NCBI RefSeq assembly: GCF_040958095.1
Contig: NC_091175.1
Span: 23,829,121-23,893,120, forward strand
DNA length: 64,000 bases
Direction of reading: 5' to 3'
DNA from: Procambarus clarkii
Taxonomy: Eukaryota; Arthropoda; Malacostraca; Decapoda; Cambaridae
Every line of letters starts with the position of its first letter. The stretch's first letter is position 1. Positions 1-64,000 of the stretch are shown here, one piece after another. A program made the translations under genes and the position numbers. The notes beneath the pieces were generated by a model, which was not told where the DNA came from, did no database searches, and worked only from the letters and a program-made list of their open reading frames with translations.

Positions 1-949
1 CTCGGTTTGGGTTGATGATACTAGTCCTCCCAGTCTCCAATATGCCTGTACGCTGGCTGTGCAAAGAGCAGCGCCAGCAGTCTCATATTCTTGAGCCAAC
101 CAATCCGTCTGTGAAGATGTGGGTGGCTTCTTCTGCTGCAATGCTATACATTTTATTTTCTATAATGCGCCTTAGGATTGTTGGATCATAGGCAGCCTCT
201 TTCATTGGGAGACTTTCTATTACTATTTTGAAGGTAGGCTCTTCCCGTGGTACAGAAGAAGTGTATTTTGGGTGTGGTTGATCACCCTCTCTATCAAGAA
301 TCATGCATTTTAAATGTAATCTGTTTAGCACATTTCCTGCTCTGGCAGCCCAAGAGTTCCATTGTTTTGGCCAAGTCCAAACCGTACTGGGATTGGATCA
401 GAAGAAATAATTATCTTACTGATAATTACAGCAGTTCTTTGTGATATTCTTTCTTGAAGAGAGGCCAAACCCGTTTCCAGGCTTAGAGTTTCAATTCTGG
501 TCCACACTGGGGCTCCAGTGCGGCTCTAATAGCATTACTTTGGACAACTTCAAGCTTTTTCCACTGTTGGTGTGATAGACTTGTGAGTGCAGGTGTGGCA
601 TAGTCGATCACTAATCTGACTGCCTGTACAGAGTATGTATAAAGGACTTGCAGATTGGCTCCTCCAGAGAGGGAGGTTGGCGACCTGAGGATTGCCGGCC
701 GCATTACGCTCTCATAAGTAAGTGACCTCAGCATTAAAATTCATGTGTGTGTCCAGGATTATTCCAAGATACTGATAAGTGTCCACCCATTCAATTGGAT
801 GACCCTGTACTGTGAATTGGATGTTGGGCTTCGCTATTTTTATGGGCATGGCTTTTGTCTTTGTGGGGTTGAGTTTGATACCAATCTGTTTTGCCTCTTT
901 ACTGATGCAGTCTAAGCATTTGGGTGGAAGGCGCGCCGCATCCCTTCCT

Positions 950-1480
950 TTATGATGATGACAAAGTCGTCCGCGTAGTTATCAGCCTGCAGTGATGTGG
1001 GAGTTTCAACCTCATTATTCTTTCCATTAAACAGTTCAAGAGAAGAGGGCTGAGAATGCCTCCTTGTAGTGTACCATTTTCATGTCTTTTGTACTCAGAG
1101 ACTGTGCCATGAAGTTTTACTCTTGCTTCTCTGCTTGTGAGACAGTTTTTGGTCCAGGAGAGCAGGTTGCCTTTGACCTCTTTATCGATGAGGTAGCAAA
1201 GAATACCTAGGGCGCTAGCCAGTTCAAAAGCTTTCTCCAGGTCCAGGAATATCAGCATTTCTGGTCTGTCATTCAAGTGGGCTAACAGAGTTGTAATACA
1301 TTCCACTGTGCCAACCCCTCTTCTATAGGCATACATATCATGGTGCAGTTTAGGCATTTTCCACTCAAGTCTGTAGAGTGCCATTCTGTTAGCCATCTTG
1401 GCTGCACAGCTTTGGAGAGAGATGGGCCTGGGATTAGCTGGATCTTTGGGTGTTGGGATTAGCTGGATCTTTGGGTGTTG
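950..1480 (-). pseudogene. LINE reverse transcriptase fragment
   Basis: The minus-strand ORF at 950-1396 carries RT motif A (FLDLEKAFE) and motif B (GTLQGGILSPLLLN). Motif C, YADDFVII, lies about 70-120 bases further along (near 960-1000) but in a different frame, so a frameshift separates it. The upstream fingers region is missing or unrecognisable. A short 25-bp tandem duplication sits at about 1437-1486. Confidence 0.85.
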
Positions 1481-1956
1481 GGATCAGCACTATGTCTACT
1501 TTATACCAAGCTGTAGATCTAGTTTGAAAAGTCCAGGCTAAATTAATTAACCTTAGGTATGCAGCGTCTCCCTCTGGGCCGAGATTTCTAATAATTTTCT
1601 AGTTTATTTTGTCGTCTCCGGGGATGTATCCTTGGAGTTTTTCTTAGCCCGATTGAGTTTGTCCAGTGTGAAAGAGGCATTAGTGTCAGAGACTTCTGCA
1701 CATGATTTAAGGATTATGTGCCACCTTTCTTCCTCTAATCCTGTCTGCACTGCTAATACATCTGGTGGAAGCTGATTGCTGGCTGCTCTTTCTGCAAACC
1801 TGGTTTCCAGTGCTTCGACTTCCTGTTAAGGATCCTTGGGGTGAGGAGCTTTAGGTGTTTTATTTCCTTTGGCACGGTGGATTTTCTCCCACATCTCTCC
1901 AAGAGAGGTGTGTTCATTCAGATGTGAACACTATTTCAGCCACTTTTGTTCTTTTA

Positions 1957-2950
1957 TTAGCCTGGTCTCTTGATGCATATGTTCCTTGATCTCACAAAGT
2001 AAGGTTCTGTTGCGGTCACTTGGCTGCTTTTTGTATAGCTTTCTTGTTCTGTTAAGTCTATGGTTGAGTTCTTTGACACGTTCGAACTAGTACCAACGAT
2101 CTTTGTGGTGTCTGGTTTCAGTGGGATTGAGCGGTTGGCTGCACTTTGAATCTCTTTGACAAAATCTTGTTCGGCTTGATTAATGTCTTCGGGAACAACA
2201 TAGTTTCTTTGCCACTCTGAAATGAGGTTTTGAAATTGGTCCCAGTTTGCTAGAGCAAAGTTCCAGGCTTCAGATGGAGGCAGAGGTGGGGTGGGTAGAT
2301 CTAACTTAAGATCAATTTGGACCCCATAGTGGTCGCTTGTGAGTGTGGACTCAACTGACCACGTTGCTGCATCTCTTAGGGAGGCTGAAACGAAGGTAAG
2401 GTCTAAGCTACCACCTTGGATGTGGGTGGGTTCATTCTTGTTTAGGATTCGGATTTCTGGAAGCTGGTGTAGTTGATGTACAATGTGAGTGCCGGCCTCA
2501 TTTGTTGTGTTCGAGCCCAGTGTCAATCGATGATGGGCATTAAAATCACCACAAATGATGTGTTTGATGCAGTCAAACTGAGAACAACAAAACAAACAAA
2601 CTCAAATAACACTGAGAGATCCATTTCAGCATGTGGGGACCTGTACACATTAAACACTTCAAGCTTGTCGTGTCTTAGCTCACTGTATACTCCCATTACC
2701 TCTGTCCCTGCTCCACAATCGGGCGGGGTGGTTATGGATTTTGAGATCAGGTCTCATTTTACATAGATTGCACATCCCCTGGATTGCCCATTGATCCATG
2801 GAAGGAAGAAGCCTCGATAGCCTGAGATTTTAGGTTCTAATCCGGCTCGAAGCAAGCTCTCCTGCAGTATCAGGATGTCTATGCCTTTGGTTGCTGCTAT
2901 GCATTGCAAGTGTTACAATTTTGTGCACATTCCATTGTAGGATCTTTAGA
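1957..2950 (-). pseudogene. LINE endonuclease domain, broken
   Basis: The minus-strand ORF at 1957-2595 has GDFNAHH near its N terminus, then LDLTFVS, and later SDHYGVQ. These are the usual Asp/Asn, Asp and Ser-Asp-His signatures of the apurinic/apyrimidinic-type endonuclease that nicks the target for LINE insertion. The N-terminal start (LQWNVH) is visible near 2945 in another frame, with several stops in between. No function is expected. Confidence 0.8.
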
Positions 2951-3559
2951 TCTCTAGGTTTTTGGAATTTACTGATATTACCGTGGTATCCATGGAGTCT
3001 GATGAACACGCCATGGAAGTTGCAATTGATGTTGAAGATATTGGTGGACCTGAAATTGACTCATCAAGGTTCCTTTCAGACAAACAGGACTCTATCTGTT
3101 TTTTAGGGGAGTGTTTCCTTTCCTGTGTTCTTGAAGGTGAGGATATTGTTTTTTCGAATTTCTTGAGCTTGTGCTCAATTGTCTTCCTAGTCTCTGTGGT
3201 TTGCATAATACCGTGTATCGACAGCAGACTTTCGACCAATTCCATGACCAAAATTTTGAGCACAACTGGACGCAAATTGGAGAGCGTCCAATTGTGTGGG
3301 AGCACTATTTAATGCTGTGCAGGTTTGGGCACCTGGTTACTTTTTGACCCTTCTCAGTAGACACTTTGACACTGGAATTGTTACTCTTACCCTTATTGCC
3401 CCCAGTGTGCTTACTGGATGCAATGGGCAGGCGACTGCTATGAAAAATTTGCTTGTGGCCTCCAGCTATCCCTTTGTCCTGGACGGAGGCCTTCACACCC
3501 TTCCCCATGACCGATGGTGAAGGGCCGTGTGCCCCCCTCTACCTGAATTTGTTTTGGTA

Positions 3560-4270
3560 GACTCCATGAAGCTTTAGTAGGCAGGGGAGCTGGTATAAGT
3601 TTTGGTGGGGGCTTTGGCTCCGTTGTAGGCGTGTAGGCGTGGTGTGGTTCGTTTGAAGCCTTTTGAGCCTTTCAGGGCATATCAAGTTCCAGGCGTGATG
3701 TGCCTTGGAGCAATTTGAGCACTTTGCTTGGACAGGGTGGTTTGCCTTGTGTTAATCAAGACATATTTTTGTGTCGTGGGGCTGGCTGCAGACTTCACAC
3801 CTCACTGGGCGTTGGCAGCCATCTTTGTGATGTCCAAATCTCTGACATCTGAAGCATCTTAGGGGCTCTGGGGTGTAAGGCCTGTGTTGGAACACGCCCC
3901 AGATTACAAGGTCAAGTTTCTCCGGGATCCATCCTCTTACTGTGAGAAGGACTTGTCGGGTTTCTAGCTTCGTGGTTTTTACCAGGCATCTCTCTGCTGA
4001 CACCACATAGTTCAGCTTTTCGAGATGATCTAGGGCCATATGTATGGGATAGTGGAGGATAATGGTTTTTTTTTACTTTATCCTCTGGCTTGAGTTCCTC
4101 ACATTTTTTGTAATTTTTCAGAATTGTTACGGCTGACTCGTCTTTGGGCCCTCAGAATATATTCTCCTCTGAGGTTTGGCTTTACTCTGATCTGGAGCTG
4201 GGGGTACTCTTTTTCAAAGTCCACCACAGTAGGAAGTAGGAAGACTTACCTTCAGTATGCTGGACCTTGA
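3560..4270 (-). pseudogene. LINE ORF1 (gag-like) with CCHC zinc knuckles, broken
   Basis: The longest open piece is 3752-4039 (95 codons). It contains CFRCQRFGHHKDGC, a CX2CX4HX4C knuckle, then CEVCSQPHDTKIC, and a third cysteine cluster follows in another frame near 3700-3640. Such ORF1 proteins bind the element RNA. The N-terminal part lies further upstream (to about 4270) and is interrupted by frameshifts. The same protein segment recurs with about 85-90% similar residues by eye at 38600-38760 on the plus strand, which confirms a repeated element rather than a host gene. Confidence 0.8.
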
Positions 4271-4582
4271 AGACTGGCAGGGTAGAATTAGTCTGAGGAG
4301 CTGGAGTGCTTGTCGGTAGAGCTGGAGAAGCTGGAGAGCTTGTCGGTAGATGGATCGTCATGGAGTGGTTTTTCCTGTTTGCTTTAGTCGCAGGATGCCA
4401 ATCGCCATCACTTTCGGCAATTGTACTGAATAGAGATTTTTTTTACGACTCTGAGCAGCAACGCTGGTTCTATCACCATTCATTTCGTATTCCATTCTCT
4501 TAGTCAAATGCTCACTGTGGAGTGATGTCTGTCTAGTGAAGGTGATGCTCTGTGCTACAGGAGAAAAAGTCAACATCCTGAT

Positions 4583-4728
4583 GTGTGTCCGGCAACCCTG
4601 ACTCCGCCAGACTTACATCACCACACCATCGCGAATTCACTACACATCCCCGACATCACTACGCTACACCGACATCACTACACCAAATCGCCATCACTAC
4701 ACCTCCCCGAAATCACTACATTACACTG
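4583..4728 (+). repeat. Degenerate minisatellite of ACATCACTACACC-type units (left block)
   Basis: Irregular 14-20 bp units built on 'catcactacacc' and 'cgacatcac' fill this stretch. The same motif resumes after the palindromic element, so the MITE at 4729-5190 was inserted into the array. Confidence 0.75.
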
Positions 4729-5190
4729 CAACCCGTTCTCGCACTTTCTTACAGTCAATATTGACTTATTAAATACGTGCATATGTGACATACTAAACAT
4801 ACTAGTTTACCTTGAAAAGCTTCATAGAAAACACCGACCTTACGTAACCTTCTTAGTTTGTTAAGATAAGCATCTTACTGCTTCGTAATTACAATTATTA
4901 CTTAACCTATACCTGTAATAGGTATAGGTTAAGTATATTAAGATAAGTATGTTAAGATAAGCATCTTATTGCTTCGTAATTACAATTATTACTTAACCTA
5001 TACCTATAATAGGTTAAGTAATAATTGTAATTACGAAGCAATAAGATGCTTATCTTAACATACTAAGAAGGTTAGGTAAGGTCGGTGTTTTCTATGAAGC
5101 TTTTCAAGGTAAACTAGTATGTTAAGTATGTCACATATGCACGTATTTAGTAAGTCAATATTGACTATACGAAAGTGCGAGAACGGGTTG
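4729..5190. mobile_element. Palindromic MITE / foldback element
   Basis: The left arm starts CAACCCGTTCTCGCACTTTC and the right end reads its reverse complement (GAAAGTGCGAGAACGGGTTG). The two arms are near-complementary over about 150-200 bases, including an AAGCTT-containing core and the segment with 'aagataagcatctta'. The inner part also holds a partial duplication of about 90 bp (two copies of the 'ttgcttcgtaattacaatt' block in the same orientation). The flanks read TACACTG on both sides (4722-4728 and 5191-5197), a candidate 7-8 bp target duplication, although the surrounding repeat makes this uncertain. No coding capacity is seen; non-autonomous DNA transposon is the best description. 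Confidence 0.8.
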
Positions 5191-5510
5191 TACACTGACA
5201 TCACTTCACTACACCAACATCTCTTTCCCCCTCCCGACCTCACTACACCACACTGACATCACTACAAGACACTGACATCACTACACCACACTGATATCAT
5301 TACACCACACTGACATCAATACACCATACTGACATCACTACACCACACTGACATCACTACAAGACACTAACATCACTACACTTCACTGACGTCACTACAA
5401 GACACTGACATTACTATACACCACACTGACATCACTACAAGACACTTACATCACTACAACACACTGTCTTCACTACAAGACACTGACATTACTGCACCAC
5501 ATTGACATAA
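5191..5510 (+). repeat. Minisatellite, about 19-bp CACTGACATCACTACACCA units (right block)
   Basis: About 15 imperfect copies of cactgacatcactacacca, with alternation between 'acacca' and 'aagaca', run to about 5510. It is the continuation of the array split by the palindromic MITE. Confidence 0.85.
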
Positions 5511-6190
5511 CATTGTGAACAACAATAGTTTGCTTTGCATCTAAAACCGGTCAATTTCTACACGAGGCTGGACGATGTCTGCCTCACAGACGAACAAACT
5601 GAAAACACTTGCAAAACATTCGGCTCGTCTTTATCACTACAATATATCACTTAAAGCAATATATATATAATTATGTGTTATATATCTGTCACCATACCTC
5701 TATGCTTCTCATTTATTGTGTAAATATTAAGAGCACACACACACACGCGCGCGCGTTATAGGAGCCCTAAAACTAATAATTAACCATAATTAGCTTATCA
5801 TGACGGTGTAGATTATTGGATGACCTTCAATTCGGGTGAGGTGAGGCCAAGAGACTTGAGGTATGTCGGCGGCGTGTGTTGGCCTGGTGGTCTGGTGAGT
5901 CTTAGAGACTTATTGAATGTTTTGGTGACTGTCAAGCAGTGAGTGACCTATATCCTCGCCTCACTGCAGGAACAAGTTTGTCAACCTTCACAAATGTCAC
6001 CAAATTCTTTAAATATCACCAATCTGATGACCTGCTCTCTCACTGTAAATCTATCACCGTATCATCTCTCAATCACCATATTAACTCCAAACTCATCACT
6101 ATCTCCTTATATTTTCTTACAGCTATTTCCGCTCTCATTACTTTCTCAGTGACCCAGCGCAAGACTGTCACAAAGCTCATCACATATCTA
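5511..6190. other. Unassigned AT-rich spacer
   Basis: This spacer holds a short CA/CG dinucleotide run near 5738-5756 and no coding pattern I recognise. The short open frames near 5940-6208 have no recognisable motifs and are probably chance. Confidence 0.4.
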
Positions 6191-6191
6191 T

Positions 6192-8712
6192 CAAATCCTG
6201 ATCAGTAGCACTAACCCCATCGTAACCCCCATTGTTAACAAGAGACCCTGATCAGTAGCACTAACCCCATCGTAACCCCCATTGTTAACAAGAGACCCCC
6301 TGATCAGTAGCACTAACCCCATCGTAACCCCCATTGTTAACAAGAGACCCCCTGATCAGTAGCACTAACCCCATCGTAACCCCCATTGTTAACAAGAGAC
6401 CCCCTGATCAGTAGCACTAACACCATCGTAACCCCCATTGTTAACAAGAGACCCCCTGATCAGTAGCACTAACCCCATCGTAACCCCCATTGTTAACAAG
6501 AGACCCCCTGATCAGTAGCACTAACCCCATCGTAACCCCCATTGTTAACAAGAGACCCTGATCAGTAGCACTAACCCCATCGTAACCCCCATTGTTAACA
6601 AGAGACCCCCCTGATCAGTAGCACTAACCCCATCGTAACCCCCATTGTTAACAAGAGACCCTGATCAGTAGCACTAACACCATCGTATTCCCCATTGTTA
6701 ACAAGAGACCCTGATCAGTAGCACTAACCCCATCGTAACCCCCATTGTTAACAAGAGACCCTGATCAGTAGCACTAACCCCATCGTAACCCCGATTGTTA
6801 ACAAGAGACCCCCTGATCAGTAGCACTAACCCCATCATAATCCCCATTGTTAACAAGAGACCTCCTGATCAATAGCACTAACCCCATCGTAACCCTCATT
6901 GTTAACAAGAGACCCTCCGATCAGTAGCATTAACCCCATCGTAACCCCAATTGTTAACAAGAGACCCCCTGATCAGTAGCACTAACCCCATCGTAACCCC
7001 TATTGTTAACAAGAGACCCCCTGATCAGTAGCACTAACCCCATCGTAACCCCTATTGTTAACAAGAGACCCCCTGATCAGTAGCACTAACCCCATCGTAA
7101 CCCCGATTGTTAACAAGAGACCCCCTGATCAGTAGCATTAACACCATCGTAACCCCCATTGTTAACAAGAGACCCCCTGATCAGTAGCACTAACCCCATC
7201 GTAACCCCCATTGTTAACAAGAGACCCCCTGATCAGTAGCACTAACCCCATCGTAACCCCCATTGTTAACAAGAGACCCTGATCAGTAGCACTAACCCCA
7301 TCGTAACCCCCATTGTTAACAAGAGACCCCCTGATCAGTAGCACTAACCCCATCGTAACCCACATTGTTAACAAGAGACCCTGATCAGTAGCACTAACAC
7401 CATCGTAACCCCCATTGTTAACAAGAGACCCTGATCAGTAGCACTAACCCCATCGTAACCCCCATTGTTAACAAAAGACCCTGATCAGTAGCACTAACCC
7501 CATCGTAACCCCGATTGTTAACAAGAGACCCCCTGATCAGTAGCACTAACCCCACCGTAATCCCCATTGTTAACAAGAGACCTCCTGATCAATAGCACTA
7601 ACCCCATCGTAACCCTCATTGTTAACAAGAGACCCTCTGATCAGTAGCACTAACCCCATCGTAACCCCCATTGTTAACAAGAGACCTCCTGATCAATAGC
7701 ACTAACCCCATCGTAACCCTCATTGTTAACAAGAGACCCTCTGATCAGTAGCACTAACCCCATCGTAACCCCCATTGTTAACAAGAGACCCCCTGATCAG
7801 TAGCATTAACCCCATCGTAACCCCCATTGTTAACAAGAGACCCCCTGATCAGTAGCATTAACCCCATCGTAACCCCCATTGTTAACAAGAGACCCCCTGA
7901 TCAGTAGCACTAACCCCATCGTAACCCCCATTGTTAACAAGAGACCCCCTGATCAGTAGCACTAACCCCATCGTAACCCCTATTGTTAACAAGAGACCCC
8001 CTGATCAGTAGCACTAACCCCATCGTAACCCGGATTGTTAACAAGAGACCCCCTGATCAGTAGCACTAACCCCATCGTAATCCCCATTGTTAACAAGAGA
8101 CCTCCTGATCAGTAGCACTAACCCCATCGTAACCCTCATTGTTAACAAGAGACCCCCTGATCAGTAGCACTAACACCATCGTAACCCCCATTGTTAACAA
8201 GAGACCCCTGATCAGTAGCACTAACCCCATCGTAACCCCCATTGTTAACAAGAGACCCCCTGATCAGTAGCACTAACCCCATCGTAACCCCGATTGTTAA
8301 CAAGAGACCTCCTGATCAGTAGCACTAACTCCATCGTAACCCTCATTGTTAACAAGAGACCTTGATCAGTAGCACTAACACCATCGTAACCCCCATTGTT
8401 AACAAGAGACCTTGATCAGTAGCACTAACACCATCGTAACCCCGCATTGTTAACAAGAGACCTTGATCAGTAGCACTAACACCATCCTAACCCCGCATTG
8501 TTAACAAGAGACCTTGATCAGTAGCACTAACACCATCGTAACCCCCATTGTTAACAAGAGACCTTGATCAGTAGCACTAACCCCATCGTAACCCTCATTG
8601 TTAACAAGAGACCATGATCAGTAGCACTAACACCATCGTAACCCCGCATTGTTAACAAGAGACCTTGATCAGTAGCACTAACACCATCGTAACCCCCATT
8701 GTTAACAAGAGA
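6192..8712 (+). repeat. Satellite array, 50/52-bp unit (TGATCAGTAGCACTAACCCC...)
   Basis: About 50 head-to-tail units carry two fixed 6-bp palindromes each, TGATCA and GTTAAC. Unit length switches between 50 and 52 bp according to the number of C residues before TGATCA (GAGACCCTGATCA versus GAGACCCCCTGATCA). Multi-unit blocks are themselves repeated (compare about 6700-6920 with about 7420-7640), which points to segmental amplification. There is no coding capacity. Confidence 0.97.
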
Positions 8713-8890
8713 GCTGTACACAGAGGAAGGGAAGGGAACTATCAGAAAAAAGCGCCCAGTAAGTACGCCTCTCCTTGTCCTCGTAACATTATATCATTAA
8801 TGGGTTGCCTCTATTAGGGAACCATAAATAGAAAGAACCTTCTACCGAATTTAAATAAACTAATGTTTAAACTATCAATCCTTTGTGTGT
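8713..8890. other. Spacer between two satellite arrays
   Basis: Unique-looking AT-rich sequence of about 180 bp separates the 50/52-bp array from the 21-bp array. No feature was recognised. Confidence 0.5.
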
Positions 8891-8894
8891 TAAC

Positions 8895-11800
8895 TGTACT
8901 TGATGTTCGGTTGACGGTTCTAGATGATGGGTTGACGGCCCTAGATGATGGGTTGACGGCCCTTGATGATGGGTTGACGGCCCTTGATGATGGATTGACG
9001 GTCCTAGATGATGGGTTGACGGGCCTAGATGAAAGGTTGACAGTCCTAGATGATGGGTTGACGGTCCTAGATAATGGGTTGATGGGCCTAGATGATAGGT
9101 GTACGGGCCTAGATGATAGGTGTACGGGCCTAGATGATGGGTTGCTAGGCCTAGATGATGGGATGACGGGCCTAGATGATGGGTGCACGGTCCTAGATGA
9201 TGGGTTGACGGGCCTAGATGATGGGTTGACGGGTCTAGATGATGGGTGTACGGTCCTAGATGATGGGTGTACCGTCCTAGATGATGGGTGTACGGTCCTA
9301 GATGATGGGTTGATGGGCCTAGATGATGGGTTGACGGGCGTAGATGATGGGTGTACGGTCCTAGATGATGGGCGTACGGTCCTAGATGATGTGTTGACGG
9401 GCCTAGATGATGGGTGTACGGTCCTAGATGATGGGTTGATGGGCCTAAATGATGGGATGACGGTCCTAGATGATGGGTGTACGGTCGTAAATGATGGATT
9501 GACGGGCCTGGGAGCCGGTCGGCCGAGCGGGCAGCACGCTGGACTTGTAATCCTGTGGTCCTGGGTTCGATCCCAGGCGCCGGCGAGAAACAATGGGCAG
9601 AGTTTCTTTCACAATATGCCCCTGTTACCTAGTAGTAAAATAGGTACCTGGGTGTTAGTCAGCTGTCACGGGCTGCTTCCTGGGGGGTGGAGGCCTGATC
9701 GAGGACCGGGCCGCGGGGACACTAAAAAAAAAGCCCCGAAATTACCTCAAGATAACCTCAAGAGACTATATACGCAATTGGCCTAGATGATGGGTGTACG
9801 GTCCAAGATGATGGGTTGACGGGCCTAGATGATGGGTTGACGGGCCTAGATGATGGGTTGACGGGCCTAGATGATGGGTTGACGGGCCTAGATGATGGGT
9901 TGACGGGCCAAGATGATGGGTTGACGGGCCTAGATGATGGGATGACGGGAATAGATGATTGGTGTACGGTCCTAGATGATGGGTTGACGGGCCTAGATGA
10001 TTGGTGTACGGGCCTAGATGATGGGTTGACGGGTCTAGATGATGGGCGTACGGTCCTAGATGATGGGTTGACGGGCCTAGATGATTGGTGTACGGGCCTA
10101 GATGATGGGTTGACGGGTCTAGATGATGGGCGTACGGTCCTAGATGATGGGTTGATGGGCCTAGATGATTGGTGTACGGGCCTAGATGATGGGTTGACGG
10201 GTCTAGATGATGGGTATACGGGCCTATATGATGGGTTGATGGTCCTAGATGATGGGTTTATTGGCCTAGATGATGGGTTGACGGGCCTAGATGATGGGAT
10301 GACGGACCTAGATGATGGGTGTACGGTCCTAGATGATGGGTTGACGGGCCTAGATGATGGGTTGACGGGCCTAGATGATGGGTTGACGGGCCTAGATGAT
10401 GGGTTGACGGGCCTAGATGATGGGTTGACGGTCCTAGATGATGGGTTGACGGGCCTAGATGATGGGATGACGGGAATAGATGATTGGTGTACGGTCCTAG
10501 ATGATTGGTTGACGATCCTAGATGATACGTGTACGGTCCTAGATGATGGGTTGACGGGCCTAGATGATGGGATGACGGGAATAGATGATGGGTGTACGGT
10601 CCTAGATGATGGGTTGACGATCCTAGATGATGGGTGTATGGTCCTAGATGATGGGTTGATGGGCCTAGATGATGGGTGTACGGTCCTAGATGATGGGTTG
10701 ACGGGCCTAGATGATGGGTTGACGGGCCTAGATGATGGGCGTACGGTCCTAGATGACGGGTTGATGGGCCTAGATGATGGAATGACGGTCCTAGATGATG
10801 GGTGTACGGGCCTAGATGATGTGTTGACGGGTCTAGATGATGGGTGTACGATCCTAGATGATGGGTTGATGGGCCTAGATGATGGGTGTACGGTCCTAGA
10901 TGATGGGTTGACGGGCCTAGATGATGGGTTGATGGGCCTAGATGATAGGTGTACGGTCCTAGATGGTGGGTTGACGAGCCTAGATGATGGGTGTATGGTC
11001 CTAGATGATGGGTTGATGGGCCTAGATGATGGGTGTACGGTCCTAGATGATTGGTTGACGGGCCTAGATGATGGGTGTACGGTCCTAGATGATGGGTTGA
11101 TGGGCCTAGATGATGGGTGTACGGTCCTAGATGATGGGTTGACGGGCCTAGATGATGGGTTGACGGGCCTAGATGATGGGCGTACGGTCCTAGATGATGG
11201 GTTGATGGGCCTAGATGATGGGTTGATGGGCCTAGATGATGGGTTGATGGGCCTAGATGATGGGTTGACGAGCCTAGATGATGGGTGTATGGTCCTAGAT
11301 GATGGGTTGATGGGCAAAGATGATGGGTGTACGGTCCTAGATGATGGGTTGACGGGCCTAGATGATGGGTTGACGGGCCTAGATGATGGGCGTACGGTCC
11401 TAGATGATGGGTTGATGGGCCTAGATGATGGGATGACGGTCCTAGATGATGGGTTGATGGGCCTAGATGATGGGTGTACGGTCCTAGATGATGGGTTGAC
11501 GGGCCTAGATGATGGGATGACGGGCCTAGATGATGGGTTGATGGGCCTAGATGATGGGTGTACGGTCCTAGAGGATGGGTTGACGAGCCTAGATGATGGG
11601 TGTATGGTCCTAGATGATGGGTTGATGGGCATAGATGATGGGTGTACGGTCCTAGATGATTGGTTGACGGGCCTAGATGATTGGTGTACGGTCCTGGATG
11701 ATGGGTTGACGGGCCTAGATGATGGGTGTACGGTCCTAGATGATGGGTTGATGGGCCTAGATGATGGGTTGATGGGCCTAGATGATGGGTGTACGGTCCT

Positions 11801-12735
11801 AGATGATGGGTTGACGGGCCTAGATGATGGGTTGACGGGCCTAGATGATGGGTGTACGGTCCTAGATGATGGGTTGACGGGTTTAGATGATGGGTGTACG
11901 GGCCTATATGATGGGTTGACGGTCCTAGATGATGGGTTTATGGGCCTAGATGATGGGATGACGGGCCTAGATGATGGGTTTATGGGCCTAGATGATGGGT
12001 GTACGGTCCTAGATGATGGGTTGATGGGCCTAGATGATGGGTGTCCGGTCCTAGATGATGGGTTGACGGGCCTAGATGATGGGATGACGGGCCTAGATGA
12101 TGGGTCGAGGGGCCTAGATGATGGGTGTACGGTCCTAGATGATTGGTTGACGAGCCTACATGATGGGTGTACGGTCCTAGATGATGGGTTGATGGGCCTA
12201 GATGATGGGTGTACGGTCCTAGATGATTGGTTGACGGGCCTAGATGATGGGTGTACGGTCCTAGATGATGGGTTGATGGGCCTAGATGAGGGGTTAATGG
12301 GCCTAGATGATGGGTTGATGGGCCTAGATCATGGGTTGATTGGCCTAGATCATGTGGGTTGATGGTCCTAGATAATAGGTTGCCGGGCCTAGATGATGTG
12401 TTGATGGGCCTAGGTGATGGGTTGATGGGTCAAGATGATGGGTTGACGGGCCTAGATGATGGATTGATGGGCCTAGATGATGGGTTGATGGGCCTAGATG
12501 ATGATGGGGTTGATGGGCCTATTTGATGGGTTGTCAGCTTAGATGATGGTTTGGCGGGGGTAGATGATGAGTTGATGGGTCTAGATGATGGGTTGACGGG
12601 CCTAGATGATAGGTTGACGGGCCTAGATGATGGATTGACGGGCATAGATGATGGGTTCACGGGCCAGAGGATAGGTTGACGGGCCTAGTTCATGGGTTGA
12701 CGGGCCTAGATGATGGGTTGTCCGGCCTACCGTTT
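8895..12735 (+). repeat. Minisatellite, 21-bp unit, open in all frames on both strands
   Basis: The unit is gggttgacgggcctagatgat, with a common variant gggtgtacggtcctagatgat. About 170 copies are present, interrupted once by a SINE (9510-9764). Because 21 is a multiple of 3 and the unit has no stop in several frames, the array gives very long apparent ORFs: 848 codons on the plus strand (LDDGLTG repeats) and 624 on the minus strand (PSSRPVN repeats). There is no start context or non-repetitive domain, so I treat these as non-coding. The two variants alternate in a loose higher-order pattern. Confidence 0.95.
9510..9764 (+). mobile_element. tRNA-derived SINE (type 1) inside the 21-bp array
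   Basis: The head reads GGTCGGCCGAGCGG (box A-like), then an anticodon-like loop and GGTTCGATCCC (box B). It is followed by the shared body (caatgggcagagtttctttc ... ggtacctgggtgttagtcag ... ggaccgggccgcggggacac) and ends in CTCAAGATAACCTCAAGA. The array resumes at about 9778, so the SINE inserted after array expansion. Related full copies lie at 28593-28846 and 51127-51366. Confidence 0.92.
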
Positions 12736-13575
12736 TGTCTGACCTCTTGCCTTAGTGCCCATCATCGTCAGGTGTTCCTCTCGGAGAAAGTTAATGTTAG
12801 CACCATTTCGTGGTGTAATTGTCTTATGCGTTTGCTTCGGAGTACTCAGAGCATAGGTTCGAATCCTCCTCATGGCTCCTCAGCCTGTCCTCATAAACAA
12901 AAACTAGTGTCCATTCCATGCACCTGCCAAACCCTATGTTTTGAATGAAAAACGCTTTACACACGAATCACAACTGATGACGTCCGAACACCTCCCGAAC
13001 AAAAGCTTCACTGACGAATTTTATTTGAACCCTCTTTGTAACTGCTTCACCCACGCACAAAAAATACAAATAATCGCCAGCAGTACCTAAACACCTAACC
13101 TAACCTAATAAAGGCCCACAAATGGAAAGTATGCTAAAATATAACAATATTCATTTATAGTTGAGAAAATTCCTATTTTGAATGTTAAAATTTAAGAGTG
13201 CGTTTTTGGGGGTCGACCGCTGGATGGAATGGACTTGGTTTCAGGACGGGTTGGGTTCATATTGATTTTATCATTAAGATCACGTTAATGTGATTTCATT
13301 GCTCATTTGAAAAACTTTGGAGGTAGAATTCCTAGACTGTGATCAGAGAGTATGGCGCAATGAGTGAAACCTTGATTAGACTTTAGTTGGAAGCCTTAGG
13401 ACTCCTAGTGGATTCAGATGAATTCCAGGTTGCATTGCGTTTGACCATGTCGTGTTCTAAGGCGTTTGGTTGAGAGTACCCTGGGCATAGTTTTGAATTC
13501 TCCCCACGGCTTCTTCTACTGATTTTCTCATGTGATATGTTTGATAGCGACTACATTCTGATTCTGATTCTCATT
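12736..13575. other. Spacer with a weak tRNA-like SINE head
   Basis: At about 12800-12890 a box B-like GGTTCGAATCC follows a possible box A-like stretch, as in a diverged tRNA-derived SINE. A similar fragment is at about 13460-13510. Short CCTAA runs occur near 13093-13107. Nothing else was recognised. Confidence 0.4.
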
Positions 13576-14290
<715 letters not shown>

Positions 14291-14329
14291 GTCAGGTCTT
14301 ATGCTTGACTAGTTAGGGACGCCACACCG

Positions 14330-14570
14330 GAGCTGTTTACTCCAGGATTGGTCTGGAATATGTGGTATACAATATTCTGAATAATTCCTTGCACAAGTTT
14401 CTAATGACAGTTCCTATGTTAACCATGCTAAAATATATACTGCTGATGGTGTGAAACTTGAAGGATTTCGGCACCCAAATGGATCCTTGTATCTGCCTCC
14501 TACTCTCTACACCTATCTTCCTTACTTTACATTTGCTCGGGTTCAACTATAATAGCCGTTTGTTCGACTA
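14330..14570 (-). pseudogene. LINE 3' (post-RT thumb) fragment
   Basis: The minus strand encodes NPSKCKV near 14530, a signature that follows the YADD motif in CR1/Jockey-like reverse transcriptases, then diverged thumb sequence. It is short and isolated, and is probably a dead-on-arrival fragment related to the element at 15466-17590. Confidence 0.6.
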
Positions 14571-15465
14571 TTCCTTAAGTTTGATCAGGTTATGGTACCC
14601 GAAAATCCGATGAAAGATGGAATATTTACGAAAAATTACGAAAAATACTACAACGTTCTGGCAACACTGTGGTCCAAACCGTTTAATGATATCTTGAAAA
14701 ATAACGTAATTAGAGTCAAATTTCCTGCTGCAACTTTCGTGAATCTGGTCCTCGCGCCGTGAGTGCGCCGCGGGGTATTGCATCTTACGTTGTAGATGTC
14801 TTATTTTTCGTAATAGCGTTGAAAATAACATGTTATGCATAAAATGAATATAAACTAACACATATGGCAAGAGTATCGTCTGACACGAGGGTGGTGCAGT
14901 CAGTGACTGCGTGTCTCTCATGGAGAGAGGATGTATGCTGACGCGCTCACACAATATCTCCCAGAACATGCTATTTTTGCTATTTGTACTGCAATATGAC
15001 TTACCAAACGAACAAGAGAAAAGCATTGACAGCTAGATGCATGCGAGCTCTCCATACGAGCTGGCCGCAATGCGTAAATCACCAGTCACGAGTGACCGCA
15101 GGTTGAGTAAACTTGTCGAGCGCGCTACGCAACTCCAACTTTTACAACTAGATCTCGTTTCACAGCCTTTATTTATTATTCAATTTACATGAAACTTGCA
15201 CATTATATGTAGAGCTTACGCCTCTATAAACGCATGTCATTATTCTTATCTACGTAGATTTATTGATTTTATAAATAATGATACACTTCATTTTGTTGCA
15301 TACGTTTTTGGGAAACTTTTATAAATCTGTATTATTGCACTAAATACATCTGGGATAATGATGTGATATGCAAATCTTTATTATATAGTAAGGTCATAGC
15401 TGAGTGTCGTATAAATGATTTTGGTTCACAATTGTGGGCTGTGAAATCAATTGAACATGGTTGAA
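14571..15465. other. Unassigned sequence
   Basis: About 900 bp with no domain, tRNA or repeat that I recognise. The short minus-strand ORF (14568-15026) shows no motif. Confidence 0.4.
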
Positions 15466-17590
15466 ATTTTTTTTTTTTTTTTTTTTTTTTTCTCCGTCTC
15501 TATTTAGGCTGAGATGCTGAAACTTGGCCTAGGTGCAGCACCTTTCACATGTATCAGGATAATAAATTATGAATACCCTACAACAATTTTTTAAATCCTG
15601 GTACCATGGCCCCTTAACCTCATGCTGTCCTCCCCTGTCAATCCTCATCATTTTAGCCCCAACAGCAAACATCGAGAGAAATAAATCTGTACCCGCTTTA
15701 AGATCATTTACATACATCAGAAATAGAATAGCTCTGAGTACGGAACCCCAGTGGGACTCTACTGATGGCATGACGCCATTATGAGTTCTCACCCTGTTAC
15801 AGTAACACCCTGCTTCCTATTGTTAGGTACTCCCCTATCCACTGGAGCACCCAACAAGTTACTCCTGCCTGTTTCTCCAACATTTGCACCAGCCTCTTAT
15901 GGGGCTCTGTGTCAAAGGCTTTTCGACAGTCCAAGAAAATACAGTCTGCCCACCCTTCTCTTTCTTGGTTAATCTTTATCACCTGGTCGTTGAATTCTAT
16001 TAAACCTGTGAGGTAAGATTTGCCATCCCTGAACCCATGTTTGTGTTTTACATGAAAACTTCTCTCCAGATGTGTTAATAGGTTTTTTATCACGATCTTC
16101 TCCATCATCTTGCATGGTATACAAGTTAGGGTCACTGGCTTGAAGTTCAGTGCCTCTTGTCTGCCACCCATTTTGTATATTGAGATTACGTTAGCTGTCT
16201 TCCATTTTTCCGGTAAGCCTCCCGTTTCCAGGGACTGCTTGCCACTCTCCATTGTGTATAATAAAAGTGTTTTTGCACACTTTTTTAGTATCCATAGTGA
16301 GATTCATTCCGGTGCTTTCTCATGTCCAGATCCAACAGATGCCTCTTATCCTCATCTCTGGTAATTTTGAGCCCCTCTCAAAGCTACCCGGTTTACTGCC
16401 ACCTTTGTTGCTTCAGGGACTTCTCGTACTATTGTGAAGACTTCCTGGAATATCTTGTTGCGCAAGTTTCTTCAGTCACCTCTTTGTCATTCTCTGTCTA
16501 CCTGTGCTCACCCATTCTCAGTTTCATCACCTGTTCTTTCGCTTTTGTTTTCCTCCTGATGTGAATGTGGAGCAGTTTTGGTTCAGTCTTTTCTTTATTT
16601 GTTGTCATTTAAATCCTGCTTCTTCTCTTCTCACTCTGAGGTATTCATTGAATAGTTGGATGTATTAATATGTGGTCCTTTTGGATCGCCCTCTGCTTCT
16701 GTTATTTATTTAGTTCCTCCACACCCTTGCATTTATTTGTCTTGTTTCCTCACATCCCTGATTAAACCAAGGATTCCTCTCTTGTTTTTCTTGTTTTATC
16801 CTTTTTGACCAGGATAAACATGTTTACTGTTTCTTGACCCTTTAATGTGACGTAATCCATCATATCTTGTACAGACTTTACTCTAAGTTCTGTTTCCTAT
16901 GGTAATTCGGCTAGGAATTTTCTCATCTCATATTTTCCTTTTCTATTCACCAGCCTTCTGCTTTCTGGTCCTTTTTTTAGGAGACTACCCCTAACTCCAC
17001 CATACACTCAAATGTCAGTAATCTGTGGTCACTCATTCCAATGAGGGTTTCTAACTTTACTTCCCTTATGTCAGCGACATATCAAGGGTGAATATCAGAC
17101 CGAGTCTATCTGGTTATATCTTCCCCTCTCATGCTTGACATGTTAGCTTAGATTGTTTCTTGCTGTCACGTCCATTAGTTTAGCTCTCCAAGTATCTAGT
17201 TCTTCATGTGGGTCTCTGTTCTCCCAGTCTATCTTTCCCTGGTTGAAATATCCCATTATTAACAGTCTGGATCTGTTCCTGCAAGCAACAGTAGCTACTC
17301 TCTCTGTATTATGTTAATGGTAGCCATTTTGTTTCTATCATACTCCTATCTGGATCTTCTGTCATTTGGTGGGGAGGTATATATTACTGCTACAATAATA
17401 TTTTGCTCAACTGTCATGGTGCCTGTTATGTGGTCACTGAATCCTTCACAGTTCGGGATAACCATCTCTTCAAAACTCCGGTCTGTTCTCATCAGCAGAC
17501 CCAGTCCTCCTCCATCTCTTCCTTCCCTCTCTTTCCTTACTACATAGTATTCTACATAGAATGATTGTATCATTCTACAACACAATGTAG
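15466..17590 (-). mobile_element. Truncated CR1/Jockey-like LINE with 3' poly(A)
   Basis: On the minus strand the endonuclease start (about 17585-17346: GGGLGLLMR, then IIVAVIYTSPPND) precedes a long decayed linker and an RT piece at 16252-15797 (TANVISIYKMGG, then FLDCRKAFD). Motif C appears as a mutated FADDAKMM near 15670-15640. The thumb is missing. The copy ends in a run of about 25 A (plus-strand T run 15466-15490), the expected 3' tail. Frameshifts and stops are frequent, so it is inactive. Confidence 0.85.
15797..16252 (-). pseudogene. LINE reverse transcriptase, fingers and palm fragment
   Basis: This is a 151-codon open stretch. It shows the pre-palm segment WKTANVISIYKMG, the PVTLTCIPCKMMEKI helix, HGFRDGKS and motif A CIFLDCRKAFDT. 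A paralogous, more damaged piece is found at 23545-23745. No start codon of its own is implied; it is part of a longer decayed ORF2. Confidence 0.85.
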
Positions 17591-18254
17591 AATGATACAG
17601 TGCCCCTGATAGTCTTTATTTACTGTGTCTAGCCAAGAGAAAAAGTAATTAAGAAGAAACGCTTAGCTAGTATCTAACCAAGAGTTTGCTATATCTTTAA
17701 TATATAAATGTCTGAATTGTGTACCTGCCTAAGCTTTCCAGAAACTACCAGCCTAGTTTTAGATCAAATGTTCTGTTACTGTTTGTCTTTTTTGGTACTC
17801 ATTAATATTGGATTTTATAATCTTTAATATGAATTACGGCCCTACAGCATCATGGGTCTGTAATTTCAGTTTACATTTGAAAATAGAATATATGAGTTAA
17901 GGAAACTACCGTAGGTTTATTGACCCATACGAGGCAGCTCTTACTTACCTCTACCCAAACTCATTCATATATATGTCTAACCTTTGCTGGAGACAGTCAA
18001 GTGCTATTATGTTACCCGTAATAGATGAGCCATTGGTCAGTAATCCTGTTCTGCAACTCTTCTGATGAAAGGGTTCCTCTTCCGTCATAAAGGGAAACCC
18101 TTTCCTCCTGTCCTTCAAGTCGCCGAATAAACAAACTGCTTAACGAATCGATTTTTATTAATAATATTTTATAGGGCTATAATTATAATTAGTATTACCA
18201 TTCGGCTTCTAACCATCATAAAATATAAATATTACCCAATCCACTCTAAAGTTG
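17591..18254. other. AT-rich sequence upstream of the lysozyme promoter
   Basis: No gene or known repeat was recognised. A short 18-bp duplicated motif (agaatgatac / cattctac) occurs near 17560-17600. Confidence 0.4.
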
Positions 18255-18293
18255 TATATATAGACGGGGATGTTGAGAGTAGCGTGTCAGTCT
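18255..18293 (+). promoter_or_regulatory. Core promoter of the lysozyme gene (TATA box plus initiator)
   Basis: TATATATAG at 18255-18263 lies about 27-34 bp upstream of TCAGT (18287-18291), which matches the arthropod initiator with A at 18289 as the likely start. The first ATG downstream (18325) is the predicted lysozyme start, which leaves a 5' UTR of about 36 nt. Spacing and order support a real core promoter. The start site is predicted, not observed. Confidence 0.7.
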
Positions 18294-18324
18294 CTCCTTA
18301 GCGTGTCATATCAGCTTATCAGAT

Positions 18325-21300
18325 ATGAGGTGAGTGACCAGAGCTGCTAGGTCGTGTGTTTGACCATATATTACTACTCGTGTAATCGTCTATGTTGACA
18401 CCCTCATAAATACTGTCAAGCATTATCCTCCCTAGCGAAAGCAGCCTGACGATTAAATGCGACCTCAGCATACAGTATACATTTACTACAAAAATTAATC
18501 TATCACTTACGGGCTATTCATGCCCGTGCCACCTCTTGGGTGGTTTAATCTTCATCACTCAATCAATCGTCTATGATACTGTGTGAACAATCCCCACTGC
18601 TGCAATTTGTATTACTGGTTGAAAAAAAATATTTATACAACTATTGCTACAATTGATAATTATGCTATTGACAGTACTCGTCTATTAATACTTACTCAAC
18701 CGTTGATATTATATTTACTACATTGCATTTACATTACAATATTACATTTACTTCATGACAATAATTTTCCTGACTGAGGAAGATGAGCTTGGTGGCAGAG
18801 CCTTCAGCTTTTTTATCTTCACCTCTTGCATCCAGACGGACTGGAGGAAAAAAAGTAATATGGTCATCGAGATCGGTGTTCTGATGCCTAATTGTTTCTT
18901 ATGCTCCTGTGTACTTGTTCCAGTCCTAATCTTCGCTAACCCCCAAGACTCCCTTAAGACACTCTGCCTCTTCCCTCAGAGTGTTGGCGTGGTGGAGGGT
19001 GTTGGCTGTGGTGGCGGTGCTGGCGGGGACGTGCTCGGAGAAGGTCTTCACTAAATGCGGTTTGGCATCACTCTTGGAGAAAACGTATGGCCTCAACCGA
19101 GACGTTGTTAAGAGATGTACGTAGTAAAAGGTTGATTTTTTTCTCATTGTTCTCTTTTTTTTGTAAAGATAATATACACTACCGTATGTCAGAGGAAATC
19201 GACGAAAATTAATGCAAGCTACATTGGTATTCAAACGGAGAATAATTAGTATATTTATAATATATTGTCAAATAAAGTAAATGAGAATGAAGTGCAATAG
19301 CGCATTAATCACTGAAAATAATAAAGCCAGTGCAGAAGAGGATCACGGGTTGGGATCGAAATATAGTCTACATCTATTTATCTTTTCAAAATAGTAAGTT
19401 ATTATTTTCATTGCCAAATTAAAGTTTATATATTTTTCCTGAAGGTGAAGGATAGACGCAATTTATGTTTATGGGTATTAAAACAATTTTTTCGATGCAT
19501 CCTGCATCCTTTCTCAAAGTTTAGCAGACCTTTGTATAGAGCACTTTGAGGAGTCCCTCCTTCACTACACGGTATGCATAGGTTGTCTTCATGAGGTTAT
19601 CTTGAGATGATTTCGAGGCTTAGAGTCCCCGCGGCCCGGTCCTCGACCAGGCCTTCTTTTTGTTAAACATTCCCAGGAAACTGCCCGTAGCAGCTGTCTA
19701 ACTCCCAGGTACCTATTTACTGCTTGGTGAACACGAGCATGAGGGTAAAAGAATCTCTGCCCACATATTTCTGTCTCCACCGGGGATCGAACCCGGAACC
19801 TTAGGACTACGAATCCCAAACGCTGTCCACTCAGCTGACAGGACCTTGGCAGCTGAGGTTGCAACCAAGAATTTGGTTTGAGTGCATTTACACATATATT
19901 GGGTCTTTCCTTCTCCTTCATTCAAGCACTACAGCATTGTAGTAAGTCTCTCTATATTTTTCCTCTTGTAATATTAGAGTGTGTTAATATTAAGTGAACC
20001 TAAATGATAGGTGATCTAACCCGCATTTAGAACCCAATTGAAGCAACTCGAAATCATAAGCAAAAGCCAAATGCTTGTTAATCCAGCCGCCAAACCTCCC
20101 TTGTTTATGAGGGAAAAATACTATACACACGACTCACAGCTGCCGACGTATGTACTCATCTCCAGCAGTGCTTCCTTCACCTTTGCTTCATTCACATCTT
20201 TCTAAATATTTCATTCACCAAATGCAGACACCAGTAATTACCAGCAGAATCTAACCTAACTATACAACATTAGTATATAATAATTTTATGTTTGATAAAA
20301 TACTATTTATGAATGCACAGTGTGTTAAAATTGATGCGAGAATACGTCCCTGAGAATATGTCCCTGAGGTTATGTCCCTAAGAATATATCCCTGAGGTTA
20401 TGTCCCTAAGAATATTTCCCTGAGAATTCGTTCCTTAGAATACCTCCCTGAGAATAGGTTCTTGAGAATACGTCCCCTCTGAATACGTCCCCTGTGAATA
20501 CGTCCCCTGTGAATACGTCCCCTGAGAATACGTCCCCTGAGAATACGTCCCCTGTGAATACGTCCCCTGAGAATACGTCCCTGAGAATATGTTCCTGAGG
20601 TTATGTCCCTAAGAATATTTCCCTGAGAATAGGTTCTTGAGAATACGTCCCTGAGAATACGTCCCCTGTGAATACGTCCCCTGAGAATACGTACCCTGAG
20701 AATACGTCCCCTGAGAATACGTCCCCTGTGAATACGTCCCCTGAGAATACGTCCCCTGAGAATACGTCCCCTGTGAATACGTTCCTGAAAATGGAACGAT
20801 GCTGAAATCATTAAGAATTTGTTTCATTAGCTGCATCATAATTAATGCACCAAACAATGGAGGCAAAAACACTCCTGGTACAGACGCTTCCTTCATTCTG
20901 TGACCACTGGTACAGACGCTTCCTTCATTCTGTGACCACTGGTACAGACGCTTCCTTCATTCTGTGACCACTGGTACAGACGCTTCCTTCTTTCTGTGAC
21001 CAATGGTACAGACGCTTCCTTCATTCTGTGACCACTGGTACAGACGCTTCCTTCTTTCTGTGACCACTGGTACAGACGCTTCCTTCATTCTGTGACCACT
21101 GGTACAGACGCTTCCTTCTTTCTGTGACCACTGGTACAGACGCTTCCTTCATTCTGTGACCACTGGTACAGACGCTTCCTTCATTCTGTGACCACTGGTA
21201 CAGACGCTTCCTTCATTCTGTGACCACTGGTACAGACGCTTCCTTCATTCTGTGACCACTGGTACAGACACTTAATTCTGTGACCACTGGTACAGACACA

Positions 21301-24300
21301 TTCCTTCATTCTGTGACCACTGGTACAGACACTTCCTTCATTCTGTGACCACTGGTACAGACACTTCCTTCATTCTGTGACCACTGGTACAGACGCTTCC
21401 TTCATTCTGTGACCACTGGTACAGACACCTTCCTTCATTCTGTGACCACTGGTACAGACACCTTCCTTCATTCTGTGACCACTGGTACAGACGCTTCCTT
21501 CATTCTGTGACCACTGGTACAGACACCTTCCTTCATTCTGTGACCACTGGTACAGACACCTTCCTTCATTCTGTGACCACTGGTACAGACACTTCCTTCA
21601 TTCTGTGACCACTGGTACAGACGCTTCCTTCATTCTGTGACCACTGGTACAGACGCTTCCTTCATTCTGTGACCACTGGTACAGACTCTTCCTTCAATCT
21701 GTGAGCGCTGGTGCAGACACTTCCTTCAATCTGTGAGCTCTGGTACAAACACTTCCTTCATTCTGTGAGCCTCTCCATCAGGGACACCGAAGGCGTCAAA
21801 ATACACATTTATCACCAGTCTAACTTATCCTTCCCAAATTTTGTTTGTGAAGAGAGTGTGTGAATCACAGACAAAATTTTATCTGTGTAGAGAAGCGTCG
21901 TCCACTCCTGTGTGTCATCTTAGCTCGAGAAGAGTGAGGTTATTGTTGACTAAACAACACACTAGAAGATGAAGAGACGACGGCGTTTTGGTCCCGTTCT
22001 GGACCATTATCAAGTCGATTGACCATTATGACGTCTACCATCACAATCCTTCCGTACAAACGTGGTCGTCTCTTCATCTTGTAGTGTGTGGTTTGGTCAA
22101 CACTTCCTCAGCCACCTTATTGTGACTCAACATCTGTGTGAGGTTATTGATGCTCTGCCGGGCATCAATAATCTCGGTGATGTTTGTATTTTCTTGTTTT
22201 CTTGTGGGAATAATGGTTTGGGTTCAATGTCTAATGCTTACTTGTTTTTTTTTTACACTCGATACTACCACCATCACCACAATTTTCACTATCGCCGTAT
22301 CCACTACCACAACTACTATTACTGTCATCACTATTAATACAATCAATATAATTTCCATCAACATCAACCACACTATCATCTCTACCGATCTCGTCACCAT
22401 CACTACCACCAACACCACAACCTTTACTACCATCTCGCTACCATTACCACCACCATTATCACAACCAACTGAACATCTTCCTACAACTCACCATCTCACT
22501 ACCATCACCAACTCGCTATATCATTACCATCACCATCTCACCACATCACTATCATTACCACTATACCATCACACGGCATCGTTACATCACCTTCCAACCT
22601 GCACCACCACCGCTATACACCGCCACACTACCACAACATATCTACAGTCGTGTGCATTGCTCAGTACGAGTCTGGCTTCAACACCAAGGCTCTTAACGTC
22701 AACAGCAACGGCAGTAAGGACTACGGCATCTTCCAGCTCAACAACCAGTACTGGTGCTTGGACAGCAGGGGCGGCAAGAATGTCTGCAAGATGGCGTGCT
22801 CAAGTAAGAGTGTTATTCTTTTGGTGTGGGCTTCAGGAGATAGGTTCGGTGTGATATCAACTTTTAGGTCTTTCTCTCTCCATCCGTACCCAACCACTTG
22901 GGGTGGACAGTAGAGCGACGGTCTCGCTTCATGCAGGTCGGCGTTCAATCCCCGACCATCCACGTTGTTGGGCACCATTCCTTTCCCCCCGTCCCATCCC
23001 AAATCCTTATCCTGACCCCTTCCAAGTGCTATATAGTCCTAATGACTTGGCCCTTTCCCCTGATAGTTCAATTCAATTCTCTCTATCCGTTTCGTGGAGA
23101 CTTTGTCTCCAATTGTGTATGTTGTGTCTGGTCTCCTGTTCCCTCCGTCTAGTTTCATTACCTTACATTTACTTGGGTTGAACTCTAGTAACCATTAGTT
23201 GGACCAGTCCATCAATTTGCCTAGGTCATCTTGTAGCCTCTTGCTATCTTCGTCGGCCATAATCCTCCTCATAATATTTGCATCATCAGCAAATATTGAG
23301 AGGAACTAATCTATTCCCCCCAGAAGATCATTTACATATACCAGAAACTGGATAGCTCCAAGGACTGAACCCTATAGGACTCCACTGGCAAAACATCCTC
23401 ACTCTGAAACCTCACCCCTCACAGTGACACGTTGTCTTCTGTTACTTATGTACTTCCTTATCCAATGAAGCACATTCCTTTTTACTGCTGCCTGAATCTC
23501 CAGCTTGTTCACTATTCTCTTATTGGGTACTGTGCCAAAGGCTTTCAGGCAATTAAAAATATGTAGTCTGCCCACCCAATCTTTCTTGCCTGCTCACACA
23601 ATTCAGTTAATCCTATGAGGCAAGATTTGCTAGCCCTGAACACATGCTGATGATGTGTTATAAATTTCTTTCGCTCCAGATGTTCAAGTAGTTTTTTTCG
23701 CAAACTCCTCTTCATTACCTTGCATGGTATGCAAGTTAAGGACACTAGCCTGTTGCTCAGTGCCTCCTGTCTTTCACCATTTTTGTTTATCGGGAATACA
23801 TTAGCCGTCTTCCAAATTTTTGCCAGTTCTCCTGTTACCAGTTATTTGTTATACACCAAATATAGAGAGCAGCATGCATAGAATTATGCAACTTCTTTTA
23901 GTATACATTGTGAAATTTTAGTATCCATGGTGATATTACAGACCTACAGCCTTTGTCACATCCATCTCAAGCAAATGCTTCCTTACTCCCCGCTGGTAGT
24001 TTCAAATACCTCCAAAGGTGCCTTGTTAGATATTCCTTCCCTTATCTCCGGAACTTCTCCTTGCTGTGAATTTATACATCACATTGTGTTGTATAAATTC
24101 TTCAATTTATGAATCACAACGTGTGATATATAAATTGAAGAAACCACTTATAAATCCGAAAATTAAGCTTCACTATAAATCATTACGGAAAATATGTAAA
24201 TGAATGAATAATGAAGTGATTTCGAAATCAAACTCATTGTCAGATTACAGTAATATTAAATTTATGGGTGCTTGAAGTTATGTGTCTCAAGCTCACTGGC

Positions 24301-25728
24301 TCCCAACTCGGGTCCATGGACCCCGAGAGGTCCATGGAAAAATTTCAAGAGTTCCATGGGACTAATACTATGTACTGCATTGTACTCTTAGCAAAATATT
24401 ACAACTTAAGTGAGTTGAACTGAATGTCTCTTGCTATCATCTACAAACAATTTTATTTGGGAATAAGAGTGCAGGGCTTGTGTCTTGACTGTATGTATTT
24501 GTCTCAGCGATGGCTGCTGTCACTTTTGCTGGCTCCATCTATTTTATTGCAGAGCTTCACAGATGTGAACGTGGTTGTCAGGGTTCACTGCTATGAACGT
24601 GGATGTAAGGCTTAACAGTTGTGAATTTGGCTGAAATGGTTCACAGCTGTGAACGTGGTTGTAAGGGTTCACAGCTGTGAACGTGGTTGTAAGGGTTCAT
24701 AGATGTGAACGTAGATGTAAGGGTTCACAGCAATGAGCGTCGATGCAAAAGTAGGAATGGTACATGAAAGGGAGGGATCCACTGATGTAGGTTACCTGGA
24801 AATAGGTCACGCAATGATTGCTGTTTTCCACAAGTCAACGGATCGTTTTCAATTATTTTTGAAGACATTTTGTAGAAATATTTAATAATTGACTTATATT
24901 TGGCTTGTCACACAATGTTAAATAAATCACATAAACCATATAAATTTAGATTTTTCTTTTAAGGATAGTGTGCCTAATTTTGTCTTACAATTCATATAAA
25001 TGCACAGCATCAATACAAGTGATGTACTGTGGGTTTGTGTCTCCACCTTTACCCACAATCCACTTAGATTGGTCGATTCGGATTGCTTAAGCGTATGGTC
25101 ATGGCTGCTGAACTCCTTCCCCCATATCCCTATCCTCTCCAATTGATTTATTTAACTCTCTCTAGTGCTTTATTGCCATACTGGCTTAACGCTTCTTCCC
25201 CTAACCATTTTCCTTTATTCACTGTGACCATTGTTAAATTGCACAATATTTTAATACTTAAATTCCTGGTCCGAGGATGTGCATTTTGTAATAATTTAAT
25301 AACGGTATTTACAAATATCAGGTGTAGGCGCATGACGTGATGTGCGATCGAGGGTAATTTTATCCTTATCTTGGTGATTGACCCTAAATGTCCATTTCAG
25401 ATCTACTGAACGACAACCTGTCAGATGACGTGAGATGTGCACGGACCATCGTCAGGGAAACAGAGAGTTGGAAGGGCAAGGGGACCGGATTCACAGCTTG
25501 GTTAGTAGGGGTAACTTTTCTAGAGCATTGCCTGGATGCCGTTTCTCAGATTTATTGCCCGTGGCAGTTTTAGTTTTATTCCATATTATTTTGCAAAATT
25601 AATTGTAATTATTGACATTTTGGTAAAAATCTTGCATTTTCTTCCTGACGATCAGGGCGGCCTACGTGACTCACTGTCAGAACCGCAACTTGGACGTGTA
25701 CATGTCCGAGTGCTGGCGTAGTGGTTGA
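18325..25728 (+). CDS. c-type lysozyme, five exons (156 aa)
   Basis: Secreted muramidase that hydrolyses the beta-1,4 bond between N-acetylmuramic acid and N-acetylglucosamine of bacterial walls; in crustaceans it is an innate immune effector. Exons: 18325-18329, 18980-19116, 22648-22803, 25401-25500 and 25656-25728. All introns begin GT and end AG, and the phases agree at every junction, giving 156 codons plus TGA. Residues 1-19 form a signal peptide (MRVLAWW, then an Ala/Val/Leu-rich core). Catalytic Glu55 lies in AQYESGFNT and Asp72 in SKDYGIFQ, 17 residues apart as in hen lysozyme (E35/D52). Eight conserved cysteines are at 28, 50, 84, 94, 98, 112, 140 and 152. An extra Cys20 lies at or near the signal cleavage site. 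Length is close to the usual 158 or so residues of shrimp lysozymes. The reading frame is intact, so the gene is probably functional. Introns 2 and 3 are swollen by minisatellites and transposons. Confidence 0.93.
18980..19116 (+). CDS. Lysozyme exon 2
   Basis: A pyrimidine-rich acceptor (ctctgcctcttccctcag) precedes it and GTACGT follows. It encodes most of the signal peptide and the mature N terminus (EKVFTKCGLASLLEK, then GLNRDVVKR). Exon 1 is only ATGAG plus a GTGAGT donor at 18330, so the start codon sits in a 5-nt coding exon. Confidence 0.92.
19593..19845 (-). mobile_element. tRNA-derived SINE (type 2 head) in lysozyme intron 2
   Basis: Read on the minus strand it has a tRNA-like head whose 7-base anticodon loop is TTCGTAG (CGT), box B GGTTCGATCCC, then the same body as the other SINEs (cccaggtacctatttactg in reverse). 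It ends in the TCAAGATAACCTC tail. It is diverged in the body, so it is an older copy. Confidence 0.85.
20338..20785 (+). repeat. Minisatellite, 15-bp GAATACGTCCCCTGA unit (lysozyme intron 2)
   Basis: About 30 copies of 14-17 bp units alternate GAGAATACGTCCCCT and GTGAATACGTCCCCT, with more degenerate units at the left. The minus-strand RGRILRGRI-type ORF is a product of the repeat. Confidence 0.95.
20868..21765 (+). repeat. Minisatellite, 32-bp GGTACAGACGCTTCC... unit (lysozyme intron 2)
   Basis: About 28 copies of 'ggtacagacgcttccttc' followed by attctgtgaccact. Variants include cttc/catt changes, a -cc- insertion making 33 bp, and one shortened unit near 21270. Confidence 0.96.
21950..22140. 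mobile_element. Penelope-like terminal module, inverted pair (lysozyme intron 2)
   Basis: A left arm (acacactagaagatgaagag, then the reverse complement of a CGGGACCAAAAC core) faces a right arm (tcttcatcttgtagtgtgtg, then gtttggtcaacacttcc). The arms are inverted copies. Related modules are at 29890-30045, 39215-39300 and 53708-53800. At 39200-40185 the module is attached to a Penelope-like RT/GIY-YIG coding end, which is why I assign it to that class. Confidence 0.65.
22255..22640 (+). repeat. Low-complexity CAC/CAT/ACC-rich tract before lysozyme exon 3
   Basis: About 380 bp of imperfect trinucleotide repeat (accatcacc-like) runs up to the exon 3 acceptor. The open frame it creates reads into exon 3 but has no relation to lysozyme. 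Confidence 0.8.
22648..22803 (+). CDS. Lysozyme exon 3 (catalytic core)
   Basis: The acceptor is ctacag at 22642-22647 and the donor is GTAAGA from 22804. It encodes both catalytic acids (VCIAQYES and KDYGIFQ) and four of the conserved cysteines completely (residues 50, 84, 94 and 98). The phase-1 boundaries match the classical c-type lysozyme exon 2. Confidence 0.95.
22905..23090 (+). mobile_element. tRNA-derived SINE (type 3) in lysozyme intron 3
   Basis: It contains tagagcgacggtctcgcttc and then GTTCAATCCCCGACCATCC, a box A/box B-like tRNA head, followed by 'gttgggcaccattcctttcc'. A second copy at 52112-52270 shares head and body, confirming a dispersed family. Confidence 0.7.
23100..23960 (-). 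pseudogene. CR1/Jockey-like LINE RT fragment in lysozyme intron 3
   Basis: Minus-strand pieces read LTCIPCKVMKRSL, then SCLIGLTELCEQ, a mutated motif A, and near 23290 ADDANIMRRIMADEDSKRL, followed by FNPSKCKV-like thumb sequence near 23180. The order and wording match the 15466-17590 element, so this is a second copy of one family. Several stops and frameshifts are present. Confidence 0.8.
24550..24745 (+). repeat. Minisatellite, 30-bp GTTCACAGCTGTGAACGTGG... unit
   Basis: Six to seven imperfect copies are present. Each unit contains the palindrome TTCACAGCTGTGAA, and the copies diverge outward from the central pair at about 24635-24700. Confidence 0.85.
25401..25500 (+). CDS. Lysozyme exon 4
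   Basis: The acceptor is tccatttcag and the donor is GTTAGT. It encodes LLNDNLSDDVRCARTIV and then GFTAW, the alpha-domain segment that follows the CxxxC pair. Confidence 0.93.
25656..25728 (+). CDS. Lysozyme exon 5 (C terminus and stop)
   Basis: The acceptor is gacgatcag. It encodes AAYVTHCQNRNLDVYMSEC and ends WRSG then TGA. It provides Cys140 and Cys152. Confidence 0.93.
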
Positions 25729-25946
25729 CAGAGAACGAGGCCGCGGAGGTGGTGGGGGTGACTCGCCTATACCTTCTGACTTCACCGACACGCTTCTGTT
25801 ACTGAAATGCCTCACGGCCATATATGTTTTATAAAATGTTTACGTTTTACCTTACTGACATGTTTCCTTAAATTTAAATGTCACCTAATGTGAACAATAG
25901 TTATATTGTTCAGGCTACTCTTATTTCTCAAATATTAGACTACAAT

Positions 25947-25952
25947 AATAAA
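25947..25952 (+). other. Candidate polyadenylation signal of the lysozyme gene
   Basis: AATAAA lies about 220 nt after the stop codon, in AT-rich sequence. It is the first canonical hexamer downstream. Confidence 0.5.
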
Positions 25953-26750
25953 TAATTATAAAAATGGCTGAATGCTTTAGGAATGACAACTCTGCAGATA
26001 AAATGCGACATGTCTGAGCTTGAAATATTTAAGAATATAAACAAGCTAAATAACCTAGACACATTAAACATTAAAATAAATATGGACTTATTTTAATGGA
26101 ACGTTAAGTAATGTTTAATGTAGTAATGTAATGTTTTGTAACCTAAATATCGGTTTACGTAACCGATATTTAGGTTAGGTAAACATCTTTCTCAAGAGGC
26201 CAAATATGACACCCAATTTGAGGCAATAATATCAAGCTTGCACTCCCACAACGCATAATAAAGAACACCAGATATTTTTTCAATCATAAGTTTACCTCTC
26301 AACACCATTGGGGTTGGTAACTCTGAAAGTATTTCCTCCGTGTGTAAAAGATATATGCTGTTTTCCCCATTATTTGTTCAACGTAAAATCGATTTCAGCA
26401 TATAAAAGTACATTCAATATAGACTTAAATGTAATCACAATGATATATCTTACACGGTTGGTGGAGTGCACAGCAATGTCGCTTCAGCTGTCTTTAATGA
26501 AAGATTTGTTAGGAATTTTCATTAATCTGTAGAAACATATGTTAAATAATTTTATTGTATGACATTTTTCAAAAGAAGGGCATAATGTTTCAGTGAAATG
26601 ACTGAGTAAACAATGATAATGTAACCTTTGACATATTATATTACCCGGTAGAGAGTAAATGATCATATGTATATAATTTTAAAAATTTATTTCCAATGTA
26701 ATTTTGACGTGTATTTCTCCCAAGGAGAAAGCTGTGCATGTTAGGAGAAA
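25953..26750. other. Unassigned AT-rich DNA
   Basis: No gene recognised. A short inverted repeat around 'aacctaaatatcggtttacg' is at 26140-26177. Confidence 0.4.
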
Positions 26751-26829
26751 GTTGATTTTTTATATACGACATTACTCTGCTGAGAATAGTCCTTGCAAGA
26801 AAAGAAAGTGGTTATTTAGTTGTGAAGTG

Positions 26830-27240
26830 TCTGGTGTGCACCCATCTGGACAACTGTGTCCAAGCATGAAAACCTCATCCTCAGAAGGGCACATCTGCTT
26901 TGGAGAAAGTTTAACACAGCGTCAAAAATCATCCCAGAACTAAGTCGACTCTCAGACCAGGATCGGTTGAGGGCCAAAGGGCCTAAACAGCACTGTAAAC
27001 CAGACATGACAAAACTGATCTCATTGATACCTTTAAAACATATCAAAGGATATTAATCCAGACCTCTTCTCCTAAAGGTCAACTGTATCACAGTTTCAAG
27101 CACCAACAAGCCTCAATTATGGACAGAAAACAGGAGATACTATGTCACCCATGGAGTCATAAACTCATGGAACTACCTACCCGTCCGAGTCGTTACTGCA
27201 AAGACATTACTTCATATCAAATTGGAAAAAAATACTCAGG
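26830..27240 (+). pseudogene. Possible LINE ORF2 C-terminal fragment
   Basis: In one frame 27118-27235 reads YYVTHGVINSWNYLPVRVV, which resembles the (R)VINxWNxLPxxVV signature at the C terminus of CR1-like LINE proteins. The preceding part (SKHENLILRRAHLLW, then LSDQDRLRAKG) shows no known domain. Assignment is tentative. Confidence 0.35.
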
Positions 27241-27850
27241 AATAAGGAGGGGGGGGGGGCCTTTGACAAGCTGCCACCATCCTGTCTCCGTCGAGGCACA
27301 AGAGATGGTAGCTTTCAGGTATAAAGATAATGAGGGCCCTGAGTCCATTGGCCCAGCTGGACTTTGTCTATATAGTTCAACTAGAAAACTCTTAGGTATG
27401 TTGAGATTTAGAAGTCTCGAAGAATTGTATATGCCATCGTCTCCAGGAAAGTTGCCCTGCTTTTTTGTGCATTTCGTTCCAACGAAGAGATGGCATATAC
27501 ATACACAAGACCTAGTACAATATTATTTGGAAACAAACCATCAAGCTTAATACACCCTCAGGTAGATTACGTAAACATTGATATTAAAGAGTTTGAAAGT
27601 TTTTGGCTTGTGCATAGACGAGAGTTAACTTCAGTATTCGCATACACCACATAATCAAAAAAGATCTAAACTGTTAGTTTAAAAAATTATATACTATATC
27701 TCTCACTCTGTTCTTCTCACACTATATTACTCGCAAATCTATGCCTTTCCATAACTGAATTTATCTGAGGGCCACCATCCCACTAGAGGCCTCGACGTGG
27801 ACAGGAAGCCAGTAGCTTATCATAGCCACCCTCTTTTGTCCTAATGATTT
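27241..27850. other. Unassigned sequence
   Basis: A G-run (27249-27260) and two similar 'gccaccatcc' segments (about 27279 and 27772) are seen. Nothing else was recognised. Confidence 0.35.
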
Positions 27851-28440
27851 TGAACAACTGGATTTTAAATTGTAGTAATTTTTTGCCATATACTTTTTTG
27901 ACATCTGCCAGTTCCTTTACGACATCCGATTGAATTCCGTCTACACCTGAGGCTTTGGAATCTTTTAATGTGTCAGTGCTGTTCTTAATTTCATATCATG
28001 TTATGTGAAACGTATTAAATCGTTCCCTTTACATGCTTCAAACATTTGGTTATTGGGATGTTGTCTACTCTCTTGTGTGAACACTGTGTACTCACCTAAT
28101 TGTGCTTGCGGAGGTTGAGCTTCGGCTCTTTGGTCCCGCCTCTCAACTGTCAATCAACTGGTGTACAAATTCCTGAGCCTACTGGGCTCTATCATATCTA
28201 CATTTGAAACTGTGTATGGAGTCAGCCTCCACCACATCACTTCCTAACATGGTGTGTAAAGTATTCAGAGTGTTGGTTGCCCTTTTATTGTATATTATAA
28301 CTTTGTTGGTCTCGTCTTTTAAGGGGTTTCCCAGTCCTTTGTTTTGGACTTTTCTTTAAGTTATGAGCAGGTTTGCTTTCATCGTTTCTTTTCGCTTATT
28401 TGATTTCCTGGGTGGCTGTATTTAAGGCCCCCTTCTGTAT
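27850..28440 (-). pseudogene. LINE fragments (pre-RT segment and a dispersed decapod-type repeat)
   Basis: At 27960-27880 the minus strand reads KDSKASGVDGIQSDVVKEL, the typical segment just before the RT fingers (K-x-G-x-D-G-I). Next, 28085-28330 contains a repeat beginning 'actcacctaattgtgcttgc', with CCCGCCTCTCAACTGTCAAT, that recurs in part at 33895-33950. It is probably part of another LINE. Confidence 0.6.
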
Positions 28441-28489
28441 ATCTCATAATTAAATCTGTTGTTCTTTGTGGACTGATCCCTGCTTCAGA

Positions 28490-28592
28490 GGTTACCTTGA
28501 GATTACCTTGAGGTGCTTCCAGGGCTTAGCGTCCCCGCGGCCCGGTTGTCGACTAGGCCTCCTGGTTGCTGGACTGATCAACCGGTCGGACT
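28490..28592 (+). repeat. Left half of a SINE-like repeat split by another SINE
   Basis: This piece contains ccttgaggtgcttccagggc, then cgtccccgcggcccggtt and ctggactgatcaacc. It continues after the inserted SINE at about 28847 with aaccaggctgttggacgcgg. Confidence 0.65.
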
Positions 28593-28846
28593 GGGAGCCG
28601 GTCGGCCGAGCGGACAGCACGCTGGTGTTGTGATCCTGTGGTCCTGGGTTCAATCCCAGGCGCCGGCAAGAAACAATAGGCAGAGTTTCTTTCACCCTAT
28701 GCCCCTGTTACCTAACAGTAAAATAGGTACCTGGGTGTTAGTCAGCTGTCACGGGCTGCTTCCTGGGGGTGGAGGCTTGGTCGAGGAAAGGGCCGCGGGG
28801 ACACTAAAAAGCCCCGAAATCATCTCAAGATAACCTCAAGATAAGA
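28593..28846 (+). mobile_element. tRNA-derived SINE (type 1), nested
   Basis: GGTCGGCCGAGCGGACAGCA head, box B GGTTCAATCCC (one change from the consensus), full body and CTCAAGATAACCTCAAGATA tail. It splits an older repeat, so it is the younger of the two. Confidence 0.92.
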
Positions 28847-28915
28847 TAACCAGGCTGTTGGACGCGGCTGCTCGCAGCCTGACGTATGAGTCACAGCCTG
28901 GTTGATCAGGTAAAC
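28847..28915 (+). repeat. Right half of the split SINE-like repeat
   Basis: Reads aaccaggctgttggacgcgg, then ctgctcgcagcctgacgtat and cagcctggttgatcagg, the continuation of 28490-28592. Confidence 0.6.
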
Positions 28916-28921
28916 ATTATT

Positions 28922-29039
28922 GCCAACAGCATTTGGTGTTCCCAGGCGGTCACCCATCCAAGTACTAACCAAAGCCAACGTTGCTTAACTTCGCTGATCG
29001 GACGAGAATCGGTGTTCTCAACGTGGTATGGCCGTTGGT
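28922..29039 (-). rRNA. 5S ribosomal RNA gene or retrocopy
   Basis: The minus strand reads CCAACGGCCATACCACGTTG at its 5' end and ends GGGAACACCAAATGCTGTTG then GC, for 118 nt, the normal 5S length. The internal control regions are present: AAGTTAAGCAACGTTGG (box A, one change from the common GTCGG) and GGATGGGTGACCGCCTGGGA (box C). The terminal stem pairs. There is no T-run of four or more right after the 3' end; the first bases are aataatgttt. It is a single copy surrounded by repeats rather than a cluster. It may be an isolated active gene or a pseudogene. Confidence 0.85.
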
Positions 29040-29411
29040 TGTGGCTGTGCTTATTTGTTAAAGTTTTATTTTTCTGCCGGTGATATCCTTCTTTTTCTCT
29101 TTGACTTCCTAACATGTATTTTGAGGAAGTGCAGCGTTGATCTTTTTGACATTTTCCCAAAAAGTACTTTCATGCCTTGATCACCTATTAACTTCTATCA
29201 AATTCCCATACCTTTACCTTTTCCCATGCTAATTCATTATTCTCATACTTCACCTTGCAATGTGTAAAAATAAAGCTTGGTACAAAAGAATTAAGAATGG
29301 GGAAGTCAGTTTAACACAAGAATTCGTCCAACAGGTTAGAAATATTAAAAAAAAAAAAGAGATCGACAAGGATGGCAAAAATCACTATGAAGTTCGTATA
29401 GGAAGGCAAGC

Positions 29412-29600
29412 ATAGCGTCCCTGTGGCGCAGTGGAAAGACACTCACCCTGCACTTCGCGACGATTTTGCTTGGGTTCATATCCTGGCCAGGGAGGATTAA
29501 CTAGGCGTCAAATCTTAATTGAAGCCTCTGTTCACCTAGCAATGAATGAGTACCAGTTTGTTAATAAAAATTTGGATTAATTTTTTAATTTTAATTCGGG
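29412..29600 (+). mobile_element. tRNA-derived SINE (type 4)
   Basis: GTCCCTGTGGCGCAGTGG is a good box A-like start and GGGTTCATATCCTGGCC a box B-like segment, with about 50 bp between them. It is inserted in LINE sequence. The body after 29500 is unique in the window and its 3' limit is uncertain. Confidence 0.6.
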
Positions 29601-29884
29601 TTAATAACAAAATTAAAGGGAAAATAATGATTAGGGTCCAGACCGAACGCTATGCGTGATAGTGGTTTTACAACAATGTAAGAACTCATGTATATGTACA
29701 AAAATAGAAAACAAATCAACAAGTTTTTCAGTTATATCGAACAAAGATTAGTGAGAGGAAACGCCCATTACAAACTGTGACAGGTTATATAACTGATAAT
29801 GACGAAAAGATGAGTACTATTTTGAACTGTCCTCCACCCCACTATGGTGGGGAAGAGGACAGTTTGACTATGCAGACGACGAGT

Positions 29885-30048
29885 CACAATAATGTAGCTG
29901 AAGATATGATGACCAAACCACACACCAGAAGATGACAAGGCGACGACGCTTCGGTCCGTCCTAAACCATTGTCGTCAACTTGATAATGGTCCAGGACGGA
30001 CCGAAATGTCGTCGTATCCTCATCTTCTGGTGTTTTGTGTGGTCATCA
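29885..30048. mobile_element. Penelope-like terminal module, inverted pair
   Basis: The left arm (accaaaccacacaccagaag, then gacgacgcttcggtccgtcc) and right arm (aatggtccaggacggaccga, then catcttctggtgttttgtgt) are inverted copies meeting near 29978. Each arm contains the core GGTCC-AGGAC-GGACC followed by GAAA. Inverted terminal modules are typical of Penelope-like copies. Confidence 0.7.
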
Positions 30049-30911
30049 TAGGTTGACTGGTTTAGTAGTTACTAGGGAGGATGCTATTAAACAAACAATA
30101 AAACTCAAGCCAAACAAGTTTCCATGGTCGAATGAGGTGTTTGCCAAGATGCTTAAATAATGCAAAGATGAAATTTGCGAGCCATTGTCTTCCATATTTA
30201 ATAACTCATTAGAGTAAGCCAGAGTGCTGGAGTCATGTAAGGTTGCTAATGCGATAAAAAATTTCAAGAAAAAGAGAAAGATCACTTGTGTATATTATAG
30301 ACCAACTAGCTTTACATCTATTGTGGGAAAATTGCTTGAATCGATAATTGCAAGAGCCAATCGTCTTCATCTTGAACAAATATATGATTCACAACATGGT
30401 TTTACTACTGGCCTTTCATGTTTAACAAATTTGTTATCATTCTATTCAAGCTTGATTGAGGCAGATGATAGTGAAAAGGTTTGTGACGTTCAGTGCCTTG
30501 ACTCAAGCAAAACTTTTGATAGTGCCACATGGACAGTTGATTAAAAATATAAAGGCTCACTGCATTGGGGGTACTATATTAAGTTAGATCTGTGCATGGT
30601 TATACTAAAGGAACAAATAGTTAGAATAATTAAAATTAAGAAAGTTGGAAAACTGTTGTAAGTGGAGTGTCTCAAGGCTCTGTTCTGGGACCTCTTTTCA
30701 TAATATAAAATTATTTAGATTCACATCAATGTACAAAAAAAACAATGCATAAATATTCGAAATAATGCATATAAAAACATTGGGATTTATTTATTGAGGA
30801 GTTAGTAATCAAATACCTAGTGTTATTCTTCAACTATATCTTGCTTTCGTTAGGTCCCATTTAGATTATGCAGTTCTGACTGTTCCGTTTAAGCAGATCT
30901 TGGAGGTCCTT

Positions 30912-31604
30912 TGTGACGGTAAAGCGTTGGTGTTCGGCTGTTTCAAAAGCTAGGGGCAGGGCCTCGTCACATTAGAGAGAAAAAAAAGAGAAAAGCTGGA
31001 ACTTTCGTCTGTGGTAAGGTAATGGGAAGACACACAAAACACAAGTAAATTTAACAATGAAATTTTAATTACTTTAGAAAAACAAGACATGAATAAAGTT
31101 AAGCACATAAAATATAAAAGACAAGTCAACAAACAAAATAATATGAATAATCACTGGCAAATGAAAAGTTACGTTAAGACAAGTGAGTTACAGTGATAGC
31201 AAAATAAATATGAATGGAGCTGGAATATTGGCTTCGAGCTGCCACCTCCCTTAGTACACGAAAGCCAAGGCTTAGTCTACCAGCGAGAGATGTCAACTGC
31301 AAGGAGCACTGAGATATTCTGACAATACTGGGCCACTGCAGCCTAGACATCAACTTGTGGCGGAGGGCGGAGGGCAGATGCGACGGGACACCAGCCAATC
31401 AGCGACAGGCAGGCAAAGGACAAGCAGTTTGCTGATTTACGGTGGCGGTAGCTAGCAGGTGTCACTGTGTGCTGGGTACGTTAAGCTCTCTGGGCAAAAC
31501 GTTTGGCGATACTTGCTGGACGTATCTTCTATATTATCTTTTGTTTTTACGTACTTTGTAGGGAAGAGCAGGCTCAATCTCTCTTGAAAGAGATTATCGT
31601 CACA
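30912..31604 (-). repeat. 3' LTR of copy 1
   Basis: 693 bp, TGTGACGG to GTCACA in plus orientation. It holds a short minus-strand 74-codon open frame that is also present in the other LTR and is a chance ORF. Confidence 0.95.
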
Positions 31605-32250
31605 ACTCTCCCTCGAAGCCTGCGGTTCTGGAAGAAGTACGTCGTCATGTGGTGGAGTTGCTTCTACTTCATAAACTCTGGAGAGGGAGTCGGCTATGAT
31701 GTTGTCAGACCCCTGGTATAGCGGATCTCCAGGTTGAATTTCTGCAGTTATCAAGCCCATCGTAGAAGACGTTGAGTGTAGAAGTGGGCTTGCTGCAGGA
31801 AGTGTAGGGTGTTGTGGTCCGTGTTGATGGTAGACCGAGCACTTTTCAGGTATGGAGCAAAGTGCTGGAGATTCAGGATGATGGAGAGTAGCTCCTTGCC
31901 AATTGTTCCGTTGTTCCTTGTAGCTGTGGTCGCTGACAGGTGTATTCTCCTCGCATCGTTGTTGTACTAGGTCACCCCCGATGCCGGTACCACTGGCGGC
32001 GACATGGAGGATGAAGGGCTTGGTAATATCTGACGAGGTGAGAGTAGAATTAGAATATGGCAAAGGAGCACTATTATGGTCCTGAAAATGGTTGGGAAGA
32101 TCAATAAGGATTTCCGAATTAGAAAGCGCTGACTCCTTGTCAGTGCTTTCGGGAGGAGAAGCAGGGAAGGTCTCACTGTGGATGTATGGTTCTGTAAAGG
32201 CAGAGTAATTAAGCATGACAGTGGGAGGAGTACCGTTATATAGCTTCAGG
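31605..32250 (-). pseudogene. RNase H remnant of LTR copy 1 after the RT deletion
   Basis: It starts in the post-integrase spacer (TFPASPPEST) and jumps near 32060 to SSDITKPFILHVAASGTG, the RNase H start. Copy 2 has HVDTSGTG there, so the first catalytic Asp is Ala here. Frameshifts scramble the middle, then GSDNIIADSLSRVYEVE returns in frame. It is not a working RNase H. Confidence 0.85.
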
Positions 32251-32342
32251 AGGTTGACGTGGCACAGCTGGGGCTTCCGCCGCCTATCTGGAGTCTCTAG
32301 AACGTAGTTATGGTTGTTTCTGCACTTCGTGATGCGGTAGGG

Positions 32343-33785
32343 TCATGAAAACCTGTTTTGTAAAGGAGAACCTGGGATAGGGAAGTAAGCAAGTACGAAG
32401 TCTCCCGGCTTAAATTTTCTTACTTTGCTGGTCTGGTCGTAATGAGTCTTCATCCTCTCCTGTGCTTTCAATAGATTATCTTGGGCAAAACTGTGGACCC
32501 TCTCTAGAATGAGTTGTAGGTTTTGAAGAAACTGGGGCACATTCTGATGCTCACTGAAGGTGGCATCACGTAGAGAGTCTTTGAAAGCCTTGGGGGGAGT
32601 ATGGCACTTACGTCCGTAGAGCATCTCATAAGGAGATACTCCTAGGGACTCATTGGGAAGACTTCTATATATGCACATTATCAGGTCAATTTGCTTATCC
32701 CAATCCTTAGAGGTTTCATTACAAAACTTCTTCAGGAGTGCTTTAATAGTCTGATGACTACGCTCAAGAGAACCCTGTGAAGCAGGATGATAGGAGCTGG
32801 ACAATACCTGTGTGATGTTGAACTCTTCCAGTGTCCTCTTAAAGAGATCACTGGTGAAGTTGGTGCCACAGTCGCTCTGAACCTCCCTGGGAAATCCATA
32901 CTGGGTGAAGATCTTCAATAAGTGCTTCACAACCGTAGCAGCCGTAATATTCTTTACTGGAACTGCTATGGGGAATCTGGTGGTAGGACACAGGATGGTT
33001 AAGATATAGGCGTTACCTGAACTGGTCCGAGGTAAAGGACCAACACAGTCTATAATAAGTCTGTGGAAAGGTTCCACAGGCACCTGTATGGGAATCAGTG
33101 GCGCTCTGGGAATAGAGATGTTCGGTTTACCTGCCATCTGACATGTATGACACTGTTTGACGTACTGTTTGACGCTATTTACCATACCTGGCCAGTAGTA
33201 GTCTTGACGGATTCCATGGTAGGTCTTGTTGAATCCGTAGTGGGAGAGTGCTCCGTGGGCCCGGTGTAGAATAGTGGGCCGCAGGCTGGCAGGAATCACA
33301 AGTTGTTCGACGTTGGCCCAATCGTCCTCCTCCTTCAGTTTACTGGGTCTATATCTGCGGTAGAGCAACTCGTTCTCTAGGAAGAACCCAGGAATACTGT
33401 CGGGTTGAGTCTCAGCCTGGAAAAATAATGGTGTCAAGGTAAGATCTTCCCTCAGTAACTTACGGAACTCCAACTTGGTCAGATTCGGGGGTAGTTTCTG
33501 AGGGTCTTGAGGGACAGCGGTAGCAGTAGAGTCAGCTGGCTGTGGTCGTGCAGCTTGTGCACGGGTGGTCACTAAAACCGGAGGAGAAACTTCATCACTC
33601 TCTTGAACCTTTGCTGGAACATACTCAAAAATAGGATTATCCATCACAGAGGTACACACCTGGGGTTTGTCCATGACGATCAGGTTGGTCGGTTGCAGGT
33701 CTTCTGCCAAGTCGTTGCCCAGAAGTTGCTCTCCAGGCATGGGAAAAGGCTTTTCCCTGATGGCGACTTGGACTTCTCCGTTCAC
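32343..33785 (-). pseudogene. Integrase of LTR copy 1 (uninterrupted 480 codons)
   Basis: This open stretch starts in the end of protease (QLLGNDLAEDLQ), then a spacer, then integrase. The HHCC zinc finger is visible (HRAHGALSHYGFNK, then CHTCQMAG). The catalytic core shows LIIDCVGPLP (D), QSDCGTNFTS (D) and QGSLERSHQ (E). The C-terminal GDFVLAYFPIPGSP is a GPF/GPY-like module. The frame ends at a TGA where copy 2 has a Gly codon, inside the C-terminal module. The integrase core itself is intact, unusually well kept for an element lacking RT. Confidence 0.88.
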
Positions 33786-33869
33786 GAAGGGACAATCCAG
33801 GTGGACTCTGGCGAGAGGATAAGGAGTGGTAGCAGTGAGGTCAGTGATGAAGACAGTTTCTCCGGTGTT

Positions 33870-35597
33870 TACTAGTTGTGTTTACTAGTTGTGTTTTTGC
33901 GGGGGTTGAGCTTTGCTCTTTCGGCCCGCCTCTCAACTGTCAATCAACTGTATACTAACTACTAGTTGTTTTTTTTTCCACACCACACACACACCCCAGG
34001 AAGCAGCCCGTGACAGCTGACTAACTCCCAGGTACCTATTTACTGCTAGGTAACAGGGGCACTTAGGGTGAAAGAAACTTTGCCCATTTGTTTCTGCCTC
34101 GTGCGGGAATCGAACCCGCGCCACAGAATTACGAATCCTGCGCGCTAACCACCAGGCTACGAGGCCCCTGTAGTAGGCGATGTAGGGCACAGCCGACTTC
34201 AAAATAATCGATTGTAGAGCCGCTGTGTCCCTCAAGATCTTCAATTTGAAACTTCCCTCCGGATTTGAACTGTTGGCAGAGACAGTTCCAGTATACAGGT
34301 GTTTACTGAAAAGAGAAAGATCATTAACATGAACACCAACATTCATCATAGGCTTACCGGACTTAGGAGGAGTTGGTTTGGGTTTTGGTGATTCGGTGGT
34401 TCCTTTGTATTGAGACTTACCACATTTATCTATGGTATGTCCATAGAGTCTACAATACTTACAGTACAATTGCGAGCCAGCTTGATCGGTACTCACTTTC
34501 TCGTAACTGTACCACGACTTCTTACTGGAAGATGGTTCTGGTGTCAGCCGGTGGATGAGGCTGTAAGTGTCAGCCGACTTAGCACACTTCAGGTAGTCGG
34601 TTTCTTCTTTATCTGCTAAATATAGACGGACAGGAGGCGGCACACGCCTCAAGAATTCTTCAACTAGCATGAGGTTGACGAGTTCTGCAAAGGTAGAGAC
34701 ATGTGCTGCTTCCAGCCATTTCATAAAATATCTCCTTTTGGTTTTAGCAAACTCTAGAAAGGTAGTGGTACTTGCCTTCAGGTGGTCACGGAATTTCCTT
34801 CGATAACTTTCGGTGGAGAGAAGGTAGGCGTCCAACACTGCTTGTTTCAGAGTCTGGTAGTCATTCTCAGACGCCAAAGTACTGAGTGTAACTGCAGCTC
34901 TACCTGTAAGATGTACTCTGAGAAGGGTGGCCCATTGGTCGGCAGGCCAACTAAGTTGATTAGCAAGGGTTTCAAAGGTGGTGAAAAACACGTCAACTTC
35001 TGTTTCTACGAATGATGGCATTAACTTACTTGCATGTGATATATTAAAACTGACGGGAAGATTGGCGGTAGCTTGCTGGCGTTGAGCGAGGTGTGAAGTT
35101 TCCAACGCGAATTCTCGTTGACGACATTCCATAGTCAGGGATGCTTGTTGTTTGTCATGTTCGTGTAGCATCACCAATTGGCGTTGTTTTGTTTCAAGCT
35201 GTATTCGTTCCCGCTCACGGAGTAATGCAATCTCACGTTCTTGTTTTTCCTTTCATATGGCAGCTGCTTCCCTTTGTTGTTCGAGGGCTTCCCTTTGCTG
35301 CTCGCGTTCGATCTTGGCCAGCTCTAGTTTGAGTTTCATCGTTGCCAAATCAGTTTTATCTGCAATAAAGTAAGTTTCGTGAGTTTCAGAGTCTATCTTA
35401 CCTTGCTCTAAGAGATGATCCAGTAACAGGTTGTGTATTTCATTTTTGTTGGCTTGGTAGGGATCTTCTAGTTGATACTCATGTGCAAGAGTGTGTAATT
35501 CAGTCCTCTTGGCACGACTTAAAGTCCCTATTTCACCTGCTGGATCTGCACGGAAAGCTTGGAGACGAAACATTGTGAAAATAGCAAATAAATGCAC
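33870..35597 (-). pseudogene. gag and protease remnant of LTR copy 1
   Basis: The minus-strand ORF starts at 35597 (MFRLQAFRADPAGEIG), runs to a stop near 35250 and continues in the same frame at 35177. It has a Lys/Glu/Gln-rich coiled-coil segment, a capsid-like region (SFVETEVDVFFTTFETL) and a CCHC knuckle CKYCRLYGHTIDKC near 34470-34430. The protease start LRDTAALQSI lies near 34240, where the family-typical DTG is DTA. The protease is then split by inserted repeats at about 33870-34168. Gag packages the element RNA. One nonsense codon and the insertion inactivate this copy. Confidence 0.88.
33960..34168 (-). mobile_element. SINE (type 2 head) inserted in protease of LTR copy 1
   Basis: Minus strand: GGCCTCGTAGCCTGGTGGTT head, anticodon-like loop TTCGTAA, box B GGTTCGATTCC, then the shared body to the GGCTGCTTCCTGGGG segment. 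The usual tail is missing, and a short piece (33895-33950) of the dispersed repeat seen at about 28100 abuts it. Because the host LTRs are about 99% alike, this SINE moved recently. Confidence 0.88.
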
Positions 35598-36475
35598 AAC
35601 GAATATACTGTTGTGATATAGTGAATGTCAGAAACAGGACAACGTGGCAACTGGTACCTATCCTGTGGAATCTTTAACAATTAAAGTTAATTACAAGATG
35701 TTAAATAATTAATTAAATCAAGGAAATCTTGTACCCGGTACTCATGTAAGAGGATAAGGGCAAGAAAATCCTACTAAACAAGCGAAACTGAGTTTCTAAA
35801 ACAAATGAAACAGTTAATTGTCTCAAAAGTAAAATTGGTAGTCCAAGAATGTAGGCATACCTTGCCGAGTCTCTATAGGACATAAGCAAGTTTTCCCACT
35901 GAAATTAATATGATACTTACAGAATTAGCGAACTTTTGTGCTCTGAAAAAGAAAACTAATTCCCTACCAATGTAGGTATCATCATCTCTGACCGACGTGT
36001 AGGGGTGCGAGGTGTCAACTGGTGACGAGAACTGCTGCTGAGGTCCCAATTCAGCAACTAAAGTTCGTGCTAGAGGAACTATGGCCCTCTTTATCCTCCT
36101 ACTGTCAGATTGCAGAAGATTAGGTGCACTTGACCCGAGGACAGACCACAGTACCACGGTACCAATATGATGATCTGTCGAAAATATGAGAAATATCCTA
36201 GGGACAAAAGATGGTAAACACGAGTAATAACACGGAGGGAGAGATGATCAATTAAGAGAATGACTGAGGCCTACAGTCACCACGTAATCCAAAGTTGTCT
36301 CACCTTCACCATATGCTACTCTCGGAATGCACAATACACACAGCACCATATAAAAATAAAATTGAATATTGAAAATAGTAAAATGCTACGTTACCAAAGC
36401 CAAATACGCTTACCATAAATTTACTACTTGGCACCAGTACCTGAGTGAAGCTCCTAGGGCAGGCCCCCACTTTTA

Positions 36476-37170
36476 TGTGACGGTAGAGCGTTGGTGTTCG
36501 GCTGTTTCAAAAGCTAGGGGCAGGGCCTCGTCACATAAGAGAGAAAAAAAAAAGAGAAAAGCTGGAACTTTCGTCTGTGGTAAGGTAATGGGAAGACACA
36601 CAAAACACAAGTAAATTTAACAATGAAATTTTAATTACTTTAGAAAAACAAGACATGAATAAAGTTAAGCACATAAAATATAAAAGACAAGTCAACAAAC
36701 AAAATAATATGAATAATCACTGGCAAATGAAAAGTTACGTTAAGAAAAGTGAGTTACAGTGATAGCAAAATAAATATGAATGGAGCTGGAATATTGGCTT
36801 CGAGCTGCCACCTCCCTTAGTACACGAAAGCCAAGGCTTAGTCTACCAGCGAGAGATGTCAACTGCAAGGAGCACTGAGATATTCTGACAATACTGGGCC
36901 ACTGCAGCCTAGACATCAACTTGTGGCGGAGGGCGGAGGGCAGGTGCGACGGGACACCAGCCAATCAGCGACAGGCAGGCAAAGGACAAGCAGTTTGCTG
37001 ATTTACGGTGGCGGTAGCTAGCAGGTGTCACTGTGTGCTGGGTACGTTTTGCTCTCTGGGCAAAACGTTTGGCGATACTTGCTGGACGTATCTTCTATAT
37101 TATCTTTTGTTTTTACGTACTTTGTAGGGAAGAGCAGGCTCAATCTCTCTTGAAAGAGATTATCATCACA
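36476..37170 (-). repeat. 5' LTR of copy 1
   Basis: 695 bp. On the minus strand it starts TGTGATGATAATC and ends CGTCACA. Downstream (minus strand, from 36475) comes TAAAAG and then TGGGGGCCTGCCC, a candidate primer binding site starting with TGG. Confidence 0.95.
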
Positions 37171-37600
37171 CCTTCCTGTGAAGGAAAGTCTTCAATTCAT
37201 TTTATGAGTCTTCCCTTGACACCCATGCAAGCAAGCTCCCCCAGGATCGCAATCCCCTGTGATTTGTCGAAGATTCCTTTGATATCAACAAACACTTAGT
37301 ACTTACCTGTGTCATTAGTTTCATAATTGACTATTCAATTTGTTGTGCTCCGTCCTTTAAAAAATCCGCTGACCCCTTCCTTAGCCTGCCTATTTTGTTC
37401 AACAGTCGGTTTAGGATGATCCTTTCAAGCATCTTGCATGTGCATGACACGAGACTGATAGGGCTGTAATTGCCTGGGTCATTGGGTTTCGGTAGGGGAA
37501 CAATTACTTCGTGTTTCCCTTGCGCGGGCAGCAATCTCCCTAGAAATATACTCATAGGCAAATAGATGGTGACAACCAGAATTCAGACAAGACAACAAAA
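37171..37600 (-). pseudogene. LINE RT fragment forming the insertion site of LTR copy 1
   Basis: Minus strand: VIVPLPKPNDPGNYSPISLV, then TCKMLERIILNRLLNKIG, a frameshift, then FVDIKGIFDKSQG (motif A-like). The reading continues at 30911-30880 on the far side of the LTR element (GRT, then a CLNGT-like segment), which proves the LTR element jumped into this LINE. Confidence 0.8.
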
Positions 37601-37659
37601 ACAGCTGCACGGCAACAACAACAACATAGACAAGAATTCCCCTTGGTGGAATTCAAGAA

Positions 37660-37812
37660 TTGCCCTTTTGCTCTACGCGAGGTTTCTGTCCACGCTGAGC
37701 TGGCCTTAGGACACCTGCGTTATCATTTGACAGATGTACCGCCCCAGTCAAACTCCCCACCTGATAATGTCCTCGGAGCGGATCGCGGCGGGCGCGAACG
37801 CCCGGGCTTGGG
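37660..37812 (-). rRNA. 28S rRNA fragment (domain V), pseudogene
   Basis: The minus strand contains GGTGGGGAGTTTGACTGGGG, CGGTACATCTGTCAAATGAT, AACGCAGGTGTCCTAAGGCC and GACAGAAACCTCGCGTAGAG. These match the conserved peptidyl-transferase region of large-subunit rRNA with several substitutions. It stops after AAGGGCAA, where normal 28S continues AAGCTCGC. Only about 150 bp are present, joined to SINE sequence, so it is a retrocopy or recombinant fragment and not a working rRNA gene. Confidence 0.85.
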
Positions 37813-37857
37813 GCCGGAGGAGGCCACAGCCGGAAGACGAACCAACCCGAAGACGCA

Positions 37858-38088
37858 GGGGCGCACGTGATCCTATGGTCCCGGGTTCGATCCCAGGCGC
37901 CGTCGAGAACCAATGGGCATAGTTTCTTTCACAATATGTCCCTGTGACCTAGCAGTAAAATAGGTACTTGGGAGTTAGTCAGCTGACACGGGCTGCTTCC
38001 TAGGGGTGGAGGCCTGGTCGAGGACCGGGCCGCGGGGACACTAAGCCCCGAAATCATCTCAAGATAACCTCAAGATAACCAAACCTCG
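37858..38088 (+). mobile_element. SINE (type 1 body) with an abnormal 5' head
   Basis: Box B GGGTTCGATCCCAGGCGCCG, the shared body and the CTCAAGATAACCTCAAGATA tail are present. Box A is missing; about 45 bp of unidentified GC-rich sequence (37813-37857) links it to the 28S fragment. Confidence 0.85.
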
Positions 38089-38139
38089 CTGCTCCCAATT
38101 ACAAAAGCAAGAAAGATTCCAGTCCCGACAAAGACGACT

Positions 38140-39180
38140 TACATTCCTGTAACCAAGGCCAACAGGAAGAGCCACAACACTAAAACCCATCGAAAAAAAA
38201 TGCATCTACCGATAAACACTCCAACTACCCAGACAAAATTCCCACAGCCGGTATTCAAGGTGCAGCATACTGAGGGAAAGACCTTGTATGCCACAGTAGT
38301 GGACCTTGAAAAACAGTATTACCAACTCAAGATACAAGCAAAGCCAAACCTCAGAGGGGAATATATTCTCAGGCCCAAAGACGAAATAGCTGTACTATCC
38401 TTAAAAATCACAGGGAATGCGATGAAATCAAGCCAGAAGACAAAATACGGAAAATCATTGACCTCCACTAACAGCTGCACATGGCCCCTAACACGTTTAC
38501 AAAAGTTGAGTTATGTGGTGTCAGCAGAATGATGCCAGGTAAAATCCACGAAGCAGGAAACCAGACGTCTTTCTCACCGTACAAGGCAGATTCCAGAGAA
38601 GCTTGATCTTGGCATTTTGGGCGTGTTCCAACACAAGCCTTACACCCCAGAGCCCCTCAGATGCTTCATATGTCAGAGATTTGGATATCACAAGGACAGC
38701 TGCCAACGCCCAGTGAGGTGTGGAGTCTGCAGCCAGCCTCAAAACACCAAAATATGCCTTGATAAACACGTCTAACCAGCCAGTTTAAGCAAAATGCCCA
38801 ATTTGCTCCAAGGCATACAACGGCTGGAACCTAAAATGCCCAGAAAGGCTTAAAAATATCCAAACTAACCAGCCTCACGTCCACAGCAGCAGTGCAGAAG
38901 TGTCAACCCAAATATATACCAGCTCCCCTGTCCACAACAACAGCGTGGAGCTTACCAAGACCAAATCAGGTGGTGGGGGCACATGCCATATCGCCCAGGG
39001 TTGAGGGTGAGAACGTCTTCATCCAGGACAGAGGGAGATCTGGGGGCTACCAGAAAATAGTTCAATGTAATCGCCTGCTCATTGCACCCAGTAAGAACAC
39101 TCACGGCTATGAAGGAAAGAGTGTCCTACTTTCCATCGATAAGGGCAATAAAGTAAACAGGCCTCACCAGATCAGCAGTC
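38140..39180 (+). pseudogene. LINE ORF1 copy related to the 1-4.3 kb element
   Basis: The plus strand shows VFKVQHTEGKTLYATVVDLE, an RRM-like N-terminal region, then after frameshifts LRCFICQRFGYHKDSC and CGVCSQPQNTKIC knuckles. It ends in a region parallel to 3290-3560 (SKNTHGYEGKS). Only ORF1 is left; ORF2 is absent. The first open piece is 38200-38532. Confidence 0.8.
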
Positions 39181-39199
39181 AGTAATGCAGGCGATGAGT

Positions 39200-40185
39200 C
39201 ACAATAACGTGGCTGAAGTATGTTGACCAGACCACACACTAGAAGTTGAAGGGACGACGACGTTTCGGTCCGTCCTGGACCATTCTCAAGTCGATTGTGA
39301 CGAGGAGGTAGAGACAGGCAAATAAATAGGCAAGAGAGAGCTGAGGAGGAAAGTAAGGTGTAGGGGATAGTAGTAATAATAAGGAGAAATGCAGAAGGCC
39401 TATTGGCCCATACGAGGCAGCTCCTATTATAACCACCGAAGGAGATAGGAATGGGAATAAGAAGAGGATAGCAAGGGAGCGTAGGAGAAGACAATGAACA
39501 AGGGAGAAGAGAGAAAGAAAATGAAAGAGAAAGAAAGATAAATGGAAGGGGTAAGCTTATATTAAGTCACGTTTGTTAGAAAGATTAGAGCATTTGAGTA
39601 TATACTGTGAAAGGGAAGAGTCCACAGCAACAAAGCCAGAACTCAAGTTCATGTTGGGTACATTGTGTATAAGAGCCGATTCTACAAGACGGCGTCTGTG
39701 TAGAGTAGAGGCAGGAAAGATTATTTTGGAGGAAGACCAATCAATGGGATGATTAGAATCCCTCACATGGCAGAAGAGAGCATTGTTAGTCTCTGCAGAC
39801 TTAACACTTCTCTTGTGTTCTTTAAGTCTGTCATTCAGTGTTATCTTGAGATGATTTCGGGGCTTTAGTGTCCCCGCGGCCCGGTCCTCGACCAGGCCTC
39901 CACCCCCAGGAAGCAGCCCGTGACAGCTGACTAACTCCCAGGTACCTATTTACTGCTAGGTAACAGGGGCATTCAGGGTGAAAGAAACTTTGCCCATTTG
40001 TTTCTGCCTCGTGCGGGAATTGAACCCGAGCTACAGAATTACGAGTCCTGCGCGCTATCCACCAGGCTACGAGGCCCGAGTGTACGGCCAGTTTCGCCAA
40101 AGTATTGGAGAGGACAAGATGAACAGGAAATAGAGTAGACACCAGCAGCATTTGAAGCAGGAGGAGCAGTGTGAACTAGATTGCT
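39200..40185 (-). mobile_element. Penelope-like element, 3' part, inverted
   Basis: On the minus strand it runs from the GIY-YIG region (about 40150-40080) through RDSNHPIDWSSSKIIFPAST, then NVPNMNLSSGFVAVDSSLSQ and a stop at 39557. A 3' UTR follows, then a terminal module (CTTGAGAATGGTCCAGGACG, then GACCGAAACGTCGTCG) near 39290-39230. A SINE splits it at 39842-40078. It meets the plus-strand Penelope copy head to head at about 40170-40190. Confidence 0.85.
39842..40078 (-). mobile_element. SINE (type 2 head) inserted in the Penelope-like element
   Basis: 237 bp with tRNA-like head, box B GGTTCAATTCC (read on minus), body and TCATCTCAAGATAA tail. The flanking AGTGT (39837-39841 and 40079-40083) is a target duplication. 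The Penelope sequence reads continuously across it. Confidence 0.92.
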
Positions 40186-40249
40186 AGTTCACACTAGCCA
40201 ACCAACCTTTCGTCCTACTCTCTTTCTAAGCACCAGCAAGAACTTCTTG

Positions 40250-40818
40250 GTCATGGTCTGTCTTTTGCTACTTCCCCTGGCCCACGCTGTGGCATTGATC
40301 TCATTAGTTCCTTTGAGAGGTTTGTCAATTCTAACTCTAGTACTCTTTCGGGCCTATCTGCCTTTAGAGGGGCCCTTATCCCCGTTCTTGACAGCTTGTT
40401 TTCTAAAAATCACCACCTTCCTCGTCGCTTCCAGCTTGCCCTTGCCTCCCTAAAATCTAACAACTCTATTCTTATCCTTCCTTCCGACAAAGGCAATTCG
40501 GTGGTTGTCCTTGACCGTGAGGACTACCTCCGAAAAACAGATGTCTTGCCCTCTGACTCTCGCACTTATGCTCCTCTGACTTCTAACCCTTTGGATCGCC
40601 TCAAAACTTCCTTTAACCGCAAACTAAGACAGCTCTCTAGTCTGTGTCCTCCTGACTTTGATCTCATTAAACGTTTCTGTGTCATCTGCCCTTCTCTTCC
40701 TTATTTCTATGGTCTTCCTAAGACTCATAAACCTGGTGTTCCTCTTCGTCCTATCATTTCTTCACGGGGCTCTGTCAGCTATCCTCTTGCCTCCTGGTTC
40801 GCTAAAACCCTGACACCT
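40250..40818 (+). pseudogene. Penelope-like RT, N-terminal part (fingers)
   Basis: In one open frame: GPRCGIDLISSFERFVNS, SDKGNSVVVLDREDY, YFYGLPKTHKPGVPL and RPIISSRGSVSYPLASW. These are the conserved pre-palm motifs of Penelope RT. The frame is cut at TLTP by the insertion. Confidence 0.88.
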
Positions 40819-42536
40819 ATTATAGTCTTGTGGGTTGGTGGTGTTGTCGTCGTTGATCCTTCTCTATGGACAACCAACCCACAACTCGGTAGAGTGCTTA
40901 TACCTCACTAGGAGATCACCCTTGGCGCTTCTGGCTCTTGGAGAGGGGCTCAACGTCCCACGTTTAGGGGATGCAACTCCAACACTTAGCCTCGTTGTCA
41001 CGTGCACACACCCACTCGAGCCGCTGTGACTCCCCACTCTCTCCTTAGGTGATATGATCTCCTCAATCCCCTTTTGACTTATTAGTATTACCTTCTACCC
41101 TGTCCACAGCAGTGGTTCTTGGTTCTTTCTCTCTTCTTCTGTACTATTTCATGGGAAGCCTCACTAGGACAAGGGCAAACACCAGCAAATTGGAATACAT
41201 TTACTGGACAAAGCACATACACAATACATACACACATATAATAATAATGAATCCTATACTCTATACTATTACAATCAGGTTGCTCTCCAACATCATCAGA
41301 ACTCTATCATCAGCTTATCAAGTGGTATTCTATCTTCTGATTCCCCACCTGATACTATCTACCTCTTCAAGTTGATCAAGTCTACATACACTGTTGCACC
41401 ATCAGCAAGAGAATATATATATGTATCTATAAATGTGTACAAAGAAAATCAGCATGTGAATGCAATAACATATATCAGTATAAATGTTCCTTGATACACA
41501 ACAATGATCAATCGATCACTCTATCAACCCTAGAACACATACATCTGTAGGTAATCCAGCCTACGACTGTAACTCTAAACTTCAGTATAAAACACTCCTT
41601 GACATAAGAATGCCAACAATCACTCACCTCTCACTGCGTCTTGCACGCTAATGACAACCAAACACTATCAACTCCCTACAAGTAATCCACCAGAACTTCC
41701 CATCCACCTCTGGAAGCTCACTACCCTGATCTTCAGGTTCTTCTGGGCTTAACTACCAGTATCCTCTGCAGCTCCTTCAGGCTGCTACCATGAAGTTTCT
41801 TTGAGCAACTACGGTGCTTCACCCTTCTGCTAGGGTCCTCCACAGCTCTCTTGGCTGCTACACCATGAAGTTCCCTCGACCAACTATGGTGCTTCACCAC
41901 CTCTACAGAAGCACATGACACTCCTCTTCACTGCTTCTCCTCACAGCTCGAGGTCCTCTGTTCCACTACCTTGGAGTCTCATCAACTACTCCTTCTGTGC
42001 TGGCTTCGAAGTTCTCAGCAACTTCTTCCCCAAAGACAAACCACAGATTGTCTAGTCGAGGGCGCTCCTCCCTCTGACGAAGCTTGGTCAGAGCGCTGCC
42101 ACGGCCCACGATAATGTCTCTGAGCGGCTTAATACTCTTCTCATCGACCAGGACTTGAGACCACAACGTTCCCAGCTCGATTCTACAGCTGGCACGTCTA
42201 CACACTTCTCTTCTCTTCGAGATATATCACTAGGGGTTCCCTTCTGACGGGAGCTCAACGGAGCGTGGCTTTCCCCCTGCAATGTCTGGCCCCAAGTGAG
42301 GTCAAAGCCCTCCAGAAGCGAGCCTCACGCCTCCAGCAAAATGTCCACATCTCCTAGCCATTCATTTATCTGTTTTCTTCTTCACTGCCCATAATCTCAA
42401 ATTGTTCATCATATCCAAGCAACCATTTTACATCTGTGTTATCGCCTCTATATATCTTAGACCTTCTGGTTAGGTCAGGCTTGCTGAATAACTCTCAAGG
42501 GGGAGACTCGTTTCTCCTGTAGGCTGAGATCATAAC
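40819..42536. mobile_element. Unclassified 1.7-kb insertion in the Penelope RT
   Basis: It is bounded by ACACCT on both sides (40813-40818 and 42537-42542), and removing it rejoins the Penelope frame. It has no recognisable protein domain, no clear terminal inverted repeat and no LTR-like repeat. A local tandem duplication is near 41775-41900 (ggctgctaccatgaagtt and ggctgctacaccatgaagtt). Possibly a solo LTR or non-autonomous DNA element. Confidence 0.75.
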
Positions 42537-42545
42537 ACACCTTAC

Positions 42546-43756
42546 CTTGGCACTTTTTCCCCTGCCCACCTTCGTCACTCTCAGGACTTCATAGAAAGAC
42601 TGCGCCTGCAGCCCTTTTGTAAGATGCTTAATCTTGATGTCGACTCTCTGTTCACTAATGTTCCGCTCGATGACGTTCTCTCTTTACTCAGACAGAAGGC
42701 GTCAGAGGGTCTCCTTCCTCTCCCGCTTCCCACTGACGTTTTCCTCGATCTCATTAGATTCTGTGTTGACTCTAACTCTTTCTCTTTCAACGGTAAATAT
42801 TACACTCAAACTTTCGGTGTCGCTATAGGTTTCCCTCTCTCCCCTGTTCTTGCTAATTTCTACATGGAATACTTCGAAACTGTTCTTCTTCCTTCTATTG
42901 ATACTCGTCCCTCTCTCTGGCTTCGCTATGTTGATGACATTTTTGCTTTATGGCCTCATGACCTCAATCATTTCCAGCCTTTCCTCACCTCTCTTAATCT
43001 GGCTCCTATCCATTTCAAAGTTGAGTGGGAATCTAATTCCCTCCTTCCTTTTCTTGATGTTCATGTTCACCGCTCTGTGGCTGGGTTCTCTTTCTCTGTC
43101 TACCGTAAACCCATGCACAGTGGCATGTACATTCACTTCTTTTCCTACCATCCTCCTTCTGTTAAGAAAAGTGTCCTCGTCTCTCTCTTCCTCCGCGCTC
43201 TACGCATCAGTGACCCTCAGTTTCTTGATTCTGAAATTGCCTTTATCTACAAATCATTCTCTCGCCGTGGTTATCCTTTGCATTTCATCAACTGTGCCTA
43301 CTCTCAAGCTAAACGAAATTTCTGTCATCCTAAACCTGCTTCCAACACTAGTAGCACTGTACTATGCCTTCCCTTCATATCTGAACTCAAAACTTTTACC
43401 AATACCTTTCGTCCTCTTGACATTAAACTCGCCTTTCGACAAACTAACACACTTCGTAGCAATCTAGTTCACACTGCTCCTCCTGCTTCTAATGCTGCTG
43501 GTGTCTACTCTATTTCCTGTTCATCTTGTCCTCTCCAATACTTTGGCGAAACTGGCCGTACACTGAATGACAGACTTAAAGAACACAAGAGAAGTGTTAA
43601 GTCTGCAGACACTAACAATGCTCTCTTCTGCCATGTGAGGGATTCTAATCATCCCATTGATTGGTCTTCCTCCAAAATAATCTTTCCTGCCTCTACTCTA
43701 CACAGACGCCGTCTTGTAGAATCGGCTCTTATACACAATGTACCCAACATGAACTT
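42546..43756 (+). pseudogene. Penelope-like RT palm and GIY-YIG endonuclease
   Basis: About 390 codons are open. Motif A is LNLDVDSLFTNVPL; motif B is FGVAIGFPLSPVLANFYMEY, with Phe where Ser is usual; motif C is LRYVDDIFALW. FLDVHVHR and VYRKPMHS follow. Near residue 300 the GIY-YIG nuclease reads GVYSISCSSC, then YFGETGRTLNDRLKEHKRS. The C terminus is cut at NVPNMNL. The inverted neighbour at 39557-39766 supplies the family's normal end. Confidence 0.9.
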
Positions 43757-44479
43757 GAGATCGGCAGAAGCCTTCACCCCAACAGCTGGAGTCCTCCAAG
43801 GTCATGCCTGAGCCCGGTCCTCTTCAACATTTTCGTAAATGATCTGCCCCAACCGGAATACAGGGACACCATCATCGTCCAATTTGCCGACGATGTAACT
43901 CATGTAATTGTCATGATCTGGGAGATATAACCTCCATATACATATCTTAAGGTAGTAACCTTCACCATCACTGGAACACATAGCCTGTCCACATATCATA
44001 CAAGGTTCTAGGGGAGTAAAAAGCTAGCAACAAATATTCCAGTTTACTGGCATTAAGAACCATCCACAACAGTAGCAATAACTAAAAACACTACTAATTT
44101 CACACACACATATCACCAATACTCTATATCCAGCTTCTCAACAACTGGGCATGATACATCAAATACAGGTCTGCAAACTGCATTAATCAACACTAGCTGA
44201 CACCAGGAACTTTGCCTAGCACAGTGGAACACTAGTGCCTATATGCTGCTAATACCAACAAGGATGGTGGTGTGTCAACCAATAACACATGAGGTAAGAG
44301 GAATAATATCACAAACAGCACCTTGGCATTTCACAAGTTCCTCAAAATATATCACCTCACTAAGACACATAAGATAAGTGTGAGGTTAGTCTGCGTTTTT
44401 CATCCAGCCACTGTCAATGTGGTGCCCTCGGGAAGTGGAGATATTTGAGATGTATATATATCTCGAAGTCTCTACTTCT

Positions 44480-44587
44480 TTTGTAGGGTCTGATGGTGTA
44501 GTGGGTTAAAGCGTACTAGTTATGGCAGCTACTGGAAGGTAGTTGTGCTTTCTGGGTTCGAGTCCCACTGGTGGGTGTTGTCCAAAG

Positions 44588-44588
<1 letters not shown>
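44480..44588 (+). mobile_element. tRNA-derived SINE head (type 5) followed by (AT)n
   Basis: TCTGATGGTGTAGTGGGTTA is a box A-like segment and GGGTTCGAGTCCCACTGG a box B-like segment about 50 bp later. It ends GTTGTCCAAAGATTATATAT, directly extended by the AT repeat. Confidence 0.65.

Positions 44589-44652
<64 letters not shown>
44589..44652 (+). repeat. (AT)n microsatellite
   Basis: About 32 uninterrupted AT units form the 3' end of the SINE-like sequence. Confidence 0.95.
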
Positions 44653-44654
<2 letters not shown>

Positions 44655-45667
44655 ACAATTACATGTCATACAACTTTGATACAGAATTAATATAGACTTG
44701 GAAATGCATGTCACACATTGACAATACATAAAATAAGATTAATATATGGTAACATGAGATTACACCATATATGCAATATTCGTGATACGAGGCTATCAAC
44801 CAAGATATCACTGTATAGTTTGAGCACACTTTTACACCAATCTCAGTATAATCATACTGGTGCATGCGTGGTCATAACAGTAATAACATCCAACCCCCCA
44901 GCATCCAAACATGCATCTGTAACACGTAAAGTGAATGTAGAACTAGCCAGGACTGCCAACTGGGGAAAAAATTGGAGGATCAAAACTAACCCCAGACAAA
45001 AGCCAAATAATCACTGTCGGCTGTATGGCCTACACAATCGAAGACGAGGGGAGGTTAAGGATCAGGGGAGACCCCATAGCCATCTCAAACACCAGCACTG
45101 TGCTCGGATACAACTTCAGTAGGCTACATAACTCCACCCAGTACGTCTCCCAGAAGACGGCGATGGCTAAGGGTTCCCGTCGAGGTTATTCCACTTCAGG
45201 CCCCACATCAAGCTCCACCTGTATAGTATGATCGTAAGGCCTAGCCTGGAGTACTCTTACGTCTCTCTGAACCTTACCAACAAAACCAACATGCTGAAGA
45301 TACAAAGGGTCCAAAACAAAGCACTTCACTTCGCAGCGGGCCTGTCGCTGGCGGACTAGGTAAGAACAGACCAGGTCCACGAGTCTCTCAACATGATGCC
45401 ATTGAACACCAGGCTCAGCTACCTGGCCAGAAGGCGGCTGTACCGCATGAAACACATGTTTGTCCCAGACCCCAAAGAACCCCCACGAAGCAGTAAATAC
45501 CACCAGCGACTACGAGATCCATGAACCACCACACAGAACCTTAAGAATCAATCTCCAACAAAAAGTGATCAGACACATTCATGATCAGGCCTTTCCGAGA
45601 CCTCAAATACTAAGTTGTCTGCCAGACGACCATTATGAGTGGACTATCCCGGATTCGATTTATACTT

Positions 45668-45768
45668 AATAAAAAAAAATACATAAATATAAAATAAATA
45701 AATAAATATAAAATAAACAAATAAATAAATAAATTTAAAATAAATAAATAAATAAATAAATAAATAAA
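45668..45768 (+). repeat. (AAATA)/(AAAT)n A-rich tract
   Basis: Imperfect AAATA and AAAT units, probably the expanded poly(A) tail of the LINE, lying against the Helitron-like element. Confidence 0.85.
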
Positions 45769-46334
45769 TCTATATAAATAAAAGTAGAAATGTTCGTTTG
45801 TTCAAAATCGCTAATCTCTGAAATTTCTTCACTCATTGCTTTGAAATTTTCACATAACGTTCTATTAGCATCCGATCAGATTTTTATATACGTACTAAAC
45901 AGATGTCGCGTCTGTGACAGGAAAAAAAATGTTTTTTTTCAACTGTGTTTTTCATATGTGAGGGAAATCTTCGAAACCTCTTTACCAATTGCTTTGAAAT
46001 TTTGACACAACGTTGCACTCGGATAGGTGCATGTTTTTATATACCTACTATATACATGCCTGACTTGTGACAGGAGAAAACATGCTTTGTATGAAAAACA
46101 GCGCCATCTGTTGGACGTAAGGACAACACACGCTCTACTTTTAGAAAGTTCTTCGCTGATTGCTTTGAAATTTTGACACAACATTCCATTCGCATGCATG
46201 TGTGTGTTTATATACCTACTATATAGATGCCACACCTGTGACAGGTAAAAACATGCTTTTCTTGGAAAAACAGCGCCATGTGTTGCATGTAAGAGCAACA
46301 GATGGCTCAGCAACGCATGGCCGGGTACAGCTAG
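45769..46334 (+). mobile_element. Non-autonomous Helitron-like element
   Basis: It begins TCTATATAAATAAAAG and ends GGCCGGGTACAGCTAG, flanked A on the left and T on the right, as expected for Helitrons (A|TC...CTAG|T). Inside are three diverged tandem units of about 170-180 bp, each with 'ttgctttgaaattttgacac', a 'tatatacctactata'-like segment and 'gacaggagaaaacatgc'. No Rep/helicase is encoded. Confidence 0.7.
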
Positions 46335-46729
46335 TAAATTAACAAAATAAAAATAAACAACAAAAAACTTTTTTTTGTGCTACCAGAATAGTAACCACCC
46401 TGATGTTGTTAAGATTAATCTCTTGCAACCAACTCCAACGGCTCTAGGGCTTCCAGACACCAGCTAGGACACAAACACTAGCCACCCAGCCAATGTACTG
46501 ACAACCTAACATATCACATACCCCAACAAACGACACACACATAGGCCAACCCATGTTGGACAGGTCACCGGACTCTCAGACCTCCTCTCTCTTCATACCT
46601 ACATCCTCTTCCACCTCCCCATCCCTCTAGCTTCCCCCCATTCTTTCCAAACCCTTTGGACATCAAATCCGAATTACTCTTTTACACGATTTAGAAACCA
46701 GGATTCTGATAATAGCAGGATTGTGGTGA
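46335..46729. other. Unassigned, pyrimidine-rich in its second half
   Basis: No domain seen. 46570-46660 is C/T-rich low-complexity sequence. Confidence 0.35.
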
Positions 46730-47125
46730 GAATTAGTGATGGGCTTAGTATGGTGGGAGGAGTAATCTTGGTGAGGGAGGGAGGGAAGAACGGGTGGCAT
46801 AGTTTGCTGACTCTGTGTGGCAACCTCTGTTATTGTCTGGACTCACCTTGCCAGCTTTGTGGTTTGCTATGGTGAACACAAATGTAGATACTTATAACGT
46901 GTGTTTATGGTGTAATAACAGCAAAAGGAGTATGTTGGGAGGAGCCATTTTGGTGAGGGAGGTACCATCTTCTGCTGGCTGGTGTGTGACTTGTTATGCA
47001 GTGTATGGTGGCCTCTATGCTGTTTGGACACCATACAATCTTAGATGTACAGTTATGGTTAAAAAAACATGTAGATACTTATATATAATGTGTGGTAATA
47101 GTATAATAACAGCAAAACTATTTGT
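46730..47125 (+). repeat. Diverged tandem duplication, about 190-bp unit
   Basis: Two related blocks share gtagatacttata, 'gtgtaataacagcaaaa' and 'ttggtgagggaggta'-like segments (46745 and 46940; 46885 and 47072). No function is evident. Confidence 0.5.
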
Positions 47126-47529
47126 TTATTGTTTTATGAACATAATGATTGAATCACTAATATGTTCACCATACTTTTGAGTAAGCAATAGTTCACGGTT
47201 CACAAGGTCAACGCCTCAATTTTGCCAAACTTCCTTGCCCTGTTGCGGCCAAAATTTGTCACCTACGATATTTTATATTATTTTTCCCATGATCAGGGAA
47301 CACATTTTAACAATCTTAGAATATTTTTTTCTTGCACCTGGCGGTCTTAAAGGCTATTAAGGCAAGCACCCTTTAAGGGTAAAACACCACCCTAACTGTG
47401 TCAGTGAAGTAGACCCATTCCAATCCTATTCAGTGGATACAAAACGATGATAGAAAGTCACCCAATCGGACATCCTATCATAATCCAACTCCCGAGGTGG
47501 GGAACGGAAGGAGTTCTTCTGGTGACGAT

Positions 47530-48030
47530 GACCAGTACACCTGCAAGGACAAGTGGAATCATCTGAATCTGAATTCAGAGAACTAGCTGACGAATGTCTA
47601 TGAACTGAAAGTCGAGTTGAACGAGACGACCGATGAGATGAAGACCTTCCCTGCTGAGCAAAATTGGAGCCTCCAGACCCATGAGTAACCAGTGGTGGAG
47701 ACCTTTGCCTAACCTGACTGTGTCCAGCAGCACCCCCAAGAGAAGTGGAGGCATTCGCATCGCTGGACTGTGAGTGTCAACGACACATAGCAATTAGACT
47801 GGAAAGAGTGCGAGAGCTCGATGTATGTAGGAATGGGTCCATGTCAAAAGATACAGCAGCTAACAAGTTGGACGTAACCCGAAGATAGTAAATGTCATAA
47901 ATGTTGTCAGCCGTAAATATGCGAGAGCGTCTAAAAGTTACAATTCGCTCAGCCAAAGTGCCTGACACTCCAGGTAGTGACACTAATTCACTAACCGTTG
48001 TCGTCTTTATTGGGATTTGAGACATTCTGC
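47530..48030 (-). pseudogene. Unfamiliar ORF with a helix-hairpin-helix-like N terminus
   Basis: Minus strand from 48024 (MSQIPIKTTTVSELVSLPGV). The segment LVSLPGVSGTLAERIVTFRR, then IFTADNIYDI, has the pattern of a ComEA-type helix-hairpin-helix pair (LPGIGxxxAxxIxxxR, then F); such motifs bind DNA without sequence specificity. The frame stops near 47780. A second frame, rich in Ser, Arg and His, then continues (NASTSLGGAAGHS, later STCPCRCTGHRHQ) to about 47480, so one frameshift or stop is likely. It could be ORF1 of an unrecognised retroelement or a degraded host gene. I do not recognise the family. Confidence 0.4.
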
Positions 48031-48471
48031 AGTAATGAAAAGCCAAAGCTCAGAAATATATCATGCAGAATGTACACTCACAGCCAGGTTACAGCCACTA
48101 AATGAGACAATAGGACAAGCCAGGATGTCATGAGATTGTCTCATGTAATGAGACAATAGGTCAAATTTTAAAAATTATGCAAAAATAAGCACTGCACATC
48201 TACTAACGTAATTAATGGGCGCAGTAGAGTCATAAGAAGTATCCAAAATGTTTGTGGAAATATTGCACTGTAAAAACTCTGGAGGGAAGAAACAGATTGG
48301 AGTCCACTATTTAGGACAACCAAGAGAGTTGTGCCCTAGCTGCCGTGGGGTGTAGACGTATTGCCTGAGCCTTCCAGTAGTTGGTAGTTGTTTGCCGAGT
48401 GGCTGGGGGTGTGGGCATCCCAACCCTCCCTGCAGTTGTCGCTTGGCTGGTGTTGACATGGCACGCTTGCG

Positions 48472-49278
48472 ATGGGAGGCCTTCTTCCCCCTGTTGTGAG
48501 AGTGAACTTCGTGGGCCTGAAGTTTAAAGGCCGTGTTGGTTACCCAGCAGTTGAGCTTGTCATGTGTGACATGCTCTGTGTCCCGGTGGATGACGTCTAC
48601 GGAGTTGAGCTAGTAACTGCTCACCGGGTTATTGTCAAGTTAGTGGGGAAGGAGGTGTACCGTGAGTTCCTCCGCCGTTACGAGGGGCGTTTCTTGACGC
48701 TGCCTGGTGGTGCCGGCTCTGTGACCATTATGGACCGTAGTGGTGCCCTGACATATGTGAGTGTGCATGGGGCGCCCTTGGAGTTTCCTGAGGACCTACT
48801 CTGGCGTTACTTCGAGCAGTTTGGCACTGTCGTCAGTGTGCGGTTGAACACGCTGTCGTCGGGGAGGTATAAGGGTATGTGTACGAACATTCGTACCCTT
48901 GGGATGCGCCTAAGGACGGACATTCCTTCTTCAGTCCGGCTTCTGGGGTACTACATCTGGGTATACTATACCCGGCAACCCTGTACCTGTTTTCCGTGTC
49001 GCCTGTTGGGGCATCAGGCTGCCGGGTGCTCTGGGTCTGCAGTCGCTCCTGTGAACCTGTTTGACATTGTTGACCGCGTGCATCCTGTTCCATGGAGCCC
49101 TTCCTCCATCTGGGTTCCGCGGGCTCGGTGTTTTGTTGTGGGTGTGCCGGAGTTGATGCCTGATCCTCGTACGGTTTATAGTAAACCAGTTCCGGATAAC
49201 ATCATGTTGCTTTGGGAGGCATATTGTGTTCGATTCCCGGCAGCGGAGTGGCCGGATAAGTATGAACAGTTCGAGTAG
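48472..49278 (+). CDS. Single-exon CCHC zinc-knuckle protein (retroelement gag/ORF1-like or domesticated)
   Basis: An uninterrupted frame of 268 codons, GC-rich and unlike the AT-rich surroundings. Residues 1-100 form a mixed alpha/beta region (VGYPAVELVMCDML, VELVTAHRVIVKLV). Residues 100-160 resemble an RRM-like fold (YVSVHGAPLEFPEDLLWRYF, EQFGTVVSVRLN). A CX2CX4HX4C knuckle CFPCRLLGHQAAGC is near residues 175-188. The C terminus ends WPDKYEQFE. This layout resembles LINE ORF1 and the ZCCHC-type proteins related to it. No RT follows, and a polyadenylation hexamer is 150 nt downstream. The start is chosen as the first ATG of the frame; an earlier non-ATG region also reads open. Function unknown; RNA binding is inferred. 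Confidence 0.6.
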   Translation: MGGLLPPVVRVNFVGLKFKGRVGYPAVELVMCDMLCVPVDDVYGVELVTAHRVIVKLVGKEVYREFLRRYEGRFLTLPGGAGSVTIMDRSGALTYVSVHGAPLEFPEDLLWRYFEQFGTVVSVRLNTLSSGRYKGMCTNIRTLGMRLRTDIPSSVRLLGYYIWVYYTRQPCTCFPCRLLGHQAAGCSGSAVAPVNLFDIVDRVHPVPWSPSSIWVPRARCFVVGVPELMPDPRTVYSKPVPDNIMLLWEAYCVRFPAAEWPDKYEQFE

Positions 49279-49429
49279 TCTGTGTGATTGGTGTGTGATG
49301 GGGCCTGTGGCTTGTTGTGCTATGTGTTGTCCTTATTGTGCGCCCTTCAGGCCGGTGTTGTTTCGTTCTCATGACCTTGTTTTATTGTATTTATTGTATT
49401 TCTTAGCATGCTTTGCATATAAATATAAT

Positions 49430-49435
49430 AATAAA
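49430..49435 (+). other. Candidate polyadenylation signal after the CCHC ORF
   Basis: AATAAA about 152 nt after the stop codon, in an AT-rich 3' region. Confidence 0.45.
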
Positions 49436-49440
49436 AAATA

Positions 49441-51126
49441 ATTTGGACAACCAAACACGGCACAGCATTGCTGGGAAGCAAGCCAGATACCGAATCCCTG
49501 GTGAACTTTCATGGTGCAATTAGATTTTACATTGTAATGAAAAAAGGAATTACTATGCAACGACGGTCCAGGATACGCCAAGGCCACGTGGGTGAGGTAC
49601 CAGCAGTGTTAAGTGTCTGCACGAGTGATTTTACAGGAAGCAGGAGAAAGAGATGTGAAATCATGTGTAAATAATTCAGTGGAAGACTCAGTGTCACGTG
49701 TGAGTCTGAAAAGGAAGTTGTTGTCCAACATCTGTAGGAAACAATCAAGTGTGAAATGTCCCAGAAGTGATAATAGCTTAGTGGCGATAACGAACCAGTT
49801 AGTGTTTTCGCCATAGCGTGGGCGAGACGCGGGTGTGAAATAACTCCCTCCCCCAAACAGTTTGGATGTTCTCGCCTCGCCAAATTAGAAAACAGGAAGT
49901 GTGGAGGAGGAGAGCCAGTGTCTCACGCCGTGTCATACATAAAACTGAAAGTGTGAGTGTGGGGAAACACGCCAGCAGTGAGTTGAGAAGTGAGGGGTTA
50001 TAATTGTACATTATTCTAAGACTGTTTGAGTGAGGGTGATAATTTCACGCTAGAGTAATTAAAGGAATCGCACCAAGGTAATTGATCAGCTTAAGTATTG
50101 CAACACCATACACCAGGGTTTATCATCTATCTAGAAAGCTTTAGGTTTAGTTTCCCTCGCTAAATCTACAGTCTACCTGCCAACCGGATTAACATCAGAG
50201 TGAACGGGGCGTAACAGGTGTGAATTTAATGAGTGTTCAAGAAGTGTTCAGTTAGTTCACTTTTGTTCATGACCCATCTGGTGGGTCGTGACTGTTGGAC
50301 TCTTACACCTGTAGAGTGGTGGGTACGTAGACCTGCTCTGAAGTGATGTTTGACAGCTGTTTAGGTGACACTTTTGATTAACGTAAAGAAAGTGGGTCAT
50401 TGTATATTAGTAAGTTTTTGAATAAAATTATGTTTGCTAAGGCAGGTGCGTTTGATGTCATTCCTTATTAAGCAAGGTGGGTACTGAAAGTTTCAATTCC
50501 CGTACAGCATTGAACTTTTATAACATATCCAAGTCGATGAATTTGAGCCAGTAAGAGTGTGTTCAATTTGCTAATAAGAAATGAAACGAACAGACAGCAG
50601 ATCTTGAGTCCCACCTCAAGATCACGCGCATGTTAGGGTAGGAGGCGTCGACCAGAAGTGAAACATCAACTCAGCGGGACAGTGACTCTGAGGGAGTCTA
50701 TGGACAGCAGGTAGATGCTGTTGATGGATGTATCAATGTCAACCAAGGTGAATGTCTGATCAAAGATTCCGAGACAGTAAGGAAGGTATTGGAGCGACAT
50801 CAGCCGAGGTAACTGGAAGGTAACAGACGAGGTAACAAAGTAACTGGAAGATGAAGTAATCACTGGACGCGGTGGTGAATCAGTTGTTGACAATGACATA
50901 ACCTCAAGTGATCTTGGATGTGACCAGGTGTTACGATCTAGAAAATCTCAAAGGTAAAATATTAGTAACATATCTGTAATCACCCATCTCAGACTGTAGG
51001 AGTGTATTTGCTTGTAAAGTGAATGATTTGCATAGTGTATATCATATACATTGGTATGGCTGCTATATTATGCTTAATGATGTATTAGAATGTATAACAG
51101 TATTGAATGTTATATTTCAATGGGTA
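49441..51126. other. Unassigned 1.7 kb
   Basis: No coding domain recognised. 'tcatgacccatctggtgggt' near 50269 forms an imperfect inverted repeat, and aataaaa occurs near 50421. An untranslated or LTR-like portion of an unrecognised retroelement is possible, but no paired repeat is present in the window. Confidence 0.3.
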
Positions 51127-51366
51127 ACCGGTCGGCCGAGCGGACAGCACGCGGGACTTGTGATCCTGTGGTCCTGGGTTCGATCCCAGGCGCCGGCGAG
51201 AAACAATGGGCAGAGTTTCTTTCACCCTATGCCCCTGTTACCTAGCAGTAAATTAGGTACCTGGGTGTTAGTCAGCTGTCACGGGCTGCTTCCTGGGGGT
51301 GGAGGCCTGGTCGAGGACCGGGCCGCGGGGACACTAAAAGCCCCGAAATCATCTCAAGATAACCTC
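51127..51366 (+). mobile_element. tRNA-derived SINE (type 1), the cleanest copy
   Basis: ACCGGTCGGCCGAGCGGACA head, loop CTTGTGA (TGT), box B GGTTCGATCCC, complete body and CATCTCAAGATAACCTC end, 240 bp. It is the best reference copy for the family in this window. Confidence 0.93.
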
Positions 51367-51496
51367 CATTGAATGAGGAAGGGCTTGCATTAAGGAGACA
51401 GGAAGTGTTCGTGCTAAATACGTGTGTGTATCTGTATGAGGAGGTAGGCAAGTCGTGCCCAGGATTGTGTTGCCAGCTTGTATCCTTATTAGAAAA

Positions 51497-51967
51497 CTAG
51501 CTGTACCCGTCACGCATTGCTGTGGCTCATGCGTTGCTGAGTCACAGAAACCTTCCCTTGTCCCCCAGTTCTCCCCTCCCTTGTCCCCCAGTTCTCCCCA
51601 CCATTCCTTCCCCTTCCCTGTCCTCTTGTCCTCCCCACCCTCCACCACTCCACCATCTCCTCGTCATCCCCACCATCGACCACTGCACCTTCTCCTCGTT
51701 CTCCACAACATTCACCACTCCACCGTCCCCTCGTCCTCCCTACCATCTCCCACTCCCCCATCCCCTCGTCCTCCCCTGTCCCCTCTTCCTCTCCACCATC
51801 CCCCATTTCCCTGTCCTTTGTCCTTCCCACCGTTCTCCATTCCACTGTTCCCTCGTTCCCACCATCTCCAACTCCCTCGTCCCCCTGTCTTCCCCACCAG
51901 CCCCCACTCCCGTTCTCTAGTTCTCACCACCATTTCCCATTCCCTCGTCCGATGCATTCCCAAATGA
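51497..51967 (-). mobile_element. Probable non-autonomous Helitron-like element with pyrimidine-rich interior
   Basis: On the minus strand it ends GACGGGTACAGCTAG followed by T, as at 46334. It may begin TCATTTGGGAATGC at 51967 after an A, giving A|TC...CTAG|T. The interior (51545-51950) is an imperfect array of about 30-45 bp C/T-rich units built on ccctcgtcctccccaccatc-like sequence; the open frames there are products of the repeat. The 5' limit is tentative. Confidence 0.5.
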
Positions 51968-52111
51968 TCTGAGATTAGCTCCAGCTTACAGTCACCGAGT
52001 TTAGGTGTTAGTGATCATGGAACGAGTTTGTTAGCTATGAACTGTCAAGATCCAAGGCATCAGCTGTTCGACAGTTCGACTGATTCATTACCAAATGAGG
52101 TCTTTCAAGTT

Positions 52112-52270
52112 TGGCCTGGACGATAGAACGACAGTCTCGTTTCATGCAGCTCGGCGCTCAATTCCCGACCGTCCAAGTGGTTGGGCACCATTCCTTCCCA
52201 ATTCTGATCCCTTCTAAGTGCTTTATATAATGGCTTGGCGCATTTTCCTGATAGTTCTCTTCCCCTTCCA
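52112..52270 (+). mobile_element. tRNA-derived SINE (type 3), second copy
   Basis: Shares gaacgacagtctcgtttcat, GCTCAATTCCCGACCGTCC and 'ggttgggcaccattccttcc' with 22905-23090. Confidence 0.7.
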
Positions 52271-53700
<1,430 letters not shown>

Positions 53701-53704
53701 GAGA

Positions 53705-53800
53705 TGTACAGACTATCGGCTTGATAATGGTCCAGGACGGACCGAAACGTCGTCTCTTAAATTTCGAGCGTGTGGTTTGGTCAACTTTCTTCCAGCACGT
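53705..53800 (+). mobile_element. Penelope-like terminal module (single arm)
   Basis: CTTGATAATGGTCCAGGACG then GACCGAAACGTCGTCT, followed by 'gtgtggtttggtcaactttc'. Same module as at 21950, 29885 and 39230, here unpaired. Confidence 0.65.
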
Positions 53801-53941
53801 TACGGCGCCCTAACATCTGCACAGAGATGTACAGGTTTCGTCAGTGATTGTATGAGTCGTGGCCCCTGGAGGCATGCAAGGAACGCCGAGGATAAGCACC
53901 ACTTCTGACGAGTGTCTACAAGAGTGAAACTAAATTAATGT

Positions 53942-54592
53942 AACTAGGCACTCCACAAGGAGGAGTACTAAGTCCTACCTTGTTTAATATTCTAATTAAT
54001 GTCTTACTAAAATCAATCCCAACTAGTCCGGTAAACATCACTATCAGCTATGCAGATGACATCCTTGTACATACTAAATCCCAGCACGAAATGCAAACAG
54101 TTTTAAATTGTATACATACAGCCTGTGAAAGCCTTGGTCTTGTAATCAACGCTGCTAAAACTAAGGTATTTAACAGACAAATTGGCAACCGCAAAAGTGG
54201 ACCACGAAAACTTAATATAGATAACATACCAAAAGACTATGTCTCCTCTTTCAAATACCTTGGTGTCTCTGTCCCTTGTACCTCAACTGCAGTCAATAAG
54301 TTACATCAACAGTGCAGAGACAGACAAGGCTCTCAGAACTGTAGTGGGGTACAGCCTGAAATATGGTGTTATTAATATTAGAATAGCAAAAATGATGTAT
54401 TTAGCGTATATAAGGTCTCTGATAGACTATCATGCACCAGCTTTGGTCCTGCAGAATGGCAAAAACATTGATAGACTGGAAAAAATGCAAAATGAAGCAC
54501 TCAGAATTATACTTGACTGTCCTATAACTACCAAAGTTCTCAACATGCGGAAAGAATTAAATATATTTAGCATTAGAGATAGAATATTTTAA
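53942..54592 (+). pseudogene. LINE RT palm and thumb fragment
   Basis: Motif B TPQGGVLSPTLFN, motif C ISYADDILVHTKS, then GLVINAAKTKVFNRQ. The thumb in a second frame reads YIRSLIDYHAPALVLQNGKN, then KMQNEALRIILDCP. At least one frameshift falls near 54300. Confidence 0.88.
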
Positions 54593-54901
54593 ATTAATCT
54601 TATGATGGGACTAAAGCTTCGGCGTGATAACAAGAACAACATTGTGTCAGTTGCACTGTTAGAACACATACGAAATGGAACTAACGAGTTTAAATGGATT
54701 CAAAGAACAGCCACTCATATTAAAATGATGGGACTGCGCGATGTATATACAGATGAAAGAGTACAGCACTTCCTTCCACCCTAGCACCCTTTTGACATCC
54801 TGACCCCTGCATACCCCACCAAGAAACTAATCACAAACAACCCTCATGCTCAGCTTGCTGCTAAATTAAGCACCATAGAGCACATTCACAATATACAAGC
54901 T

Positions 54902-55723
54902 GAAAACAACATAGCACAGACCATATACACTGACGGATCACTCAATGCAGCTACAGGGAGGGCAGGAAGTGCTCATCAACTCGATGGCAGCACAATTCAA
55001 AGGAATATCCGAATTAGTAACTGGGCATCCACAATGCAAGCTGAGTTGGTAGCAATACTGGTAGCACTCGAAATTATTGACAACACTGAAGTAGACAGCT
55101 TAATTATTTCTGACTCCCTTTCCTCACTACGAGCAATAAACAGTTTGCAATCAAGTAATAACGTGCTTGTCTTGGAAGCTAGACGTAGATATATAAGAAT
55201 ACTTAGCAAGAGGGTAAATATAAAAATGTTATGGATTCCTTCTCACATTGACCTGCAGGAACAAGTTCACGCCCTTGCTAAGGCTGCAGTAAATAAAGAC
55301 AGTATTGAACGGAATCTTGAGTTATCAAATAGGTCCCTTAAAAGTGTCATTAGACGAGAACTCCTGGATGAATTTGAAGAAAGTAGAACAGTGCAAACTG
55401 GAACTAGCAGGTCCATTGTTCATCACAATGAAATGTGTGAAGTAAAACATGTGTATGGGGCAAGTAACAAAGTCAGTAGACTAACAAATGTTGTCACAGC
55501 TTGTATAAGACTTGGCTACAAATATCTAGATGAAGTAAAGTGTAAAGTGTGTGGACAAAAACAGGGACACACACTCGAACACTATATCTTGGATTGTAGT
55601 AAAATTGAGCCATTTAGAGATAAATCTAAGCTCACTCTGTATGATATGGCAACTTATCTTATTACCATGGATAAACTATCTGAAATCCTTGCACTGTATC
55701 CACATTTCGCTTCCAGTAGATAA
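54902..55723 (+). pseudogene. LINE RNase H domain and C-terminal Cys motif
   Basis: IYTDGSLNAATG (first Asp, near 54925), MQAELVAILVALEI (Glu), IISDSLSSLRAI (second Asp) and WIPSHIDLQEQ. The fourth acidic residue, normally in a NExAD-like segment, is replaced: the segment reads QVHALAKAA. The C terminus has CKVCGQKQGHTLEHYILDC, a CX2C-H-C pattern usual for these LINEs. 55034-55723 is open for 229 codons. Confidence 0.85.
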
Positions 55724-56051
55724 AGGACATATGAGATTCAGAAACAAGTAGTGTATTGTGAGGACTAATAATAAACAGAAGCTCCCCTATGACTCTGTAA
55801 TATCCCCATTGGTCAAACTATTATGTATTAGCGATAAGACCTACTATTAATGTATAATGACTTACTATAAATATAAAGCTCTTGAAATAGCACTTTCTCT
55901 GTAACTAACTGACATTGTAACTATAAGGTGTGAAGGATAGATGAAATTGTTTATGTAATAATCTAAGATGAGGTCTGATAAAGACCTTTTGTGCTCTCTG
56001 TAACGCTTTTTGCCCTACCGCTCACAGGATGAGTATAGGGTGCACAATAAA

Positions 56052-56069
56052 CTAGCCGCCTTCGGCGGC
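56052..56069. other. CTAG plus GC-rich hairpin (LINE 3' end or Helitron 3' end)
   Basis: CTAGCCGCCTTCGGCGGC: a perfect 6-bp stem GCCGCC/GGCGGC with a 3-base loop, overlapping CTAG. On the minus strand this is hairpin, then CTAG, then T, as in Helitron 3' ends. On the plus strand it directly follows the LINE 3' UTR. Confidence 0.5.
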
Positions 56070-56189
56070 AACAATCAAAATCTGACGAGTGTGTGTGTAG
56101 TTTACACAAATATCCTCCAGACTTCAAACACGTCAGTAAAAAAGAATATCGTTTTCAACACGGCTTCAGGTTCCGTTGGTGAAAACATA

Positions 56190-56410
56190 GATTTTGCACC
56201 ATTACGGCCCATTAGCGCTTTGCCACCCCCGGATCCCCTCTTCAACCCATTACTGCTCTTTAGCCCTTTACCAACCCCACCTTAAACCATTACTGCCGTT
56301 TAGCTCTTTACCCTTCCCCTTATCCCATTACTGTTCTTTAGCCCTTTACCCTCCACCCCTTCATCCCATTAATGCCCCTTAGTGTTATACCCTTCCCTTT
56401 CCCTCATTCC
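56190..56410 (+). repeat. Minisatellite, about 35-45 bp CCCATTACTGCTCTTTAGCC units
   Basis: About five to six imperfect copies of cccattactgctctttagcc, followed by ctttaccctcc-like spacers. The open frames in it have no domains. Confidence 0.75.
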
Positions 56411-57140
56411 AGTACTGCCCTTTATGGCATAACACACTCTTCCTTTGGGGACGTCGTTTCATCACAAGTTGCTCCCGTGGGAATATATTCCAAATTTTCA
56501 TCTATTTGGCAGCTTCAATATTCCCGTTTTGAGGAATTGGGTCGAACTCAGATGTTCTTACACTAATCCCTTTAATTAAGGGGTTTAAAGCTTTTACCAA
56601 CCTTCCGGATTAGCTTAAGAATCTCGTAAAAAAATTGTTTTTAATGTGTCATTTAGTGAAACATCATCATCATCAATGGATCTAATTATCTATTGACAGC
56701 GGGCTATCAATAGATAGCATAGTGGCTATCTTATTTACAAAGACAGTCAATACTAATTTAAGAATCAAGACCAGGATTCAAAAGCATTTAGGCAACCACT
56801 TGCGAAACCTGTATATCTTCTCTCGATCATAATGGCTTTGCTTGTATTTACTAAAATAAATTTTGAGCGCCGATCCCCTTATAGGTTGTTTATAACATGT
56901 TAAGCTCGTAAACTGTTTTTATAAATGTGTCACGATTGATGACAGATAAACAGGTTTCGTATGTGGCTGCTTAAATCCTTAATGAATCCCAGCTTAGAAC
57001 GTCTTCTCTGTTCTGGTTACACTGTAGTTAACATGACTGCCTCCAGAGATGTTTGCAAACCGCAGCAATTGCAAACAATGTTCTTGCAGGTGATTGGTGG
57101 CTCGTCTCAAAAATACCTCTCCTCCACACTCGTCAGAAGA
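56411..57140. other. Unassigned AT-rich sequence
   Basis: No gene recognised. A short repeat 'ctatc(a)atagatag' occurs near 56685-56725. Confidence 0.35.
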
Positions 57141-57149
57141 ACACTACTG

Positions 57150-57908
57150 TTCACATTAGTTACTGGGAGACCAAACACACACACATTAGTTACGGGGAGA
57201 CCAAACACTTACACATTAGTCACTGGGAGACCAAACACTTACACATTAGTTACTGGGATACCAAACACCCACACATTAGTCACTGGGAGACCAAACACTC
57301 ACACATTAGTTATTGGGAGACCAAACACTTACACATTAGTCACTGCGAGACCAAACACTTACATATTAGTTACTGGGAGACCAAACACCCACACATTAGT
57401 CACTGGGAGACCAAACACTTACACATTAGTTACTGGGATACCAAACACCCACACATTAGTCACTGGGAGACCAAACACTTACACATTAGTCACTGCGAGA
57501 CCAAACACTTACATATTAGTTACTGGGAGACCAAACACCCACACATTAGTCACTGGGAGACCAAACACTCACACATTAGTTATTGGGAGACCAAACACTT
57601 ACATATTAGTTACTGGGAGACCAAACACTTGCACATTAGTTACTGGGAGACCAAACACTCAGTCATTAGTCACTGGGAGAACAAACACTCACACATTAGT
57701 TACTGAGAGACCAAACACCCACACATTAGTTACTGGGAGACCAAACACTTACACATTAGTTACTGGGATACCAAACACTCACACATTAGTTACTGGGAGA
57801 CCAAACACTTACACATTAGTTACTGGGAGACCAAACACCCACACATTAGTTACTGGGAGACAAAACACTCACATATTAGTTACTGGGAGACCAAACACCA
57901 CACATGTA
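57150..57908 (+). repeat. Minisatellite, 30-bp ACACATTAGTTACTGGGAGA... unit
   Basis: 25 copies, in which TTACTGGGAGA and TCACTGGGAGA and the endings ACTT/ACCC/ACTC vary. The 30-bp period keeps all frames open (LVTGRPNTYT, ISYWETKHLH), giving a 321-codon false ORF. A 180-210 bp higher-order pattern is visible (about 57230-57420 resembles 57410-57600). Confidence 0.95.
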
Positions 57909-58007
57909 GATGTGCACATCACTTAATCTTTCAATTTTATTGTGACATCTTCAGGAGTACACTCTGATATAGTGAGTATAGGAGTGCACTAACATGATCT
58001 GGCAACT

Positions 58008-59630
58008 ATGAAACTCAAGCTCGAACTTGCAAAACTCGAGCGGGAGCAACAGCAAGACGTTCTCCACATGAAGGAACGCGAGGCGACCCTAAGGAAAGAA
58101 GAGCAAGAAAGAGAGGCTGCAATCAGGAAAGAAGAACAAGAAAGAGAGGCTGCCCTGGCGAAAGAAGCTCTCCAAATAAGGGAACGCGAGGCGACCCTGA
58201 GGAAAGAAGAAGCTGCAATCAGGAAAAAAGAACAAGAACGTGAGATGGCACTATTCAGAGAGCGTGAGCGAATACAGCTTGAAGCAAAACAACGTCAGCT
58301 GGAGATACAACGCGAGCATGACAAAACGCAAGCGGAGAGGGCTATAGCATGTCGTCAACAAGAACTCACGTTGGAAACTACACACCACACTCAGTGCCAA
58401 CAAGCTACCGCTAGTCTTCCCGTAAGTTTCAATGTCTCCCATGCAAGTAAGTTAATGCCACCATTCGTTGAGACAGAGATCGATGTCTTTTTCACCACTT
58501 TTGAGACCCTAGCTAATAAACTTAGCTGGCCTGCAGATCAATGGTCTACCCTTCTCAGAGTGCATCTCACAGGTAGAGCTGCAGTTACTCTCAGTACCTT
58601 AGCGTCTGAGAATGACTACCAGACCCTGAAGCAAGCAGTGTTGGACCCCTACCTTCTCTCCACCGAAAGTTACAGACGAAAATTCCGTGATTATCTAAAG
58701 GCAAGTACCACCACCTTTATAGAATTTGCCAATACAAGGAAAAGATATTTCATGAAATGGCTGGAAGCAGCACATATCTCTACATTTTCAGAACTCGTCA
58801 TCCTCATGCTAGTTGAGGAATTCTTGAGACGTGCTCCCCCTTCCATTCGTTTATATTTAGCAGACAAAGAAGAAACCGACTACATCAGATGTGCGAAGTC
58901 GGCTGACACCTACAGCCTCATCCACCGGCTTACACCAGACCCACCTTCCAGTAAGAAGTCTTGGTATAGTTATGATAAAGTGAGTGCCGATCAAGCGAGC
59001 TCTCAATTGTACTGTAAGTATTGCAAACTCTATGGACATACCATTGATAAATGTGGGAAGGCTCAATACAATGGATATGAAACTACTAAACCCAAACCGA
59101 CTCCTCCTAAGTCTGGTAAGCCTGTGATGAATGTTGGTGTTCCTGTTAATGATCTTTCTCTCTTCAGTAAACACCTGTATCCTGGAACTGTCTCTGCCAG
59201 CAGTATAGATTCGGAGGGACGTTTCGAAATGAAGATCTTGAGGGACACAGCGGCTCTTCAGTCAATAATATTGAAATCAGCTGTGCCTAACATCACCTAC
59301 ACCGGGGAAAGCGTCCTTATCACTGACCTCACTGCTACCACTCCGTATCCACTCGCCAGAGTCAACCAGGATTGTCCTTTTGTGACCGGTGAAGTCCAAG
59401 TCGCCATCAGGGAAAAGCCTTTTCCCATGTCTGCAGTGCAACTTCTCCTGGGCAACGACTTGGCAGAAGATTTGCAACCGTCCAACCTTATCATCATGGA
59501 CAAACCCCAGGTGTGTAACTCTGTAGTGGACAATCCCATCTTTAAGTATGTTTCAGCAGAGGTCCAAGAAAGTGATGAAGTTTCTCCTCCGGTTTTGGTG
59601 ACCACCCGTGCACAAGCTGCACGCCCGTAA
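58008..59630 (+). pseudogene. gag and protease of LTR copy 2
   Basis: 540 codons. Residues 1-130 are a Glu/Lys/Arg/Gln-rich coiled coil with repeated KEEQEREAA-type units. Residues 140-300 are capsid-like (FVETEIDVFFTTFETLANKL, FMKWLEAAHIS). A CCHC knuckle CKYCKLYGHTIDKC lies near residue 345. The protease is near residues 410-490: ILRDTAALQSII, where the family's DTG/DSG triad is DTA, and LLLGNDLAEDL as the second conserved block. The N terminus is truncated relative to copy 1. A TAA ends the frame where copy 1 has a Gln codon; the integrase follows in the same frame. Confidence 0.88.
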
Positions 59631-59696
59631 CCAGCTGACTCTACTGCAACCGCTGTCCCTCAAGACCATCAGAATCTACCACCGAATCTTACTAGT

Positions 59697-61512
59697 TTGG
59701 AGTTTCGTAAGTTACAGAGGGAGGATCCATCGTTAACACTATTATTCTTCCAGGCTGAGACTCAACCTGACAGTATCCCTGGGTTCTTCCTGGAGAAGCA
59801 GTTGCTCTACCGCAGGTACAGACCCAATAAGCTGGAGGATGACGATTGGGCAAATGTCGAACAACTAGTGGTTCCCACCAGCCTACGGCCCGATATTCTA
59901 CACCTGGTCCACGGAGTTCTTTCTCACTATGGTTTTAACAAAACCTACCACGGAATCAGACAAGACTACTACTGGCCAGGTATGGTAAAAGACGGCAAAA
60001 GTTACGTGCAACAGTGTCATACATGTCAGATGGCAGGTAAACCTAACATCTCTATTCCAAAGGCACCGTTGAATCCTATCCCAGTGCCTTCGGAACCTTT
60101 CCACAGGCTCATCATAGACTGTGTGGGTCCTTTACCCCAGACCAGTACTGGCAACTCCTATATACTAACTATCCTGTGTCCTACCACCAGATTTCCCATA
60201 GCAGTTCCAGTAAAGAACATTACGGCTGCTACTGTGGTGAAACAACTATTGAAGATCTTCACCCAGTATGGATTTCCACGAGAGGTTCAAAGTGACTGTG
60301 GCACCAACTTCACCAGTGATCTCTTCAAGAAGACACTGGAAGAGTTCAACATCACACAGGTATTGCCCAGCCCCTATCATCCTGCTTCACAGGGTTCTCT
60401 TGAACGTAGTCATCAGACTATTAAAGCACTCCTAAAGAAATTTTGCAATGAAACCTTGAAGGACTGGGATAAACAACTTGCCCTCATTATGTGCATTTTC
60501 AGAGGTCTCCCCAATGAGTCTCTAGGAGTATCTCCTTATGCTCTACGCTCTACGATGCTCTACAGACGTAAGTGCCGTACTCCTCTCAAAGCTTTCAAAG
60601 ACTCTCTACATAATGCCACCTTCAGTGACCCTCAGAATGTGCCCCAGTTTCTTCAAAACTTAAAACACATTCTAGAGAGAGTACGTAAATTTGCTAATGA
60701 CAATCTGTTGAAAGCTCAGGAGAGGATGAAGACTCATTTTGACCAAAGCAGCAAACTAAGGAAATTTAAAGCAGGAGACTTCGTGTTGGCATATTTTCCT
60801 ATCCCAGGTTCTCCATGGCAAAACAAGTTTTCAGGACCCTACCGCATCAAGGAGTGCAGAAACAACCACAACTACGTTCTTGAGACTCCAGATAGGCGGT
60901 GGAAAACCCAGTTGTGCCACGTCAACCTCCTGAAGCTGTATCAAGGTACTCCCCCCACTGTGTTGGTATCATTATCCACATTTAAAGGTCCATGCCTCCA
61001 CAGTGAGACCTTCCCTGCTTCTCCTCCCGAAAGCACTAACACTGAGTCAGTGCCTTCCAACTCGGAAATCCTTAATGATCTTCATACCTATTTGCAGGAC
61101 AGTAATAGTGCTCCTCTCATCAGAATCTTCAAGGAACATCAGAAGTTGTTCAGCGATGATCCACAGGAGTGTAATGTGGTTCAGCACGACCTCCAGCTAC
61201 TCCCTGACACCCGGTCGATTCGTCAACCTTTCTACCGAATCAGCACGAGCAAAAAGGAAGTTATGCGTGCTGAGGTACAGTACTTCCTGGATCATGAGCT
61301 GGCCACCCCTTGTGAGTCCCCTTGGGCCTCACCCTGTATCTTGGTGCCGAAACCGCACGGTAAAGTGAGGCTGTGTACCGACTACAGGAAATTGAATCTT
61401 GTGACTGTCAAGGATGCTTACCCATTACCTAGAATAGATGACATTCTTGACGCCATTGGTAATGCTCGGTATTCATCCAAATTAGACTTACTCAAGGGAT
61501 ACTACCAAGTGT
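59697..61512 (+). pseudogene. Integrase followed by RT N-terminal half, LTR copy 2
   Basis: A continuous frame. The zinc finger is HLVHGVLSHYGFNK, then CHTCQMAG, near residues 67-110. The core has LIIDCVGPLPQ (D), VQSDCGTNFTS (D) and SQGSLERSHQTIK (E), at about residues 135-250. A GPF/GPY-like C-terminal module reads GDFVLAYFPIPGSP, then FSGPYRIKE. After a spacer RT begins: QPFYRIST, ESPWASPCILVPKPHGKVRL, CTDYRKLNLVTV and motif A SKLDLLKGYYQV, where the frame breaks. Integrase and RT in one frame in this order is direct evidence for IN-RT polarity. Confidence 0.9.
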
Positions 61513-62544
61513 TTGACAAAGCGAGCTAAGGAAATATCTGCCTTCACCACTCCTTTTGGCCTTTACAGATATGAACGCCCTCCATTTGGGCTATGTAATG
61601 CCCTGGCCACCTTCCAGCGAGCTGTCAACCGCGTCATCCATGGCTTAGATCACACCTACGCCTACTTGGATGATATCGTTGTGGCAACTAACACCTGGAA
61701 CAAACATCTGCTCCAGCTGCAACGATTGTTAGCCAAGCTCCTGACAGCCGGCCTCACCATCAACTTGGGCAAGTCCACCTTTGCAAAAGGTAAAGTGCGT
61801 TATCTTGGTCATGAGATAGGGGGTGGCAGCCTAGCTCCATTAAACATTCATACCCAAGCCATCCAGCATTACCCACAGCCTACCACCAGGAAGCAGCTCC
61901 TGCGCTTCCTTGGTCTTGCCTTCTACTACCGTAGGTTTGTGAAGAATTTTAGTACGGTAGCGACACCATTGATCACTTTAACCAGCTCAAAGCAATGGTA
62001 TCATTGGACCATTCAGCAAACCATTGCTATTGAACAACTTAAATCCCTGCTCTGTTCTAATCCTATTCTCGCCTCGCCAGATATCACGAAGCCTTTCATC
62101 CTCCATGTCGACACCAGTGGTACCGGCATCGGGGGCGTCCTGATGCAACAACGAGGCGAGGAGGTTCTACCTGTTAGCTACTACAGCTACAAGTTAAAAC
62201 CTCACCAGAAGAACTACAGCACTATCGTAAAGGAACTTCTCTCCCTCGTCCTGAACTTACAGCACTTTGAATCGTACCTACAAAGTGCTCGGTCTTCCAC
62301 CATCTACTCGGACCACAATCCCCTACGCTTCCTGCAGCAAGCTCAATTCAACAATCAACGACTTCTACGATGGGCTTTGTATCTGCAGAATTTCAACCTG
62401 GAGATCTTCTACATCAAGGGTTCTGACAACATCATAGCAGACGCCCTCTCCAGAGTCTATGAGGTAGAGACAGCTACACCTACCACTCTACCATCTGAAG
62501 ACGAAACTTTACCCATTAGAGCAGGCTTTGGGGGAGAGTTGTGA
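61513..62544 (+). pseudogene. RT C-terminal half and RNase H, LTR copy 2
   Basis: 343 open codons in the frame shifted from the integrase. RT motif B FGLCNALATFQRAVNRV; motif C YAYLDDIVVAT; then LRFLGLAFYYRRFVKNFS. RNase H has HVDTSGTGIGGVLMQQ (D), TIVKELLSLV (E), TIYSDHNPLRF (D) and NIIADALSRVYEV (D), so all four acidic residues are present. The stop overlaps the 3' LTR start. Confidence 0.9.
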
Positions 62545-63243
62545 CGATAATCTCTTTCAAGAGAGATTGAGCCTGCTCTTCTCTACATAAAGTTACTTAT
62601 ATATATATAGCAATAAGATGCTACCTTCAAGATACGTCTACCAGTAGCACAAAACGTTTTGACCAGGAGGCAAACGTACCCTAAACTCCTCCCTACTCCA
62701 CACTCCCTCCATGCCGGCTCCGTCATCAACCAGCAAACTACCATTGCCAGCATGCCTGCTTCTGATTGGTGACCCGCCGACTGCACACCTGCACCTCAGC
62801 GCCCACTACTTAGTCGATGTCTGGGCTTGAACCAGTCATTGAAGTTAGAATATCTTGTGCTCTCAAACTGTGAACAACTAACTGATATACGATCTGTCTA
62901 TCAGGTGGATGTTTCTCAGCTAGCGCTTTATTCTCAGCACCTGTTTAATCACTTTTCTGTCTTTATATTATAGAGTAACGTCATTCCTGTTTTTAATTTT
63001 TATGTTATATTTTTTGACTTGTTTGTTTGCACTGTACATAGCCAAGGATTTGTCTTTTGTTCATAATTTGTTTTCAATATTAATTTTAGTTTCATTGTTC
63101 ATACTATGTGTTTTCCGTGTCTTCCCTTAATTTACCACAGACAACAGCCAAGCAGTCTATCTTTTTTTTTGTAAATGTGACTAGGCATTGACACCAGCCA
63201 TTAGGAGGACTGCCGAACATCTACACTCCTACACTTTCCCGTC

Positions 63244-63246
<3 letters not shown>
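62540..63246 (+). repeat. 3' LTR of copy 2
   Basis: 707 bp, TGTGACGATAATC to CCCGTCACA. The first 50 bp match the LTR of copy 1 closely (TCTCTTTCAAGAGAGATTGA). The middle is much more diverged, so the copies belong to different subfamilies. A (TA)n tract begins directly after it. Confidence 0.9.
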
Positions 63247-63300
<54 letters not shown>

Positions 63301-63310
63301 AATCTATGAT
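63247..63310 (+). repeat. (TA)n microsatellite
   Basis: About 26 TA units directly after the 3' LTR, then the start of the palindromic repeat. Confidence 0.9.
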
Positions 63311-63882
<572 letters not shown>

Positions 63883-63944
<62 letters not shown>

Positions 63945-64000
63945 GTACCTAGTAGCCAGAACTCACTCCTCAGCCTATTATTCAAGGCCCGATTTGCCTA
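63883..64000. mobile_element. (TA)n and start of a third MITE copy, cut by window end
   Basis: (TA)n to about 63940, then TGTCGTACCTAGTAGCCAGA and aactcactcctcagcctatt up to gatttgccta at the edge. Confidence 0.8.

What the first reader, a model, noticed from the sequence alone, without database searches (positions are those of the whole stretch)
57994..63246. Ty3/gypsy-type retroelement with integrase upstream of RT (Gmr1-like order)
In one forward frame the zinc finger, D-D-E core and GPF/GPY-like module of integrase (59760-60870) come before RT (from about 61190) and RNase H. Standard Ty3/gypsy elements have RT-RH before integrase. The copia-like order in gypsy-type elements is known for the Gmr1 group, first described in deuterostomes. 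Here it is seen in what looks like a crustacean.
Basis: partly seen in the sequence, partly recalled or inferred. Interest (0 to 1): 0.72.

Follow-up and report, generated by a model that had tools for sequence, protein, structure and literature searches.

The report
Gmr1-like retrotransposon with RT-less offshoot
The window holds a decayed copy of a jumping gene whose enzymes lie in an unusual but already known order, and the same genome carries thousands of copies of a relative that has lost its reverse transcriptase yet appears to have kept its integrase under selection, probably by borrowing the lost enzyme from others.

Summary
From about 57991 to 63246 lies a 5'-truncated, broken Ty3/gypsy element, order Gag-PR-IN-RT-RH, with a 3' LTR. 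The order is not a local rearrangement: IN precedes RT in 15 of 15 fetched copies carrying both, and 11 of 20 loci have paired LTRs. Profiles are gypsy-type. The capsid passes Pfam's cut-off for SCAN, a reported mark of Gmr1-like Gag. Gmr1-like elements in decapods are in print since 2013: a new member of a known kind.

Less expected is an offshoot. A second window element (30908-37174, minus strand, 4-bp duplication, LTRs 98.6% identical) lacks RT, frame kept. Its junction occurs at 2390 places (1 mismatch), the intact site at 739; a general RT motif at 3058. Subfamily A has 2631 RT-less places against 4 with RT (2 mismatches). Its integrase shows purifying selection, while RNase H is broken. 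An RT-bearing relative (129 places) shares C-type integrase. I infer movement on borrowed RT. Not tested: mobilisation, and a tree with named Gmr1 references.

The parts
57152..57905 (.). 30-bp minisatellite, 25 copies, upstream of the truncated element (not part of it)
   Evidence: no leader homology to full copies upstream of about 57991
57993..59630 (+). Gag (N-terminus missing) with coiled coil, capsid, CCHC knuckle (59013) and protease with an RDTAAL site (59241); ends in a TAA at 59628-59630, where L025, L027, L028 and the second window element stay open
58665..58907 (+). SCAN-type domain in the capsid
   Evidence: PF02023, 28.7 bits, cut-off 27, E 1.1e-6; coordinates
59631..60930 (+). 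Integrase: HHCC finger from 59910, D 60117, D 60294, E 60402, GPY module 60834
61176..61818 (+). Reverse transcriptase (matched stretches), split by a frameshift near 61520; YLDD at 61663
62080..62454 (+). RNase H (Pfam match 62080-62394 plus last motif at 62431)
   Evidence: (RT_RNaseH 1.2e-30)
62530..62538 (+). polypurine tract GGGGGAGAG
62540..63246 (+). 3' LTR, followed by (AT)26
30908..37174 (-). Second related element, RT-less: 5' LTR 36476-37170, 3' LTR 30912-31604, AAGG on both sides
33936..35252 (-). Gag of the second element; SCAN about 34563-34811
   Evidence: PF02023 30.3 bits
32343..33881 (-). End of protease and most of integrase of the second element (protease interrupted at about 33869-34164; a stop cuts the GPY module)
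32050..32075 (-). In-frame junction where RT is missing (about 930 bp relative to the first element)

Best explanation
The finding is a dead, 5'-truncated copy of a Gmr1-like Ty3/gypsy LTR retrotransposon (Gag with SCAN-type capsid, PR, IN, RT, RH). Shown: its anatomy, its order, its repeated occurrence with paired LTRs and, where flanks could be read, 4-bp target duplications. Inferred from family knowledge: it moved by packaging its RNA in Gag particles, copying it to DNA with its RT and inserting it with its IN, often into AT repeats. Shown: the family has an RT-deleted form, in frame, found at more places than the intact form of the same site; one subfamily is almost wholly RT-less, with IN under purifying selection and RNase H broken. 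Inferred: these RT-less elements replicate with RT/RH supplied in trans by RT-bearing relatives, while their own Gag-PR-IN acts at least partly in cis.
For: Anatomy. Order 15 of 15. LTR pairs 11 of 20, plus the second window element. SCAN. RT-less junction in frame, 2390 places, control 0; intact site 739, control 0. Subfamily A: 2631 RT-less versus 4 with RT, same tolerance. Selection: A+B internal branches 17:7:73 by codon position, 72 silent/25 replacement, no stops; RT-bearing tips 156:139:166, 143/318, 13 stops; neutral expectation 2.52 replacements per silent change. IN core open in 9 of 20 RT-less copies sampled by junction versus 0 of 10 RT-bearing copies sampled by site. AAGG duplication and 98.6% LTR identity of the RT-less window copy.
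Against: An RT-bearing subfamily (129 places) shares 97-98% identical IN with RT-less copy L044: 11 of the 40 top places coincide with it. So RT-bearing relatives exist at the base of the RT-less clade. RT-less copies with the same breakpoint also sit inside RT-bearing clusters (L017, L020, L021, L045), implying recombination or repeated deletion. The RT motif occurs 3058 times over all subfamilies, so RT-less copies do not outnumber RT overall. The RT-less window copy is itself broken (protease insertion, stop in IN). No expression or movement data. Membership of the Gmr1 clade by tree was not tested.
Confidence: 0.78

Rival explanations
1. RT-less copies are not a lineage of their own: RT-bearing masters repeatedly throw off the same deletion (or pass it by template switching), and the selection seen in IN acted only in those masters.
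For: Same breakpoint in several clades; an RT-bearing subfamily shares C-type IN; open frame in the stretch read of RT-bearing L079.
Against: Subfamily A has 2631 RT-less versus 4 RT-bearing places, and internal branches inside A+B carry mostly 3rd-position changes. A similar RNase H frameshift is seen, by eye, across subfamilies.
Confidence: 0.2
2. The RT-less form spread by DNA amplification (tandem or segmental) and not by retrotransposition.
For: Regular spacing of about 6.04 kb at C1:8582371-8600493; RT-bearing copies L009, L010 and L013 share one flank, and L025 has a similar one.
Against: The junction is scattered over the contigs listed (C1-C3, C1-C4, 100 places each); the RT-less window copy has its own AAGG duplication and near-identical LTRs. 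Only this one RT-less duplication was read.
Confidence: 0.06
3. The gypsy-type order here arose independently of the Gmr1 clade (convergent domain swap).
For: No tree with Gmr1 references could be built; the protease site is DTAA and no literal TIHG flap motif is seen, although that motif has been reported for the Gmr-1 clade (PMC2577118, passage).
Against: SCAN-type capsid in both window elements, a mark reported for Gmr1-like Gag (PMC4592553; PMC4131045; passages).
Confidence: 0.1
4. Ty1/copia element, or a locally rearranged ordinary gypsy element.
For: IN before RT, as in copia.
Against: Gypsy-type Pfam and PDB matches; order constant in 15 of 15 copies.
Confidence: 0.01

Closest known systems
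Gmr1 clade of Ty3/gypsy (cod, tunicate, frogs; annelid LGF3; decapod GyRex4, Gychoro2, GyMaja1, GyLiva4)
   Same: IN upstream of RT/RH with gypsy-type enzymes; SCAN-type capsid
   Different: Protease site reads DTAA; placement by tree not tested; in the 2013 crustacean paper the R. exoculata RT/RH and IN came as separate fragments (passages read), whereas here they are contiguous with LTRs
[quoted passage not shown]
   Same: Internal deletion form outnumbers the competent form (bovine) and is presumed to move by trans-complementation; recombination between forms
   Different: Bovine D type lacks intact genes; here RT (and later RNase H) is lost while integrase is open in many copies and shows purifying selection
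Plant Gag-bearing or gene-less non-autonomous LTR elements such as TR-GAG, LARD and TRIM (recalled)
   Same: Depend on a partner's enzymes
   Different: Those lack pol; here PR and IN are retained

Membership tests
Gmr1 clade (Ty3/gypsy) | IN lies upstream of RT-RH | tested here: met
   15 of 15 copies
Gmr1 clade (Ty3/gypsy) | RT, RH and IN of gypsy type, not copia type | tested here: met
Gmr1 clade (Ty3/gypsy) | SCAN-related capsid domain | tested here: met
   28.7 and 30.3 bits, cut-off 27; 4 of 7 members of A1 matched. No SCAN hit with the full window Gag ORF, with L014's long ORF, or with a shorter window piece that cuts into the domain
Gmr1 clade (Ty3/gypsy) | Groups with Gmr1 in RT and IN trees | not testable with these tools
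   no named Gmr1 sequences available; viral-contig scan found no relative
Gmr1 clade (Ty3/gypsy) | TIHG protease flap motif (reported in PMC2577118) | tested here: inconclusive
   no literal TIHG in the protease stretch; no structural alignment made
LTR retrotransposon | paired LTRs, PPT, target duplication | tested here: met
   window copy has only the 3' LTR; 11 of 20 loci and the second window element have pairs; duplications AAGG, ACTT, ATAT
Ty1/copia | RVT_2-type RT | tested here: not met
   no RVT_2 at E<=1
Non-autonomous LTR element (second element and RT-less group) | lacks an essential enzyme yet multiplied with LTRs and target duplication | tested here: met
   the duplication was read for one RT-less copy only
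Non-autonomous LTR element (second element and RT-less group) | moved in trans by a partner | not testable with these tools
   no expression or mobilisation data

The most novel reading that the evidence does not exclude
An LTR-element lineage that has permanently dispensed with reverse transcriptase, and then RNase H, but keeps its own Gag, protease and integrase under selection because they act in cis, and thereby became one of the most numerous forms of its family in the genome. This would be a division of labour between element lineages, and not simple parasitism by an empty derivative. (Selection was measured on integrase only.)
Probability: 0.45. Interest if true: 0.72.

Novelty: new variant of a known kind. 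Interest (0 to 1): 0.55.

Why it matters
The Gmr1-like order in a decapod extends what is known; its value is contiguous, LTR-bounded evidence in one genome. The RT-less lineage gives a natural test of which retrotransposon proteins must act in cis: if IN is conserved while RT/RH is dispensable, RT can be shared but integrase cannot, a question usually asked with engineered elements (recalled).

Tried and rejected
Copia placement and local rearrangement were rejected. AlphaFold of the capsid gave mean pLDDT 44 and was not used. Full-length Gag gave no SCAN hit; the capsid piece and the second element's Gag did; I take this to be HMMER's composition filter acting on the coiled coil, which I did not test. 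PDB search of Gag found nothing of use (one hit, E 9.4, coiled coil). A viral-contig scan with IN found no relative. My first reading, that the A/B/C clade held no RT-bearing copies, was corrected. A query to see whether the RT of the 129-place subfamily matches the window's RT did not complete, nor was a count of the IN motif, nor IN queries with L030 and L041 (not repeated). The primer-binding site (TGGGGGCCTGTCC, a few bases after the LTR) was not tied to a tRNA. Host: only inferred.

Rows dropped: the IN tree kept 38 of 42 rows (L032, L039, L042, L043 had too little IN); the second tree added 8 of 10 (L068, L072 dropped); the third added 4 of 6 (L075, L077 have no alignable IN). L012 and L019 end before the RT site and are labelled unknown. 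Copies fetched first were 20 of the 40 best matches to the window copy, so they favour its subfamily; RT-less and RT-bearing samples were drawn by different patterns.
Full report
What is there. Frame 57993-59630 encodes Gag and protease, 59631-61529 integrase and the start of RT, 61486-62544 the rest of RT and RNase H. Pfam finds Integrase_H2C2 (1.2e-19), rve (3.1e-12), a GPY-type C-terminal module (3.5e-4, below its cut-off), RVT_1 in two pieces, and RT_RNaseH (1.2e-30). The finger is H-x4-H-x29-C-x2-C and the core D-58-D-35-E; YLDD is at 61663 and the RNase H motifs start at 62107-62431. A 3' LTR runs 62540-63246 with inverted ends TGTGACG/CGTCACA after a GGGGGAGAG tract.

The copy is 5'-truncated: homology to full copies starts at about 57991, after a 30-bp minisatellite (57152-57905). 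In L014 and L022 about 1.1 kb lies between the 5' LTR and this point, including the Gag N-terminus. The TAA at 59628-59630 is not a family trait: L025, L027 and L028 read through NC-PR-IN, and the second window element has a glutamine codon there. RT is frameshifted near 61520.

Order is a family trait. The IN query gave 40 scored matches among 2391 candidates in the 4.03-Gb genome. I fetched 20 of the 40. IN precedes RT in 15 of 15 loci carrying both. LTR pairs were found in 11 of 20 loci, 89.7-96.5% identical, that of L016 over 169 bases only. Target duplications of 4 bp are seen (ACTT in L018, ATAT in L014 and L027). Nine of 19 elements with a readable outer flank abut an (AT)n run, while (AT)6+ makes up 1.7% of those loci and 0.5% of the window; the sample is not free of duplicates (L009, L010, L013 share a flank, L025 has a similar one).

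Which family. RT/RH and IN match Ty3 best in the PDB (9.5e-55 and 1.4e-52). No copia RT model was hit at E<=1. The capsid piece of the window element carries PF02023 SCAN at 28.7 bits (cut-off 27), the second element's Gag at 30.3 bits; 4 of 7 aligned Gags matched. Not matched: the full window Gag ORF, L014's long ORF and a window piece that cuts into the domain. The SCAN domain is described as homologous to the capsid of Gmr1-like elements (PMC4592553, passages), and in frogs was found in Gmr elements only (PMC4131045, passages). Gmr1-like elements were reported in decapods in 2013 as the first in protostomes, those of R. exoculata as separate RT/RH and IN fragments (PMC3587641, passages), and in an annelid in 2021 (PMC8220671, passages). 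So the finding itself is a new member of a known kind. Clade membership by tree was not testable here.

A second element. At 30908-37174 on the minus strand lies a related element with both LTRs (695 and 693 bases; 98.6% identical) and AAGG on both sides. It has Gag, a protease with an insertion, and IN with one stop, but no RT: about 930 bases are missing between the IN-RT spacer and RNase H, in frame. Three of the 20 fetched loci (L017, L020, L021) have the same junction.

How common. The RT-less junction pattern (25 places, up to 1 mismatch) occurs 2390 times, reversed-pattern control 0; the intact site 739 times, control 0. The first pattern is degenerate and the second is not, so the ratio is rough. 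A codon-degenerate RT motif occurs 3058 times, so further RT-bearing subfamilies exist and RT-less copies do not outnumber RT overall. Of six RT variants read, four carry related IN and two (L075, L077) matched in RT only; L079 is open throughout the stretch read.

A lineage that lost RT. In an IN tree (46 rows) 13 RT-less copies form one clade (support 100) with nested subfamilies that I call A, B and C; D-type RT-less copies lie apart, and four RT-less copies sit among RT-bearing ones. With four more RT-bearing rows (50 rows) the clade still held only RT-less rows (support 100). Searches then corrected this: a pattern with A/B/C-like flank finds 2480 RT-less places and 129 RT-bearing ones, the latter nearly all of one sequence type in the 98 whose letters were shown; at least 11 of them appear among the 40 best matches to the C-type integrase of L044 (97-98%). 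Subfamily A stands apart: 2631 RT-less places against 4 RT-bearing ones, up to 2 mismatches in both, all 4 with 2. That this exceeds 2390 reflects the wider tolerance.

Selection. On internal branches inside A+B the changes by codon position are 17:7:73, 72 silent and 25 replacement, none to stop; on tips of A+B 32:27:47, 45 and 61, 3 to stop; on 24 RT-bearing tips 156:139:166, 143 and 318, 13 to stop; the neutral expectation is 2.52 replacements per silent change. The counts rest on parsimony and changes are not independent, so the Fisher value is only a guide. IN cores are open in 9 of 20 RT-less copies sampled by junction (L042 and L043 have no IN match, L032 and L039 a partial one, L035 95%). 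They are open in 0 of 10 RT-bearing copies sampled by site (L068, L071, L072 and L074 cover it in part). In the first set the window copy alone of 16 RT-bearing copies scored open, L022 having no stop in its frame but a length change, and of four RT-less copies only L017. RNase H reads in frame in two D-type copies (L061, L062) and is broken in the other 14 of 16 fetched, mostly by a frameshift.

Reading. I infer that RT-less elements were copied with RT/RH from RT-bearing relatives. Conservation of IN but not RNase H suggests that IN is needed from the element itself while RT/RH can be shared. The main alternative is repeated descent from RT-bearing masters. Three literature searches (20 of 253 papers listed; 9; none) showed no title or abstract start that names an LTR element which lost RT alone with IN under selection; that is not proof of absence. 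Of those listed I read only passages of PMC2836005 and PMC10924933; in the latter, non-autonomous elements outnumber their competent partners but lack intact genes.

Host. The assembly size of 4,027,284,227 bases agrees with the 4.03 Gb given for Procambarus clarkii (PMC12842422, passage). This is an inference, not an identification.

Noticed in passing
window 59241 and copies in alignment A1: Protease active site reads DTAA in place of D(T/S)GA in the window copy and in 4 of the 5 rows of A1 that reach it, the second element included; L023 is out of frame there. Unusual for a retropepsin (recalled).
   Followed up: partly
outer flanks of L011, L016, L017, L020, L022, L023, L024, L026 and window 63247-63298: Elements sit in (AT)n repeats in 9 of 19 cases with a readable flank, suggesting an ATAT target preference.
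   Followed up: partly
G000:C1:8582371-8600493: Four RT-less junctions at regular spacing of about 6.04 kb, like a tandem array of the element.
   Followed up: no
window 40198-40911 and 42528-43811 (+): Penelope-like RT pieces, the second ending in a GIY-YIG-like stretch (by eye).
   Followed up: no
window 22473-22913 (+): ORF resembling a C-type lysozyme exon (by eye).
   Followed up: no
window 950-2601 (-), 15797-16303 (-), 53944-55723 (+): LINE-like RT and RNase H fragments (by eye).
   Followed up: no
window 6197-8712, 8902-12729, 13605-14288, 20875-21768: Long tandem arrays: 52-mer x49, 21-mer x182, CT x343, 32-mer x28.
   Followed up: no
window 33869-34164 (-): About 300-bp insertion in the protease of the second element, possibly a tRNA-derived SINE (guess).
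   Followed up: no
L014 leader, about 3620-3840: Gag N-terminus of full copies (MFRLQAF...), absent from the window copy, looks SAP-like by eye; Pfam found no family in L014:3530-5491.
   Followed up: partly
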